Source: Kofleriaceae bacterium
GTDB taxonomy: Bacteria > Myxococcota_A > Polyangia > Haliangiales > Haliangiaceae
Reading direction: 5' to 3'
Length of the DNA: 64,000 nucleotides
NCBI GenBank assembly: GCA_022842285.1
Contig: JALHPV010000004.1
Location: 1 to 64,000, forward strand
In this document: one piece after another, positions 1 to 64,000 of the stretch
Layout: every line of letters starts with the position of its first letter
How positions within the stretch are numbered: position 1 is the first letter of the stretch
Made by a program: the position numbers and the translations under genes
The notes under the pieces: generated by a model
Database searches by the model: none
Told to the model about the DNA's origin: nothing
The model's input: the letters and a program-made list of their open reading frames with translations, nothing else

Positions 1-2
1 GC

Positions 3-419
3 CTCCTCGTGCGCGAGGCCGCCACGCGTCACTTCGGCGTCTGGCGCGAGTCGGCCCACGGCGCCGACAAGATCTTCGATCGCCTCATCGCGAAGGACTC
101 CGGCGCCGGCACCATCGAGCGCCGCTACCGGCCGACCCACACCGTCGGCCACCTCCAGTTCGTCGAGTGCGGTGCGCTCGACGCCGCCGGCCAGCCCGTG
201 CAGGACCTCGTGCCCTTCCGCGACGTGTATTTCCCGTACACCGCCGAGCTGGCCGACCGCGATGACCTCGCCGCCGTCGCCATCGAGCGGCGCGCGTCGG
301 TCGCCCCCGACGAGATCGCGGAGACGTACACCTACGGACCCGACGGCTCGATCAGCGTACGCATCGAGAATCGCTCGCGCGGGTACATGCGCACCTACGA
401 GCTCGGCGCGCTCCGCTGA
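3..419 (+). CDS. C-terminal fragment of an Hsp70-like (DnaK superfamily) protein
   Basis: The reading frame is open at the left window edge, so only the last ~138 residues are seen. The pattern RYRPTHTVGHLQFVEC, then FPYTAEL, then a tail of the form IENRSRGYMRTYELG, resembles the C-terminal part of bacterial Hsp70-like proteins that follow the actin-type ATPase domain; the ATPase motifs themselves would lie upstream and cannot be checked. No signal peptide or membrane segment is present in this part. It ends in TGA, and the next gene begins about 110 bases later on the same strand. The family call rests on recalled C-terminal similarity only, so it is tentative. Confidence 0.45.
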   Translation, partial: LLVREAATRHFGVWRESAHGADKIFDRLIAKDSGAGTIERRYRPTHTVGHLQFVECGALDAAGQPVQDLVPFRDVYFPYTAELADRDDLAAVAIERRASVAPDEIAETYTYGPDGSISVRIENRSRGYMRTYELGALR

Positions 420-529
420 GCGACGTCCGGCTGTCGGACAGGGCGTCCGATGCCCGGCCGGACACGGACAGCGGGACGGTGCGATTTCGGGCGCTTGCGC
501 GGGCACGCAGCATGCGAGGGGGGCCGGGC

Positions 530-859
530 ATGATCCACATGCTCTGGCTCCTGGTCCTGGTGACGGTCACGGGCGGCTGCGTCGATGAGCCGCTGCCACC
601 CACCGATCCGATCGCGCGCGTCGTCGTCGCGTGGGACATCCGCGGCTGTGACCCGCGCGTGCGCGTGCATGTGGAGCTCGAGGACGGGGCCGGCCTCACG
701 TTCGCGAGCTCGGTCCCGTGCGCACTGGGCCAGGTCACCCTCGACGTCGAGGCCTGGGGCGTCTATCTCGCGCGCGTGTGGGGCGAACGCGAGGAGCAGC
801 GCATGCGCTTCGAGGTCGACGCGCCGATCGCGCGCTTCATCGTCGACACGCCTCGCTAG
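530..859 (+). CDS. Small predicted lipoprotein, unknown function
   Basis: A 109-residue protein starting at ATG 530, chosen because it opens with a short signal peptide (MIHMLWLLVLVTVTGGC) whose VTGGC is a lipobox, and because a G-rich ribosome-binding-like stretch (GAGGGGGG) lies just upstream. An in-frame upstream start at 479 would put 17 charged residues before the signal peptide and is less likely. The mature part is a compact domain with two further cysteines and no motif I recognise; it alternates short beta-like strands and could be a small Ig-like or C2-like fold. Its 3' end overlaps the stop of the convergent hybrid kinase by 4 bases. Function unknown. Confidence 0.6.
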   Translation: MIHMLWLLVLVTVTGGCVDEPLPPTDPIARVVVAWDIRGCDPRVRVHVELEDGAGLTFASSVPCALGQVTLDVEAWGVYLARVWGEREEQRMRFEVDAPIARFIVDTPR

Positions 860-2385
860 CTCCCCGTGAGCTCGCAGAGGCTGGCGAGGACGGTCGCGAG
901 CGAATCGACCGAATACGGCTTGGGCAGGAACGCCTTCACGCCGAGATCCAGGATCTCCTGCACCTCGGCGGTATGCGTGTAGCCCGACATCAGCACCACC
1001 GGAACGACAGCGTCGAGCTCCTTGAGCGCGACGTAGGTCGCCTTGCCGGACATGCCCGGCATCGCGAGGTCGAGCAGCACCGCTGACAGCACCGGGCGCT
1101 GGTCGCGCACGATGGCGAGTGCGTCGGGGCCCGACTCGGCTTCGATCGGTGTGTAGCCCAGAGAGACCAGCGTGCCCGCCACGGCGCGGCGCACCACCGG
1201 GTCGTCGTCGACGACGAGCACGGTGCCGGCGCCCTTCCGCGGCGCGACGCGCTCGCGCGGGATGATGCTGCGCCCTTCCCGGGCCGCGAGCGGAAACACC
1301 ACGCGCACGGTGGCGCCGGCCGGGGCAAGGCCCGCATCCACTTCGCAGGTTCCGCCGTACGACTTGGCGATACCGAACACGGTCGCGAGGCCCAGGCCGG
1401 TGCCGCGGTCGGCTCCCTTCGTCTTCGTCGAGAAGTACGGATCGAACACGCGGTCACGCAGGTCGTACGGGATGCCCGGACCGTCGTCGATGACCTCGAG
1501 GCAGACCTGATTCGACGCCTCGCGAAGCGCGGTCCGGATGACGACGCGGCCGCCCTTTGCCTGCACCGCATCGCGCGCATTCACGACGAGGTTCAGCACG
1601 ACCTGCTCGAGCTGGGTCATCTCGCCGATCACGGCTGACCGGCCGGCAGCGAGGTCGAACTCGACGTTCACGCCGACGAGCGTACGGCGGAGCATCTCGG
1701 TCATCGACTGCACGACATCGTCGAGCACGACCGGCTCGCCCTGATGGCGACCGCGGCGCGCGAACGCGAGCAGGGACTTCGTCAGCGCGGCCGACCGCTC
1801 GGTGATGTCGTCGATGAGCTGCAGCGCCTTGCGCTTGTTCTCGTCGGGCTCGTGCATGGCGAGATCGCCGACGATGAGCTTGATGCCGAAGATCAGGTTG
1901 TTGAAGTCGTGCGCGATCCCACCCGCGAGCGTGCCGATGGCCTCGAGCTTCTGCGCGGCCTGGAGGCGACGCTCGCTCTCCTTCTGGGCCTTCTCTGCTT
2001 CGACTTCGCGCGTGATGTCGAAGAACGCGATGATGACGTGCGTGATCGGATCGCCGACCGGTCGAGCGAACGCGCGAACATCGACCCGGGTGCCATCGGG
2101 CCGGTGAATCGTGATGTCGTCGACCATGACGACCCGCCGCTCCTCCAGCGCACGCACGAACGGCATCTCCGCTTCGGGGTAGCGCCGCCCGTCCCGGCGA
2201 AAGATGCCGTACGGGATGGAGTAGCCGCCAACCTGCGCCGGCACGGTGCCGACACCCATGATCTCGCCGAAGGTGCGGTTCGTGTAGACCTGCTCGCCGC
2301 CCGGTGCGCGGGCGATCCACAATCCGACGGGGAGGTCCTCGCCGAGCGCGTGGATGATGTCGTGGTCGCTGGGTACTACGGCCAT
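856..2385 (-). CDS. Hybrid sensor histidine kinase, PAS-HisKA-HATPase-REC
   Basis: A 509-residue cytoplasmic hybrid kinase with no membrane segment. Residues ~5-140 form a PAS-like sensor ending in FFDITREVEAEKAQ, typical of a PAS/PAC exit. The HisKA H box GGIAHDFNNL places the phosphorylated His at 159; the N box NLVVNARDA, G1 box DDGPGIP and G2 box GTGLGLATV follow at ~270-360. A C-terminal receiver (~385-500) has the acidic pair VDDD, the acceptor Asp439 in LLDLAMPGMSG and the Lys of LPKPY. The phosphate probably passes from His159 to Asp439 and then to an unlinked HPt or regulator, none of which is adjacent. The start at 2385 (MAVVPSD) was preferred over an upstream start that adds 17 basic, domain-free residues. 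It is divergent from the ABC1 kinase gene. Confidence 0.9.
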   Translation of the reverse strand: MAVVPSDHDIIHALGEDLPVGLWIARAPGGEQVYTNRTFGEIMGVGTVPAQVGGYSIPYGIFRRDGRRYPEAEMPFVRALEERRVVMVDDITIHRPDGTRVDVRAFARPVGDPITHVIIAFFDITREVEAEKAQKESERRLQAAQKLEAIGTLAGGIAHDFNNLIFGIKLIVGDLAMHEPDENKRKALQLIDDITERSAALTKSLLAFARRGRHQGEPVVLDDVVQSMTEMLRRTLVGVNVEFDLAAGRSAVIGEMTQLEQVVLNLVVNARDAVQAKGGRVVIRTALREASNQVCLEVIDDGPGIPYDLRDRVFDPYFSTKTKGADRGTGLGLATVFGIAKSYGGTCEVDAGLAPAGATVRVVFPLAAREGRSIIPRERVAPRKGAGTVLVVDDDPVVRRAVAGTLVSLGYTPIEAESGPDALAIVRDQRPVLSAVLLDLAMPGMSGKATYVALKELDAVVPVVLMSGYTHTAEVQEILDLGVKAFLPKPYSVDSLATVLASLCELTGS

Positions 2386-2469
2386 CGGCGGCCGCGGACC
2401 ATAACACCTCAGCGATTGCCGACACGCCCCTCGCAAGTGCGGGGCCAGCGCAAGTCACTGATCTGAGAC

Positions 2470-3855
2470 ATGGAGCACCGCCCGCGCGCGCTACACGTGT
2501 GTCACCATCGCCAAGCTTTGCTGCGCTGGCCAGGCAACGCCCTCCACGTCCTGTGGCTCACGCTCGTCCTGATCGTGAGCGGTCTGGTCTACGGACTCGC
2601 ACGCCTGGGCATCGCCCTCTTCGTGTGGGGGGCCCGCCGGCCCCGCGCCCTCGCCCACCTGCGCGGGTTCTTCCTGCGCCACACGATGACGACCCTCGGC
2701 GCGACGTTCATCAAGCTCGGCCAGGTCATGTCGACCCGCCCGGACCTGTTCGCGCCTCAGATCATCGACCAGCTCCGCCATCTTCAGGACAAGCTGCCGC
2801 CGTTCGCGTTCGCGAAGGTGAAGCAAACGGTCGAGGAGGACCTCGGCAAGCCGCTGACCGAGCTGTTCGCCTCCTTCGACGAGCGGCCCGTCGCCGCCGC
2901 GTCGGTGGCGCAGGTCCACCGGGCCACGCTCAAGGACGGACGCGAGGTCGCGGTCAAGGTCTTGCGCCCCGGGGTACGGCGGCAGGTCGAACGCGACCGC
3001 ACGATCCTCCTGGCCGGCGCGCGCCTCGGGAACATCCGGGCCTCGTGGAAGGCGAACGACCCGGTCGGCCATACCAAGCACTTCGTCGACGCCATCCACG
3101 ACCAGACCGACCTGCGCATCGAGGCGGCGAACTACACCCGCTTCCGCGAGAACTTTGCGAGTGTCCCCGAGGTCAACTTCCCCGAGGTGTACGGCGACCT
3201 CTCGACGGAGCGCGTGCTCGTCATGGAGTTCGTCCGCGGCACCAAGGTCGACGCCCTGCCCGCCGATTACCCGCCCGCAAAGAAAGCCGGGGTCGCGAAG
3301 GCGCTGCGCATGGCGATGTTCCGCATGTGCTTCGAGAACGGCTTCGTCCATGCCGACCTCCACCCCGGCAACATGGTGGTGCGTGACGACGGCACGCTTG
3401 TCATCTTCGATGCCGGTCTCGCGAAGCTCCTGTCCGATGACGTCCTCATCCAGTTCATCGACATGACGAAGTGCCTCGCGATGGGCACCCCCGATGACCT
3501 GGTGGCGCACCTGAAGCGTTTCCACAAGTACGTCGGCGAGATCGACTGGGAGACCCTCCGGGCCGAGGTCTCGGTGTTCTCGCAGAAGTTCCGCAGCAAG
3601 GACGTCTCGAAGCTCGAGTACGGCGAGCTCATCGGCGAGATGTTCGCCATCGGCCGGAAGTACAAGGTCCGTCCGGTGACGGACATGATGCTCGTCTTCG
3701 TCGCGCTCATCACGGCTCAGGGCATCGGCAAGATGCTGGAGCCGGAGCACAACGTCTTCGCCGCAGTGGCGATGTACCTGATGCCGATCCTGATGCGCCG
3801 CAACGAGCACATCCCCGATACGGCCGAGGCCAAGCGCGCCGTCGCGGTTAGCTGA
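2470..3855 (+). CDS. ABC1/UbiB-family atypical protein kinase-like ATPase
   Basis: 461 residues. A predicted membrane helix (~25-52) precedes the family hallmark KxGQ motif in FIKLGQVMSTRPDL. The kinase-like core follows: the Ala-rich nucleotide loop AAASVAQVHRA, the lysine of EVAVKVLRP, the catalytic loop HADLHPGNMV, and the metal-binding Asp in IFDAGLAKL, where canonical kinases have DFG. Members such as UbiB/Coq8 support ubiquinone biosynthesis or lipid homeostasis at the membrane and act as ATPases. At 461 residues it is shorter than E. coli UbiB (~546). The second membrane region near the C-terminus (MMLVFVALI and VAMYLMPIL) is weak. No ubiquinone gene is adjacent, so the substrate is unknown. 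It is divergent from the hybrid kinase and convergent with the desaturase. Confidence 0.9.
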   Translation: MEHRPRALHVCHHRQALLRWPGNALHVLWLTLVLIVSGLVYGLARLGIALFVWGARRPRALAHLRGFFLRHTMTTLGATFIKLGQVMSTRPDLFAPQIIDQLRHLQDKLPPFAFAKVKQTVEEDLGKPLTELFASFDERPVAAASVAQVHRATLKDGREVAVKVLRPGVRRQVERDRTILLAGARLGNIRASWKANDPVGHTKHFVDAIHDQTDLRIEAANYTRFRENFASVPEVNFPEVYGDLSTERVLVMEFVRGTKVDALPADYPPAKKAGVAKALRMAMFRMCFENGFVHADLHPGNMVVRDDGTLVIFDAGLAKLLSDDVLIQFIDMTKCLAMGTPDDLVAHLKRFHKYVGEIDWETLRAEVSVFSQKFRSKDVSKLEYGELIGEMFAIGRKYKVRPVTDMMLVFVALITAQGIGKMLEPEHNVFAAVAMYLMPILMRRNEHIPDTAEAKRAVAVS

Positions 3856-3864
3856 GCGTCGGCG

Positions 3865-5028
3865 CTAGGCGGCTTCGCCGACGGGGGTGCCCTCGAGAAC
3901 GGGCTCCTCGCCGACGAGACCGGCCCGCACCGCCATCGGCGAGACCGCATCCCGCTGCCACGCCGTCGCCATGAAGCGAGCGGAGTCGACGAGCGCGTCG
4001 AGATACGGCTCCTGCTTGTAGGGCACGCCGTGCTTCTTGCACCACGCGGCCGTGATCTCCTGCGCGCGCGGGAGGTTCAGGTGCGTGATCTTCGGGAACA
4101 GGTGGTGCTCGACCTGGTAGTCGAGGCCGATGAAGAAGTAGCTGACGAACTTCGGCATCGCGAGGTCGCGCGTGGTGTCGACCTGGTGCATCCAGTCGTG
4201 GTTCTGCTCGTTCAGGATCGGCAGGCCGACGTGCGCCGGCAGGAAGATGAGGGCGAGGAACACGCCGCTGATCGCCCAGATGCTCGAGTAGAGCGCGAAG
4301 CCAACGAGCGGGCCAAAGACGATCGAGGGGAGCACGATGCCGACCGTGTAGTGCACGATCTGGCAGCCGAGGTCCGCCCACCACATCTTGTCGTAGCCGT
4401 GCTTCTGCGGGTGGATCTTGAAGAGGTGCACGAGGCTCGCCTTGCGCATGCCGAGCGAGAGGAGCGTCGTCGCCGGCCAGAACGCCCACGACTGGAACGT
4501 GCGCTGGATCCACTTCTCGGCCGCCGAGCTGTCGTCGTGGCCCTTCTTCGTGGACGCGAACGGGAACGGACGGATGTCCGGATCGACGTTCTCGACGTTC
4601 GGGTGACCGTGGTGCAGGCGGTCGTGCTTCTCGCGCCAGTAGAGCGCGCCGAGGCCGGAGAACAGGGGGAACGTGAGGAACTGGATGAGGACGTTCCGCT
4701 TGGGGTTGGCCGAGAAGCTCTTGTGCGAGCCCTCGTGACCGAACATCGCGATCGCCGTGGTGAAGACGGCCGCGACGGGGATGCAGACCAGGGAGGCCCA
4801 CGGGCCGAAGTACCAGAGCGCCACCAGCGAGGCGGTCAGCCCCACGGCCAGGAACACCAGCTTCAGCCAGTTGGACGCCTCTCTCGATTCGAAGACGCCG
4901 GCAAGGCGAAGCTCCGCGCGCAGGGAGGACAGCTCGGGGGGGCGGTTCATCGTGGCCACAGTGGCTTGTACTGTGAGGTTTTCGCTAGTTCCGGTTGTCA
5001 CGGTTTCACCAGAACGGCCTTCGCCCAT
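3865..5028 (-). CDS. Membrane fatty acid desaturase (DesA-like)
   Basis: 387 residues. The three histidine clusters of the integral-membrane di-iron desaturases are present in order: HEGSH, HDRLHHGHPN and QVEHHLFP, with an extra histidine-containing HDWMH. Paired hydrophobic segments before HEGSH and between the second and third clusters give the usual four-helix membrane arrangement. The enzyme would introduce a double bond into an acyl chain of membrane lipids, using O2 and an electron donor (ferredoxin or cytochrome b5 type) not encoded nearby. The annotated start at 5028 leaves a ~25-residue Thr/Gly-rich N-terminus; ATG at 4950 (MNRPPELSSL) is an equally plausible start because no clear ribosome-binding site marks either. 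Position of desaturation cannot be told from sequence. Confidence 0.9.
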   Translation of the reverse strand: MGEGRSGETVTTGTSENLTVQATVATMNRPPELSSLRAELRLAGVFESREASNWLKLVFLAVGLTASLVALWYFGPWASLVCIPVAAVFTTAIAMFGHEGSHKSFSANPKRNVLIQFLTFPLFSGLGALYWREKHDRLHHGHPNVENVDPDIRPFPFASTKKGHDDSSAAEKWIQRTFQSWAFWPATTLLSLGMRKASLVHLFKIHPQKHGYDKMWWADLGCQIVHYTVGIVLPSIVFGPLVGFALYSSIWAISGVFLALIFLPAHVGLPILNEQNHDWMHQVDTTRDLAMPKFVSYFFIGLDYQVEHHLFPKITHLNLPRAQEITAAWCKKHGVPYKQEPYLDALVDSARFMATAWQRDAVSPMAVRAGLVGEEPVLEGTPVGEAA

Positions 5029-5216
5029 GACCTACGAGTGACCGTCGGTGCCGGCCTGTTCAAGGCAGCTGGGTAGTTTTTGACCCGGCCCCGGCCATGA
5101 CTTTTGCCGCGATCAAAGCCATTTACCTACTCGGCGCGGCCTGCCTGCACACCTCGGTCAGGCCGACGTTTTTCGTCGGTGACGATCTACCCCTCACGGT
5201 ATAAGCCGGGCTAATC
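5029..5216. promoter_or_regulatory. Divergent intergenic region with small hairpin and a -10-like box
   Basis: This 188-base gap separates the divergent desaturase and receiver-ThDP genes, so it must hold both promoters. A perfect 6-bp inverted repeat CCGACG/CGTCGG with a T5 loop lies at 5163-5179. A TATAAG box sits at 5200-5205, only ~12 bases before the ATG at 5217, with no good -35 at the right distance and no ribosome-binding site; if it is a real -10, the rightward transcript would be almost leaderless. A TTGACC at 5080-5085 is another -35 candidate without a convincing partner. All of this is suggestive only. Confidence 0.25.
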
Positions 5217-7583
5217 ATGCCGACGCCGACGTCCAAGCCTGCGGAGCACCCCCTCTGGTCCAATCCGCAAGCGCGGCCGATTCGCGTCCTCGTCATCGAC
5301 GACGACCCGCTCCAGCTGAGGGCGCTGCAGCGTCAGCTCCGCGACCACGCCGAGATCGAGCTGATCATCTGCGACAACCCGCTCGAGGGCATGCTCGCGG
5401 TCGGCGCGGCCAAGCCGGACCTCGTGATCATGGACGTCTTCATGCCGGACCTCGACGGCACCGAGGCCTGTCGCCAGATCAAGGCGAACCCGGGCACCAA
5501 GGATGTCGAGGTCGTGCTGACGAGCGCGGCGATGACCCCGGAGATCGAGCTCGCGGCGCAGGATGTTGGCGCGCGCTGGGCCGTCTCGAAGCCGCTGGAC
5601 GTCGCCAAGCTCGTCACCCGGATGGGCGGCATCGTCGTCGGCCCCGAGCCGACCCCGCTCCGCGCCGAGATCGCGGTGCACGGGGCGCCCCTCGCGGCTG
5701 CGCCCGTTGCGCCCGCCCCCGCCGGGCGCTTGGCTCGTGGCACGACGGCCCCCGCCCTGGTCGAGCAGATGGCGGCGCTCGCTCCCCAGACCGCCAAGCA
5801 CCTACCACCTCCGGTCGCGCCCGGTGCGCCGGTGGCACCGACGCTGCGCGGCGCCGATGTCCTCGTGCAGATGCTCGCCGAGGCCGGGGTCGAGGTGGTC
5901 TTCGGACTCCCCGGCGGGGCCATCTCTCCCGTTCACGATGCGCTGATGGACAGCAAGATCCGCCACGTGACCACGCGCCACGAGTCGGGGGCCATGTTCG
6001 CGGCCGCGGCCTACGCCCGTCAGACCGGCAAGCTCGGCGTTGTCGCCGTGACGTCGGGTCCCGGCGTCCTCAACGCGATGACCGGCCTCGCCTCGGCCTG
6101 GTGCGATGGTCTCCCTGTCCTGCTCCTCGTCGGCGAGGTGCCTCGCAACGCGCAGGGCAAGGGCGTCCTGCAAGACGGCTCGGCGCACGGCCTCCAGATC
6201 GTGGAGATGGCGCGCCACGTCGCCAAGCTGGCGATCGAGGTCCCGAGCCCGACCGCCCTCCCTCACCTCGTGCGCCGCGCGATCGTCACGGCCCAGTCAG
6301 GACGCCGTGGTCCGGTGCTGATGACGCTGCCGATGGACATCTCCACGGCCAAGGTCAGCATGCCGAAGACATCCGGCTCGATCGCGCTCGACGCCCTCGT
6401 CGATGCGGCGCTGATCGACGAGATCGCCGAGCTCATGATCGGCGCCGACCGCCCTCTGATCCTCGCCGGTAGCGGCGTTCGTGGCGACGGTGCGCCCGAG
6501 AAGCTCCGCAAGGTAGCCGAGCAGCTCGGCTGCCCGGTCGCGACGACGCCCAAGGGCAAGGGCGTCTTTCCCGACGACCACGCGCTCGCCCTCGGCGTCC
6601 TGGGTATGGGCGGTCACCCGTCGGCGCGCGACTACGTCGCGGGCGGCCTCGATGTCGTGATCGCCATCGGCACCAGCCTCGGTGACCTCGCGACCGATGG
6701 CTTCTCGCCGAAGCTCCAGGGCTCGAAGGCCCTCGTTCATATCGACATCGACGCCCGCCAGCACGGCAAGAGCTACGCGCCGACCCACGCCGTCGTCGCC
6801 TCTGCGGCTGACTTGCTCGGGGCTCTCGCCGAGCGCCTCGAGGAGCGGTCGGTCCGCCACGCATCGTCGCGCAGCGCCACCCTCGGTACGATCAACCGTC
6901 CCCGCATCTCGTCCGCGACGAGCATGCGGCCGCTGCGCCACGGCCTCTCATATCACCCGATTCCGTCGTCGACGAAGACCGGCTTCATCGCCCCGCAGGA
7001 CGCGCTCGCCGAGCTGCAAGCCCTCGCGCCGACCGACGCCGTCTACACCGTCGACTCGGGCGATCACTTCCTGTTCGCGGTGCACTTCCTCCGCGTCACG
7101 CAGCCGGATCAGTTCCTCGTGATGACGGGCCTCGGCTCGATGGGCCAGTCGATCGGCGCGGCCCTCGGCTGCCAGCTCGCCGACCCGGATCGATTCGTCG
7201 CCGCGATCTGCGGTGATGGGTGCTTCGCGATGGCCGCCTTCGAGATCGCGACCGCCGTGCAGGAGGGCTTGCCCATCCGCGTGCTCGTCTTCAACGACGA
7301 ACGCCTGGGCATGGTCGAGAACGGCCACTCCCACGTCTACGGTCGCAAGGCGAGCTACTCCACCACGGGCCTCGACGTCTGCGCCGTCGCGCGCGGCCTC
7401 GGCGCAGCCACCATGCGCGTCGACGGAGCCGGACAGCTCGCGGCCGCCGCCGAGTTCATGCGCACCACCCCCGGTCCGGTCGTCGTCGACGTCCGCATCG
7501 ATCCGGCGATCAGCCTGCCGCGCAAGGACCGGATCGCGACCACAGCTCCGACGGCTGTCCGGAAGCCGGACCTCGCCAACTAG
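5217..7583 (+). CDS. Response-regulator receiver fused to a ThDP-dependent enzyme (acetolactate-synthase-like)
   Basis: 788 residues combining two families rarely joined. Residues ~20-145 are a CheY-like receiver: acidic pair IDDDP, acceptor Asp73 in IMDVFMPDLDG, and the conserved Lys in VSKPLD. A Pro/Ala-rich linker (~150-205) follows. From ~208 the protein reads as a three-domain thiamine-diphosphate enzyme of the acetolactate synthase/benzoylformate decarboxylase family: GADVLVQMLAEAG, the cofactor-activating Glu256 in TRHESGAMFA, TSGPGVLNAM, a middle domain with LILAGSGV and GTSLGD, and the ThDP/Mg-binding motif starting GDG (666-668) and reaching Asn693 in FNDERLG. All expected cofactor residues are present, so it should be catalytically competent. 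Which 2-oxo acid it uses is unknown. It is monocistronic, between divergent and convergent neighbours. Confidence 0.85.
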   Translation: MPTPTSKPAEHPLWSNPQARPIRVLVIDDDPLQLRALQRQLRDHAEIELIICDNPLEGMLAVGAAKPDLVIMDVFMPDLDGTEACRQIKANPGTKDVEVVLTSAAMTPEIELAAQDVGARWAVSKPLDVAKLVTRMGGIVVGPEPTPLRAEIAVHGAPLAAAPVAPAPAGRLARGTTAPALVEQMAALAPQTAKHLPPPVAPGAPVAPTLRGADVLVQMLAEAGVEVVFGLPGGAISPVHDALMDSKIRHVTTRHESGAMFAAAAYARQTGKLGVVAVTSGPGVLNAMTGLASAWCDGLPVLLLVGEVPRNAQGKGVLQDGSAHGLQIVEMARHVAKLAIEVPSPTALPHLVRRAIVTAQSGRRGPVLMTLPMDISTAKVSMPKTSGSIALDALVDAALIDEIAELMIGADRPLILAGSGVRGDGAPEKLRKVAEQLGCPVATTPKGKGVFPDDHALALGVLGMGGHPSARDYVAGGLDVVIAIGTSLGDLATDGFSPKLQGSKALVHIDIDARQHGKSYAPTHAVVASAADLLGALAERLEERSVRHASSRSATLGTINRPRISSATSMRPLRHGLSYHPIPSSTKTGFIAPQDALAELQALAPTDAVYTVDSGDHFLFAVHFLRVTQPDQFLVMTGLGSMGQSIGAALGCQLADPDRFVAAICGDGCFAMAAFEIATAVQEGLPIRVLVFNDERLGMVENGHSHVYGRKASYSTTGLDVCAVARGLGAATMRVDGAGQLAAAAEFMRTTPGPVVVDVRIDPAISLPRKDRIATTAPTAVRKPDLAN

Positions 7584-7585
7584 GA

Positions 7586-7617
7586 ACGAATCCTGAACAT
7601 CGAGGTTCCCGATTCGT
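7586..7617. terminator. Weak inverted repeat between convergent genes
   Basis: Seven-base arms ACGAATC (7586-7592) and GATTCGT (7611-7617) flank an 18-base loop, just after the stop codon of the receiver-ThDP gene and before the end of the convergent CPBP protease gene. There is no T run on either side, so at best this is a bidirectional or Rho-assisted terminator; chance occurrence is possible. Confidence 0.25.
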
Positions 7618-7660
7618 CAGAGCGCGCGCGTATTGATGTTTCGGATCGGTCCGCAGCCCC

Positions 7661-8332
7661 CTAGTCCGCCAGCTTGGGGGCCCGGATGCGAAACGGAATC
7701 GTGAACCCGGCCACCATCACGACGAGCCCGAGCACCATCTGCACCGTGGGATGAATCGACGACGTCATCACGGTGCTGAACACTCCGTGGAACACCACGG
7801 CGACGAGCACACCGCGGCTCGCGTTCGTGAACCAGGTCAACAGGAACGAAGCGGAGACGAGCGATACCGCCCATCCCACGATCTCCCCGCCGCCGAGCGC
7901 GGTCATCGACGGCGCGAATGCGAAGAGCGGGATGTGCCACGTAGCCCAGACGACCGCGATCATGAGGCTCGCGGCGGTCGCGCTATGGGTGCGCTGGAGC
8001 CGGGGCAAGAGAAAGCCACGCCAGCCAAGCTCTTCCCCGATGCCATAGGCGACGAAGCCCGCTGCGAAGGTAAGGGCGGAGCCGAGCGAGGCGAACACAG
8101 CGAAGGGAACGAGCGCGCCGATGATCACCCAGGTGCGGGGACCACGCAGGCGCGATCGAAACCGTGACCATGCGGCCGCATCCCGGGCCGAGAGCGCGAC
8201 TGCCGCGATCGCGGGTCCCAGCGCACCGATGAAGTACAGCACGGGTGCGCACCCGCCCCCGGCTCCCGCGAGGGCCAGCGGGAGCCAGCACAGCCACGAG
8301 ATTGCGAACGCGAAGGCAACGAAGGCGATCAC
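7661..8332 (-). CDS. CPBP-family intramembrane metalloprotease (CAAX protease/Abi-like)
   Basis: 223 residues with about six or seven hydrophobic segments. The family motifs are in order: EELGWRGFLLPRL (motif 1, the glutamate pair and Arg), a histidine in WATWHIPLF (motif 2), and VFHGVFS (motif 3). These Glu/His residues form the glutamate-dependent active site of Rce1/Abi-type membrane proteases, which act on prenylated proteins, bacteriocin precursors or unknown substrates. The start is a GTG at 8332; the frame continues open upstream to a stop at 8405-8407 with only non-standard starts, so a slightly longer N-terminus is possible. It is divergent from the ketosynthase-like gene by 85 bases. 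No bacteriocin peptide is adjacent, so an immunity role is not supported here. Confidence 0.85.
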   Translation of the reverse strand: MIAFVAFAFAISWLCWLPLALAGAGGGCAPVLYFIGALGPAIAAVALSARDAAAWSRFRSRLRGPRTWVIIGALVPFAVFASLGSALTFAAGFVAYGIGEELGWRGFLLPRLQRTHSATAASLMIAVVWATWHIPLFAFAPSMTALGGGEIVGWAVSLVSASFLLTWFTNASRGVLVAVVFHGVFSTVMTSSIHPTVQMVLGLVVMVAGFTIPFRIRAPKLAD

Positions 8333-8417
8333 GAGGTCGTGGTTCGGCCGAAACCGGGACCTGGAGAGTCGTAGCTCGTCGCCGAGCAGGGTGCGCAGAA
8401 CGCGCTAGCATGCGCGG

Positions 8418-9476
8418 GTGAGCGGCATTGGCGTACTCGGGCTCGGGCTGGCGCTGCCACCCGAGGTTCGCGACAATCGGTGGTGGCCGGACGACCTGGT
8501 CGCGACATGGAAGCCTCCCTTCTCGACGCAGCCACCGAGCTTCGAGCTCAGCGCGGCCGGGCGCGACATCGTCGCCGTGATGCGCAGCAGCGCGGCCGAT
8601 CCGTTCCAAGGCGTGCAGCGACGTCACGTGCTCGCACCTGACGCGTCGCTCCTCGAGCTCGAGGCGACCGCCGCGCACGAGGCGCTGGCCGACGCCGGGC
8701 TAACCCGCGAAGACATCGACGTGCTGTTGCTCTATCGCGCGCCCGTCGAGCATCAACTCACGAACATCGCGTGCGAGCTCCACGCGCGCCTCGGCCTGCC
8801 TCGACGTTGCTTCTCCCTGCAAACGGAAGGCGCCCAGCACGCCTTTCTGCTCCAGCTCGATCTCGCGCGTGCGCTGATCGCCAGCGGTCAGGCGCGCCGG
8901 GCATTGCTGGTGCAGTCGAGCGGAATCTCGCGCGTGCTCGACCCGAAGTCCTCGCTCTCCACCGCGTTCGGGGATGGCGCGACGGCGACGGTCGTGGGAG
9001 CCGTCAGCGCGGGGCGCGGGGTCCTGGGGACATCCCATCAGACAGATGGCGAACACCCGAACGCGCTTGTCGCGACCACGCAGGGTGGGCGCTGGTACGA
9101 CGCGGGCGCCAGCTACCTACAGATTCGCGATCCGGTCGGGATGCGGGACTCGCTCTTGAAGACCGTCGACGTGACTTGCGAAGGAATCTTCGCCGCGTGC
9201 GCCACCGCAGGGGTTCGCCCCGCCGAGATCGACGTGTTCGTCATGCATCAAGGGATGGCCTGGCTACGCAAGCTGGTGCAAACACACGCCGGTCTGGCCA
9301 ACGCCCAGAGCCTTGATACGATCGCCGACACTGGCCATCTATTCGGAGCGTTCCTGCCCTCGACGCTCGTACTGGCTCAACGAGCGGCCATGTTGGACGA
9401 TGAACGTCTCGTGCTTCTTGCAGGCGGTGGTACCGGGATGACGTTTGGCGCCGCCGTCATTCGCTGGGGACGGTGA
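8418..9476 (+). CDS. Ketosynthase-III-like protein (FabH superfamily) lacking the catalytic Cys
   Basis: 352 residues with the thiolase fold of 3-oxoacyl-ACP synthase III: GIGVLGLGLALPP at the N-terminus, an Asp-rich strand DIDVLLLYRAP, a nucleophile-elbow region near 130-150, FGDGATATVVG, and GGGTGMTFGAAV at the end. By hand alignment to FabH, the position of the nucleophilic Cys is occupied by Gln140 (TEGAQHAF). The catalytic His is kept (His277 in FVMHQGM), and the Asn of FabH is replaced by His in DTGHLFGAF. Replacement of Cys by Gln is known from KSQ domains of polyketide synthases, which decarboxylate malonyl groups instead of condensing, so decarboxylation or a non-enzymatic binding role is possible. 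Its TGA overlaps the ATG of the next sensor-kinase gene (TGATG), implying translational coupling. Confidence 0.75.
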   Translation: MSGIGVLGLGLALPPEVRDNRWWPDDLVATWKPPFSTQPPSFELSAAGRDIVAVMRSSAADPFQGVQRRHVLAPDASLLELEATAAHEALADAGLTREDIDVLLLYRAPVEHQLTNIACELHARLGLPRRCFSLQTEGAQHAFLLQLDLARALIASGQARRALLVQSSGISRVLDPKSSLSTAFGDGATATVVGAVSAGRGVLGTSHQTDGEHPNALVATTQGGRWYDAGASYLQIRDPVGMRDSLLKTVDVTCEGIFAACATAGVRPAEIDVFVMHQGMAWLRKLVQTHAGLANAQSLDTIADTGHLFGAFLPSTLVLAQRAAMLDDERLVLLAGGGTGMTFGAAVIRWGR

Positions 9477-12472
9477 TGTCCGAGGTCTCCTGCAAAGTGT
9501 TCGATACCTTCTGGGAGGCGTTGGCCATGAAGGGCGTCGACCGCGCGACCTTGGTCGAACACACGAACGTCGAGTTCAAAACGATCCTCGACAAGAAGGC
9601 GCGCCTTTCCTGGTCAGACTTCTGCGCCGTGATGCACAACATCCGGCCGCACTTCACAGACGGGGAGTACATCGAACTCGGTCGCGCGTATCTCCATGCG
9701 CCCGGACTCCGCTTCGCGATGGTCATCGCGCGTCTCGCGATGGCGCCGATGGATTTCTACCGCTGGTTCTCGAAGCCCGACAACGGTGTCGGCAATCAGA
9801 TGTTCGCGTGCATCACGCCATCACATCGCGAGCTGGCGCCGTACGACATCGAGCTGGACCTGGTTCTGCCGGAGGGGTACGAGGTCCTCTGGGACTTCTA
9901 TCTGATCTCGCAGGGCAACATGGAAGAAATGTCCGTCCTGCTCGGCTACCAGCGGGCTGAGGTTGCGCTCACGCGCATCCCACACGGTGGCCGCATGCGG
10001 ATCAAGGTGCCACAGGGCGCCAAGCTTTACCGCCGAGCGCTGCGGTTCCTCGCGAAGCCGTTCGTCCGCCGGGATGCAGCGAAGGAGTTGCGCTCCGCCC
10101 ACGAAGAGCTGCTTGGCAGGTATCACGAGCTCGAGAGCGCGCAGATGAAGCTCGACCGCCAGGCGGTCCATCTCCAGACCGCACACCGCATCAACGAGCT
10201 CGCGCAGGGCGCGACGAGTCTCGAGGCCACGCTCGCGGCGATCCTGGCGGCCCTTGTCGATGGCAGTGGGTTCGCCTGGGCGCGGATCACGTTAGTCCGG
10301 GCTCCCACCCAGGAGTTCACGAGCGCAGCGCGACCTCAAGGAGTCGAGATCGTGCGGCCGTTGCTCGCGCGAGAAGGCGAGACCATCGGCGAGGTCGCGG
10401 TCATCGCACACGCGAACGTCAGCTTCGCGGAAGCCCTCCTCGACTTCGTCTGTCCGACAATCGCCATCACCCTCGAGAACGTCCTCTACCGCACCCAGCT
10501 CGAATCGCGGGTTGCGGAGCGCACGGCCGAGCTCTCGCTCGCTCACGACCAGCTCTCCGCGACGGTCGTGGACCTCAAGGAAGCGCAGGGCGTCCGCGAG
10601 CGGTTCTTCGGCAACATCTCGCACGAGATCCGGACGCCGCTCTCGCTGATCCTGCTCGCGACGGCCGATGTCGAAAAGCGCACCGGGCCCAATCTGGATG
10701 CGCGGTCGCGTGAGGGTCTCGCGTCCGTGAGCGATTCGGCACGCAAGCTCGTGCGCCTCGTCGACGAGCTGCTGCTCCTGGCGGCCGCGCAGGAAGACCA
10801 GCTTGGAACCAAGCCCGAGCCGACGGACCTCGCCACGCTCTGCACGCGCCTCGCCGACTCGTGGCGGCTCGCCGCGGAGTCGCACGGGCAGACGCTCAAC
10901 GCGAGCATCCCCGGGCTCCTCGTGGCGAACGTCGATCCAGTGCAGATGGAGCGCGTGATCACGAACCTCGTATCGAACGCGATCAAGTACAACTCGCCCG
11001 GGGGGGCAGTGCTCCTCGAGGTCTCGGACCTGGAGTCCGGCATCCGGATCTCGGTGTTCGACACCGGGCCTGGCATCGACGAGGAGCTCTCGAACCGGTT
11101 GTTCGGGCGCTTCGAGCGCTCGGCCGGCGAGGCGAGCAAGAAACAGGGGACCGGGCTCGGACTCAACCTGTCCAAGCAGATCATCGAAGCCCATGGCGGC
11201 ACGATCCAGGCGCTCCCCCGGTCGGGTGGTGGCGCCGAGCTCCGGGTCGACCTGCCGCCTTCGGTTCGCTTGAGCGACACCGCGGCTCCGAGCATCAAGC
11301 GCTCCACGATGGTCGCCCGGGTCACGGACCTGATCCCGACCGTCCCCGTGGCCTCGCGTAAGGTCGAGGCCCAGGGCGTCTCGGAGGGCACGATCCTCCT
11401 CGCCGAGGACGATGTCCGTCTCGCCAGTGCGATCGCGGACCTGCTCTCCGAGAGCTATACGGTCATCGTCGCGCATGACGGAGCCACCGCGCTCGAGCTA
11501 GCGAAGACGCACAAGCCGCAGCTCCTCGTCACCGACGTCGAGATGCCGGGCCTCTCTGGCATCGAGCTGGCACGCGCCTTTCGCGGGATCCAGCAGGACA
11601 CCGCGGCTCCTGTGGTCATCCTCTCCGCGGTGATGGACCTCCGGACCCGCGTCGAAGGCCTCGATGCGGGCGCCGTCGACTACGTGACCAAGCCGTTCGA
11701 TCCATTGGAGCTCAAAGCACGTGTACGGGCCCAGTTCCGCTTGCGCGATCTCGGGACCCGCCTTCACCGTGCCGAGCAGGTCGCCACGCTGGGCTTCCTG
11801 ACGACCGGACTCGCCCACGAGCTGCGCAACCCGGCCAACGGGATCGTCAACGCCATCGAACCGATCCTCATGCTCCTTCCGGACGAGTTGAAGGAACCTG
11901 ACCACCCCATCGCCCAGCTCGTGAGTGCCGTCTCCGAATCGGCGGAGCAAATCCGATTCCTGGCGCGGCAACTGCTGGGCTTCAAGCGTGCCGATGCGAC
12001 CGTGGATATGGCCCCCGCGCCGCTCCGGTCGATCATCGACCGTGCGCTCAGCCTGGCGTCGACGGCGTTTGCGGAGGTCGAAGCCCGCGTCGAGGTCGGT
12101 CAGGACGCCCTGGTGCGTTGTTCAGCACCCTTGCTCACCCAGGTGTTTACCAACCTGCTGGAAAATGCTGCCCACGCTGCAGGGCCGGGGGGCTGGGTAG
12201 CGGTCCGGCTCCAGGAGGCAGGTGGGCGCATGACCGTCGAGGTAACCGATAGTGGGCCGGGCGTCCCCGCTGACCTGCGCACGCGCGTCTTCGAGCCCTT
12301 CTTCACGACGAAACCAGCAGGTGTTGGCAACGGGCTCGGACTACCGCTGTCTCGGGACATCGTCATGCGACATGGAGGTGTCCTAGAGATTCGCGGTGAC
12401 GGACAGAATGCCGCATTCGTCGTCGAGCTGCCCGGTGTGATTACTTCTGTGGCTTGCGCGAACGCGGTATGA
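9476..12472 (+). CDS. Large double histidine kinase: sensor-HisKA-HATPase-REC-HisKA-HATPase
   Basis: 998 residues, no membrane helix. Residues 1-~200 form an N-terminal domain I do not recognise with confidence (GVDRATLVEHT, FCAVMHNIRPHFTDGEY, FYRWFSKP), followed by a coiled coil and a GAF-like region (~235-340). A first kinase has His383 in ISHEIRTPL and ATP motifs NLVSNAIKYN, DTGPGID and GTGLGLNLS. A receiver follows (Asp687 in TDVEMPGLSG, Lys in KPFDP). A second kinase core has His781 in LAHELRNPA and motifs LLENAAHAA, DSGPGVP and GNGLGLPLS. This is a complete phosphorelay-type chain in one protein. ATG 9476 overlaps the ketosynthase-like stop by one base; a GTG three bases earlier is also possible. 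It probably forms an operon with the receiver-kinase gene 37 bases downstream. Confidence 0.88.
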   Translation: MSEVSCKVFDTFWEALAMKGVDRATLVEHTNVEFKTILDKKARLSWSDFCAVMHNIRPHFTDGEYIELGRAYLHAPGLRFAMVIARLAMAPMDFYRWFSKPDNGVGNQMFACITPSHRELAPYDIELDLVLPEGYEVLWDFYLISQGNMEEMSVLLGYQRAEVALTRIPHGGRMRIKVPQGAKLYRRALRFLAKPFVRRDAAKELRSAHEELLGRYHELESAQMKLDRQAVHLQTAHRINELAQGATSLEATLAAILAALVDGSGFAWARITLVRAPTQEFTSAARPQGVEIVRPLLAREGETIGEVAVIAHANVSFAEALLDFVCPTIAITLENVLYRTQLESRVAERTAELSLAHDQLSATVVDLKEAQGVRERFFGNISHEIRTPLSLILLATADVEKRTGPNLDARSREGLASVSDSARKLVRLVDELLLLAAAQEDQLGTKPEPTDLATLCTRLADSWRLAAESHGQTLNASIPGLLVANVDPVQMERVITNLVSNAIKYNSPGGAVLLEVSDLESGIRISVFDTGPGIDEELSNRLFGRFERSAGEASKKQGTGLGLNLSKQIIEAHGGTIQALPRSGGGAELRVDLPPSVRLSDTAAPSIKRSTMVARVTDLIPTVPVASRKVEAQGVSEGTILLAEDDVRLASAIADLLSESYTVIVAHDGATALELAKTHKPQLLVTDVEMPGLSGIELARAFRGIQQDTAAPVVILSAVMDLRTRVEGLDAGAVDYVTKPFDPLELKARVRAQFRLRDLGTRLHRAEQVATLGFLTTGLAHELRNPANGIVNAIEPILMLLPDELKEPDHPIAQLVSAVSESAEQIRFLARQLLGFKRADATVDMAPAPLRSIIDRALSLASTAFAEVEARVEVGQDALVRCSAPLLTQVFTNLLENAAHAAGPGGWVAVRLQEAGGRMTVEVTDSGPGVPADLRTRVFEPFFTTKPAGVGNGLGLPLSRDIVMRHGGVLEIRGDGQNAAFVVELPGVITSVACANAV

Positions 12473-12509
12473 TGCGTCGGCGTGTGCTCGAGAACTGCTT
12501 GAAGGAGAC

Positions 12510-13715
12510 ATGAGCGAAACCTCATCCAAGCCAACGCGCAGCGGTCCACTCGTCATCTACGTGGATGACGAACGTCCGAACCGGATCGTGTTCGAGCAGA
12601 GCTTCACGGAGTTCAACGTGAAGGCGGTTTCCGACGGCACGGCAGCGCTCGAGCTCCTCGAGGCGAACGACGCAGCCGTGCTCGTCACCGACATGCGCAT
12701 GCCGGGCATGTCAGGCGAGGAGCTCCTTCGCATCGCGAAGGAGAAGTACCCGCGGACGATCCGGATCGTGATCACCGCGTACTCCGACGTGTCGCCGATC
12801 CTGCGGGCTGTCAACGAGGGTCTCGTCGCGCGCTACATCGTGAAGCCCTGGACCCGCAACGAGGTCGCCCAGGTGCTCCGCTGGGCGTGCGAGGCGTGGA
12901 CGTTCGGCCGCGACTCCGCCGCCCTTCACCAGCGCCTGCTCGAGACCGAACGCCTCGCCACGCTGGGCAGCATGGCCGGCATGCTCGTCCATGATCTCAA
13001 GCAGCCCCTCATGTCGCTGCTCATCAACATCGACTACCTCCGCGAGCTCGCCGATGCGGCCCCCATGCTTCGCGAGGCCATCGCGCAGCACCAGAGCTTG
13101 CCGAGCGACAAGAAGCACCGCCTCGACGAGGTCGTCGGCGAGCTGGATTCGCTCACGACGGATCTCAAGACGTCGGCCGTCCACCTGTCCGACCTGGTCA
13201 ACAGCCTCCGCGACATGGGACGCCCGCGCGACGGGACCGCCCCGGCCCTGTCGGCGACGAATCCGCTTCCCATCGTCCGCCACGCCATGGCGGTCTGCCA
13301 GGAGCTCGCCGTCGCGGTGCGGGCCTCCATCGGCTACGACGGTCCGGGCGCCCTGCCCTCCGTGCGGATGTCGGCGACCGAGCTGATGCAGGTCCTCGTG
13401 AACGTGGTGGCGAACGGCGCCCAGGCGGTGGCGGCCCGCGGCTCGCCACACGGCAAGGTCTCGATCTCCGCGCGCCCCGATGGCGAGATGCTCGAGCTGA
13501 AAGTCCGCGACGACGGCGTGGGGATGCCTCGCGAGGTCCTCGACCGGGCCGGGACTCCCTTCTTCACCACCCGCACCGAGGGTACGGGCCTGGGCATCGC
13601 CCAGTGCCAGCGCCTCGTGGGCGGGGCCGGCGGCCGGTTCTCCATCGAGTCCGAGGTGGGTAAAGGCACCACCGTCACGATCACGATCCCGGTCGCAGAC
13701 TCGACCGCGGCATGA
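12510..13715 (+). CDS. Receiver-histidine kinase (REC-HisKA-HATPase)
   Basis: 401 residues. An N-terminal receiver (~12-130) has VDDE, acceptor Asp61 in VTDMRMPGMSG, and the Lys in VKPWT, a form common in RpfG/HupR-like regulators. It is followed by a kinase core with His161 in LVHDLKQPL, a long spacer, then NVVANGAQA, DDGVGMP and GTGLGIAQC. With the receiver ahead of the kinase core, phosphorylation of Asp61 by the upstream kinase would control kinase output, so this is a plausible next step for the preceding 998-residue protein. AAGGAG lies 6-7 bases ahead of the ATG, a strong ribosome-binding site that fixes the start. The small secreted protein gene starts 12 bases after its stop. Confidence 0.9.
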   Translation: MSETSSKPTRSGPLVIYVDDERPNRIVFEQSFTEFNVKAVSDGTAALELLEANDAAVLVTDMRMPGMSGEELLRIAKEKYPRTIRIVITAYSDVSPILRAVNEGLVARYIVKPWTRNEVAQVLRWACEAWTFGRDSAALHQRLLETERLATLGSMAGMLVHDLKQPLMSLLINIDYLRELADAAPMLREAIAQHQSLPSDKKHRLDEVVGELDSLTTDLKTSAVHLSDLVNSLRDMGRPRDGTAPALSATNPLPIVRHAMAVCQELAVAVRASIGYDGPGALPSVRMSATELMQVLVNVVANGAQAVAARGSPHGKVSISARPDGEMLELKVRDDGVGMPREVLDRAGTPFFTTRTEGTGLGIAQCQRLVGGAGGRFSIESEVGKGTTVTITIPVADSTAA

Positions 13716-13727
13716 CATCATCCTGAG

Positions 13728-14123
13728 ATGACGATCGCGGACCGCGCCCCCGCCGTTCTCACCTTCATCGCCGCCGCCAGCGTCACGGCCGCACTGGCGA
13801 GCGCCATGCTCCGCACGCCGTGCGCCGAGCGAACGCAGGTCGCGGAGCCCGAACAAGCCGTGCGCGTCGAGCTGCGTTCGCGCGGGTGCGTGTCGCACGC
13901 GCCGGTCGTCGATCAGTCATGCCCGAGCCCCGTGCGCGCGACGATGCACGTCGGCGCCGACGCCCGCTTGCACTGCGTGCGCGTCGAGGAGCACGGTGTG
14001 CCGTACCTGTTCGCGACCGCGCGCTACACGACGACCGAAGGCTGGGAGCGCACGGCGATCGTGTCGCTCGACGGGACGAGCCTCGTCTCGCCGCTCGAAG
14101 ATCGCCCGATCGTCGTTCGCTGA
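13728..14123 (+). CDS. Small exported or membrane-anchored hypothetical protein
   Basis: 131 residues. The N-terminus (APAVLTFIAAASVTAALASA) is a hydrophobic signal sequence or anchor helix. The rest has four to five cysteines (TPC, RGC, SCPSP, LHC) and short strands, consistent with an extracytoplasmic disulfide-bonded domain. No family recognised. It follows the receiver-kinase gene by 12 bases on the same strand and may be the last gene of that operon, although a role in the signalling system is only a guess. A long antisense frame overlaps it, but the signal sequence and operon position favour this strand. Confidence 0.5.
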   Translation: MTIADRAPAVLTFIAAASVTAALASAMLRTPCAERTQVAEPEQAVRVELRSRGCVSHAPVVDQSCPSPVRATMHVGADARLHCVRVEEHGVPYLFATARYTTTEGWERTAIVSLDGTSLVSPLEDRPIVVR

Positions 14124-14183
14124 CCGCAGCCCGAGTATCTCGGCGGCCACAGTGGCGCGGGTGTGGCCGCGCTCGCCCAGGCA

Positions 14184-14558
14184 TCACTCGCAGCGGTAGA
14201 AGCGCGCCTCGAAGCGCAGCTCCCGCCCCGCCTTCACGCACGCATACACCGGCGACGGGCAGCAGCCGCCGCGATAGACGCACTCGAGGTTCTTCTTCGC
14301 GCAGAGGGCGTTCACGTTGGGCTCGTCCGCCGGGCAGCCCTTGGGGTTCGGCGGCAGCGGACAGTCCGGCGCGACCACGGGCGCGGGCGCGGGCGCATCG
14401 ATCGGCACGCTCGGCGGCGGCTCGGGGGCCGCCACGCTGGGAGGCGGCGCCTCCTCGATGGGACGTGGTGCGAGGGGGGTGGGCGCGGGCGCCAGGGGCA
14501 CCGGTTCCGACCGTGGACCACACGCGACGAGCGCCAGGACGAAGAGGAGCCGGTGCAC
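14184..14558 (-). CDS. Predicted lipoprotein with Pro/Ala linker and Cys-rich domain
   Basis: 124 residues starting with GTG. The signal peptide MHRLLFVLALVAC ends in a lipobox (LVAC). Residues ~15-63 are a low-complexity Pro/Ala/Glu linker, followed by a compact domain with eight cysteines (DCPLPP, KGC, ALC, LEC, GGCCP, YAC, YRC) likely held by disulfides. The linker plus small Cys-rich domain suggests a surface-exposed lipoprotein. It lies 11 bases downstream of the alpha/beta hydrolase gene on the same strand, so the two are probably co-transcribed. No function can be assigned. Confidence 0.65.
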   Translation of the reverse strand: MHRLLFVLALVACGPRSEPVPLAPAPTPLAPRPIEEAPPPSVAAPEPPPSVPIDAPAPAPVVAPDCPLPPNPKGCPADEPNVNALCAKKNLECVYRGGCCPSPVYACVKAGRELRFEARFYRCE

Positions 14559-14569
14559 CGAGGGCGACG

Positions 14570-15343
14570 TTACCGCGGCGTGAGGACGCCGCGCACCTGC
14601 TCGACGACCAGGCGGGGCTGGGTCGTCTTGATGTCGTGCTGGGACTGATCCGCGACGACCAAGCGAGCCCGGGTATCAGCGGCCAGATCCTCGTGGCTCG
14701 CCCGCCACGCTGCGGACAGGTTCTCGTCGGGCCACCAGCCTCGCCCCGCGGTGATGATGGTCGCGGAGAGCGTCGGCGCCCAGCGCTTGCCCGCGAGTTG
14801 CTTCACGAGTCCGGGGAACAGGTCGACCATGCGAGCAGCGCCCTTGGAGGTCGCGCCCGATGGCACCGTCGCCATGACCTTGTCGACCCCCACCTCGGTC
14901 GCGAAGTCGGCGGTCATCGGATCGAGCAGGACGAGTCCGACCACCTGGGTGGGATTCCGCAGCGCATACGCGGTCGCGAGCAGGCCACCGTACGACTCGC
15001 CGACGAGGACGATCTGCTTGGTGCCCATACTGTCGAGCTTGTCGCGCAGCGCGTCGAGCTCCTCGTCGATGGTGAAGGCCCGGGTCGGCAAGGGCGTGTT
15101 CCCGAACCCCGCCCGGTCGTAGGCGATGACCTTGTTGCCTGTCGCCATGGCGAGCGCCCGCGGAAGGGTGTCCCAGCTCGCCGAGTCGGCGCCGCCACCG
15201 GCCTCGAGTACGATGGCTGGCTCGTTCCCGTCGATGACGGTCGAGAACAAGGTGATCTGATCGGTCGGGGCTTCTGGCTCCGACGGTCCACCCGCGGGCG
15301 GTGTACATGCCACCACCGCGGCGATGAGGGCGAATAGCCTCAC
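14570..15343 (-). CDS. Alpha/beta-hydrolase-fold lipoprotein
   Basis: About 257 residues from GTG 15343, chosen because it begins the signal peptide VRLFALIAAVVAC with its lipobox; the longer frame starting TTG at 15364 only adds seven hydrophilic residues. The hydrolase core shows the oxyanion region LEAGGGADSASW, AYDRAGFG, the nucleophile elbow GESYGG (Ser nucleophile), an acid in VLLDPMT or later, and a C-terminal His in DQSQHDIKTTQP, which suits the catalytic His. Overall it is close to esterases and haloperoxidase-like hydrolases of ~260 residues. It would act on a small ester or amide in the periplasm, attached to the membrane by its lipid. Substrate unknown. Confidence 0.8.
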   Translation of the reverse strand: MRLFALIAAVVACTPPAGGPSEPEAPTDQITLFSTVIDGNEPAIVLEAGGGADSASWDTLPRALAMATGNKVIAYDRAGFGNTPLPTRAFTIDEELDALRDKLDSMGTKQIVLVGESYGGLLATAYALRNPTQVVGLVLLDPMTADFATEVGVDKVMATVPSGATSKGAARMVDLFPGLVKQLAGKRWAPTLSATIITAGRGWWPDENLSAAWRASHEDLAADTRARLVVADQSQHDIKTTQPRLVVEQVRGVLTPR

Positions 15344-15512
15344 CTGTTCACCATGACCCCCCAACCGCGTCGGCGCAACTGGTGGGGGCTACGGGAGGGG
15401 TAACCTGAGGGGTGCGCCGGCTCACAGGTCGGTCACAGCGCGGTTTGGCGGCCACCTCCGCCGGGTCGCGGAGCTCCTGCTCATGGCGGCCACTCCGCTG
15501 GAACAAGCGCTG

Positions 15513-18500
15513 TCAGTGACGCTTCTGACGCGCTTCGGCGGACAGGAGCGCGGCGCGGATGACCCCGAGGAACTGCCCCTCGTTCCACGATCCCTTGGTG
15601 AGCACGGCATGCACCATTCGCTCGAGCTGCCGGCGCTCCGCGATATCGAGCAGCTTCGAGGTGAGGATGATGACCGGGAGCTCCGGGTCGATCTGGCCGG
15701 CGCGCAACTCGCGCAGCACGTCGAAGCCCGAGACCTCCGGCATCATGAGGTCGAGGATCATCGCGCCGAAGCGATTGCGCTCGATCGCGCCGAGCGCATC
15801 CCGGCCCCCGTAAGCGCGGGTGACGACGGCTCCCGCTTGCTCGAGCCGCTTCGAGACGTGCTCGACCGACCGCGGATCGTCATCGACGACGAGGATGTGA
15901 TGCGCCTCGCCGGGCCGCTTCAAGAGTCCGATGCTCTGCACGGCCCGGATGAGCTCCGGCCCCGAGACGGGCTTCTGCAACACCTCGGACGCTCCCAGGG
16001 CGAGTCCGCGTTGCAGGTCCGCGAGGATCGACACGATCACCACCGGCACATCGGCGACGGCGGAGGTCGCACGGAGGCGCTCGAGGAACTCCCAGCCGGT
16101 GGGACCTGACTCGAACAGGATGTCGAGCAGGATCACGTCGGGACGGTGGACCAGCACGCGATTCCACGCGTCGTCGGTCGTCTCGGCAATGTCCACGACG
16201 AACCCGGCGCTCTCGAGCCATCGGCGCGCCAGCGCGAGGGCCGCGCGATCATCATCGATGACCAGGACCGTTGTCGGCCGCGGGTGCAGCGACACCGGCC
16301 GCTCGGTCGGGGCAGCGAGGCGATCCGTCGACCGCGACCGGGGAATGCGGACCCAGAACCGGCTGCCCTTGCCGAGCTCGCTCTCCACACCGACGACCCC
16401 GCCGTGGAGCTCGGCGAGGTTCTTCACCATCACGAGCCCGAGGCCCGTACCTTCGAACCGGCGCGCGATGCCGGAGTCGATCTGCTCGAAGGGTCGAAAC
16501 AGCAAACCGAGGTGTTCGGGCGCGATCCCGATGCCGGTATCGATCACCGCGATCTCGATCTCGTGGTCCCGAGGCGCCACCGAGATGCGCACCGAGCCGC
16601 CGGGCGGCGTGAACTTCACCGCGTTCGCGAGCAGGTTGTAGACGATCTGCCGGAGCTTGCGGCCATCAGCAACGATGGGACCGAGGCCCGGCGTCACCAA
16701 GGAGGTGATGGAGACGTTCCCCTTGGCGGCACGCTCCTTCAGGATCGTGAGCGCGTTCGTGACCACCGGCTGCAGATCGACCAGCTCGACGTCGAGCTCC
16801 ATCTTCCCGGCCTCGATCTTCGACAGGTCGAGGATGTCGTTGATGAGCGCGAGCAGATGCCGCCCGCTATCGTACACGTCGGTGATGTACTCCTGCTGAT
16901 CGGGCTTGAGCTCGCCGACGAGCCCGTCCTTCAGCACCTCGGAGAAGCCGATGATCGCGTTCAGCGGCGTGCGCAGCTCGTGCGACATGCTCGCGAGAAA
17001 CTCCGACTTCATGCGACTCGCGGCGGCGAGCTCGAGGTTCTGCGCCTCGATCTTGCGCGAGCGCTCGTCGAGCTGGCGCGACAGGTCCTTGAGCTCCTGG
17101 AACTGTCGGATCGCGTGGAGCCCGATGGCCAGCTGCCCGCCGACCTGGTTCAGCCAGGTGCGCTCGCGAGCGAGGAGTGGCGCCGCAGACGCGCCCGCGA
17201 TCACGCCGACGAGCTGCTCGCGATGCACGAGCGGAACGGCGAACAGCGTCGCCACCGCCACCGTGCCTATCCCGGTGTCGAGTGAATACGGCGCGTCCGC
17301 CGCCCCATCGAGGAAGATCGACTCGAGGCGCTGGGCGGCTTCCCCCACGAGCCCCTCGCCCATGCGCACGAACCGTTTCTCGGCATTGCGCACGACGGAC
17401 AGGCTCGCCGCACACACGAGGCCGTTGCCCAGCGGATCATGCACGTACAGCGCGAGCGGCCGGTAGCCACCTTCGTCGGCGAGCACCCGCAACACCTCGG
17501 CGGCTGGATCCGTCCCGTCATGCTGCTCGTTCAGCGCGAGCATCACCCGGGCGCCGATGCGGTCGATGCGCGCCCCGATCTCGATCTCGCGGTTCTTCTC
17601 GGCGAGCGCCACCTGGGCGCGCTTCGCCTCGCGGATGTCGCGCGTGATCTCGAAGATGCCGACGAGCTCGCCGGCCCGACTGCGCAGCGCGGACACGCGG
17701 ACCGACACGTCGATGGCACGGCCGTCGCGATGGTTGCGGCAGGTCTCGTACGGGTCGACGACGCCGGTGGTCCGGAGCCGCGCGAGGGCCTGGGCATCCT
17801 CGTTGCGCTTGTCGGGCGGCAAGAGCCGCGCGAACGACTGCCCCACCATCTCGTCGGCGGAGAACCCGAACAGGACCGCCGCCCCATGATTCCAGCTCGT
17901 GATGAGGCCTTCGAGATTGCGGCTGACGATGGCGTCCTCGGAGTTGTCGACCATGGCCGTGAGCCGGTCCCGGGCCTCGGCGGCCGCCTTGCGCTCCGTG
18001 ATGTCCTCGGAGATGCCGAGTAGGTACGTCGGCTCTCCCGACGCGTCGCTGATCACGACCTTCTTGGTGTGCAGCACGCGCGGTCCGCGCTGGGTCTGGA
18101 TCGGCTCCTCGGGGATGTCGACGACGACCTTGCCGCGGAGGGTTTCCCGATCCTTCGCCTGGAAGAACTCGGCTTCGGCGCGCGGGAAGAAGGCGAAGTC
18201 GTCCTTGCCGAGCATGTCCGCGCGGGACACGCCGAGGAGCTCTTCGCCGGCACGATTGAACCGCACGAACGCGAGGTCGGCCGCGTCCTTCACGAACACC
18301 ATGTGCGGGATGTTCTCGAGCACGGCCTCGAGGAACTCGTTCGTGCGCCGCATCGTCTCGCGCTGCCGTTCGAGCTCGGCCTGCTGCTCGGCGGAGCGCT
18401 TCTTCGCCAGCACCTGCTCGGTGACGTCGGCGGCCGTGTGCACGATGCACGTGACGACGCCCGCGGCATCGAGCACCGGGTGATTCGCAGGCGCCCACCA

Positions 18501-18821
18501 GCGCTCGACCCAGCCCCCGCCGTCGGCGTCGGGGCGACGTACATCGTACTTCTGCAAGGCCATCGTGTGCTGCTGCCCGGTGGCGAGCACGCGTTCGAGC
18601 GAGGCCCGCAGGTTCGACACGCCGTCCGCGGAGCCATCGGCCGGGTTATCGGGAAACACGTCGAACAGACCGCGGCCTATGACCTCGTCTCGCTTGATGA
18701 GCGTCGCCCGCGCGTACGCCGTGCTCACGTCGATGATCGTGAGGTCCGGCGCGAGGACCATGTACAGCCCAGGAACGGCCTCGAAGATCGCGCGATAGTC
18801 AGGCGCTGCAGTCACCCCCAC
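15513..18821 (-). CDS. Giant hybrid sensor kinase: PAS(x3)-GAF-HisKA-HATPase-REC-REC
   Basis: About 1102 residues, cytoplasmic. Three PAS/PAC units (~10-150, ~165-290, ~295-410) end in exit motifs such as TAADVTEQ, ISEDITERK and ITRDIREAK. A GAF domain (~430-590) is followed by a coiled coil. The kinase core has H box SMSHELRTPLNAI, NLLANAVKF, DTGIGIAPE and GTGLGLVMV. Two receivers follow: the first with VIDDD, LLDILFESG and a Lys in LQKPVS, the second with VVDDD, ILDLMMPEVSG and LTKGS. The first acceptor region (LLDILFESG) departs from the usual MP turn. No clean start exists: TTG 18845 and GTGs at 18821 and 18815 all lack a ribosome-binding site, and 18821 is used here. It is divergent from the Kelch-like lipoprotein gene. 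Confidence 0.88.
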   Translation of the reverse strand: MGVTAAPDYRAIFEAVPGLYMVLAPDLTIIDVSTAYARATLIKRDEVIGRGLFDVFPDNPADGSADGVSNLRASLERVLATGQQHTMALQKYDVRRPDADGGGWVERWWAPANHPVLDAAGVVTCIVHTAADVTEQVLAKKRSAEQQAELERQRETMRRTNEFLEAVLENIPHMVFVKDAADLAFVRFNRAGEELLGVSRADMLGKDDFAFFPRAEAEFFQAKDRETLRGKVVVDIPEEPIQTQRGPRVLHTKKVVISDASGEPTYLLGISEDITERKAAAEARDRLTAMVDNSEDAIVSRNLEGLITSWNHGAAVLFGFSADEMVGQSFARLLPPDKRNEDAQALARLRTTGVVDPYETCRNHRDGRAIDVSVRVSALRSRAGELVGIFEITRDIREAKRAQVALAEKNREIEIGARIDRIGARVMLALNEQHDGTDPAAEVLRVLADEGGYRPLALYVHDPLGNGLVCAASLSVVRNAEKRFVRMGEGLVGEAAQRLESIFLDGAADAPYSLDTGIGTVAVATLFAVPLVHREQLVGVIAGASAAPLLARERTWLNQVGGQLAIGLHAIRQFQELKDLSRQLDERSRKIEAQNLELAAASRMKSEFLASMSHELRTPLNAIIGFSEVLKDGLVGELKPDQQEYITDVYDSGRHLLALINDILDLSKIEAGKMELDVELVDLQPVVTNALTILKERAAKGNVSITSLVTPGLGPIVADGRKLRQIVYNLLANAVKFTPPGGSVRISVAPRDHEIEIAVIDTGIGIAPEHLGLLFRPFEQIDSGIARRFEGTGLGLVMVKNLAELHGGVVGVESELGKGSRFWVRIPRSRSTDRLAAPTERPVSLHPRPTTVLVIDDDRAALALARRWLESAGFVVDIAETTDDAWNRVLVHRPDVILLDILFESGPTGWEFLERLRATSAVADVPVVIVSILADLQRGLALGASEVLQKPVSGPELIRAVQSIGLLKRPGEAHHILVVDDDPRSVEHVSKRLEQAGAVVTRAYGGRDALGAIERNRFGAMILDLMMPEVSGFDVLRELRAGQIDPELPVIILTSKLLDIAERRQLERMVHAVLTKGSWNEGQFLGVIRAALLSAEARQKRH

Positions 18822-18857
18822 GAGGCGAACAATAAACGCGTACAATCGGGCGTGGGA

Positions 18858-20015
18858 ATGGGTCGAAAACTACTCGGCCTCGTGGCGGCGATGTCGGGTT
18901 GCTATGCACCCACAGCACCATCAGGTGCACCGTGTGGCGACGAGGGCGCGTGCCCGACAGGGCTTCAGTGCATCGGGGACCTCTGCGTGACCGAGGCCCC
19001 CGAGGCTGGCGTTCCCGACGGGGCGGATGCGGAACCACTTCCTGATGCACTTATGGATGCGCTCCTCCCCGATGCGATGGTCGATGCGCCGCCCGTCGAC
19101 GCGAGCTGGGTCGCGGGGCCTGACCTGCCGGTGGGGCGCACGCTCTCCTGCGCGGTCGCCGTCGACGGGTTCGTGTTCTCGATCGCCGGGGTTGCGAGCT
19201 CGGTCAACCAGAACCGGGTGTATCGCTCGGCGATCGCCGGTCGGAGTCTCGAACCTTGGGTCGAGACGACACCGCTCCCGGTGCCGACGCGCTGGCACAG
19301 CTGCGCCGTGCACGCCGCCACGCATTCGATCTTCGTCGTCGGGGGCAGCACGGTGCAGAACGACACCACGGGGGCCGTGTTCCGCGGGGCCGTGTCGAGC
19401 AGCGGAGACGTGACCTGGACCGTGCAGCCCGACCTGCCCGCGCCGCGCCGCGGCGCCAGCGCGGTCGTCGTCGGCGACAGCCTCTTCGTCCTCGGCGGCG
19501 AAGAAGCCGACGGCTTCGCGCTCCGTCGCACCATCTACGCCGCGCTCGTGCAGGGCTCGGGCAACCTTGCCCCCTTCACGACCTCGCCGTCTCTCCCGAG
19601 CGACGACTACATGATGGGCGTCGCCGCGAGCGGCTCGCGCATCTTCGTGACCGGCGGCTTCACGGGCGCGACCGCCGTCCGCTCGGCTTCTGCCGTCGGC
19701 CTCGTGGTCTCGGGCTTCGCGAACCAGACCCCGCTCGTCGAGCGGCGCGAGCGTCATGCCGCAAGCGTGATCGCGGGCTGGCTCTACGTCACGGGCGGCG
19801 AGCCGATCTTCAACGGCCAGAACCTCGTCACGACGCAGCGCGCGCCCCTCGACATCAACGGCTCGGTGGGCATGTGGGAGCCGCAGCCCGACCTCCCCGA
19901 GCCCATCGCGTATGTCGCGAGCGCCACGACCGCGGAATTGATGTACGTCGTGGGCGGTTCGGCTGACAACGGCGTGACCAACTCCGTCTACATCTTCATC
20001 CCGGAGTCTCCGTGA
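18858..20015 (+). CDS. Lipoprotein with Kelch-type beta-propeller repeats
   Basis: 385 residues from ATG 18858 (GTGGGA just upstream), which opens the lipoprotein signal MGRKLLGLVAAMSGC. A short Cys-rich segment (CGDEGACPTGLQC, LCV) and an Asp/Ala/Pro-rich linker (PDALMDALLPDAMVDAP) precede a propeller domain. At least five Kelch-like units are visible by their GG-containing strands: FVVGGS, FVLGGEEA, FVTGGFTG, YVTGGEP and YVVGGSA, each following an Arg-rich HSCAVHA- or ASAVVV-like strand. It is likely a surface lipoprotein for binding proteins or sugars. Its stop overlaps the next gene's GTG start by 4 bases, so it is translationally coupled to the TlpA-like protein. Confidence 0.8.
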   Translation: MGRKLLGLVAAMSGCYAPTAPSGAPCGDEGACPTGLQCIGDLCVTEAPEAGVPDGADAEPLPDALMDALLPDAMVDAPPVDASWVAGPDLPVGRTLSCAVAVDGFVFSIAGVASSVNQNRVYRSAIAGRSLEPWVETTPLPVPTRWHSCAVHAATHSIFVVGGSTVQNDTTGAVFRGAVSSSGDVTWTVQPDLPAPRRGASAVVVGDSLFVLGGEEADGFALRRTIYAALVQGSGNLAPFTTSPSLPSDDYMMGVAASGSRIFVTGGFTGATAVRSASAVGLVVSGFANQTPLVERRERHAASVIAGWLYVTGGEPIFNGQNLVTTQRAPLDINGSVGMWEPQPDLPEPIAYVASATTAELMYVVGGSADNGVTNSVYIFIPESP

Positions 20016-20584
20016 GAGCCGCCCTGCTGCTCGTGATCGCAGCCGCATGCGGCACCTCGGCGCCGAAGCACACATCGGTGGAGGCCGCGGGCGCGGCGGC
20101 GCTCGTCGGCACCACCCCGCCCGCCTGGCGCGCCGAACGCTGGATGAACTCGGAGCCCCTCGAGCTCGCCGCGCTGCGGGGCAAGGTGGTGCTCGTACGA
20201 TGGTGGACGGCCGGCTGTCCGTTCTGCTCGACGACCGCACCAGCGCTCCGCACCTTCGCGGAGAACTACGGCGCCCGCGGCCTCACCGTGATCGGCATGT
20301 ATCACCACAAGGAAGCCACCGCGTTCGATCCGGCGGTCTACGAGGCAACGGCGAAGCAGTATGGCTTCACGTTCCCCGTCGCGTTCGACCCCGACTGGGG
20401 GACCCTCGAGAGCTGGCTCAAGGACAAGGACGGCAAGGAAGTGACGACCGGTTGGACCAGCATCACGTTCTTGCTCGACAAGCAGGGCGTCATCCGCCAC
20501 GTCCATCCCGGCGGCTCGTACACGAAGGGCCAGCCTGGCTACGCGGCCATGACGGCGTCGATCGAGCGCCTGCTCGCCGAGTAG
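20012..20584 (+). CDS. TlpA/ResA-like thioredoxin-fold lipoprotein
   Basis: 190 residues from GTG 20012, which overlaps the previous stop (GTGA). The signal MRAALLLVIAAAC ends in a lipobox. The redoxin fold is clear: GKVVLVRWWTAGCPFC carries the CxxC active site (CPFC), followed by a strand GLTVIGMYHHKEA, FPVAFDPDW, and the cis-Pro region replaced by TSITFLLDKQGV. It would reduce or exchange disulfides in the periplasm. Several neighbouring lipoproteins are Cys-rich, so they are possible substrates, but that is inference. Loss of the usual cis-proline at the TSITF position would be unusual for this family and deserves an alignment. Confidence 0.85.
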   Translation: MRAALLLVIAAACGTSAPKHTSVEAAGAAALVGTTPPAWRAERWMNSEPLELAALRGKVVLVRWWTAGCPFCSTTAPALRTFAENYGARGLTVIGMYHHKEATAFDPAVYEATAKQYGFTFPVAFDPDWGTLESWLKDKDGKEVTTGWTSITFLLDKQGVIRHVHPGGSYTKGQPGYAAMTASIERLLAE

Positions 20585-20693
20585 CCGCGTGCGCGAGCGC
20601 CCGGCGACGCGCAGAAGCACTCGCGGACCGCGCGTATGTGCCTGCGAGATCGTAGGATCGGGCGGCCCTGCCTTTGCAGCCCCGGTGTCAGCC

Positions 20694-21158
20694 ATGAAGC
20701 TTCCTTTCCTCCGCGCCGCCGCCCTCACGACCCTCATCGGACTCGGGACCAGCCAGCTCGGCTGCGGGTACATCCTGTATCCCGAGCGTCGCGGAAACCG
20801 CGGCGGCAGCATCGACGGCGGCACGCTGGTGATGGACTGCCTCTGGCTCCTCGCCGGCATCCTCCCCGGCGTCATCTTCCTGATCGTCGACTTCACCAGC
20901 GGCGCGATGTACGTCGGCGGCTCGGGCTCGATCCGGATCTCCGACGCGGGCGTCATCGATGTCCCGCTGACCGAGGCAGCGATGGCGAAGTCAGTCACCG
21001 TGCGCGTGCTCGACGCCAACGGCCGCATCGTCGACGAGGCGACGCCGGTCCCGGGTGCATCCTCCGTCGAGCTCTCCCTCGCGAACGCGCCCCGCAAGGA
21101 CCTCTCGCTCCAGGTCCTGGAGGGCGACACGCTCCTCCAGTCGATGCGCCTCCTCTAG
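20694..21158 (+). CDS. Small lipoprotein with a hydrophobic helix, unknown function
   Basis: 154 residues from ATG 20694; an in-frame upstream start at 20589 would add 35 residues without domain character. The signal peptide contains LGTSQLGCGYIL, where LGC is the lipobox. A Gly/Arg-rich stretch (RRGNRGGSIDGGT) is followed by a membrane helix (LWLLAGILPGVIFLIVDF), then a beta-rich tail (VTVRVLDANGRIVDEATP). The pattern PERRG..G followed by a hydrophobic helix recurs in gammaproteobacterial envelope lipoproteins that I recall only loosely. It stands about 110 bases downstream of the TlpA-like gene on the same strand. Confidence 0.6.
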   Translation: MKLPFLRAAALTTLIGLGTSQLGCGYILYPERRGNRGGSIDGGTLVMDCLWLLAGILPGVIFLIVDFTSGAMYVGGSGSIRISDAGVIDVPLTEAAMAKSVTVRVLDANGRIVDEATPVPGASSVELSLANAPRKDLSLQVLEGDTLLQSMRLL

Positions 21159-21263
21159 GCAAGCTCGCGAGCCCGGCCGCGCACAGGCTGGACACGCGGG
21201 TTCCGGCGCGGTTGCGCCCAACGTTTTCTGTCACGCGGGCCAAGCTCGCGCGTCGTTCCCGGC

Positions 21264-21656
21264 ATGTCCAAGTTTCGCGCGCGCCGGCAGTGGATCCCGT
21301 TCGTGAGCGGGTTCGGTCTCATGCTCGTCACCCTGGGCTTCGCGTTCGGAGCCGCGCGGGCCGAGCCGCCGCTCTCCGACGACGAGCTCCTGACCCACGA
21401 GCTCGGCCAGGTCCGCCAGGCGCGCCGGATCCGGATCGCGGAGCTGTTCGTCACCGAATCGCCCTGCCACTTGCTCCCGGCCCGCGAGCTGACCCAGCTC
21501 CTCGTGTTGGATGGCCAGTTCGACGCCGCCCGCGGCTTCGGCGATGGCTTCGAGGCCCGGTGTGGCGCCGACCCGATCGTTCACAAGTGGGGCCACGCCC
21601 CGCGGCCGACGCCACGGCCTCGAGACATTGCCCCCGAATCGCGCGATCGTCGGTGA
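21264..21656 (+). CDS. Secreted hypothetical protein
   Basis: 130 residues. The N-terminus (FRARRQWIPFVSGFGLMLVTLG, interrupted here) has a basic patch then a hydrophobic core and a likely cleavage site at AARAEP, so it should be exported. The mature part is helical and Arg-rich, with two cysteines (PCH and RCG) and a Pro/Arg-rich tail. No family recognised. It ends two bases before the GTG of the Hint-domain lipoprotein, so these two genes are almost certainly co-expressed. The coding call is moderate because the frame is Arg/Pro-rich at its end. Confidence 0.5.
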   Translation: MSKFRARRQWIPFVSGFGLMLVTLGFAFGAARAEPPLSDDELLTHELGQVRQARRIRIAELFVTESPCHLLPARELTQLLVLDGQFDAARGFGDGFEARCGADPIVHKWGHAPRPTPRPRDIAPESRDRR

Positions 21657-21657
21657 C

Positions 21658-22299
21658 GTGAAAGCTCTCCTGACGCTTGCCCTCTCGATCGTCGCCGGGT
21701 GTGGTCCCAAGCCCGCGCCGCCACCGCCCGCCACGACGGTGCTACCGACCGACGCCCGCTGCCCCGACCTGGCGCCATCACCGACCGCGGTGTGTCTTCA
21801 GGATTGCGGACCGCCCGTCGAACGCGAGGGCGATCCAGAGCCACCCTATCGGTGGGCGACGGAAGAGGACGTCGCGAGGCGCGAGCAGTACGGCTGTCCG
21901 CGGTGCCTCGATGCGACCGTGCAAATCGCGACCCCCGAGGGCGAACGCGCGATCGCCTCGCTCGCCATCGGAGATCTCGTCTACACCGAGGATGCGGCCG
22001 GGCAGCGCGTGGTCGCCCCCATCCTGCGGGTGAATCGCGTGGGCGTCCCCGAGACCCATCGGGTCGTCGCGGTGACGCTCCAGGATGGCCGGACGGTCCG
22101 CGTATCCGCGCAGCACCCGCTCGCCACCGGTGGCGTCGTCGCCGATCTCGTCGTCGGATCCCGGCTCTCCGGGAGCGTGGTCACGGGCACGGAGCTCGTT
22201 CGTCCCACCGGGGCCGCGACATGGGACATCCTGCCGGCCGGCGCGACGGGCCACTACTGGGCGAACGGGGTCGTGCTCGGATCGACGCTCCGGCCGTAG
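21658..22299 (+). CDS. Hint-domain (hedgehog/intein-like) lipoprotein
   Basis: 213 residues from GTG 21658, which begins the signal VKALLTLALSIVAGC (lipobox VAGC). After a Pro/Cys-containing linker the protein shows a Hint-like domain: Cys83 in RCLDATVQIATPEGE marks the usual first residue, followed by IASLAIGDLVYT, strands of VVAPILRVNRV, HRVVAVTLQDGRTV, and the SAQHPL block with its histidine. The end, TWDILPAGATGHYWANG then VLGSTL, matches the closing strands of bacterial Hint domains. Hint domains catalyse N-S acyl shift at the first Cys and so self-splicing or self-cleavage. Here there is no flanking extein, so cleavage or structural use is open. The gene follows a secreted protein gene by one base. 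Confidence 0.75.
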   Translation: MKALLTLALSIVAGCGPKPAPPPPATTVLPTDARCPDLAPSPTAVCLQDCGPPVEREGDPEPPYRWATEEDVARREQYGCPRCLDATVQIATPEGERAIASLAIGDLVYTEDAAGQRVVAPILRVNRVGVPETHRVVAVTLQDGRTVRVSAQHPLATGGVVADLVVGSRLSGSVVTGTELVRPTGAATWDILPAGATGHYWANGVVLGSTLRP

Positions 22300-22404
22300 G
22301 CGGTCGAGGCCGAGCGATCCCCCCGCGTGATGGCGGGACGGCGTGGCCGCCTCGCGTCGCCCGCGAGGGGGAGTCCACCCCGAGAACGGGGTCGACTGTT
22401 CTGT

Positions 22405-22480
22405 TGGTGCCCAGAGACGGAGTTGAACCGCCGACACGGGGATTTTCAGTCCCCTGCTCTACCAACTGAGCTATCTGGGC
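22405..22480 (-). tRNA. tRNA-Phe (anticodon GAA)
   Basis: Read on the minus strand, this 76-base sequence folds into a standard cloverleaf. The acceptor arms GCCCAGA and TCTGGGC pair perfectly, followed by an encoded ACCA tail. The D loop TAGCTCAGTTGGTAGAGC and T loop GGTTCAACTCC are canonical. The anticodon stem GGGGA/TCCCC encloses the loop CTGAAAA with anticodon GAA (complement at 22445-22447). It lies between the Hint lipoprotein and the Ser/Thr kinase, both of which are on the opposite strand. Confidence 0.97.
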
Positions 22481-22551
22481 TCGTTGGGCTGGAGAGACTA
22501 CATAGCCACCAGGCAGCTGGCAAGACGCCATGGCAGAATGGGTCGCAACTC

Positions 22552-24690
22552 ATGGCCAGGGACGGCACCGACCCGGTTGCGGCGATGGACGCCGCGGTCG
22601 CCGCTCTCGATGGCGAGAGCGACGGCACGGACCTGCTCGGGCAAGTCATCGATGGCCGGTACCAGCTGGATTCGCTGCTCGGCCGGGGTGGGATGGGGCT
22701 CGTCTTTCGCGCAGAGCACGTGGGGTTACGCCGCCAGGTAGCGGTCAAGATCCTCCATCCGTCGTTGCTCGCGTCCTCCGACGTTCGCAACCGGTTCGAG
22801 CGCGAGGGCTACGCCGTCGGGCGCATCAAGCATCCAAACTGTGTCGAGGTCTACGACCGCGGCAAGCTGCCGGACGGCTCGCTGTACCTGGCGATGGAGC
22901 TCCTCGAAGGGCGCTCGCTCGCGGAGATCCTCGAGCAGGAGGGGCAGCTCGCGCCGGGTCGTGCGCTGCACATCCTCGCCCACATCCTCCGCGGCCTCTC
23001 GCACGTGCACGAGGCGGGGCTGATCCACCGCGACATCAAGCCCGAGAACATCTATCTGATCCGGCAAGGCTCCGACGAGGACTTCGCGAAGATCCTCGAC
23101 TTCGGCATCGCGAAGCCGATGGAGAAGACGTCGCTCGACGACGGCGTGAAGCTGACGCAGGCGGGCATGGCGTTCGGGACGCCGATCTACATGGCGCCCG
23201 AGCAAGCCCTGGGCAATCCGCTCGACGGACGCGCGGATCTCTATGCGGCCGCGGTCCTCGCGTACGAGATGCTGGCCGGGCAGCCGCCGTTTTACAGCGA
23301 CGACAAGCTCGAGGTGATGTCGATGCACACCGCGAAGCCCGTGCCGGCGATGCGCACGCGGCTCGTGAAGGGGGGCCGGCCGCCACCGTCCTCCATCGAG
23401 CGCCTCATCACCAAGGGGCTCACGAAGAAGCCGTCGGATCGGTACGCCGATGCCCACGTCTTCCTCGCCGCCGTCGAGAAGGCCCTGAAGACGCCGGACG
23501 GCGGCGTGACGGACGTGCAGTTCGACCGGGTCGATACGACGGGGAGCCAGCCGCTGGTATCCGACGACGGGAAGGTCGCGCTGTCGGGCGAGGTCGCGGC
23601 CGACGACATCTCGAACGCGATCGATGACGTGCTGTCGTCTCCCGCGGTGCCGATCCCGGCCATCCCGCCGCCGCGCCATCCGACGCGCCCCGCGCCGACC
23701 GCCATGCCCGCGACGCCGCCCCGGGGCCTCGCCGGGCAGCTCCATGCGCAGCCCCCGTTGCCGCCCCCCGGCAGCGTCAGCGGCATCGGCATCGGCCTGC
23801 CGCATACCGGGCCGCAAGGTGAGCCGATCTTCGGGCTGACCCCGGAGCAACGCCTGGGGATGGTGCCGCCCCTGTCGACCATTCCTCCCAGCGGGCCCGA
23901 CATGAGCATCGCGAGCCGGCTCGAACCCGAGCCGCCGCGGGTGACGTTGAAGAAGCGGTGGCCGCTGTACGTCGCGATCGCCATGGTGGCCGTCGGCCTC
24001 GGCGTGGGCGTCGCGGTGTTCACGGCCGGTGGCGGCGACGAGCCCGCGGCCGGGTCACCGGTCGCCCAGGCCGCGGCGCTGCTGAAGGAAGGCAAACCCA
24101 ACCAGGCTCTCGCGCTGCTCGTGGAGCATCAGGACGAGCTTGGCGAGGATCCCCAGGGACAGCTCGTGCTCGGGCATGCCTACGCGATCAAGAACGAGCC
24201 CGAACCGGCGATCGCGGCGTACACGCAGGCGATCGCGCTCGATGCGAGCCTCGAGGGCAACGAGCAGCTGCGCCGCTCGCTGTTCGCGATGACGACGAGC
24301 AAGAAGCTCGATGTCACCACGGCCGCCTACGACCTCTGGGCGCGCACGACCGACCCCGAGGCTCGCACCAGCCTCGCGACACTCGCCGTCGATCGCGACA
24401 GCAAGCGCCGCAAGATCGCGCGCACCATCATCGAGAAGTATCAGCTCGACGTGAAGGTCGACATGGTGGTCGCGAACAGCCTCGACCTCGAGCAAGGCGC
24501 GACGTGCAACGACCGCAAGCAGGCCGTCTCGCGCCTGCGCTCGCTCGACGATCCGCGCGCGATTCCCGCGCTCGAGCGTGCCGTCGTGCGCAAGGGCAAG
24601 ACCGGGACGAAGCAGTCGATCAACGAGTGCCTGCTCGACGATGCACGCGCCGCGATCGGCTTCCTCAAGGGCCGTCCCCCGAAGCCGTAG
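22552..24690 (+). CDS. Membrane Ser/Thr protein kinase (Pkn family) with TPR-like C-terminus
   Basis: 712 residues from ATG 22552; the longer frame back to 22327 would read through the tRNA. The Hanks-type kinase (~30-300) has the P-loop GRGGMGLVF, Lys in VAVKILHP, Glu in FEREGYAV, the catalytic loop HRDIKPENI, DFGIAKP, and the APE motif in YMAPEQALG. A Pro-rich juxtamembrane linker (~390-460) leads to one membrane helix (LYVAIAMVAVGLGVGVAVF), then an outside or periplasmic helical region with repeats of the type QALALLVEHQ and GHAYAIKNEPEPAIAAYTQA, consistent with TPR units. It probably senses envelope signals and phosphorylates cytoplasmic targets such as FHA proteins. The next gene starts directly at its stop. 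Confidence 0.93.
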   Translation: MARDGTDPVAAMDAAVAALDGESDGTDLLGQVIDGRYQLDSLLGRGGMGLVFRAEHVGLRRQVAVKILHPSLLASSDVRNRFEREGYAVGRIKHPNCVEVYDRGKLPDGSLYLAMELLEGRSLAEILEQEGQLAPGRALHILAHILRGLSHVHEAGLIHRDIKPENIYLIRQGSDEDFAKILDFGIAKPMEKTSLDDGVKLTQAGMAFGTPIYMAPEQALGNPLDGRADLYAAAVLAYEMLAGQPPFYSDDKLEVMSMHTAKPVPAMRTRLVKGGRPPPSSIERLITKGLTKKPSDRYADAHVFLAAVEKALKTPDGGVTDVQFDRVDTTGSQPLVSDDGKVALSGEVAADDISNAIDDVLSSPAVPIPAIPPPRHPTRPAPTAMPATPPRGLAGQLHAQPPLPPPGSVSGIGIGLPHTGPQGEPIFGLTPEQRLGMVPPLSTIPPSGPDMSIASRLEPEPPRVTLKKRWPLYVAIAMVAVGLGVGVAVFTAGGGDEPAAGSPVAQAAALLKEGKPNQALALLVEHQDELGEDPQGQLVLGHAYAIKNEPEPAIAAYTQAIALDASLEGNEQLRRSLFAMTTSKKLDVTTAAYDLWARTTDPEARTSLATLAVDRDSKRRKIARTIIEKYQLDVKVDMVVANSLDLEQGATCNDRKQAVSRLRSLDDPRAIPALERAVVRKGKTGTKQSINECLLDDARAAIGFLKGRPPKP

Positions 24691-25332
24691 ATGCGCGCGT
24701 TCGTCGTGCTCCTGCTCCTCGTGCTGGCGCGTCCCGTGGCGGCCGAGCCGAGCGATCGCACGCTCGTGCTGACGGGCCTGGCGATGGCGCCGGTCGATTA
24801 CCTGCTGGGTGTGGCCATGCACGAGGGCAGCCATGCCGTGGCCGCGAAGCTCGTCGGCGCCGAGGTCATCGACGTGCACCTGTTCCCGCCGGGACGCGAT
24901 CCGAAGGCCGGCAAGTTCCGTTTCGGCTGGACGTACGTGCGAGGCCTCGAGGGCGATCGCGAGCGCGCCTTCTTCTACTCCGCGCCGAAGCTGCTCGACC
25001 TCGCCTTGCTCGGGGGCTTCGCCGCGCTCGTGTACACCGATGCGTGGCCGTCGAATCGGTATGGCCAGCTCGCGTTGACCGTCGCGGCGACGGGGCTGTG
25101 GGTCGACTTCGCGAAGGACGTGCTCGCGTTCTCCAAGCACAACGACGTCACGAAGACGCTGAACCTCTGGTGCATGACGGGCTGGCGCCAGATCCCGGCC
25201 CGCCTCGTGTTCGGCGCCGCCGCCGTGGGACTGGGCTTCATCGTGTGGCGCGGCTACGAGCGCACGTTCGATCGCACGCTCGGGGATGAGGCGAGCGCGC
25301 GCGTCGTGCCGATCTTGTCGTCCAGCTTCTGA
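24691..25332 (+). CDS. Membrane protein with HExxH metalloprotease motif
   Basis: 213 residues starting at the base after the stop of the kinase gene, so the pair is surely one operon. After a signal or first membrane segment (AFVVLLLLVLARPVAAEP) comes the motif AMHEGSHAVAAKLVGAE, matching HExxH zinc metalloproteases of the S2P/M50 type, in which HEGSH sits in or near a membrane helix. Three or four more hydrophobic segments follow (LLDLALLGGFAALVY, LTVAATGLWVDF, VFGAAAVGLGFIVW). The third zinc ligand of M50 (an Asp in a NPxDG-like motif) is not obvious, so either it differs or the protein is a non-classical member. It may process or regulate the kinase; this is inference from the zero-base spacing. 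Confidence 0.65.
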   Translation: MRAFVVLLLLVLARPVAAEPSDRTLVLTGLAMAPVDYLLGVAMHEGSHAVAAKLVGAEVIDVHLFPPGRDPKAGKFRFGWTYVRGLEGDRERAFFYSAPKLLDLALLGGFAALVYTDAWPSNRYGQLALTVAATGLWVDFAKDVLAFSKHNDVTKTLNLWCMTGWRQIPARLVFGAAAVGLGFIVWRGYERTFDRTLGDEASARVVPILSSSF

Positions 25333-25393
25333 TCGGGCCTCGTGATTCTGCGGCGTTGGAGTGGCGGGTGGCTTGCTTATCCAAGCCGCACCT

Positions 25394-26446
25394 ATGTCGA
25401 AGTTCGCTTATGCCATCGGGCTCCTTGGTCTCCTCGGTTGCGGCGGTAGCGGTGGCGGCGCCGGCGGCGATGGTGGCGACGTCCCACCGGCCTTCACCAA
25501 CGGGGTGTCGACGCTGGCGGGTACGGCCGAGGCCGACGACGTGGACGGCACGCGGGGCGAGGCCCGCTTCGCGAACCCGGTCAACGTCGCGTACGGGCCC
25601 GACGGCCTGCTCTACGTCGCCGACTTCGACAATCACAAGATCCGGGCCGTCGAGCCGTCGACAGGCGACACGTACACCGTCGTCGAGCAGGCGGGCTTCA
25701 AGAAGCCGTTCGCGTTGCTGTGGGCCGGGTCCACGCTCTACGTCTCCACCGACGACTCCCCCACCGGTGCGCACTCCGACACGACGGGCACCATCTGGCG
25801 CGTGAACGTCGACGCCGGCACGGCCACGCCGATCGCCGAGCGCATCGGTCGTCCGCGCGGCATGGCGATGCTCCCCGACGGGCGCCTCGCGGTCTCCGAC
25901 TACATGCACCACGTCATCCAGACGGTGGACGTCGCCACCGGGCAGGTCACGCCGCTCGCGGGCGCGTGGGACGACGCGGGGATGGTCGACGGTGGCGGCG
26001 GCGGCGCTCGGTTCTCCACGCCGTACGGCATGGTGCTCCGCGACAACGCGCTCCTCGTCGCCGACTACGACAACGGGCGGATTCGCCAGGTCGCGCTCGA
26101 CGGTACGACCACGACGCTCACCGGTTCGTCTGCGGGATTCGCCGATGGCGACATGGGCGTGGCGCAGTTCAGCCAGCCGCAGGGTGTCGCAGTGGCAACG
26201 GACGGCAGCGTGTTCGTCTCGGATCTCGGTAACTACCGCGTGCGGCGCCTGGTTGGCACGACCGTCGACACCATCGCCGGCAGCGGCGAGGCCGGGTATG
26301 CGGACAGCGACGACCGCCTGGCGGCGCAGCTCTACGGCCTGGAAGGCCTCGCGGTGACGCCGGACGGCGCGATGGTGTACGTCGCTGATGGGGGCCGCGG
26401 GGAGCGAGTTCCCTACAACCGCATCCGCTCCGTGAAGATGCAGTAG
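25394..26446 (+). CDS. NHL-repeat beta-propeller lipoprotein
   Basis: 350 residues from ATG 25394, which opens the signal MSKFAYAIGLLGLLGC with its lipobox; a start 33 bases upstream only adds hydrophilic residues. A Gly-rich linker (GGSGGGAGGDGGD) precedes a propeller made of NHL-type units. Repeated hallmarks are FANPVNVAYGPDGLLYVADFDNHKIR, seen in several copies with variants such as FSTPYGMVLRDNALLVADYDNGRIRQV and FSQPQGVAVATDGSVFVSDLGNYRVR (each quoted only as a pattern). These repeats commonly bind sugars, proteins or heme-like ligands outside the cell. The gene is separate from its neighbours and has no enzymatic motif. Confidence 0.85.
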   Translation: MSKFAYAIGLLGLLGCGGSGGGAGGDGGDVPPAFTNGVSTLAGTAEADDVDGTRGEARFANPVNVAYGPDGLLYVADFDNHKIRAVEPSTGDTYTVVEQAGFKKPFALLWAGSTLYVSTDDSPTGAHSDTTGTIWRVNVDAGTATPIAERIGRPRGMAMLPDGRLAVSDYMHHVIQTVDVATGQVTPLAGAWDDAGMVDGGGGGARFSTPYGMVLRDNALLVADYDNGRIRQVALDGTTTTLTGSSAGFADGDMGVAQFSQPQGVAVATDGSVFVSDLGNYRVRRLVGTTVDTIAGSGEAGYADSDDRLAAQLYGLEGLAVTPDGAMVYVADGGRGERVPYNRIRSVKMQ

Positions 26447-26497
26447 CTTGAATTTTCATGTCATGGTCACCGTCGCAAACCCGACGGAGGACCTGGG

Positions 26498-26995
26498 ATG
26501 AAGATTTCTCGCATGTTGACCTCGTTCGCGTTCGTGTCGCTCCTGGGCACGGGGGCTGCCTTTGCTGACGCGAAGAAGACGGACAAGCCCGCCGCCGAGG
26601 CGACGATCAAGGACGAAGACCTCAAGAAGGCGAACGCCTTCATCGATGCGCTGCTGACGGCCATCACGTCCAACACGAACGACTGCGACAAGATGGCGAC
26701 GCAGATCGGCTCGGTGCTCGATGCGCACGCGGCGACGATCAAGATGATCAACGAGCACAAGAAGGCTGGCCGGAAGCCCCCGAAGGAATTCGAGGACAAG
26801 ATGAAGGCCAAGCAGCCGGAGCTGATGGGCGCGATCATGAAGTGCAAGGACAACACAAACGTCCAGGCCTCGGTCCAGCGCCTCATGGCCGCGATGAGTG
26901 GTGGCGATGCGCCGCCCGCGGACAAGCCGGCGGACAAGCCGGCGGAGAAGACGCCCGAGAAGAAGCCCGCGAAGCCCGTCCAGAAGAAGAGCTAG
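26498..26995 (+). CDS. Small exported Lys/Ala-rich protein
   Basis: 165 residues. GGAGGACCTGGG upstream of the ATG is a good ribosome-binding site. The signal peptide (MLTSFAFVSLLGTGAAFADA) has a clear cleavage site after AFA. The mature domain is helical, with two cysteines (NDCDKM and MKCKDN) that could form a single disulfide, and patterns such as FIDALLTAITSNTNDC. The last ~40 residues are a Pro/Lys/Ala tail (ADKPADKPAEKTPEKKPAKP) that looks like a flexible periplasmic spacer. No family recognised. The antiporter gene begins 37 bases downstream. Confidence 0.75.
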   Translation: MKISRMLTSFAFVSLLGTGAAFADAKKTDKPAAEATIKDEDLKKANAFIDALLTAITSNTNDCDKMATQIGSVLDAHAATIKMINEHKKAGRKPPKEFEDKMKAKQPELMGAIMKCKDNTNVQASVQRLMAAMSGGDAPPADKPADKPAEKTPEKKPAKPVQKKS

Positions 26996-27032
26996 GACCA
27001 GCGCTTGCTCTGGATCGCCGCACCGGTGATCC

Positions 27033-28385
27033 ATGAGCTTCCTGGGCTGGACCGCGCTCGCTAGCGGCGTACTGCTGCTGATGGCGCTCGCGTCCGCGTA
27101 CGTGAAGGCGCTGCCGATCACGACGTCGATGCTCTATCTCGCGCTCGGTGTGGCGCTGGGGCCCATCGGCCTGGACCTCGTCGCTCTCGATGTGGTGGCC
27201 GCCAGCGAGGCCGTCGAGCACATCACCACCGTCGGCGTGATCATCGCGCTGTTCGTGGGCGGGCTGCGGCTGCGCCTCTCGCTCCGGGATCCGGCGTGGC
27301 GGGCGGCGTTCGCGCTCGCGGGACCGGTCATGGTCCTGACCATCGCGGGCATCGCCGCCGCCGCGCACGTCCTCGTCGGCATCCCGCTCGGCGTCGCGGT
27401 GTTGTTCGGGGCCATCCTCGCTCCGACCGACCCCGTCCTCGCGTCGACGGTCGCGGTGAACGACGCCGACGACGGCGATCGAATGCGCTACGGCCTCTCC
27501 GGCGAAGCCGGCCTCAACGATGGGATGGCGTTTCCCTTCGTCGTCTTCGCACTGGCGTGGCTCGCGTCCGATGGTCCGGGCGCCTGGATCGGGGGCTGGT
27601 TCGTGGAGCGCATCCTCTGGGCCGTCCCGGCCGGGTGCCTCCTCGGCTACGGGCTCGGCCGGTTCGTGGGGCTGTTCGCGATCCGCGTTCGCGCGCATCA
27701 CCGCGACACCGATGCGCCCACGGATCTGCTCGCGCTCGCGCTATGCGGCATCTCGTACGTCGGCGCCGAGGCCATCCACGCCTGGGGGTTCCTCGCCGTC
27801 TTCGCCGCCGGCCTCGGGCTCCGTGCCGCCGAGATTCGCGTCGTGGCGGAGAGCCCTCATCCGGGGGCCGCGATGCGCGACACCGCCGACACGATGCCCG
27901 ATCACCCGCCTGCCGAGGCCCTCGTTCCCGCCGACGTCTCGTCGGAGGATCTGCGCGAGCCCGCCGTCGCCGCGGGCGTCCTCGTCGCCGAGACCCTCTC
28001 GTTCGGTGACACGATCGAGCGCCTGGTCGAGGCCGGCCTGATCGTCGCCGTCGGCATCGCCCTCGGCACGCACTTCGATGTCCGTGCGCTCCCGATCGCG
28101 CTCCTGCTCTTCGTCGTCATCCGGCCGGCCGCGGCACGCCTCTCCCTCGTGCGCACACCGACCACGTCGCACCAGAAGTGGCTGATGGGCTGGTTCGGCG
28201 TGCGCGGCATCGGCAGCCTCTACTACCTGACGTACGCGATCGGGCATGGGCTGCCGGCGAGCATGGCGAGCGTGGTGGCGGCCATGACGGTCACGGTGAT
28301 CGCCGCGAGCATCGTCGTGCACGGCATCTCCTCCACGCCGCTCCTCGACCGCTACGAACGCTCGCTGACGGGCGCTGCGACCTGA
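27033..28385 (+). CDS. Cation/proton antiporter (CPA1/NhaP-type)
   Basis: 450 residues with about 12 hydrophobic segments. Features of the CPA1 family are present: GPIGLDLV in the early helices, LFVGGLRLRLS, the ion-site region AILAPTDPVLASTVAV with TDP (the NhaP/NHE-like ND/DP motif), LSGEAGLNDGMAFP (the Asp of the NDG motif), and GVRGIGSLYYLTYA near the end. The protein would exchange monovalent cations for protons at the inner membrane, helping pH and salt balance. A hydrophilic insert (~280-330: HPGAAMRDTADTMPDHPP...) sits between helices 8 and 9. No regulatory C-terminal tail is seen. It follows the secreted Lys-rich protein and precedes tRNA-Leu. Confidence 0.9.
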   Translation: MSFLGWTALASGVLLLMALASAYVKALPITTSMLYLALGVALGPIGLDLVALDVVAASEAVEHITTVGVIIALFVGGLRLRLSLRDPAWRAAFALAGPVMVLTIAGIAAAAHVLVGIPLGVAVLFGAILAPTDPVLASTVAVNDADDGDRMRYGLSGEAGLNDGMAFPFVVFALAWLASDGPGAWIGGWFVERILWAVPAGCLLGYGLGRFVGLFAIRVRAHHRDTDAPTDLLALALCGISYVGAEAIHAWGFLAVFAAGLGLRAAEIRVVAESPHPGAAMRDTADTMPDHPPAEALVPADVSSEDLREPAVAAGVLVAETLSFGDTIERLVEAGLIVAVGIALGTHFDVRALPIALLLFVVIRPAAARLSLVRTPTTSHQKWLMGWFGVRGIGSLYYLTYAIGHGLPASMASVVAAMTVTVIAASIVVHGISSTPLLDRYERSLTGAAT

Positions 28386-28431
28386 CCCTTGTGCTTCGCC
28401 GCGGGGTATGGCATTTAAACGCCCTCCGAAC

Positions 28432-28513
28432 GCGAACGTGGCGGAATTGGTAGACGCGCTGGTCTCAGGTGCCAGTGGGTAACACTGTGGGGGTTCGAGT
28501 CCCCCCGTTCGCA
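28432..28513 (+). tRNA. tRNA-Leu (anticodon CAG)
   Basis: Cloverleaf with acceptor arms GCGAACG/CGTTCGC, a class II variable arm (GTGGGTAACACTG), and a leucine-type D loop (GAATTGGTAGACGC). The anticodon loop CTCAGGT gives CAG at 28466-28468. The T arm reads GGGGGTTCGAGTCCCCC. The CCA end is not encoded (the discriminator A is followed by CCG), so it must be added after transcription, unlike the tRNA-Phe in this window. The length without CCA is 82 bases. Confidence 0.96.
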
Positions 28514-28520
28514 CCGCGAA

Positions 28521-28539
28521 CCCCGGGCCTTGCCCGGGG
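28521..28539 (+). terminator. Perfect hairpin after tRNA-Leu
   Basis: Eight-base arms CCCCGGGC (28521-28528) and GCCCGGGG (28532-28539) with a 3-base loop begin 8 bases after the tRNA 3' end. There is no downstream T run, so this is either a strong pause or a Rho-assisted terminator for the tRNA. The sequence beyond it up to the MFS gene end contains no gene. Confidence 0.45.
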
Positions 28540-28595
28540 ACTCGCTTCGCTCGTCGCGTGACTCTGGCGCCCCTTCGGGATGCGAGTCCCCTGCC

Positions 28596-29840
28596 TCACT
28601 CGTCCAGCGAGCGGTGGTTGGTCTCCTTCATGCCCAGCATGATCGGGATCCCGATCACGCCATAGACCATGATGAAGAACACGGGCGCCATGGGAGAGCC
28701 TGCCTGCGAGATGAGCCACGTGGCGATGAGCGGCACGAGCCCGCCCGCCAGCGCGAGCGTGATGCTGTAGGCGAAGCTCATCGAGGTCACGCGCGTCTTC
28801 AGCGGAAAGATCTCGACGAGCATCGCGCCATGGACGCCGAACGCCATCGCGATCGGCACGCCGAGCAAGAGCTGCCCCATGCCGAACTCGAACGGATCGC
28901 CGTACAGCATGAGCCACTGGCCGAAGTAGAGCGTGACCATGAGCACGAGGGTGATGATGAGCATCGTCTTGCGACGGCCGATGCGGTCGGAGACGTACCC
29001 GCCGAGGACCTTGGCGACGAGCACCACCCCGAGCGAGAGCGTGTTCACGAGCTGGAAGCTGTCGCTCTCTGCCTTGCGGTGCTCGACGGCGAACGTGAAC
29101 GTCAGGTAGTAGGCCGCGTTGGTGAACGCGACGATGCCGAACGTCTGCACGATCGGCTTCCAGTCGCTGACGAGCGACTGGATCACGGGGGCGCGCAGGC
29201 TGGCCGCCTTCTCGCCCTGCTCCGACTCGTGAATGTTGTGCCGCAGGAGATAGCCGATGAGGACCAGGAGCAGGCTTGCCAGGAACGGGATGCGCCAGCC
29301 CCACTCCGCCGCGAGCTCCTTGCCGAGGATGCGGGTGACGAGGAAGGCCGAGAGCGAGCCGAGGATGAAGCCGAGGGTGACGCCGGCCGCCGTCGAGCTG
29401 GCGATGATGCCGCGCCACCGCGGCGAGGCGAGCTCGGTCGTGTAGACCATCGAGCCGGTGAACTCCCCGCCGAGGGAGAAGCCCTGGACGATGCGCATGA
29501 GGCCGAGCAAGATCGGGGCAGCGATGCCGATCGTCGAGTACGTGGGCAGAAGGCCGATGACGAGCGTGGCGCCGCCCATGAGGGCGATCGAGATCGAGAG
29601 CAGCGCGCGCCGGCCGACGCGGTCGCCGATCATGCCGAGCACGATGCCGCCGACCGGCCGTGCGGCGAAGCCGACCCAGAAGATGGCGAACGTGAGGAGC
29701 TGCTTGTTGTCGGCCCCCATCGTCTCGGGCGTGAACTGCTTCCCGATCTCCGTCGAGAAGTAGCCGTACACGGCGTAATCGAACCACTCGAGAACGTTTC
29801 CGATGAGACCCGCCGCCGCGGTTCGTAGCGCCGACTGCAT
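28596..29840 (-). CDS. MFS transporter of the metabolite:H+ symporter (ProP/ShiA) type
   Basis: 414 residues, 12 predicted helices. The family marks are clear: N-terminal GNVLEWFDYAVYGYFST, the loop 2-3 signature GMIGDRVGRRALL, and the second-half copy GYVSDRIGRRKTML. FSLGGEFTGSMVY resembles the conserved loop of proton:metabolite symporters such as ProP, KgtP and ShiA, which carry dicarboxylates, betaine or shikimate. It would import a small organic acid with protons. Substrate cannot be told from sequence. Start ATG 29840; the next gene is divergent, 20 bases away, leaving a very short shared promoter region. Confidence 0.92.
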   Translation of the reverse strand: MQSALRTAAAGLIGNVLEWFDYAVYGYFSTEIGKQFTPETMGADNKQLLTFAIFWVGFAARPVGGIVLGMIGDRVGRRALLSISIALMGGATLVIGLLPTYSTIGIAAPILLGLMRIVQGFSLGGEFTGSMVYTTELASPRWRGIIASSTAAGVTLGFILGSLSAFLVTRILGKELAAEWGWRIPFLASLLLVLIGYLLRHNIHESEQGEKAASLRAPVIQSLVSDWKPIVQTFGIVAFTNAAYYLTFTFAVEHRKAESDSFQLVNTLSLGVVLVAKVLGGYVSDRIGRRKTMLIITLVLMVTLYFGQWLMLYGDPFEFGMGQLLLGVPIAMAFGVHGAMLVEIFPLKTRVTSMSFAYSITLALAGGLVPLIATWLISQAGSPMAPVFFIMVYGVIGIPIMLGMKETNHRSLDE

Positions 29841-29860
29841 CGCGGGTATCCTAGGCTACG

Positions 29861-30703
29861 ATGTCCGCGGTGAGGGTCGTGTTGCCGCTCATCCTGCTCG
29901 CGACCGCCGTCGCGCATGCGGACGACGCCGACTCGCTGTTCGCCGACGGCAAGCGCCTCGTCGCGGCGGGCTCGATCGATCAGGGGTGTGACAAGTTCGC
30001 GGCCAGCCTCGCGCTCGATCCGGCGCTCGGCACCACGCTCCACCTCGCCCACTGCCGGGACCAGCAGGGCCGGTTCGCCGACGCGTATCGCCTGTTCGAA
30101 CGTGCCCAGGCCCTCGCGAAGTCGCGCAAGGACAAGCGGGCGGCGGTCGCCCGGCGCGAGCTCGCACGGCTCGCCAAGCGGGTCGCGCGGGTGAAGCTCA
30201 CGGTCGGGAACGCCGACACGCCGGGGCTCACGATCAAGCTCGGGGACCTCACCGTCACCGACCTGGCCGCGGTGCAGGTCGTCGACCCGGGCCAGTACTC
30301 GATCGAGGTCTCGGCGCCCGGGTACGTGACCTGGCGAACGGTGGAAACGGCGCTGGTGGGCAAGTCCCAGACGGTCGTGATCCCCGACCTCGTCGCCGGT
30401 GCCAATGCCGACCCGGCCCTCGTCCTCGCCTCCGAGGTCCCGGCCGGGTCCGGGAGCAGGGTCCTCCCCTGGCTGGTGATCGGCACGGGGGTGGCAACAA
30501 CGGCCACGGGCATCGCCCTGCGGCTGACGGCCGAGCCGGACCAGGACCGCCGCTCCACGATCGGGGCTGCCGTGGCCATCACCGGGGCGGTCGTCGTGGT
30601 CCTCGGGGTCGTCCTCTATGTGAAGATCGGCGACACCCCCGTGGTCCTGGCCCCGACCGCGACCCCCACCTCGGTGGGCCTCACTCTCACCGGCCTCCTC
30701 TAG
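29861..30703 (+). CDS. Exported TPR/PEGA-like protein with C-terminal membrane helices
   Basis: 280 residues. A signal peptide (VVLPLILLATAVAHA) is followed by a TPR-like helical domain (LFADGKRLVAAGSIDQGCDKF, DPALGTTLHLAHC, DAYRLFERA, quoted in part), a beta-rich region resembling the PEGA module (YSIEVSAPGYVTWRTVE), and two hydrophobic helices at 205-225 and 235-258. Proteins with this TPR-PEGA-membrane order are common in myxobacteria and often sit at the periplasmic side. No catalytic motif. It begins 20 bases from the divergent MFS gene and ends with the FHA-cyclase gene 95 bases downstream. Confidence 0.7.
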   Translation: MSAVRVVLPLILLATAVAHADDADSLFADGKRLVAAGSIDQGCDKFAASLALDPALGTTLHLAHCRDQQGRFADAYRLFERAQALAKSRKDKRAAVARRELARLAKRVARVKLTVGNADTPGLTIKLGDLTVTDLAAVQVVDPGQYSIEVSAPGYVTWRTVETALVGKSQTVVIPDLVAGANADPALVLASEVPAGSGSRVLPWLVIGTGVATTATGIALRLTAEPDQDRRSTIGAAVAITGAVVVVLGVVLYVKIGDTPVVLAPTATPTSVGLTLTGLL

Positions 30704-30797
30704 CCAGCCCCCGGGAGTTGGGGGAGATCGCGACGTTCGACGGCGCTACGCGCCGTATTCTGCGCTACCATCGCTTTCGCACTGTCGAGCAATTCCG

Positions 30798-32420
<1,623 letters not shown>

Positions 32421-32440
32421 CGAACGGCCGCCTCCGGGGC

Positions 32441-32821
32441 TCAGTTTCGGAGGAGCTTCGCGGCGCGGAGCGCGGGCTCGATCGCGGCGAGGACCGCGGG
32501 GTCGGTGCACTCGAGGCCGAACTGGACGATCTCGGCGACGACGTTGGCGGAGCCGGCGGCGAAGATGGTGCCGCTGTCGACCTGGTAGAGCCAGGCGTCG
32601 TAGCGTGTGGCTCCGTCTTCGCTCACGATCGACCAGCGCGTGACGCGGAAGAGCTTGCCGGACTCCTCGTCCTCATCGTCATCCCCATTGCCGATGCGGG
32701 CCTCGGCGGGGAGGTCGTTGCCGTCGTAGCGGCGGCCGGCCTCGTGGAGCTGGGCCTTGGCGGCGTCGTCGAGGGTGGAGGCGTCGGTGATGTCGACCTT
32801 ATTCTCGCAGCGGAGGTGCAT
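32441..32821 (-). CDS. Hypothetical cytoplasmic protein
   Basis: 126 residues with no signal peptide. An acidic patch (NGDDDEDEESGK) near the middle is followed by a compact part with strands RVTRWSIVSEDG and AWLYQVDSGTIF and a C-terminal helix. Three cysteines at most. It is convergent with the cyclase gene and no family is recognised. Composition matches neighbouring genes, supporting coding status. Confidence 0.55.
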   Translation of the reverse strand: MHLRCENKVDITDASTLDDAAKAQLHEAGRRYDGNDLPAEARIGNGDDDEDEESGKLFRVTRWSIVSEDGATRYDAWLYQVDSGTIFAAGSANVVAEIVQFGLECTDPAVLAAIEPALRAAKLLRN

Positions 32822-32957
32822 CGGCGTCAGGGTGCCACAGACGTGACGACGGCGCTGACTAGCGGTACGCGTGCCTGTGGCCGCCTCCGCCGCACGTGCT
32901 CTTGAGCGAGCGGGGCAGCATCACCGGGGGTCCGCCTCATCGAACTTCAACCTGCGG

Positions 32958-34268
32958 CTAGTCGCAGCGGTTGAACAGCACGTGAATCCGGCTCTGGTAG
33001 CCGTTCACGAGGAGGTCGACGCGTCCATCGCCGTCGATGTCGCCGGCAGACAGCGACCTGATCCCGAGTGGAGTGACGTCGTAGACATCGGGTGAGGTGA
33101 AGGTGCCGTCGCCCACCCCGTAGATCACCTCCACGCGATACGCATTCGCGCTCGGCTCACCGACGAACGCGATATCGAGATGGCCGTCGCCGTCGAAGTC
33201 GGCGAGCGTCGGCACATGCACGAGGGCGCCTAGACCGTTCGTTCGCGTGAACCCGCCGGCTCCGTCGCCGAGCAGCATGTTGTCGCCGCCCTTCGCGCCA
33301 GCCTCGAGAAGATCCGGCTTCCCGTCGCCGTTGAAATCACGCGCGGCGAGGAGACGCGACGATGTGTTGTATGCGCCGGTGTCGACCGCCGACAGCATCG
33401 CGAACGTACCGTCCCCCGCCCCGCGCAGCACCTCGCGGGTCGGAATGTCCCCATCGATACCATCGAAGTAGTGGAACACGAGATCCTGATCGCCATCGTT
33501 GTCGACGTCGGCATCGACCATCGTCGCGCGCTCGTGCGCCCCCCAGATGAACGTACGCGAATGCAGGTTGCCCGTCCCGTCGCCCCGGTACAGCCACGCG
33601 CTGTACGTCTGGTCGAGCGGGTTGCGCTCGAGCACGATGACGTCGCGACGTTCGTCATGATCGAAATCAGCGACGCTTACCGACGCGGCCCAGTTGTCTC
33701 CAGACTCGACGACGGGACCAGCCACCAGGCTCCCCGTCCCGGTAGACAGCAGCACCTGCAGTCCACCCGACGGGCCGATCAGAATCGGCCCAACGCTCAG
33801 GACGTCGGGATGCGTGTCGTTGTTGAAATCATACCGCGCACTCCCCAGGAAGCCGACGTCGCTGTCGAGCGTCATGAGCGAGCTGAACGTCCCCGTCCCC
33901 GTGCCCGTGGCGAACCTGCCGCGCTCACCCACGAGGTCCGGGTGCGCATCGCCGCCGAGATCCGTAACGTACAGACTCGGTCGATCCCAGTACGGCGCCA
34001 GCTCGTGTGTCGCGGGTGCGTCGAACGAGCGACCGTGCTGCGTGGCACACGTAGTGGTCGTCGCCGGATCGCTGGGCTCTGCAGTCAGGGGCCCGATCGC
34101 GGCATCCGCGCTCCACGCGTCTGGCCCTGCATCCATGCTCGGGCTATCGACGGACGCATCGACGCCCGCGATCGGCGCATCGACGTCATCGGGTGTCCCG
34201 TCCTCATCCGAGGACGAACCGCCGCATGCAGCCACGAGAATCAGCAGGCAGGAACGAACGTCGCGCAC
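32958..34268 (-). CDS. FG-GAP/VCBS-repeat lipoprotein
   Basis: 436 residues. The signal MRDVRSCLLILVAACGG ends in a lipobox, followed by an Asp/Ser/Ala linker (GTPDDVDAPIAGVDASVDSP). The rest consists of FG-GAP or VCBS-type calcium-binding repeats: DLGGDAHPDLVGERG, DFNNDTHPDVLSVGP, DFDHDERRDVIVLE, DVDNDGDQDLVFHY, DFNGDGKPDLLEAG, DFDGDGHLDIAFVG and DIDGDGRVDLLVNG, about seven in all. Each carries the DxDxDGxxD calcium-loop pattern used in integrin-like beta-propellers. It should be a surface-attached, calcium-stabilised propeller, perhaps adhesive or ligand-binding. Function beyond that is open. Confidence 0.88.
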   Translation of the reverse strand: MRDVRSCLLILVAACGGSSSDEDGTPDDVDAPIAGVDASVDSPSMDAGPDAWSADAAIGPLTAEPSDPATTTTCATQHGRSFDAPATHELAPYWDRPSLYVTDLGGDAHPDLVGERGRFATGTGTGTFSSLMTLDSDVGFLGSARYDFNNDTHPDVLSVGPILIGPSGGLQVLLSTGTGSLVAGPVVESGDNWAASVSVADFDHDERRDVIVLERNPLDQTYSAWLYRGDGTGNLHSRTFIWGAHERATMVDADVDNDGDQDLVFHYFDGIDGDIPTREVLRGAGDGTFAMLSAVDTGAYNTSSRLLAARDFNGDGKPDLLEAGAKGGDNMLLGDGAGGFTRTNGLGALVHVPTLADFDGDGHLDIAFVGEPSANAYRVEVIYGVGDGTFTSPDVYDVTPLGIRSLSAGDIDGDGRVDLLVNGYQSRIHVLFNRCD

Positions 34269-34312
34269 GCGTGCATCATGCCGACGCAGCGGCCACTACG
34301 CCAAGCGTTCAT

Positions 34313-34339
34313 TTCATTCACCCCGCCTGGGTGAACGAA
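34313..34339. repeat. 11-bp inverted repeat in an intergenic region
   Basis: Arms TTCATTCACCC (34313-34323) and GGGTGAACGAA (34329-34339) pair with one mismatch around a 5-base loop. The hairpin sits in the 285-base gap 34269-34554, which has no convincing gene: a short minus-strand frame at 34318-34518 (67 codons, GTG start, Cys- and Thr-containing, ending in a stop at the hairpin) could be a tiny gene or a decayed remnant, but it has no recognisable feature. The hairpin may be a terminator for that frame or part of the promoter of the FG-GAP gene. Confidence 0.35.
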
Positions 34340-34554
34340 TAGGCCCGCTCGGCGCACGGGTCGTAGGAGTCTTGATTGAGCGGGTCAGCGCCAGCCGTTC
34401 CCCGACATTCCACCGGCGTATGCGTGCGCGACGTCGGGTAGCGCGTGCCCGCGCTCCATAGGCCAGGCATCGTGGTCAACCAGCAGCGAGCCCGGGACGA
34501 GCACGGCGCTCGTGACACGCCTGCGAGGCGGCGGCAGTGCGCCGGCGGGCGGTC

Positions 34555-36189
34555 CTACTCGGCGTAGGTGTCGCTGGGAGTCTCGTCGGCGGGCGGAGAG
34601 TGGACTGGAGGCGAGTCGGTGGTTGGGTCGCTTGGCGGTTGCTCGACCGGGCGGGTGTCCTCGGGGCGCTCGGTGGTGGCGTCATCGTCGGTGGCCGGGG
34701 CGGCGAACGGATCGGGGATGGGCGGGAGGTCGATGGTCTGGCGGCTGATCTCGTGGTGGACGCCGAGCGTGATGAAGGCGCGGACCCCGGAGCCGGCGAC
34801 GCGGCCAGAGAGCACGTCGTCGCGATCGAAGGCGGCGACGGCATCGAGCTGGACGCCGACCCAGAGGGGCGAGCCGCCGATGTCGTAGCGACCGTCGACG
34901 GTCCCGCCGATGAACTTCTCGCGGCCGCGCGCGTCGAGGTCGAGGTAGTGGAGCGCGGTGCCGGCGAAGGCATCGGCGCGGACGAGGAGCGGGCCCGCCA
35001 GGACCTGGTGCCACACGGTCGCGCGGTTCTCGAGGGCGAGCTGGCCAAGGATGTTCGAGGAGAGGAAGCGACGGAAGTCGACGCCGACGCCGCGGCGGCG
35101 TTCGCCGAACGAGAGGGCGCCGTGGGCGGCCCAGGTGGCGACGTCGGGGACGTTGTCGCCGGTGGTGATGTCCTCGGTCGTGCAGTTGTCATCGAGGCAG
35201 TTGGTGACACCGATCGTGCCGCCGGACGTGGTCACACCGATCTCGGCGTCGAGGAGGGCCCGGTCGGAGCCGAGGCCGAAGCCGGAGATGCGCACGGGGT
35301 AGAGGTCGATCAGCGCGACCGCTTCGTCGGGATCGAAGCGGGTGCCGTGGAGATCGATGTCGATGATGTCGATGGCGCGATCGGCGATAGCGCGGGCGTC
35401 GCGGGACCGAAAGAGGCGGAAGAAGCCGAAGCGGGCCTGCGTCTCGAAGCCGTGGTTCCCCTCGAAGGCATCGCGCCATTCCCAGCGCTGGGAGACGTCG
35501 GCGTAGAGGAACGACACGCCGGTGGCGGGATTGGACGGCGAGTAGCGGATGCCCTCGAGGGCGAAGCCGACGAGGGCCTCGGAGTAGCGGCGGCGGGGCT
35601 CGTTGCGCACGGCCGCGAAGCGCGGGGTGGTGTTGACCGCCAGCGACGCCCAGAGGCGAATCGGGAACACCGACCCGGAGCCGGGGATCTCGAGGCCGGG
35701 CGGGAAGTAGAGGCCCTTCCAGAGGCAGAGGCCGGCGTTGGCGCGGGCCTCGAAGGCCGAGCCCCCAGTGTCACCGGTGCCCGCGGCGCCGCGGGCGACG
35801 AGGCCGACGGAGGCGAGGTCGCAGAAGTCACCGGCGACGCGAGCCGTGACGGCGGCCGTGAGCTCGCCGACGAGGCCGCCTTCGGCCGTGCCGCCGCCGA
35901 GGGTGGCATCGGCTTCGGTGATGAACGCACGCGGCTGGTTCGCGGTCGCGTACGCGAGGAGGAGCGCGCCTTCCGGGCGCTTGCCGAGCGCGACGATCAT
36001 GTCGGCGACGGTCATCGTCGACAGCTGCTCGTAGAGCGCGAGGGCATCGGAGACGCGCTCGAGCTGACTGCGCACCGTCCGGACCGGCGTGCTGCGCAGA
36101 AGATCGGGGCCATCGGCGTGCGCGGGCACGACGGCGGCGAGTACCAACAGACCGGCGAGCGAACGCATGAGGCACGACGATAGCGTCAT
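34555..36189 (-). CDS. Exported beta-rich (porin-like) protein with Pro/Asp-rich tail
   Basis: About 544 residues from ATG 36189 (ATG 36168 is an alternative). A signal peptide (MRSLAGLLVLAAVVPAHADG) is cleaved after HA. A helical N-terminal region (~30-100) is followed by a long series of amphipathic strands with aromatic ends (GLCLWKGLYFPPGL, RYSEALVGFALEGI, VSFLYADVSQRW, YDIGGSPLWVGVQLD), suggesting an outer-membrane beta-barrel. The last ~60 residues are a low-complexity Asp/Pro/Thr-rich tail (DDDATTERPEDT, PPADETPSDTYAE). No specific family is recognised. It could be a porin or a surface assembly protein; the disordered tail at a barrel terminus is unusual. Confidence 0.65.
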   Translation of the reverse strand: MTLSSCLMRSLAGLLVLAAVVPAHADGPDLLRSTPVRTVRSQLERVSDALALYEQLSTMTVADMIVALGKRPEGALLLAYATANQPRAFITEADATLGGGTAEGGLVGELTAAVTARVAGDFCDLASVGLVARGAAGTGDTGGSAFEARANAGLCLWKGLYFPPGLEIPGSGSVFPIRLWASLAVNTTPRFAAVRNEPRRRYSEALVGFALEGIRYSPSNPATGVSFLYADVSQRWEWRDAFEGNHGFETQARFGFFRLFRSRDARAIADRAIDIIDIDLHGTRFDPDEAVALIDLYPVRISGFGLGSDRALLDAEIGVTTSGGTIGVTNCLDDNCTTEDITTGDNVPDVATWAAHGALSFGERRRGVGVDFRRFLSSNILGQLALENRATVWHQVLAGPLLVRADAFAGTALHYLDLDARGREKFIGGTVDGRYDIGGSPLWVGVQLDAVAAFDRDDVLSGRVAGSGVRAFITLGVHHEISRQTIDLPPIPDPFAAPATDDDATTERPEDTRPVEQPPSDPTTDSPPVHSPPADETPSDTYAE

Positions 36190-36355
36190 TCCCTGATCGG
36201 AATCTGACGGGCGGGCACGAACCCGTTGTAGCCCCTGCCTGGCTTCGCGCGCGCGGCACCAAGCGGCAACTCTCGCGACGTGTCTACAGCAGCTTCTGCG
36301 GCGCGGTGAGGTGCCCGGTACCTCCCATGACAACGCCCGCGGCCCCCGGTTTCGC

Positions 36356-37036
36356 TCAAAGTACTTTGTGCGCGGCCCCGAGCTGGCCTTCACTGTCGCC
36401 GAGCACCACCCACACCTCACTCGGGACCGCCGTCATCCAGGGCGGCTCGCCGAGATCGTTGTCGAGAGTGAGCTCGTCGTTGGAATGGCCGAGGGATTGG
36501 ATCGCCTTGAGCCCGGCCAGCGGCTTCGCGGGATCCGGCTTGGCGAAGTAGACGAGCGCCACGGTGCCCTCGAGCACGGCCTTGGTGGGCTTCACCTTCA
36601 GCTTCACGGCCGGGCCGGCCGGCGAGCACATCCCCTCGGGCTCCTGCTGGGCGGAGATGAGCGTCACCCCATCCCAGGTCGGCACGGCGGGCTTCGCCGC
36701 GGCAGCGCGGAGGGTCACGTCGGCCAGCACCTTCTTGCCATACGTCACCTGGATCCGCGTGCCCGCGGGCAGGGGCGCGGCCGGTCGCAGGTAGCGCCCC
36801 GCGCGGTCGAGCGTGACCGGCTTGCCCTTGCACAGCTTGCCCCGGCGACAGCTCGCCTTGACGGCGGTGACCTTCACGGTCGCGGGCTTGCTGCGCCACG
36901 TGGCGATCCATGGCTGGAGGCCCGGCGAGCCATCCTGACCGCTACCGAACACGGTCGCGCCCGGCTCCGGGGAGATGCTGCACGGCTCGGCGACCCGCGG
37001 GACCACGACTACGAGCAGAGCGAGCAGCCAGCGCAT
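36356..37036 (-). CDS. Exported hypothetical protein with Lys-rich beta domain
   Basis: 226 residues from ATG 37036, chosen because it begins the signal peptide MRWLLALLVVVVPRVAEP; the longer frame adds 14 basic residues. The mature part has paired cysteines (SCRRGKLCKG) and Lys-rich strands (VKVTAVKA, VKLKVKPTKAV), consistent with an extracytoplasmic beta-sandwich. No enzyme motif. It starts 7 bases after the end of the MATE gene on the same strand, so the two form an operon. Confidence 0.6.
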   Translation of the reverse strand: MRWLLALLVVVVPRVAEPCSISPEPGATVFGSGQDGSPGLQPWIATWRSKPATVKVTAVKASCRRGKLCKGKPVTLDRAGRYLRPAAPLPAGTRIQVTYGKKVLADVTLRAAAAKPAVPTWDGVTLISAQQEPEGMCSPAGPAVKLKVKPTKAVLEGTVALVYFAKPDPAKPLAGLKAIQSLGHSNDELTLDNDLGEPPWMTAVPSEVWVVLGDSEGQLGAAHKVL

Positions 37037-37043
37037 CTGATGA

Positions 37044-38453
37044 TCATGACTTCGCGGGCGCCGGCGTGCCAGCCCCAACGCGCACGCCGGTCACGGCCCA
37101 CTTCTCCAAGCGGTATTCCCGGTACGCCCACGCCGAGCGCAGGACCGCCGCGATGGGAATACTCATCCACACGCCCCACGCTCCCAGCTCGAGCCCGAGT
37201 CCGAGGATCGCTCCGACGGGAATCTGCACCGCCAGGTTGGTGACCACGTTGATCTTGAGGCTGGTCTTCGTCGCGCCGGAGCCCTGGAGCAGCCCCACGC
37301 AGGCGATGTGGACGGCCGTCGGCACCATGCCGTACCCGAGGATGTGCATCCACATCACGGAGTAGTCCGCGAGCGGCGTCCCCGCCGGGACGTCGTAGGC
37401 GGCGACGATCCAGTCGGCGGCGACGAAGATGACGAGGGCCAGGATGGCCATCACCCCGAGGCAGAGCAGGATCGACGAGCGCAGCACGGCCTTCGCCCGC
37501 CCGATGTCACCCGCCCCGAGGGCCATCCCGACCATCGCGGCCGTCGCTTGCGAGATCGAGAGGCCCGGAATGAATGCGAGCGACTGCACGCGCAAGCCGA
37601 GGCCGTGCGCAGCGACCGTGACCTCGTCGATGCGGCCGAGGAGCCCGACGATCGTCAGGAAGCCAACGTTGATGACGAGGAAGTCGAGGCCGGCGGGCCA
37701 GCCGACCTTGATCAACTCGCGTGCGAGCGTCCTGTCGATCGGCGCCCGCGGCACCGTCAGCACGAGCCCTGGTACCGCGCCGCGCCGCAGGACCACGGTC
37801 AGGATCACGAGGTTCACCACCTGAGCGCAGACCGTCGCGACGGCCGAGCCCGTGATCCCGATCTGCGGCAGTCCGAAGTGCCCGAGCACGAGGCCGTAGT
37901 TCAGGATCAAGTTGACGACGTTCGCGATAACCGCGCAGAGGAACGGTACGCGCGAGTTGCCGACGCCGCGGAGGATCCCCGTGAACAGCACGACGAGGTA
38001 GCTGAACGGGGTGCCGATCATGAGAGGCCGCAGGTAGTCCGCGCCCAGCTCCGCGATCGCGGGCGACGCGCCGAGCAACCGCATGAGCGGCACGGTGAAG
38101 ATGGCGCCCAGGGCCCCCACCACCACGCCAACGATCGCGGTCAGCTTCGTGGACTGCTCGACGATGTGGTTGACGCGCGCCGGGTCCTTGCCGCCGTGGG
38201 CCCGTGCGACAAGTGCGACAGTCCCCACGAGCAGCCCCATCATCGCCACCAGCAGGAACCAGATAATCTGGACGCCATAGCTCAGGGCCGCGAGGACGGG
38301 CTCGGCGTTCGGGAGCCGCGCGCACAGGAGCGTGTCCACGAACAACATCAGCGCCTGGAGCATGTTGATGCCGATGATCGGCACCGCGAGATCGAGCAGC
38401 TTTCGCGAGATCGAACGGTCAGGCGGCGCGGCTTCCGGTAGGGTACGGGGCAT
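37044..38453 (-). CDS. MATE-family multidrug/toxin efflux transporter
   Basis: 469 residues from ATG 38453, with the upstream 42 frame codons treated as non-coding. Twelve hydrophobic segments form two homologous halves: the first half with LLDLAVPIIGINMLQALMLFVDTL and LGASPAIAELGADYLRP, the second with LIKVGWPAGLDFLVINVGFLT and VAAHGLGLRVQSL. MATE proteins exchange H+ or Na+ for organic cations or toxins. Its ATG overlaps that of the divergent prolyl oligopeptidase gene by two bases (CATG at 38451-38454), so both promoters must lie inside the neighbouring coding sequences. The 36356 gene is co-transcribed downstream. Confidence 0.9.
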   Translation of the reverse strand: MPRTLPEAAPPDRSISRKLLDLAVPIIGINMLQALMLFVDTLLCARLPNAEPVLAALSYGVQIIWFLLVAMMGLLVGTVALVARAHGGKDPARVNHIVEQSTKLTAIVGVVVGALGAIFTVPLMRLLGASPAIAELGADYLRPLMIGTPFSYLVVLFTGILRGVGNSRVPFLCAVIANVVNLILNYGLVLGHFGLPQIGITGSAVATVCAQVVNLVILTVVLRRGAVPGLVLTVPRAPIDRTLARELIKVGWPAGLDFLVINVGFLTIVGLLGRIDEVTVAAHGLGLRVQSLAFIPGLSISQATAAMVGMALGAGDIGRAKAVLRSSILLCLGVMAILALVIFVAADWIVAAYDVPAGTPLADYSVMWMHILGYGMVPTAVHIACVGLLQGSGATKTSLKINVVTNLAVQIPVGAILGLGLELGAWGVWMSIPIAAVLRSAWAYREYRLEKWAVTGVRVGAGTPAPAKS

Positions 38454-40635
38454 GTCGAAGTTCGGGATGATTCTCGTCGGTGCGTTCGCGTGGTCGTGCT
38501 CGTCCCCCGCCAAGACCCCGGAGCCCGCGATGCCTACCACGCCCACCGAACCCACGCAGCCCACCGAGCCTGTCGCCACGACGCCCCCCTCGCCGCCTCC
38601 CGTCGAGGATCCCTACCTCTGGCTCGAAGAGGTCGACAGCGAGAAGGCGCTTGCGTGGGCGCGCGCGCAGAACGCGAAGAGCGAAGGTGAGCTGAAGGCG
38701 GACCCGAAGTTCAACCAGCGCCGCGATGCCATCCGCGCGATCCTCGACGCCAAGGACCGCCTCATCACCGTCTCCAAGCGCGGCAAGGAGTACTGGAACT
38801 TCTGGCAGGACGAGAAGAACCCGCGCGGCATCCTCCGCCGGACCACGCTCGCCGAGTTCAAGAAGAAGGACCCGAAATGGGAGCTCATCCTCGACATCGA
38901 TGCGCTCGCCGCCGCCGAGAAGGAGAACTGGGTCTTTGCCGGCAACTCCTGCCTCTATCCGACCTATGACCGCTGCCTGATGTCGCTCTCGCGCGGCGGT
39001 GGGGATGCCCACGTCGTGCGCGAGTTCGACCCGGTGAAGAAGGAGTTCGTCAAAGGCGGCTTCGAGATCCCCGAGGCGAAGGGCTCGCTCGGCTGGATCG
39101 ACAAGGACACCGTCTTCGTCTCGACGGACTTCGGTCCCGGCTCCATGACGTCGTCGGGCTATCCGCGCATCGTCAAGGAGTGGAAGCGCGGCACGCCGCT
39201 CACGGCCGCCACCACGATCTTCGAGGGCCAGCCCACCGATGTCTCGGTCGGGGCTGGTCGCGGCTGGGATCACGGCAAGACGTACGACTTCGTGTTCCGG
39301 CGGTCGTCGTTCTTCGCGGGCGAGCAGTACCTCCGTATCGACGGCAAGAACGTGCGCATCGACATCCCGCTCGATGCGGACTTCGACGTCTGGAACAACC
39401 AGGCCATCGTCTCCCTGCGCACCGACTGGACCCTCGAGGGCAAGACCTGGCCGGGCGGCGCCATGCTCGCCACCCCGCTGGCCGACTTCATGGCCGGCAA
39501 GCGCAACTTCACGCTCCTCTTCGAGCCGGCGGCCAACAAGTCGCTCGCGGGCGCGTCGGGTCTCAAGACCGGCTACGTCATCAACGAGCTCGAGGACATC
39601 AAGAACAAGCTCTACGTCTGGACGGTGTCCAAGGCCGGCAAGTGGACGAAGCGGCCCTTCACGGGCACGGCCAAGGGCTCGATCGGGACGACGTCGATCT
39701 GGCCGGTCGAGAACGGGGCCGACAGCGACGAGTACTGGATGAGCTCGTCCGACTACCTCACGCCGTCGACGCTCTCGCTCGGCAAGCTCGGCGGCGGCGC
39801 CAAGCAGGTCAAGGCGAGCCCCGCCCGCTTCGACGCGACCGGCCTCCAGGTCCAGCAGCTCTTCGCCACGTCGAAGGACGGCACCAAGGTCCCCTACTTC
39901 CAGGTCTCGAAGAAGGACATGAAGCTCGACGGCTCGAACCCGACGCTGCTCTACGGCTACGGCGGCTTCGAGGTCTCGCTCACGCCGGGCTACGGCGCGG
40001 TCAGCGGCTCCCAGTGGCAGGCCAAGGGTGGCGTCTACGTCGTCGCGAACATCCGCGGCGGCGGCGAGTACGGCCCCGCGTGGCACCAGGCCGCCCTCCG
40101 CGACAAGCGCCAGGTCGCGTACGACGACTTCATCGCCATCGCCGAGGATCTCATCGCCCGCAAGGTCACCTCACCCGCAAAGCTCGGCATCCAGGGCGGC
40201 TCCAACGGCGGCCTCCTCATGGGCGTCATGCTGACCGAGCGCCCCGACCTCTTCGGCGCCGTCGTCTGCCAGGTCCCGCTCCTCGACATGAAGCGCTACC
40301 ACAAGCTCCTCGCCGGCGCGTCGTGGATGGAGGAGTACGGCAACCCCGACAAGCCCGAAGACTGGGCCTACCTCCAGAAGTTCTCGCCGTACCAGAACGT
40401 GAAGCCGGGCACGAAGTACCCGCGCACGCTCTTCACGTCGTCGACGCGTGACGACCGCGTCCACCCCGGCCACGCCCGCAAGATGGTCGCCCGCATGCTC
40501 GAGCAGGGTCACGACGTGATCTACTGGGAGAACATCGAGGGCGGCCACGGCGGCGCCGCGAACAACGAGCAGGCCGCCACGATGCAGGCGCTCGAGTACA
40601 CCTTCCTCGCCAAGCAGCTCGGCCTGCCGGAGTAA
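38452..40635 (+). CDS. Prolyl oligopeptidase (S9A) lipoprotein
   Basis: 727 residues from ATG 38452, which begins a lipoprotein signal (MSKFGMILVGAFAWSC, lipobox AWSC) and a Pro/Thr/Glu linker. The N-terminal PYLWLEEVDSEKALAW is the hallmark start of S9A peptidases, followed by a seven-bladed propeller. The C-terminal alpha/beta hydrolase domain has LLYGYGGFEVSL, NIRGGGEYGPAWH, the nucleophile Ser584 in GGSNGGLLMG, Asp668 in RDDRVHPGHA, and His699 in GGHGG. All triad residues are intact. Such enzymes cleave short peptides after proline. Being a lipoprotein, it acts in the periplasm or on the cell surface. ATG overlaps the divergent MATE ATG; a SnoaL-like gene follows after 3 bases. Confidence 0.93.
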   Translation: MSKFGMILVGAFAWSCSSPAKTPEPAMPTTPTEPTQPTEPVATTPPSPPPVEDPYLWLEEVDSEKALAWARAQNAKSEGELKADPKFNQRRDAIRAILDAKDRLITVSKRGKEYWNFWQDEKNPRGILRRTTLAEFKKKDPKWELILDIDALAAAEKENWVFAGNSCLYPTYDRCLMSLSRGGGDAHVVREFDPVKKEFVKGGFEIPEAKGSLGWIDKDTVFVSTDFGPGSMTSSGYPRIVKEWKRGTPLTAATTIFEGQPTDVSVGAGRGWDHGKTYDFVFRRSSFFAGEQYLRIDGKNVRIDIPLDADFDVWNNQAIVSLRTDWTLEGKTWPGGAMLATPLADFMAGKRNFTLLFEPAANKSLAGASGLKTGYVINELEDIKNKLYVWTVSKAGKWTKRPFTGTAKGSIGTTSIWPVENGADSDEYWMSSSDYLTPSTLSLGKLGGGAKQVKASPARFDATGLQVQQLFATSKDGTKVPYFQVSKKDMKLDGSNPTLLYGYGGFEVSLTPGYGAVSGSQWQAKGGVYVVANIRGGGEYGPAWHQAALRDKRQVAYDDFIAIAEDLIARKVTSPAKLGIQGGSNGGLLMGVMLTERPDLFGAVVCQVPLLDMKRYHKLLAGASWMEEYGNPDKPEDWAYLQKFSPYQNVKPGTKYPRTLFTSSTRDDRVHPGHARKMVARMLEQGHDVIYWENIEGGHGGAANNEQAATMQALEYTFLAKQLGLPE

Positions 40636-40638
40636 CCC

Positions 40639-41037
40639 ATGTCTGATGTCGAGACCATCACTGCCTATTACGCGGCGTTCAACCGCGGCGACTGGGACGC
40701 GATGTGCGCGTTCCTCGCCGAGGACGTCGCACACGATCTGAATCAGGGGAAGCGCGAGACGGGCCGGGACGTCTTCCGGGCGTTCCTCGCGCGCATGGAG
40801 CGGTCGTACAAGGAGCAGCTGCGCGACATCGTCGTGATGGGCGGCCCGGCCGGGCGCGTGGCCGCGGAGTACGTCGTCGAGGGGACCTACCTCGCGACGG
40901 ATGAGGGCCTGCCGCCCGCGCAAGGACAGACGTACACGCTGCCGGGCGGCGCCTTCTTCGACCTCACGGCCGGGAAGATCACGCGCGTGACGAACTACTA
41001 CAACCTGCAGGACTGGCTGGCCCAGGTCGGGGCCTGA
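40639..41037 (+). CDS. SnoaL-like/NTF2-fold protein (ketosteroid-isomerase-related)
   Basis: 132 residues, the usual length of the family. The fold pattern is visible: ETITAYYAAFNRGDWDAMCAFLAEDVAHDLN at the start, then GRDVFRAFLARM, VVEGTYLATD and LPGGAFFDLTAGKITRVTNYYN. These cone-shaped folds often bind or isomerise small polyketide or terpenoid-like molecules. It sits 3 bases after the prolyl oligopeptidase and 1 base before a GNAT gene, so the four genes 38452-42501 are likely one operon. Specific substrate unknown. Catalytic Asp positions are not conserved enough to assign an enzyme activity. Confidence 0.8.
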   Translation: MSDVETITAYYAAFNRGDWDAMCAFLAEDVAHDLNQGKRETGRDVFRAFLARMERSYKEQLRDIVVMGGPAGRVAAEYVVEGTYLATDEGLPPAQGQTYTLPGGAFFDLTAGKITRVTNYYNLQDWLAQVGA

Positions 41038-41038
41038 C

Positions 41039-41617
41039 GTGGAGGTCCAGCGGGTGACGGGGGCGGCGATCGAGCCGTACTTACCGGCGCTCGCGCGGCT
41101 CCGCATCGGCGTGTTCCGCGAGTGGCCGTACCTCTACGCGGGCACCGAGGAGTACGAGCGCACCTATCTGGCCGGCTACGCCGCGTCGCCCGAGAGCTTC
41201 ATCGCGATCGCCCGCGATGGCGACCGCATCGTGGGCGCGGCGACGGCCATGCCGCTCGCGCAGCACGGCGAGGGCGCCCTGCCCGCGCTCGTCGGCGCAG
41301 GCTACGCTCCCGAGGCGGTGTGCTACTTCGGCGAGAGCGTGCTCGACGCGGCCTATCGCGGACGGGGGCTCGGCCACGCGTTCTTCGACGCCCGCGAGGC
41401 CCACGCCCGCGCGCATGGCTTCACGACGGCGGCGTTCTGCGCGGTGGTCCGCCCGCCGGACCATCCACGGCGCCCCGCCGACTATGTCCCGCTCGACGCC
41501 TTCTGGACGAAGCGCGGCTACACCAAGCGCGACATCGTCACGACGTTCGCGTGGCAGGATCTCGGCGAGCCCGCCGAGACGGCGAAGCCGATGGTGTTCT
41601 GGACGAGGGCGCTGTGA
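41039..41617 (+). CDS. GNAT-family acetyltransferase
   Basis: 192 residues from a GTG that starts one base after the preceding stop. The acetyl-CoA binding region CYFGESVLDAAYRGRGLGHAFFDAREAHA contains the R/Q-x-x-G-x-G/A loop (quoted in part: YRGRGLG). FTTAAFCAVVRPPDHPRRP and FWTKRGYTKR fit the later strands. The N-terminal part (VFREWPYLYAGTEEYERTYL) matches GNATs that act on small metabolites. It would transfer an acetyl group from acetyl-CoA to an amine. Its end overlaps the start of the nitrilase gene by 4 bases (GTGA), so the two are translationally coupled. Confidence 0.85.
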   Translation: MEVQRVTGAAIEPYLPALARLRIGVFREWPYLYAGTEEYERTYLAGYAASPESFIAIARDGDRIVGAATAMPLAQHGEGALPALVGAGYAPEAVCYFGESVLDAAYRGRGLGHAFFDAREAHARAHGFTTAAFCAVVRPPDHPRRPADYVPLDAFWTKRGYTKRDIVTTFAWQDLGEPAETAKPMVFWTRAL

Positions 41618-42501
41618 CGAAGGTCGCCGCGTGGCAGTACCCGATCGAGCGCGTGGCGTCGCTCGAGGCGTGGCGCGCCAAGCTCGACGCGGGGGTCGCC
41701 GACGCCGCCGCCCAGGGTGCCGCCGTGCTCGTCGTGCCCGAGTACGCCTCGATGGAGCTGACGGCGTTGCTGCCGTCCGAGGCGCAGGCCACGCTCGCGA
41801 CGCAGCTCCCCGCCTTGCAGGAGCTCTTGCCCGCGTACCTCGAGGCGTACGCCGACGCGTCGCGCCGCCATCGCATCGCGATCGTCGCGGGCAGCTTCCC
41901 CGAGTACGACCCCGACGGGCGCTATCGCAATCGGTTGCGCGTGCTGGGCCCGCGCGGTGACGCCGTCGTCGTCGAGAAGCTGCAGATGACCCGCTTCGAG
42001 CGCGAGCTGTGGGGCATCGCCCCCGGCGCGGCCCAGGCCGTGGTCGAGCTGGGCCCGCTGCGCCTCGGCGTGACCATCTGCTACGACGCCGAGTTCCCGC
42101 TCATCACGCGGCGCCTCGTGGCTGCCGGTGCGAATGCGATCGCCGTCCCGAGCTGCACGGATGCGCTCGCCGGCTACTACCGCGTGCGGGTGGCGGCGCA
42201 GGCCCGCGCCCTCGAGAACCAGTGCTACGTGATCCAGGCTCCGACCGTCGGCCATGCGCCGTGGTCCCTCGCGGTCGACGAGAATGTCGGCGCCGCGGCG
42301 GTCTACACGCCGCCGGACCGCGGCTTCCCGCCCGAGGGCATCGGTGCGCTCGGCCCGCTCTCCCAGCCGCATCTCCTCGTGCACGAGCTCGAGCTCTCAC
42401 TCGTCGACGCAGCGCGCGCCGATGGCTTCGTGTTGTTGCATCGCGACTGGAATAACGCTGGCCATCTCGACGGCACCGTCGCGACGCATACGCTCGGGTA
42501 G
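41614..42501 (+). CDS. Carbon-nitrogen hydrolase (nitrilase superfamily)
   Basis: 295 residues from GTG 41614. The superfamily's catalytic triad is visible: Glu in VLVVPEYASMEL, Lys in VVEKLQMTRFE, and Cys in TICYDAEFPL. The fourth conserved feature (a Glu near GFPPEG) also appears. These enzymes hydrolyse nitriles, amides or N-carbamoyl compounds. The GNAT/nitrilase pairing recalls operons in which an N-acyltransferase and an amidase act on the same small amine, and two-domain GNAT-nitrilase fusions are known, so the gene order suggests joint function. Substrate unknown. A double-glycine peptide gene lies ~107 bases downstream. Confidence 0.88.
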   Translation: MTKVAAWQYPIERVASLEAWRAKLDAGVADAAAQGAAVLVVPEYASMELTALLPSEAQATLATQLPALQELLPAYLEAYADASRRHRIAIVAGSFPEYDPDGRYRNRLRVLGPRGDAVVVEKLQMTRFERELWGIAPGAAQAVVELGPLRLGVTICYDAEFPLITRRLVAAGANAIAVPSCTDALAGYYRVRVAAQARALENQCYVIQAPTVGHAPWSLAVDENVGAAAVYTPPDRGFPPEGIGALGPLSQPHLLVHELELSLVDAARADGFVLLHRDWNNAGHLDGTVATHTLG

Positions 42502-42608
42502 ACAACGTGCTGCTCGTGGGCAGCGAACCGCACTCGAAGCGCAGCGCATCTGCGCGATATCAGCGAGGCGCCGAGTTGGATCGCCTGGTGCAATTGCCCC
42601 CAGACATA

Positions 42609-42848
42609 ATGACTAACTCTACCGAGATTCTCTCCATCGACATCAACTCCCTCGCGCTCGTGTCCGGCGGCCAGGGGCCGCTCGAGACCGCGGGCCGGCA
42701 CATCGGGAAGACGGCCGGCACGCTGGCGCAGCCGTTCCTGCCCAAGCCGATCGCCCCGATCGCGCCGCCCGTCGGGCAGGCCGTCGGCGGGGGCATCGGC
42801 GCCTGGGCCGACCGCCAGATCAACAACCTGAACCCCTTCCGCCGGTAG
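42609..42848 (+). CDS. Small double-glycine-leader peptide (bacteriocin/RiPP-precursor-like)
   Basis: 79 residues from ATG 42609. The first 20 residues (TNSTEILSIDINSLALVSGG, one residue short of the full leader) have the look of a double-glycine leader: acidic/hydrophobic residues at -12, -7 and -4 and a GG at the end, as cut by C39-peptidase ABC exporters. The mature part (QGPLETAGRHIGKTAG, then Pro-rich and GxxxG-like GGGIGAWADRQI) is glycine-rich and amphipathic. No export ABC transporter, immunity gene or modifying enzyme is adjacent in this window. A strong terminator follows directly. A second peptide with a similar leader occurs at 51488-51820, so two independent precursors share a processing signal. 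Confidence 0.55.
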   Translation: MTNSTEILSIDINSLALVSGGQGPLETAGRHIGKTAGTLAQPFLPKPIAPIAPPVGQAVGGGIGAWADRQINNLNPFRR

Positions 42849-42865
42849 GCGATCCCGCCCCGCCG

Positions 42866-42904
42866 ACAGCGCATTCCTCGACGGGAGTGCGCTGTTCGTC
42901 GTTT
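42866..42904 (+). terminator. Rho-independent terminator after the double-glycine peptide gene
   Basis: A 12-bp stem (arms 42866-42877 and 42884-42895, one G-T wobble, 6-base loop TCGACG) begins 17 bases after the peptide stop codon. It is followed by TTCGTCGTTTTG, a short T-rich run ending at 42904. This is the best intrinsic terminator in the window. Confidence 0.6.
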
Positions 42905-42943
42905 TGTGATTTACCCCAGCGCTACCCGAGCTATCTTCCCGCC

Positions 42944-43258
42944 ATGAGCCGAGATAGCGAACGCAATCACGCGCCGACGGCTCGCATCTCGAAGGACGAG
43001 CTGGCGCAGCTCGCCGAGCTCTCGCAGTCGACCGAGAAGAGCGAAGACCTCGAGGCCTTCGCCGAATGGAATGGCGGCGAGCTCGCGGACGGCACGCCTC
43101 CGCACGCGAGTACGCCGAGTGTGGCGCGCACCTCGACCCGCCACGATCCGCTGACCACGGCGATGCTTGCCCAGATCGCGCGCAGCGAGCTCGCGGACGA
43201 GGAACCGGCTCCACCGTCGCGTCCCACGCCGTCCCCGCACGTGCTGAAGCGACCGTAG
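42944..43258 (+). CDS. Small acidic hypothetical protein
   Basis: 104 residues from ATG 42944, 40 bases after the terminator and just after an AT-rich stretch (TTTTGTGATTTACC) that could hold a promoter. The sequence is hydrophilic and charged (ISKDELAQLAELSQSTEKSEDLEAF in part), with no signal peptide and no cysteine. It looks like a small helical regulator or a partner protein. It is convergent with the lipoprotein gene 43267-44715. No family recognised. Confidence 0.5.
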   Translation: MSRDSERNHAPTARISKDELAQLAELSQSTEKSEDLEAFAEWNGGELADGTPPHASTPSVARTSTRHDPLTTAMLAQIARSELADEEPAPPSRPTPSPHVLKRP

Positions 43259-43266
43259 CCCGAACT

Positions 43267-44715
43267 CTAGCGACCGACCGAGAACGCGTAGAGGCGGTTC
43301 GTGGGGGGCGTCCCGGCCCAGTACCCCATCAAGTAGAGCGTGCTCGTCCGGGCGTCGTAGGTCATCCCCTTGATGCCGCCCGCCTGGTCCAGTTGCTCCG
43401 GGTAGCCCTTTCCCGGCAACGCGAGCGTCGCGATGGACGTCGGACGCAGCGCCCAGGGCGGGATCGCTCCGGCGAGAACACTCGCGACGTCGGCCGGATC
43501 GAACACGTGCAGCTCGTACTGGCGGGCATCGTAGTGGAGCGCGCTCGTCATGTAGAACGCCTTGCCATACGCGGCGTCGAGGACCGCCACGATGCCATGG
43601 CGGCCACTGGTGCCCGCCTCCGGATCGGGCTCGATCCATTGCAGGTTGTTCGAGTACGTGTCGCCCCACACCCAGCGCTGCTCGCCGCGCGGGTCGCCCG
43701 GGACCGGATGCAGCCATTGCGCCCCCGCTTGCGGCGGATCGGTCGGCGGGGTGCTGGGATTCTGGCGCGGATCGCCACCGTCGAAGTAGTTCGCGCACGT
43801 GGTGCCACGCACGCCGCGGTCGAACGTCCGGGCCGCGTACCCGCCCGGGTACCAGTCCATGGACACCGCACCCGATCGAGCATCGCCGCCGATTCGCGCC
43901 GCTGTGGCGGGCAGATTCGCCGCGGCGAGCATCGGGGCATCGGCCACGCCATGCGGATCGTCGAAGAACACGAGCATCGGCCCCAGCGAAGCGTTCAGGC
44001 CCTGTGACAACCGCGAGGTGTATCCGCCCCACCCCGTGACGTACGCGCCGACGCCATGTGCCTGCTGGAACCACGGCGGCACGGGCTGCACCCCACCGTA
44101 GAGGGCCCGCTGCCCGATGCCCGCGAAGCCCCAGAACCCGCGGTGGCCCGTGGCGAGCGGCTCCCCCGCGCGGAGCTCGCGCGTCGCGAGCGTCATCGTC
44201 TCCTCGGTCGTCACCTCGCCCTGCGGATAGTCGTAGGCCGACGTCGTCCACAGTCGATCGGCGCCTGCCTCCCACCACAGCCCGAGCCAGATGTCGCGCC
44301 CGGTGAAGTTCTGGGCCGGCGCGAAGAGCTGGCCCCAGCGCGCGACCTCGACCGCGCGCTCGCCAAAATTCGCCGGCAACCGGACCTCGGTCGGGACGTA
44401 CGGCGAAGCGCCCGCAGGCACCCCCTCGGCGACGAACTCCGTGTAGATGAGCCGCAGCTCGTCGTCGACGTAGCGATGCGTGAGCCCCGAGCCGTACACC
44501 GACTCGCCGATCTCGTAGTAGCCGAGATAGGTGATGTCGGCGGGCGTCAGGAGCCGCCGGGAGCTCCCGTCCGCGTCGATCGCGGCATCGGGCACAGGCC
44601 CATCGAGCACGACCTCTGCGTCGTCACCACACGCGACGACCGACAGGGCGACGATGATGCTCGACCTCGCGATCGCGAAGCGCTGGCCGCGATCCCACCT
44701 CGATGTGTTTTCCAC
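43267..44715 (-). CDS. Large lipoprotein of unknown function
   Basis: About 482 residues from GTG 44715, which opens a basic N-terminus and hydrophobic core ending in SVVAC (lipobox); the longer frame to 44751 adds 12 residues without clear merit. After the lipobox comes an Asp/Ala linker (DGPVPDAAIDADGS). The remainder is beta-rich, Trp/Gly/Tyr-rich (LGLWWEAGADRLW, HRGFWGFAGIG, GVGAYVTGWGGYTS, MDWYPGGYAART) and includes repeated strand-loop units such as LYLMGYWAG and YDARTSTLYLMG that look propeller-like. The hydrophobic-aromatic surface suggests a carbohydrate-associated or structural role. No catalytic motif seen. Confidence 0.6.
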   Translation of the reverse strand: MENTSRWDRGQRFAIARSSIIVALSVVACGDDAEVVLDGPVPDAAIDADGSSRRLLTPADITYLGYYEIGESVYGSGLTHRYVDDELRLIYTEFVAEGVPAGASPYVPTEVRLPANFGERAVEVARWGQLFAPAQNFTGRDIWLGLWWEAGADRLWTTSAYDYPQGEVTTEETMTLATRELRAGEPLATGHRGFWGFAGIGQRALYGGVQPVPPWFQQAHGVGAYVTGWGGYTSRLSQGLNASLGPMLVFFDDPHGVADAPMLAAANLPATAARIGGDARSGAVSMDWYPGGYAARTFDRGVRGTTCANYFDGGDPRQNPSTPPTDPPQAGAQWLHPVPGDPRGEQRWVWGDTYSNNLQWIEPDPEAGTSGRHGIVAVLDAAYGKAFYMTSALHYDARQYELHVFDPADVASVLAGAIPPWALRPTSIATLALPGKGYPEQLDQAGGIKGMTYDARTSTLYLMGYWAGTPPTNRLYAFSVGR

Positions 44716-44795
44716 CGGTTGATCGTAGCTGGCGGGCGACGCCGCCGGCAACCACGATGCGCCCGGCTGGTGCCGGCACGCAGATGGTCCACACG

Positions 44796-46463
44796 TTACG
44801 TCTCGCCGAGCTCCTTGAGCTTGTAGAACAGTGAGCGGAGTGGCAATCCAAGCGCCTCCGCGGCGTCCTTGCGACTGCCACCGCAGGCGCGGAGGGCGGC
44901 ATGGATCGCCTGGCGCTCGAAGGTACGTACCCGCTCGCGCAGGTTGCCGAGCTCCTGGCTCGACTCCGGGGCGGTAGAGGTCGATAGGAGCGGCGCTCGC
45001 ATCCGTTCGGGCAAGTCGCTGACGTCGATCACCGAGTTCCGAGCGACGACGATGGCGCGCTCGATCGCGTTGCGGAGCTCGCGAATGTTCCCGGGGAAGG
45101 CATAGGCGTGGAGGACATCGCGAGCCAGTGGCGTGATACCCGTGACGGTGCGCTGATGGCGCTGGTTGCCCTCGCGAATGAAGGTGGCCACCAGGGGCTC
45201 GAGGTCATCGCGACGCTCGCGCAGCGGCGGGATGGTGATGCCGAAGCCTTCGAGTCGGTAGAACAGATCCTCGCGAAACGACTTCGCCGCCGCCGCCTTC
45301 ACGAGGTCGACGTGGGTCGCCGCGATGATCCGGACGTCGATCGCGACCGGCTTCGTGCTCCCGAGGCGCTGGACGCGGCGCGACTCGAGTACGCGCAACA
45401 GCGCGGCCTGCGCCGCCGCCGACAGCTCGCCGATCTCGTCGAGGAACAGCGAGCCGCCGTCCGCCTGCTCGAACAGCCCTGGCATCGCGCGGTCGGCACC
45501 GGTGAACGCGCCCCGCTCGTAGCCGAACAGCGTGGCCTCGAGCAAGCTCGGCGCGATGGCAGCACAGTTGATGGCACACAAGGGTCCACTGCGATGGCTC
45601 GCCTCGTGAACCAACGTGGCCAGGACGTCCTTGCCGGTGCCGGTCTCACCACGCAACAGCACCGAGATCTGGGACTGGGCGACCCGGCGTAGCTCGGCGA
45701 CGATGCCGAGCATCTGCGCGGATCGAAACACCGGGCCGGTCGTGGTTGCCTCCGGTGGTACGTCGCCGCGGAGCGCCGTGACGGCACGCTCGATGGCAGC
45801 CGCCGCACCACTGTCACCGGTGCCGGCATCGACCGTCGTCATGCCAAAGCGCAGCCCTTCGTCGGTGAGGAGCTTTCGCAGCGCCGGGGCGCCGCCCGGC
45901 CCCGTCTCGGGAAGCACGACCAGGAGCAAGCCGGCACCGAACACTCCGACGCGATCGATCGGGCGGAGCACCGAGCGAAGCAGCGTGGACACCGCGAGCA
46001 GTCCGCGTCGCTCGGTGTCGACGGCGACGACGGACGTGAGATGACGTAGCACGCGACAGCGCGCGAGCTCCTCGTCGAGACGGTCGCTCAGCTCGTCGTA
46101 CGGATCGAGATCGTGATCCTGCAGCGCCGCTGATGCAGGGTCGCGGAACAGCACGACCACATCGCCGAGTCGGATCTCGACCCCATCGCTCAGGACCGCG
46201 CGGTCCACGCGCTGGCCTCGCACGAACGTGCCATTGGTCGAGCCAAGATCCTCGACCGCGGTTCGTCCGTCGCCGACCGCGAAGCGCGCGTGCTCGCGCG
46301 ACACGCTCGCATCATCGATCACCAGATCGGCGGGGGCACTGCGGCCGGCGATCAGCGTCCCTCGGCTCGGCAACCGCACCGCGCGCACACCGCCCGGGCC
46401 GTACACGAACAGCGTGGCGTGGGCGAGCCCTCCAGCGCTGTCGCGCTTCGCCGTCTCATCCAC
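44796..46463 (-). CDS. FHA-domain sigma-54-dependent transcription activator
   Basis: 555 residues. An N-terminal FHA domain (~20-100: AGRSAPADLVI, SREHARF, DLGSTNGTFVRG) reads phosphothreonine. A spacer region (~130-230) links to an AAA+ domain: Walker A GETGTGKD, the sigma-54 contact loop GAFTGA (in YERGAFTGADRA), Walker B GGSLFLDEIGE, and the arginine-finger region. The C-terminus is a Fis-type HTH (GGSRKDAAEALGLPLRSLFYKL). It should activate a sigma-54 promoter in response to Ser/Thr phosphorylation, most simply by the kinase encoded next to it (46521-48506, same strand, 57 bases upstream). Myxobacteria use such FHA-EBPs in development. The target promoter is not identifiable here. Confidence 0.93.
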   Translation of the reverse strand: MDETAKRDSAGGLAHATLFVYGPGGVRAVRLPSRGTLIAGRSAPADLVIDDASVSREHARFAVGDGRTAVEDLGSTNGTFVRGQRVDRAVLSDGVEIRLGDVVVLFRDPASAALQDHDLDPYDELSDRLDEELARCRVLRHLTSVVAVDTERRGLLAVSTLLRSVLRPIDRVGVFGAGLLLVVLPETGPGGAPALRKLLTDEGLRFGMTTVDAGTGDSGAAAAIERAVTALRGDVPPEATTTGPVFRSAQMLGIVAELRRVAQSQISVLLRGETGTGKDVLATLVHEASHRSGPLCAINCAAIAPSLLEATLFGYERGAFTGADRAMPGLFEQADGGSLFLDEIGELSAAAQAALLRVLESRRVQRLGSTKPVAIDVRIIAATHVDLVKAAAAKSFREDLFYRLEGFGITIPPLRERRDDLEPLVATFIREGNQRHQRTVTGITPLARDVLHAYAFPGNIRELRNAIERAIVVARNSVIDVSDLPERMRAPLLSTSTAPESSQELGNLRERVRTFERQAIHAALRACGGSRKDAAEALGLPLRSLFYKLKELGET

Positions 46464-46520
46464 GACAGCAGCATTTCGCAGCAGGCCCCGCCAAGCAAGG
46501 GCGTCCCGGACTTCGCGCCA

Positions 46521-48506
46521 TCAGCGCCGATTCCATTCGTCCTCGGTCTTGCATCGCACCATCTGTCCCGTCAGCGGCTTCCCCGTGGGAAGCGAGTAGC
46601 CGCGGCAGGTGTCGCCCTGGTTGCCGAAGAAGATGTTGCCGAACTGACCGCCGTCGCGCGCGCCGCAGTACGTACAGTTGATCGTCCCGACGCTCGGGAC
46701 GGTCTCCTTGAAGCCGTCGCACGTCGCGCCTGGGGAGGCGGGGTACATCCAACGCGTCGCGCATTGGCGCGAGCCATCCGGCTTGACCTCGTCGACGACC
46801 GAGCAGAGATACTGACCGGAGTCGAGCCTGCACCAGCACTCGGGGTCCTTCCGGCGCACCTGGCAGACCAGGACCTGGCTCTCGGCTTCATAGGCCAGGC
46901 ACTCGCACCGCCGCTCCCCGGGGCCGGGCACGGCGGGGACGACGGCCTTCTTCGCGCCAAGGTGAAAGGGATTGGGTTTCACCGTGACGCTGGGCCGGGG
47001 CGCCAGGACCGCGAGCCGGGCCGCGACCCGATCACGTAGCTCGCCCGGCGGACCGAGCGTGACGTAGCGCTCGTAGTGATCGCGCGCGTCGCGATGGGCG
47101 CCAAGGCCATCGTAGAGCTCGGCGACCTTGGCTTCGAGGGCGATCTCGCCACCTGCGGCGATCGCATCCTGATACGCCGCGATCGCCTTGGCCGTCTGGC
47201 CGCTGATCACGGCCGCTTCCGCGTCGGCGATCAGGGATGCGAGCCGGTCCTCCGGCGGGTCGGGCGCCCGGGCATCCAGGCTGGCATCCGGCGCAAGGGC
47301 CACCTGGCTCGGGGCACTGGAGCGGGGTTCGGCCGGCTCCGCCGGTGAGCTCGCCACTCGCACGATGCCCACCAGGGTGACCACGATCGCCACGACGGAC
47401 AGGATGCCGGCTACGCGCCAGCTCGGGCGGTTCCGCGAGGACGGAGCAGGCGGCTCTCCCGCACGGGAGACGACCGTCGAGGCGAGCTCGGGCGAGGCAC
47501 GATTCCGGGGAGTCGGTACGCTGGGGCGCGTCGTCGCGAGCGCGGCTGGACTGGAAGACCGGCCCTCCACCGCTGGCGACGGCGCGAGGTCGCTGAGTGC
47601 GGCCCGGAAGGCGCGCGCATCCGCGAACCGATCACGAGGATCCTTCTCCAATGCCGTCGCGACGGCGGCGACCAGTCCGGGTGATAGCCCAGACCGTGCC
47701 CCTGCGAGGTTGGGTGCGGGCACGTCGGCGAAGTCCGCGAGCTTCGTGATGCTCGTGCCGTGGAACGGCAGGGAGCCCGTGATCATCAGGAACATCATGG
47801 TCCCGACCGAATACAGATCGGCGCGGTGATCGATCGCGCGCCCCATCAGGTGCTCGGGCGCCATGAACTGGGGCGTGCCGATGACCCGCCCGGTCCCCGT
47901 GTCGAGCTGAGCTCCCCCATCGCGCACTGACTTGGCGATGCCGAAGTCCGTGATCTTGACGACGTCAGTCGGGCCGTCGAGCAACAGCACGTTCGCCGGC
48001 TTGATGTCGCGGTGGATGATCCCCGCATCGTGAATCGCCTGGAGGCCGTCGAGCACCTGGCGCGTGATCGCGATGACGCGATCGACATCCATAGCACCAC
48101 CCGCCAGGACGGCCTGCAGGTCTCGCCCCTGCACGAGCTCCATGACGATGTAGTCCGCATCGGCATCGGCGCCCACGTCCATCACCTGCACGACGTGCGG
48201 ATGGGCGACCTTGCTGGCGGCGCGTGCTTCCTGACGAAACCGCGCCCGCGTGTCCCCATCGGCCTCTGCGTGAGAGACGAACTTGATCGCGACCTGTCGA
48301 TCGAGCCCGATGTGCTCGGCCTCGTACACGACGCCCATGCCGCCGCGGCCCCGCAGCGTGCGGACGAAGTACCGGCCATCGATGGTGCGGCCGATCAGCG
48401 GATCATCGACGCTCGCTTCGTCGACGACGATGGGCCCTCCATCGAGCGAGCAGAACCGCTCGGGTCCCTCGTACTCGGTGTGGCAGACCCGGCAGCGCCG
48501 CTTCAT
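46521..48506 (-). CDS. Ser/Thr protein kinase with N-terminal zinc ribbon and Cys-rich C-terminal domain
   Basis: 661 residues. The N-terminus MKRRCRVCHTEYEG then FCSLDGG is a zinc-ribbon-like CxxC...C module. The Hanks kinase (~40-300) is complete: GRGGMGVVYEA, VAIKFVSH, HRDIKPANVL, DFGIAKS, and MAPEHLMG. A Pro/Ser-rich linker and one membrane helix (VAGILSVVAIVVTLVGIV) follow, then a TPR-like part (DAEAAVISGQTAKAIAAYQDA in part) and a C-terminal region with 12 cysteines (RCECLAY, ECWC, NCTYC, CRGY). The outer Cys-rich domain is the likely sensor. The FHA-sigma-54 activator is immediately downstream, suggesting a kinase-to-regulator pair. Confidence 0.92.
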   Translation of the reverse strand: MKRRCRVCHTEYEGPERFCSLDGGPIVVDEASVDDPLIGRTIDGRYFVRTLRGRGGMGVVYEAEHIGLDRQVAIKFVSHAEADGDTRARFRQEARAASKVAHPHVVQVMDVGADADADYIVMELVQGRDLQAVLAGGAMDVDRVIAITRQVLDGLQAIHDAGIIHRDIKPANVLLLDGPTDVVKITDFGIAKSVRDGGAQLDTGTGRVIGTPQFMAPEHLMGRAIDHRADLYSVGTMMFLMITGSLPFHGTSITKLADFADVPAPNLAGARSGLSPGLVAAVATALEKDPRDRFADARAFRAALSDLAPSPAVEGRSSSPAALATTRPSVPTPRNRASPELASTVVSRAGEPPAPSSRNRPSWRVAGILSVVAIVVTLVGIVRVASSPAEPAEPRSSAPSQVALAPDASLDARAPDPPEDRLASLIADAEAAVISGQTAKAIAAYQDAIAAGGEIALEAKVAELYDGLGAHRDARDHYERYVTLGPPGELRDRVAARLAVLAPRPSVTVKPNPFHLGAKKAVVPAVPGPGERRCECLAYEAESQVLVCQVRRKDPECWCRLDSGQYLCSVVDEVKPDGSRQCATRWMYPASPGATCDGFKETVPSVGTINCTYCGARDGGQFGNIFFGNQGDTCRGYSLPTGKPLTGQMVRCKTEDEWNRR

Positions 48507-48545
48507 TCAGCGAGGATCATAGCCTCGTACGGCGGTGCTGGGCGG

Positions 48546-49034
48546 CTAGTACCCGAGCGCCTTGCATGCGGCCTTCCACACCTTCGGCCATCCTCTGCAC
48601 GCGTACCGGCTCGGGGTTCCCTTGCAGGCCTGCTCGACACCCTCGCTGGCGAGGCACGCGAGCTGGCACGCTGCTCGGACCAAGAGGTCATCGGGGCGAT
48701 TACACGCTCTCCACTGTTCGTGCGTACACCCCGCGCCCTGCGCATTTCCCGCGGCGCTCTCGTCCTCCAGCACGATCTCGATCGGGCACTCGGCGCCGAG
48801 CTCGTCGAGCCCATCGCCGGGCCCCGGATCGCCGGGTCCCGCATCGCCGGGCCCCGGATCCGCGACGCCCGCGTCGACGGTGGCACACGCCGGGTCGTCA
48901 CCCGCTACCTCGCAGTCGAGCGCGACCGCCTGGGCCGCCTCGCCCGTGTCGGGCGAGTGCCGCGTCCCGGGATCAATGCAACCGGCGCCGAGCGTCAGAC
49001 CAAACCAGATCGCGATGACTCCAAATGCCTTCAT
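48546..49034 (-). CDS. Lipoprotein with Asp/Pro/Gly linker and Cys-rich domain
   Basis: 162 residues from ATG 49034, with GGAGG 4-5 bases upstream as ribosome-binding site. The signal MKAFGVIAIWFGLTLGAGC has the lipobox GAGC. A linker rich in Asp, Pro and Gly (GVADPGPGDAGPGDPGPGDG) precedes a small domain with about eight cysteines (AECPIE, AGCTHE, RACNRP, AACQLACL, QACKG, YACRG, AACKAL). The repeated CxxxC spacing suggests disulfide-bonded helices. It lies 39 bases downstream of the kinase and may belong to its operon. A strong inverted repeat lies in the gap between it and the divergent lipoprotein at 49262. Confidence 0.65.
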   Translation of the reverse strand: MKAFGVIAIWFGLTLGAGCIDPGTRHSPDTGEAAQAVALDCEVAGDDPACATVDAGVADPGPGDAGPGDPGPGDGLDELGAECPIEIVLEDESAAGNAQGAGCTHEQWRACNRPDDLLVRAACQLACLASEGVEQACKGTPSRYACRGWPKVWKAACKALGY

Positions 49035-49093
49035 CAGTCCTCCTTGACCAATGACAAGAGCACCTGGAATGCCAGCGCCGACGACCGCCCAGG

Positions 49094-49126
49094 CAGCGCC
49101 CCGACAGCGCCCCGACAGCGCCCCGA
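49094..49126. repeat. Three tandem copies of an 11-bp repeat
   Basis: The unit CAGCGCCCCGA is repeated three times without interruption in the gap between two divergent lipoprotein genes. A short direct repeat array here may bind a regulator or reflect replication slippage; it is too short and too regular to be a CRISPR. Confidence 0.7.
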
Positions 49127-49133
49127 CCTCCCC

Positions 49134-49187
49134 GACTGCAAGAACCTGCACGAACAGGCGTCTGGCTGCGTGCAGCTTCTTGCAGTC
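49134..49187. promoter_or_regulatory. 18-bp inverted repeat between divergent lipoprotein genes
   Basis: The left arm (49134-49151) starts GACTGCAAGAA and ends CTGCAC; the right arm (49170-49187) starts GTGCAG and ends TTCTTGCAGTC. They pair over 18 bases with one mismatch and an 18-base loop. This is far above chance for its position. It sits 100 bases upstream of the minus-strand lipoprotein start (49034) and 75 bases upstream of the plus-strand start (49262), so it may be an operator for a dimeric regulator or a cruciform/transcript hairpin controlling both genes. It has no downstream T run. Confidence 0.6.
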
Positions 49188-49261
49188 CGCGGATGCGACG
49201 GCTCTCGGCGGCACGGATCGGCGGCCCGCGCCGGGGCATGCCGGCTGCAAAAGCCATCTGC

Positions 49262-49993
49262 ATGCACACCACCTTCATCGCATCGACGCTTCTCGTCTCT
49301 CTGGCTGCCTGTCTCGCCGAGCCCGCCCCGCAGGAGCTCCCCGCCACCGAGGTGGTGCCCGAGGACGTCGCGCGCGCGGTCGTGGCCGGGCCGCCGGATG
49401 ACTGCCATGGCGCGCCGGTGGCGGAGCCGCAGTCGTGCACCGACTTCGCGTGGCAATGCGGTGCGGTCAACATCATCGGGGTCGCCAATGACGTCTTGAG
49501 CCAGATGGAGCCCGGCTGCGATCCATGGGACGGGCTCGATATCGTCATCGATATCGTGAACACGCCCGACCGCGACCTGACCGAGAACCTCGCGATCTGG
49601 GCCTGCAACGTCCTCGAGTGCCTACCGCCGAGTGCGTCGAGCAACCCTCAGGTCGTGGCCGCGAATGCCGCATGTGCCGCCGGTACCGTGCTGGCGACAG
49701 CGATCCGCTGCGCGGCCCTCTACGACCTGTGCGAGACGGAGCGGCTCAACGCGCAGCCGATCTGTCCAGGCGACAACCCATGCCCGTATCGCCCCAGCGT
49801 GCTCGCGTGTGACGGGGATGCGCCGCGAGACCAGACGGACATCTCACGCGACTGCAGTGCCGTCGTCGACAATCTCGGGGTCAGTGGCCCTACCCACAGC
49901 TCCTGCATGGCCTCGTGTGTCGCGACCACGATCGAAGGGGGTGCGTTCTGCGGTTCCGGCCCCGAGACCGACGAGCCTACCGAGGGTCAATAG
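49262..49993 (+). CDS. Cys-rich predicted lipoprotein
   Basis: 243 residues from ATG 49262. The signal MHTTFIASTLLVSLAAC has the lipobox LAAC. The mature protein has many cysteines (DCHG, SCTDF, QCGAV, GCDPW, WACNV, ECLPP, ACAAG, RCAAL, LCETE, ICPGDNPCP, ACDGD, DCSAV, SCMASCV, FCGSG), suggesting a disulfide-stabilised secreted domain; it also has Trp/Asp-rich patches (WDGLDIVIDIV). No family is recognised. It is divergent from the lipoprotein at 48546 with the 18-bp inverted repeat between them. Confidence 0.65.
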   Translation: MHTTFIASTLLVSLAACLAEPAPQELPATEVVPEDVARAVVAGPPDDCHGAPVAEPQSCTDFAWQCGAVNIIGVANDVLSQMEPGCDPWDGLDIVIDIVNTPDRDLTENLAIWACNVLECLPPSASSNPQVVAANAACAAGTVLATAIRCAALYDLCETERLNAQPICPGDNPCPYRPSVLACDGDAPRDQTDISRDCSAVVDNLGVSGPTHSSCMASCVATTIEGGAFCGSGPETDEPTEGQ

Positions 49994-50024
49994 GCTGATC
50001 GCCCGTCGACCGATGCGGCGAGCT

Positions 50025-50312
50025 TCAGCCCGGCAGCGGCGGCTGCCATTCGACGCGGTTTCTGCTGTCGACGAGGGCCACGTGCACGGACGTCGTGCTC
50101 GCGCTCCCCGCGCCACTGACGGTCACGCGGAACCGGGCCCGGGTCCCGAGGTGAAGCCAATCCGGCTTGATCGCGACGAGCTCCAGCCCCCGTGAGGTCA
50201 CGTCGGCGACCACCACCCGGCGGCGGCGGTACACGACGGCGACCGCGATCGGAGGTCCGACGACCGCGCCGATGATCGCTCCCACGAGCATGCTGTGAGC
50301 CAGCGAGCTCAT
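50025..50312 (-). CDS. Small membrane-anchored hypothetical protein
   Basis: 95 residues from ATG 50312. The N-terminal helix (MLVGAIIGAVVGPPIAVAVVY) spans the membrane once, followed by Arg-rich residues (RRRRVVVADV) and a beta-rich cytoplasmic or periplasmic part (TRARFRVTVSGAG, STTSVHVALVD). The longer frame starting further upstream (50657) lacks any support. No family recognised. It is divergent from the APP1-like lipoprotein gene at 50464. Confidence 0.5.
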   Translation of the reverse strand: MSSLAHSMLVGAIIGAVVGPPIAVAVVYRRRRVVVADVTSRGLELVAIKPDWLHLGTRARFRVTVSGAGSASTTSVHVALVDSRNRVEWQPPLPG

Positions 50313-50463
50313 CGCGCGAGCCTCGATCGATACGGCATGTCCCGCATCGTAGCTCGGAGGGCCGTCCTCGTCGCAAACCGGCGTGTCGAGTAGCCAGCCC
50401 GGGACGGCGATCGAGGGCTCGCACCGACTTGGCCGGGCGCACGAATTGCTCGACGCGTCAGAC

Positions 50464-51474
50464 ATGCTGGTCACCGGCTCATGGCGTCGCCCCTGCACGA
50501 TCTTGTTTGCAGTCGCGATCGGCGGCTGCGGTCTCACCCCTGATGACGGCACCGTCGAGGATCTCGGGCCCATCTCCGATGACAAGGCCGATACCGCCCT
50601 GCCCCGCGAGGTGGCGGTCGAGCTCGGGGCCGGTGAGAGCAAGCGCTTCCGGATCACGACTGCCGCCTTTCGCGTGACCCTGACCCAGGAGGGAGAGGTC
50701 GCCGCCGAGCTCGCGGCCCAGAACCACGAGTTGATCTACACCAGCGAGGTGACGGCGCGGCCGGACCTCGCCGTCGACGGTGACGGCACGTCGCGGGTCT
50801 GGACGGTCACGGTCCGGAATCGTGGTGACGCTGACCTCGACGCGACGGTGGTCTTCGCGGCCCGGCCACGCACGAACGAGATCGGTATCGTGTCGGATAT
50901 CGACAAGACCGTGCTTCCGCCGGAGACCGCGTCCGGACTCGCTGCGCCGTACCCGGGGGTCGCGGCCCTCCTCCAGACGCTCGAGGCCGCGACGGTCGGG
51001 GACGTCACCTACGTCACCGCGCGCGAGCCCGAGGCGGTGCTCGAGATCCCCGCGTGGATGGCGGAGCACGGGGTGCCGGCGGGGCCGATCGAGACCGGGG
51101 TGAGCGGTGTCCCGTGGATCGCGCAGGCGGAGAAGGTCCGCGACATCACGCGCATCTTCGAAGCGCGCCCGGAGCAGCGCTTCGTACTGTTCGGAGACAC
51201 GTCACACCGCGATCCGGAGGCGTACGCGGAGATTCGCGCCGCCTTCCCCGATCGCGTGGCCGCGATCTTCATTCACAAGGTGAACGTCACCGTGTCTCCG
51301 CAGCGCGTCGACGGCATGCACCTCGTGACCAACTACGCCGAGGCCGCGGCCATCGCCTTCGGCGAGGAGCTGCTGGACGAGGCCGCCGCCCGGGGCGTGA
51401 TCGCGAGCGCGGTCGAGAGCGGTCTGACGCTCTCCGACGACGACATCGACGCGTTGATCGACGCGCACCGATAG
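50464..51474 (+). CDS. Lipoprotein with an APP1-type phosphatase domain
   Basis: 336 residues from ATG 50464. The signal (ILFAVAIGGCGL) has a lipobox (IGGC). A beta-sandwich region (~50-150) precedes a HAD-like APP1 phosphatidate phosphatase domain: the nucleophile motif SDIDKTVL (DxDxT/V form), GVAALLQTLEA, YVTAREPEAVLEI, the Lys in AEKVRDITRI, and LFGDTSHRDPEAYAEI, the acidic motif near the active site. This matches PF09949-type enzymes that act on phosphatidic acid. Being lipid-anchored, it would work in the envelope. The active-site residues all appear to be present, so activity is likely; substrate is inference. Confidence 0.75.
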   Translation: MLVTGSWRRPCTILFAVAIGGCGLTPDDGTVEDLGPISDDKADTALPREVAVELGAGESKRFRITTAAFRVTLTQEGEVAAELAAQNHELIYTSEVTARPDLAVDGDGTSRVWTVTVRNRGDADLDATVVFAARPRTNEIGIVSDIDKTVLPPETASGLAAPYPGVAALLQTLEAATVGDVTYVTAREPEAVLEIPAWMAEHGVPAGPIETGVSGVPWIAQAEKVRDITRIFEARPEQRFVLFGDTSHRDPEAYAEIRAAFPDRVAAIFIHKVNVTVSPQRVDGMHLVTNYAEAAAIAFGEELLDEAAARGVIASAVESGLTLSDDDIDALIDAHR

Positions 51475-51487
51475 CGCGTCGCGCCGG

Positions 51488-51820
51488 TTACGCGCCGAGG
51501 GGGGCGTAGTTCGTGCTCGCGTCGCCACCGAGCGACGGCAGCGGGCTCGAGCTCCCGCCACTGGGCCCGCCGCTGGGCCAGTTGTCGATGGCCCGACCGA
51601 CGGCGCGGCCGCCGATGTTGCCGGCGACGTTGCCCACGGCCGCGCCCACGCCAGCGGCACCGAACCGGCTGCCGACCAACCCGCCGAGGGCGCTGCCTCC
51701 GACGCCGCCCACGTTGCCCAGGGTCTGCTCCCAGGTCTCGCCATCGCGATCGCCGCCGTTGACGCGGCTGAGGGTGGACAGGTCGATCTCGAGAAACGTG
51801 GGCTCGTTCGTGGGGTTCAT
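51488..51820 (-). CDS. Glycine-rich peptide with double-glycine leader
   Basis: 110 residues from ATG 51820; AAGGAG sits 6 bases upstream, and a second ATG directly before it (51823) is possible. The leader NEPTFLEIDLSTLSRVNGG has the acidic/hydrophobic pattern and ends in GG, the cut site for C39-type exporters. The mature part is GxxxG-rich (GGVGGSALGGLVGSRFG, GAAVGNVAGNIGGRAVG), typical of helix-packing two-peptide bacteriocins, followed by a Ser/Pro/Gly-rich tail. Its last residues resemble the end of a chance translation of one CRISPR spacer, but only over about ten positions. No transporter or immunity gene is adjacent. It is convergent with the APP1-like gene. Confidence 0.55.
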   Translation of the reverse strand: MNPTNEPTFLEIDLSTLSRVNGGDRDGETWEQTLGNVGGVGGSALGGLVGSRFGAAGVGAAVGNVAGNIGGRAVGRAIDNWPSGGPSGGSSSPLPSLGGDASTNYAPLGA

Positions 51821-52057
51821 CATGATCTCCTTGGGTTGGCAGAGGTCATTGCCAGGACCGAGCCAGGCGCTGTCCTCCCCCGCCAAGCGAACGCGGGCGC
51901 CGCTGAAGGGAGGCCCCGCGCACCGGAGGTGCAAGGCGTTGCCACTCGAGGGCAGCCGGTGAACCACGATCCCGGAGCCATCGCCTCCGCGCCGTCTACC
52001 TGGCCTGTAACCTCGCGCACCCGCGAGGCGACACCCATCCGATAAGATGGTGACTGG

Positions 52058-52603
52058 ATGGTCCGGTGGTTGCTCGCGATGGCGCTCGCAGGATGTGGTC
52101 GACTCGGCTTCGATGCCGTCCCCTCCGGGGATGCCAACGTCGACACGCTGTCCCCCGACGCGCTGCCGTACGACATCGCGAACGGCGAGTGTCCGCCCAC
52201 GTACGTCGCCTCCGGCGGTCACTGCTACCGCTTCGTGACCACGGGGACAGAAGACTGGCTCGAGGCCGAGCTCGCCTGCGAGGCTGACCTGATCGGAGCA
52301 CACCTCGTCATCATCGAGGATGATGCCGAGGCCGAGCTCGTCGACGGAGCGGCCCCGCCCGACAACTTCGATCACTCGCTCGGCGTCAGCGATCGAGTGA
52401 CCGAAGGTGTCTACCTCGACGTCACGGGGGAGCCCGTGACGCGCCTGCCCTGGGCGACCTCGCCAGACGCCAACGAGGACTGCCTCCTGGTTCGCGACGA
52501 CCGTGCCTACACGACCGTGTCGTGTGAAGGGCCGAACGACTACATGTGCGAATACGACGGCCGACCGGCGGACCCCTCGGCATACCTCGACACCGGCGAC
52601 TGA
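52058..52603 (+). CDS. Lipoprotein with a C-type-lectin-like domain
   Basis: 181 residues from ATG 52058. The signal MVRWLLAMALAGC has a lipobox (LAGC), followed by an Asp/Pro/Ala linker (GDANVDTLSPDALPYD). Residues ~45-165 fit a C-type lectin fold: GECPPTYVASGGHCYRF, then WLEAELACEADLIGAHLVII, and the closing EDCLLVRDDRAYTTVSCEGPNDYMCEY (quoted in parts), giving the six-cysteine pattern of the family. The calcium-site EPN/QPD motif is not clear, so sugar binding is uncertain. It is a likely surface protein. Its C-terminus is convergent with the small gene at 52622. Confidence 0.7.
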   Translation: MVRWLLAMALAGCGRLGFDAVPSGDANVDTLSPDALPYDIANGECPPTYVASGGHCYRFVTTGTEDWLEAELACEADLIGAHLVIIEDDAEAELVDGAAPPDNFDHSLGVSDRVTEGVYLDVTGEPVTRLPWATSPDANEDCLLVRDDRAYTTVSCEGPNDYMCEYDGRPADPSAYLDTGD

Positions 52604-52621
52604 CCGCTCGGTCCCCCGGGT

Positions 52622-52795
52622 TCAGCCGTAGGTGTTGACGCGTGTCCCCTGATGCTCGGTGGGCGGTGGGGGCGCCTTGGCCTGCTCGATGAGGGCCACC
52701 GCGCCTTCGCCCTCGGCCTTGGCTGCATTCTGGGCCACCTTCTCCATTCGCATGGCGACGGCTCCCACGACGGTTCCTGCTTTGGCTACATCCAT
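52622..52795 (-). CDS. Small YjfB-like (putative motility) protein
   Basis: 57 residues from ATG 52795. The short sequence MDVAKAGTVVGAVAMRMEKV, then a middle helix, and the end GTRVNTYG resembles the YjfB-like small proteins of bacteria, which share a conserved C-terminal G-x-N-(V/I)-D/T pattern. A longer frame that begins at 52936 runs through CRISPR-repeat sequence and is rejected. It lies beside the degenerate end of the CRISPR array. There is no visible ribosome-binding site, so the call is tentative. Confidence 0.35.
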   Translation of the reverse strand: MDVAKAGTVVGAVAMRMEKVAQNAAKAEGEGAVALIEQAKAPPPPTEHQGTRVNTYG

Positions 52796-52885
52796 GACGT
52801 AACGGATCGGCCAGCGGCGCGGTCCGTGTAGGGCGACCATGGGTCGCCCATCGCCCTGACCATGTAGAACCGCTACCGGACGGAG

Positions 52886-52902
52886 ATCGGCGCGGCGATC
52901 AC
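52886..52902. repeat. Remnant CRISPR half-repeat at the trailer end
   Basis: Bases 52886-52902 match the last 17 bases of the array repeat exactly (ATCGGCGCGGCGATCAC), while the upstream 19 bases do not match. It is 37 bases before the first recognisable repeat, the normal spacer length. This is a decaying leader-distal repeat, so the array was once longer. Confidence 0.7.
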
Positions 52903-52939
52903 ACATCGTGATCAAGAGCGTCGGCGACATCGGCAACTA

Positions 52940-55900
52940 GTGCTCAACGCCCGAGGCGTCGGCGCGGCGATCACCCTAACATCGGTCTATCCGAAGAACC
53001 CTAGTGATAGTGCTCAACGCCCGAAGGCATCGGCGCGGCGGTCACTGGACATCGCGTCGCTGCCGAAGCTGCCGCCGCGCGTGTGCTCAACGCCCGAAGG
53101 CATCGGCGCGGCGATCACGTGTCGCTACCCGGTCGCCGTCCAGTACATGGACGGGTGCTCAACGCCCGAAGGCATCGGCGCGGCGATCACGTGAAAAGGT
53201 CAGGACCCCGGGCCTCTCGGCGCTGCGTGCTCAACGCCCGAAGGCATCGGCGCGGCGATCACACACGGACGCGAGCGACACCGCGATGCCGCCGTCGTGG
53301 GCCACGTGCTCAACGCCCGAAGGCATCGGCGCGGCGAGCACGACCATGAGTGCCCGTCGTGCGGCGAGTCGGTGTTCGAGTGCTCAACGCCCGAAGGCAT
53401 CGGCGCGGCGATCACGCGCTGGCGCTGATGGACGCGGAGGAGTGGTCGGACAAGTGCTCAACGCCCGAAGGCATCGGCGCGGCGATCACACGAGCGTCGA
53501 GACGACGGGCGATCAGGGCTACCGGTGCTCAACGCCCGAAGGCATCGGCGCGGCGATCACGCGACGGGTCAAGATCGACCTCGAAGAGCATCGAGTGCTC
53601 AACGCCCGAAGGCATCGGCGCGGCGATCACTCGAGCTCCCTGAGCCACGGCATCCGCGCCGGTGTTGTGCTCAACGCCCGAAGGCATCGGCGCGGCGATC
53701 ACCCCTGGCCTTCGCGGCCGCATCCCGCAGCGCATCGGCGTGCTCAACGCCCGAAGGCATCGGCGCGGCGATCACATTTCGCGAGTTGACCGCAGCCCGC
53801 CTTTCCCCAGTGCTCAACGCCCGAAGGCATCGGCGCGGCGATCACGCTCTGTCCTCGCGTGTGCGCTCACGGTCACCGTTGGTGCTCAACGCCCGAAGGC
53901 ATCGGCGCGGCGATCACGCGGCGAGCCGATCAATCGCCCTCGTGAGCGTCGGGTGCTCAACGCCCGAAGGCATCGGCGCGGCGATCACCTTCTCGGCGGG
54001 GACGAAGGATGTCTTCTGTTCCTTGTGCTCAACGCCCGAAGGCATCGGCGCGGCGATCACCGCGTGGGCGACGAGACGATCGAGACCGCATGGTCGGGGT
54101 GCTCAACGCCCGAAGGCATCGGCGCGGCGATCACTGCGAGCGGGCGAAGCCCGAGCCGCCATCTGCAGGGTGCTCAACGCCCGAAGGCATCGGCGCGGCG
54201 ATCACGCTTGCGTTCTGCGGGCTCGGGTGACGTGGGCTGCGTGTGCTCAACGCCCGAAGGCATCGGCGCGGCGATCACTGGCCGGCAGCGACGCCGAGCC
54301 GGACGAGAACGGGTGCTCAACGCCCGAAGGCATCGGCGCGGCGATCACCCGAGGACGTGGAGCATGCGGCTCGTGAAGAGCGTGTGCTCAACGCCCGAAG
54401 GCATCGGCGCGGCGATCACCTCGACACGGGCGCGCTGGCGACGGCGAACCGCTAGTGCTCAACGCCCGAAGGCATCGGCGCGGCGATCACCCTAGCTCGA
54501 CCCACTCTCTCTTCTTGTCGTCGTCGTGCTCAACGCCCGAAGGCATCGGCGCGGCGATCACCCTGCGTGGTCAGCAGCGCGTCGACATGTGCTCTTCCCA
54601 GTGCTCAACGCCCGAAGGCATCGGCGCGGCGATCACCTGGGCAAATCTCTGCGCCGCCTGGCCCGCGGCGCGTGTGGTGCTCAACGCCCGAAGGCATCGG
54701 CGCGGCGATCACCCTCGTGTGTACACCGGCAATTCCGCCGTCACGAGTGCTCAACGCCCGAAGGCATCGGCGCGGCGATCACGTCGGGCGCGTGCTGCGG
54801 CCGTCGCCGGGCAAGACGTGCTCAACGCCCGAAGGCATCGGCGCGGCGATCACATCGCGCTCCTAGTCGCGTGCGGGGCGCCCCAGCAGTGCTCAACGCC
54901 CGAAGGCATCGGCGCGGCGATCACCAGCTTCGACAGGGATGAGAGGCGTAGCGCCCTCGTGCTCAACGCCCGAAGGCATCGGCGCGGCGATCACACCGTA
55001 TGCCAGGAGCTCGTCGCGAGCATTTCTCCTGTGCTCAACGCCCGAAGGCATCGGCGCGGCGATCACCATGACTCCCCCGCTGCCAGCCGGCGCAGTTCCA
55101 TCGTGCTCAACGCCCGAAGGCATCGGCGCGGCGATCACGCGGGCTACCCGGGGTGACAGATGCCAAGCGTCAGCGTGCTCAACGCCCGAAGGCATCGGCG
55201 CGGCGATCACCCATACACCGACGGGGCGTAGTTGGTGTCAACATCGTGCTCAACGCCCGAAGGCATCGGCGCGGCGATCACCTGCGCGAACGATGGCGCG
55301 CCCGTTGTAGATCGCCGGTGCTCAACGCCCGAAGGCATCGGCGCGGCGATCACCCATCCCCGCGCGGGACCCGGCGGTCTACCGTGAGTGCTCAACGCCC
55401 GAAGGCATCGGCGCGGCGATCACACACGCATCGACAGCGTCACTGTCGAGCAGTTCCGCTGGTGCTCAACGCCCGAAGGCATCGGCGCGGCGATCACTCC
55501 GGCAGGGATTCGACGCGCATTTGTTGACGCAGTGCTCAACGCCCGAAGGCATCGGCGCGGCGATCACAGCTCGAGGCCGCCGAGGAGTTGCCGAACTACC
55601 TCGTGCTCAACGCCCGAAGGCATCGGCGCGGCGATCACTCACCCGCTGCACATGCCGCGCGCTTTCGACTCCCACGTGCTCAACGCCCGAAGGCATCGGC
55701 GCGGCGATCACTGGCCACCACTCGAGTTCGTCACGTCTTCGATACGTGCTCAACGCCCGAAGGCATCGGCGCGGCGATCACGTCGCAAACATGCTGGTTC
55801 TCCCGCGTGTGAAGCGGTGCTCAACGCCCGAAGGCATCGGCGCGGCGATCACAGCCGGCGGCGGCTTGGCGAGCCACCTGGCCGTGCTGTGCTCAACGCC

Positions 55901-57439
55901 CGAAGGCATCGGCGCGGCGATCACTAGACTAACTGTTCGCATGGCCCACCACATGCACGTGCTCAACGCCCGAAGGCATCGGCGCGGCGATCACACGCGG
56001 ACCGTCACCAGCCCGCTGTAGTTCGCCTGGTGCTCAACGCCCGAAGGCATCGGCGCGGCGATCACGTAGTCCGTGTCGAGCAACCCGCCGCCGTCGTTGA
56101 CGTGCTCAACGCCCGAAGGCATCGGCGCGGCGATCACAAGCTGTCGGCCGCCGCGCTCGGTGCGGGCCCAGGGTGCTCAACGCCCGAAGGCATCGGCGCG
56201 GCGATCACGCTCGCGGCGCAGCTGCTCGGTGTCGAGGTTCGCCGTGCTCAACGCCCGAAGGCATCGGCGCGGCGATCACGTTTCCAGCTCGCCACCTCGT
56301 ACAGGTTCGGGTCACGGTGCTCAACGCCCGAAGGCATCGGCGCGGCGATCACGCACCGGACGCCCCGACACCTTGTACTTCAGGCGCAGCACGTGCTCAA
56401 CGCCCGAAGGCATCGGCGCGGCGATCACTGAAGAACCAACCGAAGTGGCGCATCTTCGACTTCTGGTGCTCAACGCCCGAAGGCATCGGCGCGGCGATCA
56501 CCAAGTCAGCGGGGCGTGGGAGACTCGCGACAGGAGTGCTCAACGCCCGAAGGCATCGGCGCGGCGATCACGCAAGCCTCGCGGCAAGTCGATGATGAAC
56601 ATCCTCTGGTGCTCAACGCCCGAAGGCATCGGCGCGGCGATCACCGGATGAAGATGAGGCACGCGTCGGCGTACTCCGCGTGCTCAACGCCCGAAGGCAT
56701 CGGCGCGGCGATCACTCGCCCAGGGCCGCGCGGGTTCCGCGCGCGCTCGGTGCTCAACGCCCGAAGGCATCGGCGCGGCGATCACTCGGAAATCCTGCCA
56801 ACGAAAATGCCAAAACACGGCGTGCTCAACGCCCGAAGGCATCGGCGCGGCGATCACGCACGTAAATCGACCCCTCGCGAAAACGCCGCGAATCTGTGCT
56901 CAACGCCCGAAGGCATCGGCGCGGCGATCACTGCGCTCCTCGGCAAGCTGGGGGGACGCGTCCGACAAGTGCTCAACGCCCGAAGGCATCGGCGCGGCGA
57001 TCACCCGGCGGAGACGTCGAGCGCGCGCCGGACGGTACCGTGCTCAACGCCCGAAGGCATCGGCGCGGCGATCACGAGCCCGAAGTGCCAGTGGACGAGG
57101 CCGTAGCGGACGTGCTCAACGCCCGAAGGCATCGGCGCGGCGATCACGAGATCAGCGCGGGCTTACAGACGCCGTCCTTGCAGCCGTGCTCAACGCCCGA
57201 AGGCATCGGCGCGGCGATCACCTAAGAAGCGCCTCGAAGAGCACATGGCAGCGAAGCGGTGCTCAACGCCCGAAGGCATCGGCGCGGCGATCACGACCGA
57301 AATCGAGGGCTTTCTGCTCGGGATTCGCGGTGTGCTCAACGCCCGAAGGCATCGGCGCGGCGATCACCTTCTCGGGCTGGCTCGACGGGGGACGCAGCGA
57401 CGGGTGCTCAACGCCCGAAGGCATCGGCGCGGCGATCAC
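52940..57439 (-). CRISPR. CRISPR array: 63 repeats of 36 bp, 62 spacers of 34-43 bp
   Basis: On the plus strand each repeat begins GTGCTCAACG and ends GCGGCGATCAC; 60 of the 63 are identical by eye. The exceptions are the first (52940-52974, 35 bp, degenerate), the second (53010-53045, ends GGTCAC) and the sixth (53306-53341, ends GAGCAC), all near the left end. Degenerate repeats at the left, plus a half-repeat before it, show that the leader is at the right, next to cas2. The array is therefore transcribed on the minus strand, like the cas genes. In that sense the repeat contains ATGCC-TTCG-GGCGT, a 5-bp stem with a UUCG loop, followed by TGAGCAC, which suits a Cas6/Cas5-type cut leaving a 7-8 base 5' handle. 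One spacer (R5 to R6) is 43 bases. Confidence 0.98.
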
Positions 57440-57584
57440 AGCCTCGACCTCAAACATCTAGAATCGCATACCTTTTTGGGGTGCTCGACCTGTACGTCCA
57501 TCATCGTACTCCTGTCCTAGGCCAGCGCTCACGAGGACGGTCCACAAGCTGTTGTTCCGGCGTCACTTTCAGTCATACATGGAC
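57440..57584 (-). promoter_or_regulatory. CRISPR leader between cas2 and the array
   Basis: The 145 bases between the last repeat (57439) and the end of cas2 (57585) hold no coding frame and are richer in A+T than the flanks (for example CCTTTTTGGGG and CATACCTTTTTG at 57470-57482). In array orientation this region is immediately upstream of the first (leader-proximal) repeat, as expected of a leader that drives array transcription and guides integration. No clean -35/-10 could be fixed by eye. Confidence 0.6.
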
Positions 57585-57989
57585 CTATTCGGTTGTCACA
57601 TCGGTGTGTTCATCAGGAACTCCGGGCGCTTCGGCGCATTCGTCCTGGTCTACCGCCTCAACATCCGCCGGTGCATGACTGGCACGAGGGGGTGACCCGA
57701 TGACACGGAAGGTCGCAGGCTGTTCCTGCCAACCTTCCACATGATTCCTCGATATCACATTCCTCGCGCAGCTCGGGCAGAGATCCACGATCAACAGCGC
57801 GTCGTCCGGGGCCATGACCTGGGCCAGCTCCCAGCGGAGCTGCTCGACCTCGAGGTTGTCGAGGCGACACCGGAACACCGAGTACTGGACGCGTCGACCG
57901 CGTCCACGGGCGATCTTGTAGACCTTACGCCAGCGGGCCGGCTCGCGGATGTCGTAGCAAACCAGCCGCCAGCGCTTATCAACCGCCAT
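57585..57989 (-). CDS. cas2: CRISPR-associated endonuclease Cas2, with C-terminal extension
   Basis: 134 residues from ATG 57989, which shares one base with the stop of cas4-cas1 (TGATG); longer starts inside cas1 are rejected. The Cas2 fold begins RWRLVCYDIREPARWRKVYKIARGRGRRVQYSVF (quoted only in part): the first strand carries Asp10-type acidic residue in CYDI, and VQYSVFRC is the second conserved strand. ALLIVDLCPSC follows. Cas2 is usually 85-100 residues; here the last ~40 (GSPPRASHAPADVEAVDQDEC...) form an acidic Pro/Glu/Asp-rich tail with no clear family. Cas2 dimerises with Cas1 for spacer integration. Its stop is 145 bases before the array. Confidence 0.93.
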   Translation of the reverse strand: MAVDKRWRLVCYDIREPARWRKVYKIARGRGRRVQYSVFRCRLDNLEVEQLRWELAQVMAPDDALLIVDLCPSCARNVISRNHVEGWQEQPATFRVIGSPPRASHAPADVEAVDQDECAEAPGVPDEHTDVTTE

Positions 57990-59413
57990 CAGCGCAACCG
58001 CAGCCGCGCGAAGAGCCCGCCCTCGTTCATCCACTCCTTCTCGAGCAACCGCACCTCGAGCTCGATGAGCCGAGCGTAGCTCAGCGAGTAGCCGAGTACG
58101 TTGTGGCGCCACACGTCTGCTTTGCGACGCTCGAGCACCTCGATGACCTTTCTTCTGCCGTCCTCGCCAAGCAGGACGCGCCCCGGCAATTCATCGAAGT
58201 CCGCTTGCGGATCGAACGTACGCCGGTTCAGCGCTGCCACGACGGCCATATCGACGACCGGCACGCGAAACAGCTCCATGAGGTCGAGCGCCAGCGTGTG
58301 CGCCGATGATCGTGGCCGGTGGTAGAAGCCGAACCCCGGGTGCAGGCCCACCGCGATCACGGCTTGCAGCACCTCCCGGTACAGCATGCCGTACGCGTAG
58401 CTCAGGATCGCGTTCACCCGGTCGCGCGGAGGCTGCCGGCTCCGTCCGAGGAACTGGAACGCTGGGTCAAGATCGTCCACGAGAAGGTATGGGAGCGCCG
58501 CGAAGTACGCGGCCGCTCCTGTGCCTTCGTGCCCGAGCAGCGTCGCAGAGGAGTCCGCGTGAGCAGCCCGCCGCAGCGCGTTGCGCATCTGCTCGGTTGC
58601 GCGCTCTAGCTCTTCAGCCCGCCCTCCGTCGCCTCGGGTTGCACGCAGCACGAAGCGCAACTGCGCCTCGAGCTTCGCGACCACGAGTCGGCGTGCGAGT
58701 CCAAGCGCGAACTCGGGTGCATCCAGGGCACGGAACTGCCGGATGTGACGCTGTGCGGTTGCAGCCGCAGGAGCGAGTGAGCCGATCAGCTCGCCGCCAA
58801 AGCTGGTCCAGTGCACGCCGATCTCCCGCGACGCGCAGAATCTCAACGCCTGTGTGGTGATCTGCGCGTACCCATGCAGCACCACCTGCCCTACTTCAAC
58901 GATGGGTAGCCGGATGTCGGGGTTCTCCCGGCCCTTGACGAGGAGCTGGTCGCCCGACCTCCCCACCTGTGCCCCGTTCTCCATGACGTGCAACGTCTGG
59001 CCGCGCGCATGCTCCGGCAGCAGCCGCAACGGTGGTAGCTCGTCTGTCTCCGGGTCGAACCGCGCTTCCTCTGGCAGGCATACTGGCGCGAGGGAACAAC
59101 GAGGGCAGAGCCGATCGTTTGACGTCACGGGCGGCCGCTCGATAGCCTCTCGAAGTTGGCGTCCGCGCTCGATCACCGTCCGCACCGCTGCTCGGAGCTC
59201 GTCATCCACCGGCACGCGAACGGTGATGGAGTCAGCGTGGTACCGGACTCGCCCTTCGGGCACCTGGCGACCGTGGGCCTCTTCGATCAACATGGCGTAC
59301 GCAGCGACCTGGATCCGGTCTGTCTGCCAGGCCTCGCGCGCTCCCGCGACCCCGGCCGAGCGGCCGCGCTTGTGCTCGTACGGGATCAGCGCACCGCTGC
59401 GGAGTCGAAGCAC
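57989..59413 (-). CDS. cas1: Cas1 integrase with the C-terminal part of Cas4 (downstream part of interrupted cas4-cas1 fusion)
   Basis: 474 residues if translation restarts at GTG 59413. The first ~115 residues are the rear part of Cas4: YEHKRG (the RecB EhK motif), QVAAY (QhxxY), and three Fe-S cysteines in LCPRCSLAPVC. The rest is Cas1: the Glu region LLGHEGTGAAAYF, His in GLHPGFGFYHR, and the acidic pair in LALDLMELFR, all of which fit the Cas1 metal-binding triad. The full fusion normally starts at GTG 59626, right after the cas5 stop, but an in-frame TGA at 59456-59458 splits it. Without that stop the protein would be ~545 residues. A G-rich stretch (CGGGGGG) lies 9 bases before GTG 59413, a possible restart site. 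Cas1 could then still function, with Cas4 defective. Confidence 0.85.
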   Translation of the reverse strand: MLRLRSGALIPYEHKRGRSAGVAGAREAWQTDRIQVAAYAMLIEEAHGRQVPEGRVRYHADSITVRVPVDDELRAAVRTVIERGRQLREAIERPPVTSNDRLCPRCSLAPVCLPEEARFDPETDELPPLRLLPEHARGQTLHVMENGAQVGRSGDQLLVKGRENPDIRLPIVEVGQVVLHGYAQITTQALRFCASREIGVHWTSFGGELIGSLAPAAATAQRHIRQFRALDAPEFALGLARRLVVAKLEAQLRFVLRATRGDGGRAEELERATEQMRNALRRAAHADSSATLLGHEGTGAAAYFAALPYLLVDDLDPAFQFLGRSRQPPRDRVNAILSYAYGMLYREVLQAVIAVGLHPGFGFYHRPRSSAHTLALDLMELFRVPVVDMAVVAALNRRTFDPQADFDELPGRVLLGEDGRRKVIEVLERRKADVWRHNVLGYSLSYARLIELEVRLLEKEWMNEGGLFARLRLR

Positions 59414-59455
59414 GTCAGCCGCCCCCCGAATACCGAGCGACTCGCTTTCGAACGT

Positions 59456-59626
59456 TCAGCGCTCCACGGACTCGCCGTCTTCCTGCGCCAGCTCGACGTG
59501 GAGACGTCGACCCGCAAAGACCGCGGCGTCAGCCAACCGGATCCGCTCGACTTCCTCGAGAAAGAACAACCGCTCGCAGTAAACCAGCGCATGAAGCGAC
59601 GCCACGCTCAGCAGCGGCGCGTCCAC
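59456..59626 (-). pseudogene. 5' part of cas4, ended by an in-frame TGA
   Basis: This frame starts at GTG 59626 directly after the cas5 TGA and reads 56 residues: [19 protein letters not shown] carries the first Fe-S cysteine (Cys17), then [10 protein letters not shown] the Cas4 His (His43). At codon 57 there is TGA (59456-59458) followed by TFESESLGIRG and Asp71, which continue the Cas4 sequence in the same frame. Both halves match the M. xanthus-type Cas4 region that I recall, so a base substitution, not a frameshift, best explains the break. It could also be a sequencing error. If real, the first cysteine and His needed for the Fe-S cluster and nuclease are separated from the rest. Confidence 0.8.
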
Positions 59627-60322
59627 TCAGGACACCGCCCGTTGCGGGCCCACCTTGACCCATGCGTCATGGCTCACGATCCCGAGCTGTCTCGGCGCGA
59701 ACAGAGGCGACTCGGTTCGGCTCGCGTCGCCGCGATCGATATTCGTCGTGAGCCTGGTCGTCTCTTGAACTGGATCGTGGCCCGTGACAGGCGCGTACCA
59801 GCGCGCCTGCACGTCATCGGGAGCGATCTCGATGGCATCGAACAGGAACTGATTGTCCCCGGCGAACGGAAGACCATAACGCGGCGTCTCGAGGCGCCCG
59901 GCGAGCCCTTCTGCCACACGCCGAATGACGCCCCCCTCCCCTCGCGCCGCGACCACGCATTCGACGTCGACGAGAACCTCTCGCCGGACGGGCGCGATCC
60001 AGTACTTGTTGCCGTGCGTACGCGCCTTGAACGCGTCCCCCGAGTTTCCGACCGGGTAGCTATGCAGCTGCTGGTAGAGCGTGGCCCGTTGCCCCGGCGA
60101 GATCAGGCCCACCGCGATCTCGAGGCTGGGCGCGTCGCTCCGGATCGGCGTCACCGGCTCCAACAACGAGCCCCGCGACTCGATCGCGGCAAGGTTGAGC
60201 ACGAGTCCCCACGCCGCCGAGTGCGGGATCACGGGGAACGTGCCGCGATAGACTCCTGCCTGCATCCAGCGCCAGGCGGCGAACGGCGCGGACAGGCGCA
60301 ACGTCACCGTTGCCAAGGTCAT
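59627..60322 (-). CDS. cas5: CRISPR-associated protein Cas5 (DevS/Cmx5 type)
   Basis: 231 residues. The N-terminus LRLSAPFAAWRWMQAGVYRGTFPVIPHSAAWGLV (in part) fits the RAMP-fold start of DevS/Cas5 proteins, and YRGTFPVIPHSA is typical of the M. xanthus type. ATG 60322 overlaps the cas7 stop by 4 bases (ATGA). Its TGA (59629-59627) is followed immediately by the GTG of cas4-cas1. Cas5 binds the 5' handle of the crRNA in the Cascade complex, and in some subtypes it also cleaves pre-crRNA. Since no cas6 is visible here, that possibility matters. Confidence 0.9.
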   Translation of the reverse strand: MTLATVTLRLSAPFAAWRWMQAGVYRGTFPVIPHSAAWGLVLNLAAIESRGSLLEPVTPIRSDAPSLEIAVGLISPGQRATLYQQLHSYPVGNSGDAFKARTHGNKYWIAPVRREVLVDVECVVAARGEGGVIRRVAEGLAGRLETPRYGLPFAGDNQFLFDAIEIAPDDVQARWYAPVTGHDPVQETTRLTTNIDRGDASRTESPLFAPRQLGIVSHDAWVKVGPQRAVS

Positions 60323-61197
60323 GCGTCGAGCCCGTCGTGCGCCAGCGTGCGAAGCGCCTCCTGAGGGTTGTCGAAGAACCGGACGCCCTCCTGGAGCAAA
60401 CGCTCTTTTTCCGCTCCAGCGAGCTCGCGCGCCAGCGCACCGGCGACCACGAACTCCTGGCCCGGCAGATCACCCTTCTTGATCCGAGCGAGCTCGGCGA
60501 ACCCTCCGTGGCGATCGAAGCCATAGCTGTCGAACCCACCGACCAGCGCCGGGGTGAGTCGCGCAACCAGGGAGCGCGGCGCCATCTCGAAGTAGCTCCG
60601 CGCGTGCCCTCCAGCAACGTTCGAGAGCTCGCCGATGGCGGAGAGAAGCGCCTTAGCCCACGGCTTCTTCGCCTTGCAGTCCTCGAAGCTGAGGGCGAAG
60701 GGATACTGGTAGGCAGTGTGCGAGACCTCGCGATGCAGAAGCGCGGAGGACGTCGAGTTCTTCCAGGGGCTATCGCCCGCGTTGAGCGGAGACTGGTGGA
60801 AGGTCGCGTCGAACCGGTATGGGTGAAGCGCGACCGCCATGTTCATGCGAAGCACGCTGTCGCGCTTCGCCGGACGCTTGAAGTTCCTCATCTCCTTGTT
60901 GTCGGCGACGAGATAGCCGAACAGGAAGTCATCGGCATACTTGTCTGCATCGGGATACTCCTTGAACTCGACGGCTAGCTGGTCTTCATTGAGCAGCCTC
61001 CGACGATTCATCGGCTGTTCGCGTAACGCGAGGATCTCTCGGAGAGCGTTGCGCATCGCTTCGGGACTCACGACGGCGTACTCGTGGTCGCCCTTCGTGA
61101 TCTTCTGGATCACGGTGCGATTCTCCTCACTCTCACCGCGATAGTTGCTGCTCGGGGCTGCGTTCGTCAGGATGCTACAGAACAGGTTCTTCAACAT
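60319..61197 (-). CDS. cas7: CRISPR-associated protein Cas7 (DevR/Cst2 type)
   Basis: 292 residues. The hallmark DevR start is LTNAAPSSNYRGESEENRT, followed by EYAVVSPEAMRNALREIL, the pattern of this RAMP-fold backbone subunit that polymerises along the crRNA spacer. Later parts include DDFLFGYLVAD and ARSYFEMAPRSLVARLTP. AAGGAG lies 7-8 bases before ATG 61197, a strong ribosome-binding site, which suits the high copy number of Cas7 in Cascade. It follows cas8 by 16 bases and overlaps cas5 by 4. In M. xanthus the equivalent devR is also needed for sporulation; whether that applies here cannot be seen. Confidence 0.92.
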   Translation of the reverse strand: MLKNLFCSILTNAAPSSNYRGESEENRTVIQKITKGDHEYAVVSPEAMRNALREILALREQPMNRRRLLNEDQLAVEFKEYPDADKYADDFLFGYLVADNKEMRNFKRPAKRDSVLRMNMAVALHPYRFDATFHQSPLNAGDSPWKNSTSSALLHREVSHTAYQYPFALSFEDCKAKKPWAKALLSAIGELSNVAGGHARSYFEMAPRSLVARLTPALVGGFDSYGFDRHGGFAELARIKKGDLPGQEFVVAGALARELAGAEKERLLQEGVRFFDNPQEALRTLAHDGLDA

Positions 61198-61213
61198 GGA
61201 GTCTCCTTGTCGG

Positions 61214-62899
61214 TCACGAGTTGGCAGAGAGCGCGAGGAGCGTCAGGCTGCGAACCCGCTCCACTTCTTCCTGGTTAGTGAGCGCGCGAGCGAGCGCGAG
61301 GTATCCGGTCTCGCCCAGGTGCTGGGGAACCGAGCACAACGTCGACGTGAAGTACGCGACGAAGTCGGCGCCGGTTCGCGAGCGGACCGCGAGAAATGCC
61401 TCGCGCGCGACCTTCTCCTTCTTGCTTTCGAAGTCGGCCTTCCCTGCCGCGCTGCCGGAGGCATCCGCCCACTTCAGGCTGTACTTCGAGGCCAGGCGGC
61501 CAAGCACGTAGGAGCGAGTCGCCTGATAGACAAGCTGCTCGAGGGTCTTGGGTTCATCTGTGCGTGACTCGGTCATCTCAACCTCCGTGAATGCGATGCG
61601 GCAGTCGTGTTGGAACTTGGAATCGAGGATGGTGTTCTCCTTGGGCGTCTGCGCGCAGAGCCGACCGAACTCGCGCCACCATTCACGCTCCTCGAGTAGA
61701 TTCGCGATCCTCTGGCGCCGAAAAACCGAACTCCAGTACGCCGCCCGGACGCGGCCATACGCGTCGGCGCGATCGTGGCGAGGATCAACGCGGCTCAGGC
61801 TACGGACGCGTACGTTGTTCCCGTCCTTCTCGATGTGCACAACGTCGATCGCGCTGACGGAGTACCGTGTCGCCGCCGCCCCTTGCTTCGCGCGAATGAC
61901 GGCGAGCATGCGGCTTAGCACGTCAAGCCCGGCCTCCCCGGCCAGATCGACGAGCGAGTCCGCGGGCCGGTAGCCTGAGATCTTTGGCGACCGAGCGCGA
62001 ACGACCTGTGGCCAGTCATCGACGAACTGCCCGAGGTCGGCAACCTCTGGCACGGCTAGCGCGAGGCCCTTGAAGTCGCGGCTACCGTCGCGGTCGACGA
62101 GTACCGGCACGTAGATCGCGACGACGAATGGCCAGAAATGCAACACGAACTGCGACGACACGCGGTCCCGAAACGAAGCGTTCTCGGCGGTTCTTGCCTG
62201 TGCCCCGAGGAAATAGGTGCTCGGGAGCTCGACCCCTGCCTGCGGGCCAGTCGCGAGGGCCTCCCAGGCCTCTGCGGCGTCCGTGGAGGCCCGACCATGG
62301 GCGCGAGACTCGTATGGCTCCCGCGTCGCGGGGACGCCTCGCAGATGCGACCAGACCAGGTCTCGCCATAGCTTGAGCCACGACTGCGGCTCGGTGGGCG
62401 GCGCTGGGTCCCAGTCGGCGATCAACGCGCCCCGAGGAACGGTCGCATCGTAGACGTAGAACGTCTTCTCCTTCGCCTTCCCCTTGGCATCCGGCACCAC
62501 CCTCTCCACCGTTCGCTTTGGCGGGATAACTTCCTTGGCCTTGTTCTTGAGGGGCGCCGCGCGCTCCTGCTCCTCGTTCGAAGCGCCGTAGATGTCATCG
62601 AAGAGGCTCTGCATCCCCTCGCGGTCGACCCGCAGCGTGAGCCCTGCCTGGTCGATTACCTCGAGCTCACAGACCCCTTTTGCGTCGGGTCGACGACGGA
62701 GGAAACCTACGCACAACGCGAGACCAGCGAGGCCCGCTTTGTGTTGCGAGGATGGCAGCTCGTTCAGGTTCCAGCGGATCGAGATGGGTCCTTCCGGCAC
62801 CGCGGGTTTCGGCGCGCGGGCTGCACGAGGCTTCGATGCACTCGATGCGCGCTTCTTCTTGGGACCGGCCTCGGTCTGTTCGGACGTATCGCTCATCAA
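61214..62899 (-). CDS. cas8: Cas8-like large subunit of Cascade (Cmx8/DevT type)
   Basis: 561 residues. After an Ala/Lys-rich N-terminal tail (PKKKRASSASKPRAAR) the protein begins ISIRWNLNELPSSQHKAGLAGLALCV, which matches the Cmx8 family start as I recall it. The rest is mostly helical with FVLHFWPFVVAIYVPVLVD and a C-terminal helical region (RRQRIANLLEEREWW). It is the likely PAM-recognising large subunit. Its ATG overlaps the cas3 stop by 4 bases. The positively charged extension before the recognisable domain is not usual and may bind nucleic acid. Family assignment is firmer by gene position (between cas3 and cas7) than by motif. Confidence 0.82.
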   Translation of the reverse strand: MMSDTSEQTEAGPKKKRASSASKPRAARAPKPAVPEGPISIRWNLNELPSSQHKAGLAGLALCVGFLRRRPDAKGVCELEVIDQAGLTLRVDREGMQSLFDDIYGASNEEQERAAPLKNKAKEVIPPKRTVERVVPDAKGKAKEKTFYVYDATVPRGALIADWDPAPPTEPQSWLKLWRDLVWSHLRGVPATREPYESRAHGRASTDAAEAWEALATGPQAGVELPSTYFLGAQARTAENASFRDRVSSQFVLHFWPFVVAIYVPVLVDRDGSRDFKGLALAVPEVADLGQFVDDWPQVVRARSPKISGYRPADSLVDLAGEAGLDVLSRMLAVIRAKQGAAATRYSVSAIDVVHIEKDGNNVRVRSLSRVDPRHDRADAYGRVRAAYWSSVFRRQRIANLLEEREWWREFGRLCAQTPKENTILDSKFQHDCRIAFTEVEMTESRTDEPKTLEQLVYQATRSYVLGRLASKYSLKWADASGSAAGKADFESKKEKVAREAFLAVRSRTGADFVAYFTSTLCSVPQHLGETGYLALARALTNQEEVERVRSLTLLALSANS

Positions 62900-64000
62900 C
62901 CCTCCATGGTCGTCGTTGGACCGTCGTCGACGTCAAACCCGAGCGACGCCGTGTACCGCGCCGAGTCCGCGATCCGGATCCAGCTCGGCAACCCGGCGCG
63001 CGCCGGCTCCCTCGAGAACTTCCGCGGCACGGTGAGCCTGAGACCGTCCGTCGCGGCGCGAGCCGCATCGAGGCGGAGGAACTCGTCGACATCGCTGTCG
63101 AGGATCACCGGAGAGCCCGCGTCATCAGACTCACGCAGTGCCCCAGGCGTGGCGTAGTAGCCGGCGTCAGTGAACCGCGTGGCGCCCTCGGCATCCCGGC
63201 TAACCGGCGAGAATGCAGCAAGGCCATCCGCGAGGGCGACCTGACTCACGTCGCGCGTGTCGAACGACGCCAGGAACTGCTCGGCCGCGTCGAGCTCGGA
63301 CCGGTCGTACGGAAGCGTCGACTCGGGAGCGTACGTCAGTATGGCCGCGCGAAACTCAGCGCCCCGCCGCAGGTGGCGATTGGCGCGACCGAACCGCTGC
63401 ACGAGCGACGAGATCGGCGCATGCTCGGAGATGAGGACGTCGGCATCGAGGTCGAGGCTCATCTCGCAGACCTGGGTCGTCACCGCGATCGCCGCCGGCG
63501 GGCTCCCGGAGCGTGGGGACTGAAACGCGGCCACGGCAGCTCGGTGCTGACGCTGGCGATCGTCCAGCTTGAACCGGGAGTGATAGGCAATCGTGTCGGG
63601 CGCAAGGCTACGAAGCCGACGCACAAGTCGCTGGCAGCGCCGGACCGTGTTCACGACCCAGAGCACGCGCTGTCCCTGCTTCCACGCCACCACCGCACGC
63701 TCGAACGCGGCGTCCTCGCCTGCGATGGCCTCGAATCGATACCGAGGATGCGACTCCGCCATCTCGAGATCCGGCAACTCGGCGCGCTCGGACTCGTTCG
63801 GATAGACACGCAGCAATTTCGCGAGCTCGTTCTTGCGTCCGGCCGGCAACGTGGCCGTCATGCACAGCGCTGGCACATCGAATCGCTGGAGGAACGTGAT
63901 CAGCGCGTTCCACATGCGTGGGTCGTAGCTGTGGATCTCGTCGAACACGATCGCCGAGTCAGCCAGGGCGGGCAGCAGGCACATGCCGCCATAGCCGTGC
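62896..64000 (-). CDS. cas3: CRISPR-associated helicase Cas3, partial
   Basis: The frame is open at the right window edge, so the N-terminal part (and any HD nuclease domain) is missing; ~367 residues are seen. The visible part has the helicase motif II as DEIHSYD (DExH), motif III MTATLPAG, the second RecA domain with HSRFKLDDRQRQHRAAV, and motif VI in SLVQRFGRANR. These are the ATP-dependent helicase parts of Cas3, which unwinds and degrades target DNA recruited by Cascade. The C-terminal accessory region follows. Its stop overlaps the cas8 ATG by 4 bases. cas6 and the start of cas3 would lie to the right. Confidence 0.93.
   Translation of the reverse strand, partial: HGYGGMCLLPALADSAIVFDEIHSYDPRMWNALITFLQRFDVPALCMTATLPAGRKNELAKLLRVYPNESERAELPDLEMAESHPRYRFEAIAGEDAAFERAVVAWKQGQRVLWVVNTVRRCQRLVRRLRSLAPDTIAYHSRFKLDDRQRQHRAAVAAFQSPRSGSPPAAIAVTTQVCEMSLDLDADVLISEHAPISSLVQRFGRANRHLRRGAEFRAAILTYAPESTLPYDRSELDAAEQFLASFDTRDVSQVALADGLAAFSPVSRDAEGATRFTDAGYYATPGALRESDDAGSPVILDSDVDEFLRLDAARAATDGLRLTVPRKFSREPARAGLPSWIRIADSARYTASLGFDVDDGPTTTMEG

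Follow-up and report, generated by a model that had tools for sequence, protein, structure and literature searches.

Response regulators with enzyme outputs are known, among them the CheB, GGDEF and EAL types. These regulators hold receiver and catalytic domain in one chain, as does the protein described here; however, their outputs are signalling enzymes, whereas the output of the present fusion is predicted to be a small-molecule carboligase dependent on thiamine diphosphate (ThDP). The alpha-hydroxyketone signalling of the Lqs/Cqs type offers another point of comparison, as it places hydroxyketone-type chemistry beside kinases and receivers, and the Lqs gene order sets the synthase beside dedicated kinases and receivers. 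The cluster around the fusion can be likened to this arrangement, although LqsA and CqsA are PLP enzymes and the cluster would use ThDP chemistry to make a putative signal. In the carbazole pathway, the ThDP enzymes CqsB3/NzsH are encoded together with the KAS III-like proteins CqsB1/NzsJ, and such clusters are reported from Sorangium as well (PMC7466098). Both that module and the present locus have a ThDP carboligase beside a KAS III-like protein. However, the carbazole KAS III-like homologues are reported to keep their catalytic residues (PMC7466098), whereas the nucleophilic Cys is lost in five of five fused-clade proteins. No CqsB2-like cyclase emerged in the present analysis, in which a single plausible ORF, at L039, was compared with PDB and Pfam.

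The window, that is, the whole stretch of 64,000 nucleotides analysed from a Kofleriaceae bacterium, carries the features collected in Table 1. By codon position, the G+C of the fusion frame is 0.73, 0.50 and 0.90, the pattern of a coding gene. The N-terminal part scores 70.3 bits against Pfam Response_reg (cut-off 30.2) and, with its Asp, acidic pair and Lys, can be assigned to the two-component receivers. Asp73, Lys125 with the Pro that comes after it, and the acidic pair are kept in all 21 receivers compared (nine fused, 12 stand-alone), with D or E alternating at positions 28 and 30 of the acidic residues at 28-30. All three TPP-enzyme domains score far over their Pfam cut-offs, and the enzyme alignment shows no variation at Glu256 and G666-D667-G668 and has N693 in 10 of 11 sequences. 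By these three domains, the catalytic Glu and the GDG...N motif, the protein would be a ThDP enzyme of the carboligase type. The preliminary description of this DNA had given the exact limits of the frame, had placed Asp73 correctly and had reported a receiver Lys, which is Lys125; the Pro/Ala linker and the full ThDP enzyme that it described, with Glu256, GDG (666-668) and Asn693, are all present.

Table 1. Features of the fusion gene and its surroundings, and related loci; coordinates refer to the window unless a locus is named
Feature	Coordinates	Strand	Basis
Fusion ORF, 788 aa	5217-7583	+	open frame without stop
Receiver domain, residues 24-135	5286..5621	+	Pfam Response_reg, phospho-site conservation
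Asp73 codon (fusion receiver)	5433-5435	+	
Lys125 codon (fusion receiver)	5589-5591	+	
Pro/Ala-rich linker, residues 136-210, length varies among relatives	5622..5846	+	alignment
ThDP enzyme: TPP_enzyme_N 211-320, _M 400-537, _C 613-759	5847..7493	+	Pfam
KAS III-like protein (352 aa), nucleophilic Cys replaced by Gln	8418..9476	+	Pfam ACP_syn_III, ACP_syn_III_C
Hybrid kinase HK-REC-HK: sensor (about residues 1-219), HK, receiver, second HK	9473..12472	+	domain scan, fold search
REC-HK protein, 401 aa	12510..13715	+	domain scan
ABC1-type kinase and fatty acid desaturase genes	2470-5028		
CRISPR array (62 repeat copies) and cas genes	52987-57700 and 57989-63999	-	
303-aa protein in locus L039	L039:4288-5196	-	
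Cys-less KAS III-like proteins, fused clade	window 8418-9476; L032, L033, L034, L037		
Split loci, Myxococcota or window's own class	L040, L041, L042, L046, L049, L050, L051, L158, L159, L160		
Split loci, Elusimicrobia MAGs	L053, L083		

Relatives of the enzyme were searched in 36 genomes, 16 of which belong to the same genus, the window's genome included. Nine of these 16 have the fusion, window counted: six as full-length ORFs (the window, L032, L033, L034, L035 and L039) and three cut by a contig end (L043, L044 and L045), in which the receiver still shares one open frame with the first part of the enzyme. Of the remaining seven, five are without a relative at 1e-30 and two have only a more distant one. 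The probability that the receiver and enzyme halves were joined by an assembly or frameshift error is negligible, and this explanation was ruled out because the same in-frame fusion recurs across nine genomes. The preliminary description had proposed a search for the same architecture and had named an assembly error, with no similar fusion elsewhere, as what would speak against its reading; the search finds the architecture again and the fusion stands. Further independent receiver-ThDP fusions were absent from the best 80 loci of the scan, and plasmid records gave no match at E 1e-80.

The top solved sequence relative of the enzyme half is BbmA, with 350.6 bits over residues 209-768, the next different protein being CsmA with 254.8. 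BbmA is also the best structural match of the enzyme-half model (35% identity, with a TM of 0.92 by target length). Its structures (PDB 8x3x, 8x3y and 8xod; a 584-aa chain) are titled ‘ThDP-dependent HKA synthase’, where HKA is taken here to stand for alpha-hydroxy-beta-keto acid, and the solved chain is without a receiver, unlike the window fusion. In the open-licence literature, no account of BbmA as an enzyme was found. These matches point to a place for the fusion enzyme among HKA-synthase-type carboligases paired with KAS III-like proteins. Because TIGR00118 is the top NCBIfam match, a regulated acetolactate synthase that serves the making of branched-chain amino acids was considered as well. 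However, the fusion reaches only 377 bits against a TIGR00118 cut-off of 538.35, and neither ilvC nor ilvN has a match in the window genome (96.65% complete), in searches whose controls were positive in 14/14 and 13/14 control genomes, respectively. Moreover, five of the nine fused genomes have a separate true synthase together with ilvC and ilvN, and four have none of the three. With the sub-cut-off score and the missing ilvC and ilvN, this assignment was rejected as very improbable. As a separate observation, the window genome has no ilvC, no ilvN and no acetolactate synthase over the cut-off, and the organism, like some others in its genus, is probably auxotrophic for branched-chain amino acids.

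On the fusion's strand, the window continues, after a divergent CAAX-protease gene, with the KAS III-like gene, the HK-REC-HK gene, which shares 4 bases with the KAS III gene, and the REC-HK gene. The KAS III gene occurs at five of the eight fused loci that extend past the enzyme on the side concerned, and in all five the nucleophilic Cys is gone (Gln, Ala, Gly, Ala and Gly). The Cys is also gone in L041, L051, L167 and L168 and is kept in the remaining 22 of 31 KAS III rows; most relatives from split loci retain it. The catalytic triad of KAS III (FabH) is Cys-His-Asn, and the window protein departs from it with Gln, His and His at the triad columns. From these residues, the partner would hardly act as an ordinary condensing enzyme, which leaves the chemistry of the pathway uncertain. 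Work on other ketosynthases indicates that a role in decarboxylation or binding is still possible without the Cys. In 20 further regions from a phylum search, among which L161 appears to repeat L052, a KAS III-like gene lies by the enzyme in 15 and an HTH-receiver gene in three; the enzyme-KAS III pairing is wider than the receiver link. This association points to a specialised small molecule as the likely product, and the O-methyltransferase or cytochrome P450 genes found near L032, L038, L051 and L083, and by eye near L041, fit a specialised metabolite. At L039, a 303-aa protein takes the usual place of KAS III between fusion and kinase. It has no Pfam and no significant PDB match, and its candidacy as a CqsB2-type cyclase was dropped for that reason.

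Eight fused loci have flanking sequence (the window, L032, L033, L034, L035, L037, L038 and L039). L037 was counted as fused with its other end, L044, in the same genome, and L038 likewise with L045. The HK-REC-HK kinase is present at all eight, the L032 copy being cut by the contig end, and at L035 and L038 it is without the sensor domain and lies on the other strand. The REC-HK protein is found at seven of the eight, as the L032 contig ends before it. At the split loci L040, L042, L049, L158, L159 and L160, this set of genes recurs in unchanged order. Two side observations concern the rest of the window. The ABC1-type kinase and fatty acid desaturase genes that adjoin the fusion were not among the matches listed for any of the 17 regions compared (limit E 1e-6). 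Far downstream, the CRISPR array is followed by type I-MYXAN matches to Cas1 (with a Cas4-like part), Cas5, Cas7/DevR, Cmx8 and a Cas3 helicase that runs off the window end.

Of 11 HK-REC-HK sensor domains scanned, 10 gave no Pfam hit and one a marginal hit to Arabinose_bd (6e-4). The structure model of this domain, built from three sequences only, has a mean pLDDT of 71.8 and falls below 50 at residues 79-113. Compared with H-NOX, the model gave a VIA Z of 11.3 with an rmsd of 3.5 over 161 residues and a Foldseek E of 6e-4. In the fold search, H-NOX and guanylate cyclase entries filled the first 37 rows and TRAPP/Bet3 entries came lower, and an H-NOX-like fold is predicted on this basis. The heme hallmarks of H-NOX are a YxSxR motif and a conserved proximal His. 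Among the 11 sensor domains, YxSxR was found in none, nor do all of them share a His; heme sensing, which the fold would fit, was set aside as its motifs are absent. A small hydrophobic molecule is the more likely ligand of the modelled domain, rather than heme.

In loci from outside the genus, a protein of its own, about 190-245 aa long, carries the receiver behind an N-terminal HTH; at 12 loci its gene is the immediate upstream neighbour of the enzyme gene (Table 1). The Pfam scan found the HTH_17 DNA-binding domain in three of three stand-alone regulators, and the same N-terminal sequence is visible in all 12 aligned stand-alone proteins. These regulators share with the fusion the receiver and its place upstream of the enzyme; the fusion is without HTH_17. 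At the Elusimicrobia loci L053 and L083, no KAS III gene was found, and at L083 an O-methyltransferase gene follows the related ThDP enzyme gene. The HTH-receiver protein of L040 was used as query in 14 genomes at a limit of E 1e-20. Eight fused genomes match it once each, in the fused receiver only and from query residue 65-74, so the HTH half is missing; no separate HTH-receiver copy was found at E 1e-20 or better in these eight, the window's included. Neither the ninth fused genome (G014) nor G018 matched this query at the same limit. By sequence comparison, the fused receiver is that of the split loci minus the HTH.

The enzyme tree places this difference in a history. It has 44 rows, with L161 (taken as the contig of L052), L014 (the same as L046) and L043 (115 aa) omitted and L044 and L045 also on the leave-out list of the tree script, while L016 and L048, which are one gene, were both kept. 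The eight fused or cut rows form one clade (support 100/98), the receiver-less L036 is its sister (support 100/99), and the fused clade with L036 nests within a larger clade whose other members are mainly split loci. The simplest history is a single fusion event in which the HTH was lost, and an independent loss by which the L036 lineage gave up its receiver. Ancestrally, the enzyme gene was likely accompanied by a gene for a DNA-binding regulator, and at the split loci the stand-alone HTH-receiver presumably controls transcription.

Taken as a whole, the protein is best read as a response regulator with an HKA-synthase-type ThDP carboligase as output, in a pathway once controlled at transcription and now on the enzyme itself, a reading over which belief and doubt are evenly balanced. 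It builds on the observed anatomy, conservation, single fusion clade, absence of the HTH and gene company. A single event in the window's genus would have removed the HTH and fused the receiver with the enzyme. A small ligand would be bound by the HK-REC-HK kinase through its sensor domain, this kinase, the REC-HK protein or both would phosphorylate Asp73, and the receiver would then change the activity, assembly or docking of the carboligase. The split relatives suggest that the same signal formerly acted on transcription of the enzyme gene. What we infer in this scheme is the phosphotransfer and the direction in which it acts, the substrates and product, and a relation between that product and the kinase ligand. 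The preliminary description had proposed that a two-component pathway directly controls a 2-oxo acid reaction; the conserved receiver-ThDP fusion adjoining conserved histidine kinases supports this in part, and the enzyme assignment has moved to the HKA-synthase type, away from a branched-chain acetolactate synthase. The likely split ancestor and the accompanying kinase and KAS III genes are additions to that description.

Several observations count against the favoured reading. In the window, the enzyme and KAS III genes are separated by a divergent CAAX-protease gene, many enzyme-KAS III pairs of the phylum were found with no receiver next to them, and the KAS III-like partner is without its Cys. 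The linker, with a mean identity of 35% (nine pairs of full fused proteins), is long and variable, and in the full-fusion structure model the enzyme is good but the receiver and linker are poor, with pLDDT below 50 at residues 63-200, likely because the alignment has few receiver rows; therefore no allosteric contact is visible in the model, which is uninformative on docking. L036 has enzyme, KAS III gene and kinase and no receiver, so the receiver is dispensable there. The variable linker and L036 both speak against a tight allosteric machine, and both would suit a receiver that is a tether or phosphate acceptor, docking the enzyme on a kinase or draining phosphate with catalysis unchanged, as would the internal receivers of the adjoining conserved kinases. 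This is the main rival, possible though doubtful. Nothing specific stands against it, as the kept phospho-site fits both readings, but the conserved Lys125 and acidic pair favour a switching receiver, a sink being less probable.

It could also be supposed that the fusion is a passenger, a decayed HTH regulator whose receiver was joined by chance read-through and has no role. The absence of the receiver from L036 would agree with this, as would its mean identity of 56% against 70% for the enzyme in the six full fused proteins. However, the receiver is held at that level while the insert at 549-590 is down to 34%, and this rival is weaker than the tether or sink, and quite improbable, because Asp73, Lys125 and the acidic pair are kept in nine of nine fused receivers. 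The pN/pS values come from near-saturated sites and carry no weight as a selection test. The favoured response-regulator reading can be extended, in a rather unlikely form, to a closed circuit, in which the carboligase would make a hydroxyketone-type signal, a non-heme sensor of H-NOX/V4R fold would bind it, and phosphate passed to the receiver of the carboligase would tune synthesis. If this were true, synthase and response regulator would be one molecule.

The preliminary description knew of no described system with such a link between signalling and metabolism, and in the open-licence literature no description was found of a receiver-ThDP fusion or of a ThDP carboligase as response-regulator output, nor of the recurrent carboligase-KAS III-kinase cluster in myxobacteria-like bacteria. 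The fusion can be viewed as a natural record of how a regulator changed its output: what was a DNA-binding protein encoded next to the enzyme would now be an integral switch of that enzyme, through which a signal could reach it directly instead of by way of its gene. As the split form survives in relatives, direct post-translational control is testable by comparing fused with split proteins. In myxobacteria-like bacteria, the cluster marks a recurrent set of small-molecule enzymes and kinases.

Follow-up and report, generated by a model that had tools for sequence, protein, structure and literature searches.

The type I-MYXAN (MxI-B) CRISPR systems of myxobacteria are laid out in the order cas6-cas3-cas8-cas7-cas5-cas4/1-cas2 (PMC11237760), and the part played by a Cas4/1 protein has been described for type I-G, where cutting of the PAM end and choice of orientation fall to the Cas4 domain and integration to Cas1 (PMC10504553). 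The window analyzed here, 64,000 nucleotides from one contig (contig C4) of a Kofleriaceae draft genome, contains a locus that resembles the MxI-B systems in gene content and order, in the presence of Cmx8, in a Cas4-Cas1 fusion of the TIGR03983 type, and in an array of 36-nt repeats, but differs from them by an in-frame TGA at codon 57 of cas4/1. The type I-G Cas4/1 proteins of Geobacter and Methanosarcina (PDB 7mi4) have the same domain order as the fusion of the window, but are only about 32-34% identical to it and are associated with another effector. By its other features the locus is of type I-MYXAN, with the fusion copy broken in the assembly, and it is best read as carrying a lesion of an ordinary kind in an ordinary, complete CRISPR system, that is, a very recent mutation or a base-call error rather than special decoding.

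The features of the locus, all on the minus strand, are collected in Table 1. The order cas6-cas3-cmx8-cas7-cas5-cas4/1-cas2-array is identical in L144 and in other I-MYXAN loci, the array has its leader towards cas2, and no lesion was found elsewhere in the operon, every other gene being open, including cas3 and cas6 beyond the window. The array consists of 62 full repeats, of which 60 are identical, and one degenerate 35-nt copy at the trailer end (52940). Cas2 has a C-terminal extension of about 36 residues (57585-57700) towards the leader; an explanation of this longer C-terminus by a lost stop was rejected, several relatives carrying comparable extensions that differ in length and sequence.

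Table 1. Features of the type I-MYXAN locus in the window
Feature	Position	Strand	Remarks
CRISPR array	52940..57439	(-)	63 near-identical repeats of 36 nt; leader side 57440
cas2	57585..57989	(-)	Start overlaps cas1 stop (TGATG)
cas4/cas1 fusion gene	57989..59626	(-)	545 codons and terminal stop, with one TGA inside
474-aa ORF from GTG	57989..59413	(-)	Truncated Cas4 without Cys17, His43 and Asp71; whole Cas1
G-rich Shine-Dalgarno-like stretch	59414..59431	(-)	Just upstream of GTG 59413
In-frame TGA, codon 57	59456..59458	(-)	In the Cas4 nuclease, after the His43 part and before the Asp71 part
Cas4 N-terminal fragment	59459..59626	(-)	56 codons, carrying Cys17 and His43
cas5 (Cmx5/DevS)	59627..60322	(-)	
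cas7 (DevR/Cst2)	60319..61197	(-)	
cas8 (Cmx8)	61214..62899	(-)	TIGR04413, 563 bits vs cut-off 150
cas3, C-terminal part	62896..64000	(-)	HD and helicase parts, then cas6, continue past the window on the same contig

The fusion gene starts with GTG at 59626-59624, abutting the cas5 stop, and after the TGA (59458-59456) the same frame continues uninterrupted and with no gap until the cas1 stop (57991-57989), itself overlapping the ATG of cas2. Because of the TGA, Cas4-Cas1 is not a single open frame in the assembly and becomes one only on read-through. The read-through product, with X at the stop, contains Cys17, His43, Asp71, YEHKRG and CPRCSLAPVC of Cas4, matches the Cas4 profile TIGR00372 above its cut-off (73.8 bits), and scores 472 bits against cas1_MYXAN TIGR03983 (cut-off 358). 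An intact fusion from the same family (L013), the closest full-length relative, is 70% identical to it in an alignment of 548 residues that runs through the position of the stop, so that the continuity of the frame is more than chance. These results bear out the initial annotation, which had described 56 codons from GTG 59626, the TGA and a seamless continuation of the frame, the cysteine, histidine, aspartate and EHK motifs of Cas4, an undamaged Cas1 part, and an otherwise complete array of 63 repeats (more exactly, 62 full copies and the degenerate one).

Alignment column 57, the residue of other Cas4-Cas1 proteins to which the same annotation had drawn attention, is an ordinary sense codon in 20/20 aligned relatives (I-MYXAN and I-G fusions), where Leu, Gln, Arg, Phe, Tyr, Met or Val is encoded; neither Cys nor a stop occurs there among these 20, and further I-MYXAN fusions agree. 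The position is variable and non-catalytic, lying outside the Fe-S cluster, the active site, and the named cysteine positions. In a locus of the same genus (genome G001) the whole operon is present with cas4 open, and its cas1 runs off the contig end. Among the 41 Cas4 columns that are invariant in all other aligned sequences, none is broken in the window, and intact relatives break 0-5 of them. Past the stop, dN/dS against L013 is about 0.12 (0.198/1.676), a rough figure as dS is near saturation, and Tajima-type relative-rate counts are balanced between the two sequences. Relaxed selection of the kind seen in pseudogenes is thus not found downstream of the stop, and from this lack of decay it follows that the stop is very young, or is bypassed, or is absent from the organism.

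To an isolated, very recent nonsense mutation at codon 57, in a type I-MYXAN locus that is otherwise intact, we would assign roughly an even chance on the evidence of the sequence. In the mechanism predicted for such a mutation, full-length Cas4-Cas1 would no longer be produced, and ribosomes terminating at the TGA could re-initiate 42 nt further on at GTG 59413, yielding Cas1 with a dead Cas4 remnant, while translation of cas2 would persist through its coupling to the cas1 stop. Judged from the nucleotide sequence, a restart at GTG 59413 is plausible, since among 13 candidate restarts this codon has the best anti-Shine-Dalgarno pairing (-10.0 kcal/mol), a value reached by only some 1-5% of random 18-mers. 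Pairing of comparable strength is found at some homologous sites of intact relatives, which shows that the signal is a side effect of coding for the conserved LRGxVD. The remnant by itself is not expected to have nuclease activity, because the restart comes after the catalytic Asp71. The initial annotation had proposed, as one of three options, that Cas4 is being lost while Cas1 is kept through this restart; the restart stands as plausible, whereas a long-running loss is not supported, the sequence downstream being undecayed.

The nonsense mutation would leave the 62 stored spacers usable, because Cas6, Cas3, Cas8, Cas7 and Cas5 are intact, but the uptake of new spacers would be less efficient and would lack both PAM selection and orientation, leaving many new spacers unable to work. 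The expected effect on PAM choice is drawn by analogy with cas4 deletions made in vivo elsewhere, which lowered uptake and gave spacers without the correct PAM (PMC6519985). The only other Cas4-family gene in the genome, on contig C10, encodes an intact Cas4/1 of type I-G, and its identity of about 32% to the present fusion would make it an unlikely stand-in for a Cas4 lost in this way; a short cas4 match on contig C92 was rejected as chance, being antisense to an unrelated gene. The second CRISPR system of the genome (L097:1-700 and 1077-9545) is of type I-G, with an intact Cas4/1 and an array broken by the contig end, and a repeat fragment resembling the repeat of the window's array lies at another contig end (G000:C362:1-27), perhaps from a second array. 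Searches for protospacers gave none that were convincing, the whole array yielding only weak matches of 29-34 nt to phage records (best E 0.1) and the four leader-proximal spacers no match to viral contigs. That the stop is both real and kept, making this a type I strain in which PAM-blind spacer uptake is the work of a Cas1 with a dead Cas4 remnant attached, a natural Cas4 knock-out that has just begun, seems unlikely to us.

The possibility that the gene is intact in the organism, the TGA having entered the draft assembly as a consensus error or as a minority allele, keeps considerable weight while falling short of an even chance; a wrong base call was also among the options of the initial annotation. 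It is favored by the complete lack of decay in Cas4, by the state of the assembly (a 7.9-Mb draft in 550 contigs with 4% contamination), and by a second clean, single in-frame stop on the same contig, a TAG located 16.3 kb away at C4:75744-75746 (L096:11744-11746). This TAG interrupts the gene of a conserved TPR protein of about 4,024 residues, which is open at this position in the genomes of the genus, family, and order that hold the matching stretch; a miscall or a mixture of strains is a likelier source of a broken core gene than a mutation that survived, and the error reading gains weight accordingly. On the other hand, the TAG is the only such stop in 0.5 Mb of the genome scanned by coding statistics for stops flanked on each side by coding sequence, so that such stops are not widespread in the assembly. 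The scan misses the cas4 TGA itself because of the atypical codon use of the upstream cas sequence. Fusions in other genomes also show in-frame stops, but these genomes are likewise drafts. A single further case in 0.5 Mb carries too little weight to decide between mutation and error.

Bypass of the stop, the remaining option in the initial annotation, would give some full-length Cas4-Cas1 if the TGA were misread in the ordinary way or decoded by a suppressor tRNA. The downstream Cas4 sequence does bear the mark of purifying selection, and Cas1-Cas2 adaptation may need little protein; however, the selection signal is older than a young stop and is no proof of present translation, no structure beyond chance is found 3' of the TGA, and the stop is common to no relative, so that we consider this improbable. 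Programmed bypass in particular is unsupported. Decoding as selenocysteine is a meaningful question here, since the genome can decode UGA in this way, with SelB (301 bits, above the cut-off), tRNA-Sec (74.8 bits, in two places), and a probable true selenocysteine codon in an AhpC/TSA peroxiredoxin. The peroxiredoxin TGA (L098:18256, minus strand, contig C1), in the context RGHW-TGA-LWC with a UxxC motif, served as a positive control. Against this machinery stands the unsuitable site: every homologue lacks Cys at column 57, UxxC or another redox motif is absent around the codon, and the position belongs to neither the Fe-S cluster nor the active site. Moreover, the fold 3' of the cas4 TGA is no better than shuffled sequences (z +0.6 to -0.9), a weak test in that the peroxiredoxin control itself gives z -1.4 (47 nt) and -0.5 (57 nt). 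Selenocysteine at codon 57 was consequently rejected, its probability being close to negligible. The idea that the evolved, functional form is a stable pair of proteins, a Cas4 N-fragment and Cas4C-Cas1, could draw on L089, where a stop in Cas4 is directly followed by ATG, and on L095, which has Cas4C-Cas1 only. Against it, the restart signal is a coding by-product in the present gene, no split is seen in relatives that have type I effectors, and the remnant made from the restart lacks the catalytic Asp71; we regard it as very improbable.

In favor of the recent nonsense mutation, comparable in-frame stops do occur at a low rate: of the roughly 110 full-length Cas4/1 fusions in the class and phylum surveys, those of the window, L089, and L092 have one, the latter two genomes also being drafts. 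L089, which comes from a different genome of the class, has its TAG in the Cas4 part, after ...REVAESG and directly before an ATG, the fusion being otherwise open; in L092, from another genome of the phylum, the TAG is in the Cas1 part (...ITLLN*GELGP). With stops in the Cas1 as well as the Cas4 part, Cas4 is not clearly singled out. TGA/TAG matches in G150, G148, G044, and G082 were rejected as lesions, being the normal ends of separate cas4 genes. The N-terminal half of Cas4 is kept in all 17 I-MYXAN loci with nearby type I effector genes (L003, L044, and L131-L145), indicating that long-term loss would be unusual here and that the lesion must be young.

A locus from another class of the phylum (L095, 16782-18957) offers a contrast. 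Its Cas1 is likewise a cas1_MYXAN (469 bits) accompanied by cas6_cmx6 and cas2, but these genes adjoin a type III-B Cmr operon (genes 9314-16646), and the fused Cas4 has wholly lost about residues 1-138, the nuclease half, keeping the cysteine cluster and the whole of Cas1, whereas the window keeps the entire Cas4 sequence apart from the TGA. In L095, cas1 begins close downstream of cas6, and a gene for a SAVED-domain protein adjoins. The type III-B Cmr effector is not known to require a PAM in targeting. The pattern of 17 type I loci with Cas4 kept and one III-B locus with it lost fits the need for a PAM as the force retaining Cas4, although one case proves nothing. Myxobacterial III-B and MxI-B systems have been reported with common repeat types (PMC11237760), which makes a partner swap in L095 reasonable.

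If the stop is an error, the locus is a warning against inferring gene loss from single drafts. If it is real, the organism would carry a natural Cas4-minus allele together with 62 ordered spacers, and a comparison of the newest with the older spacers of this one array could show how Cas4 influences PAM choice.
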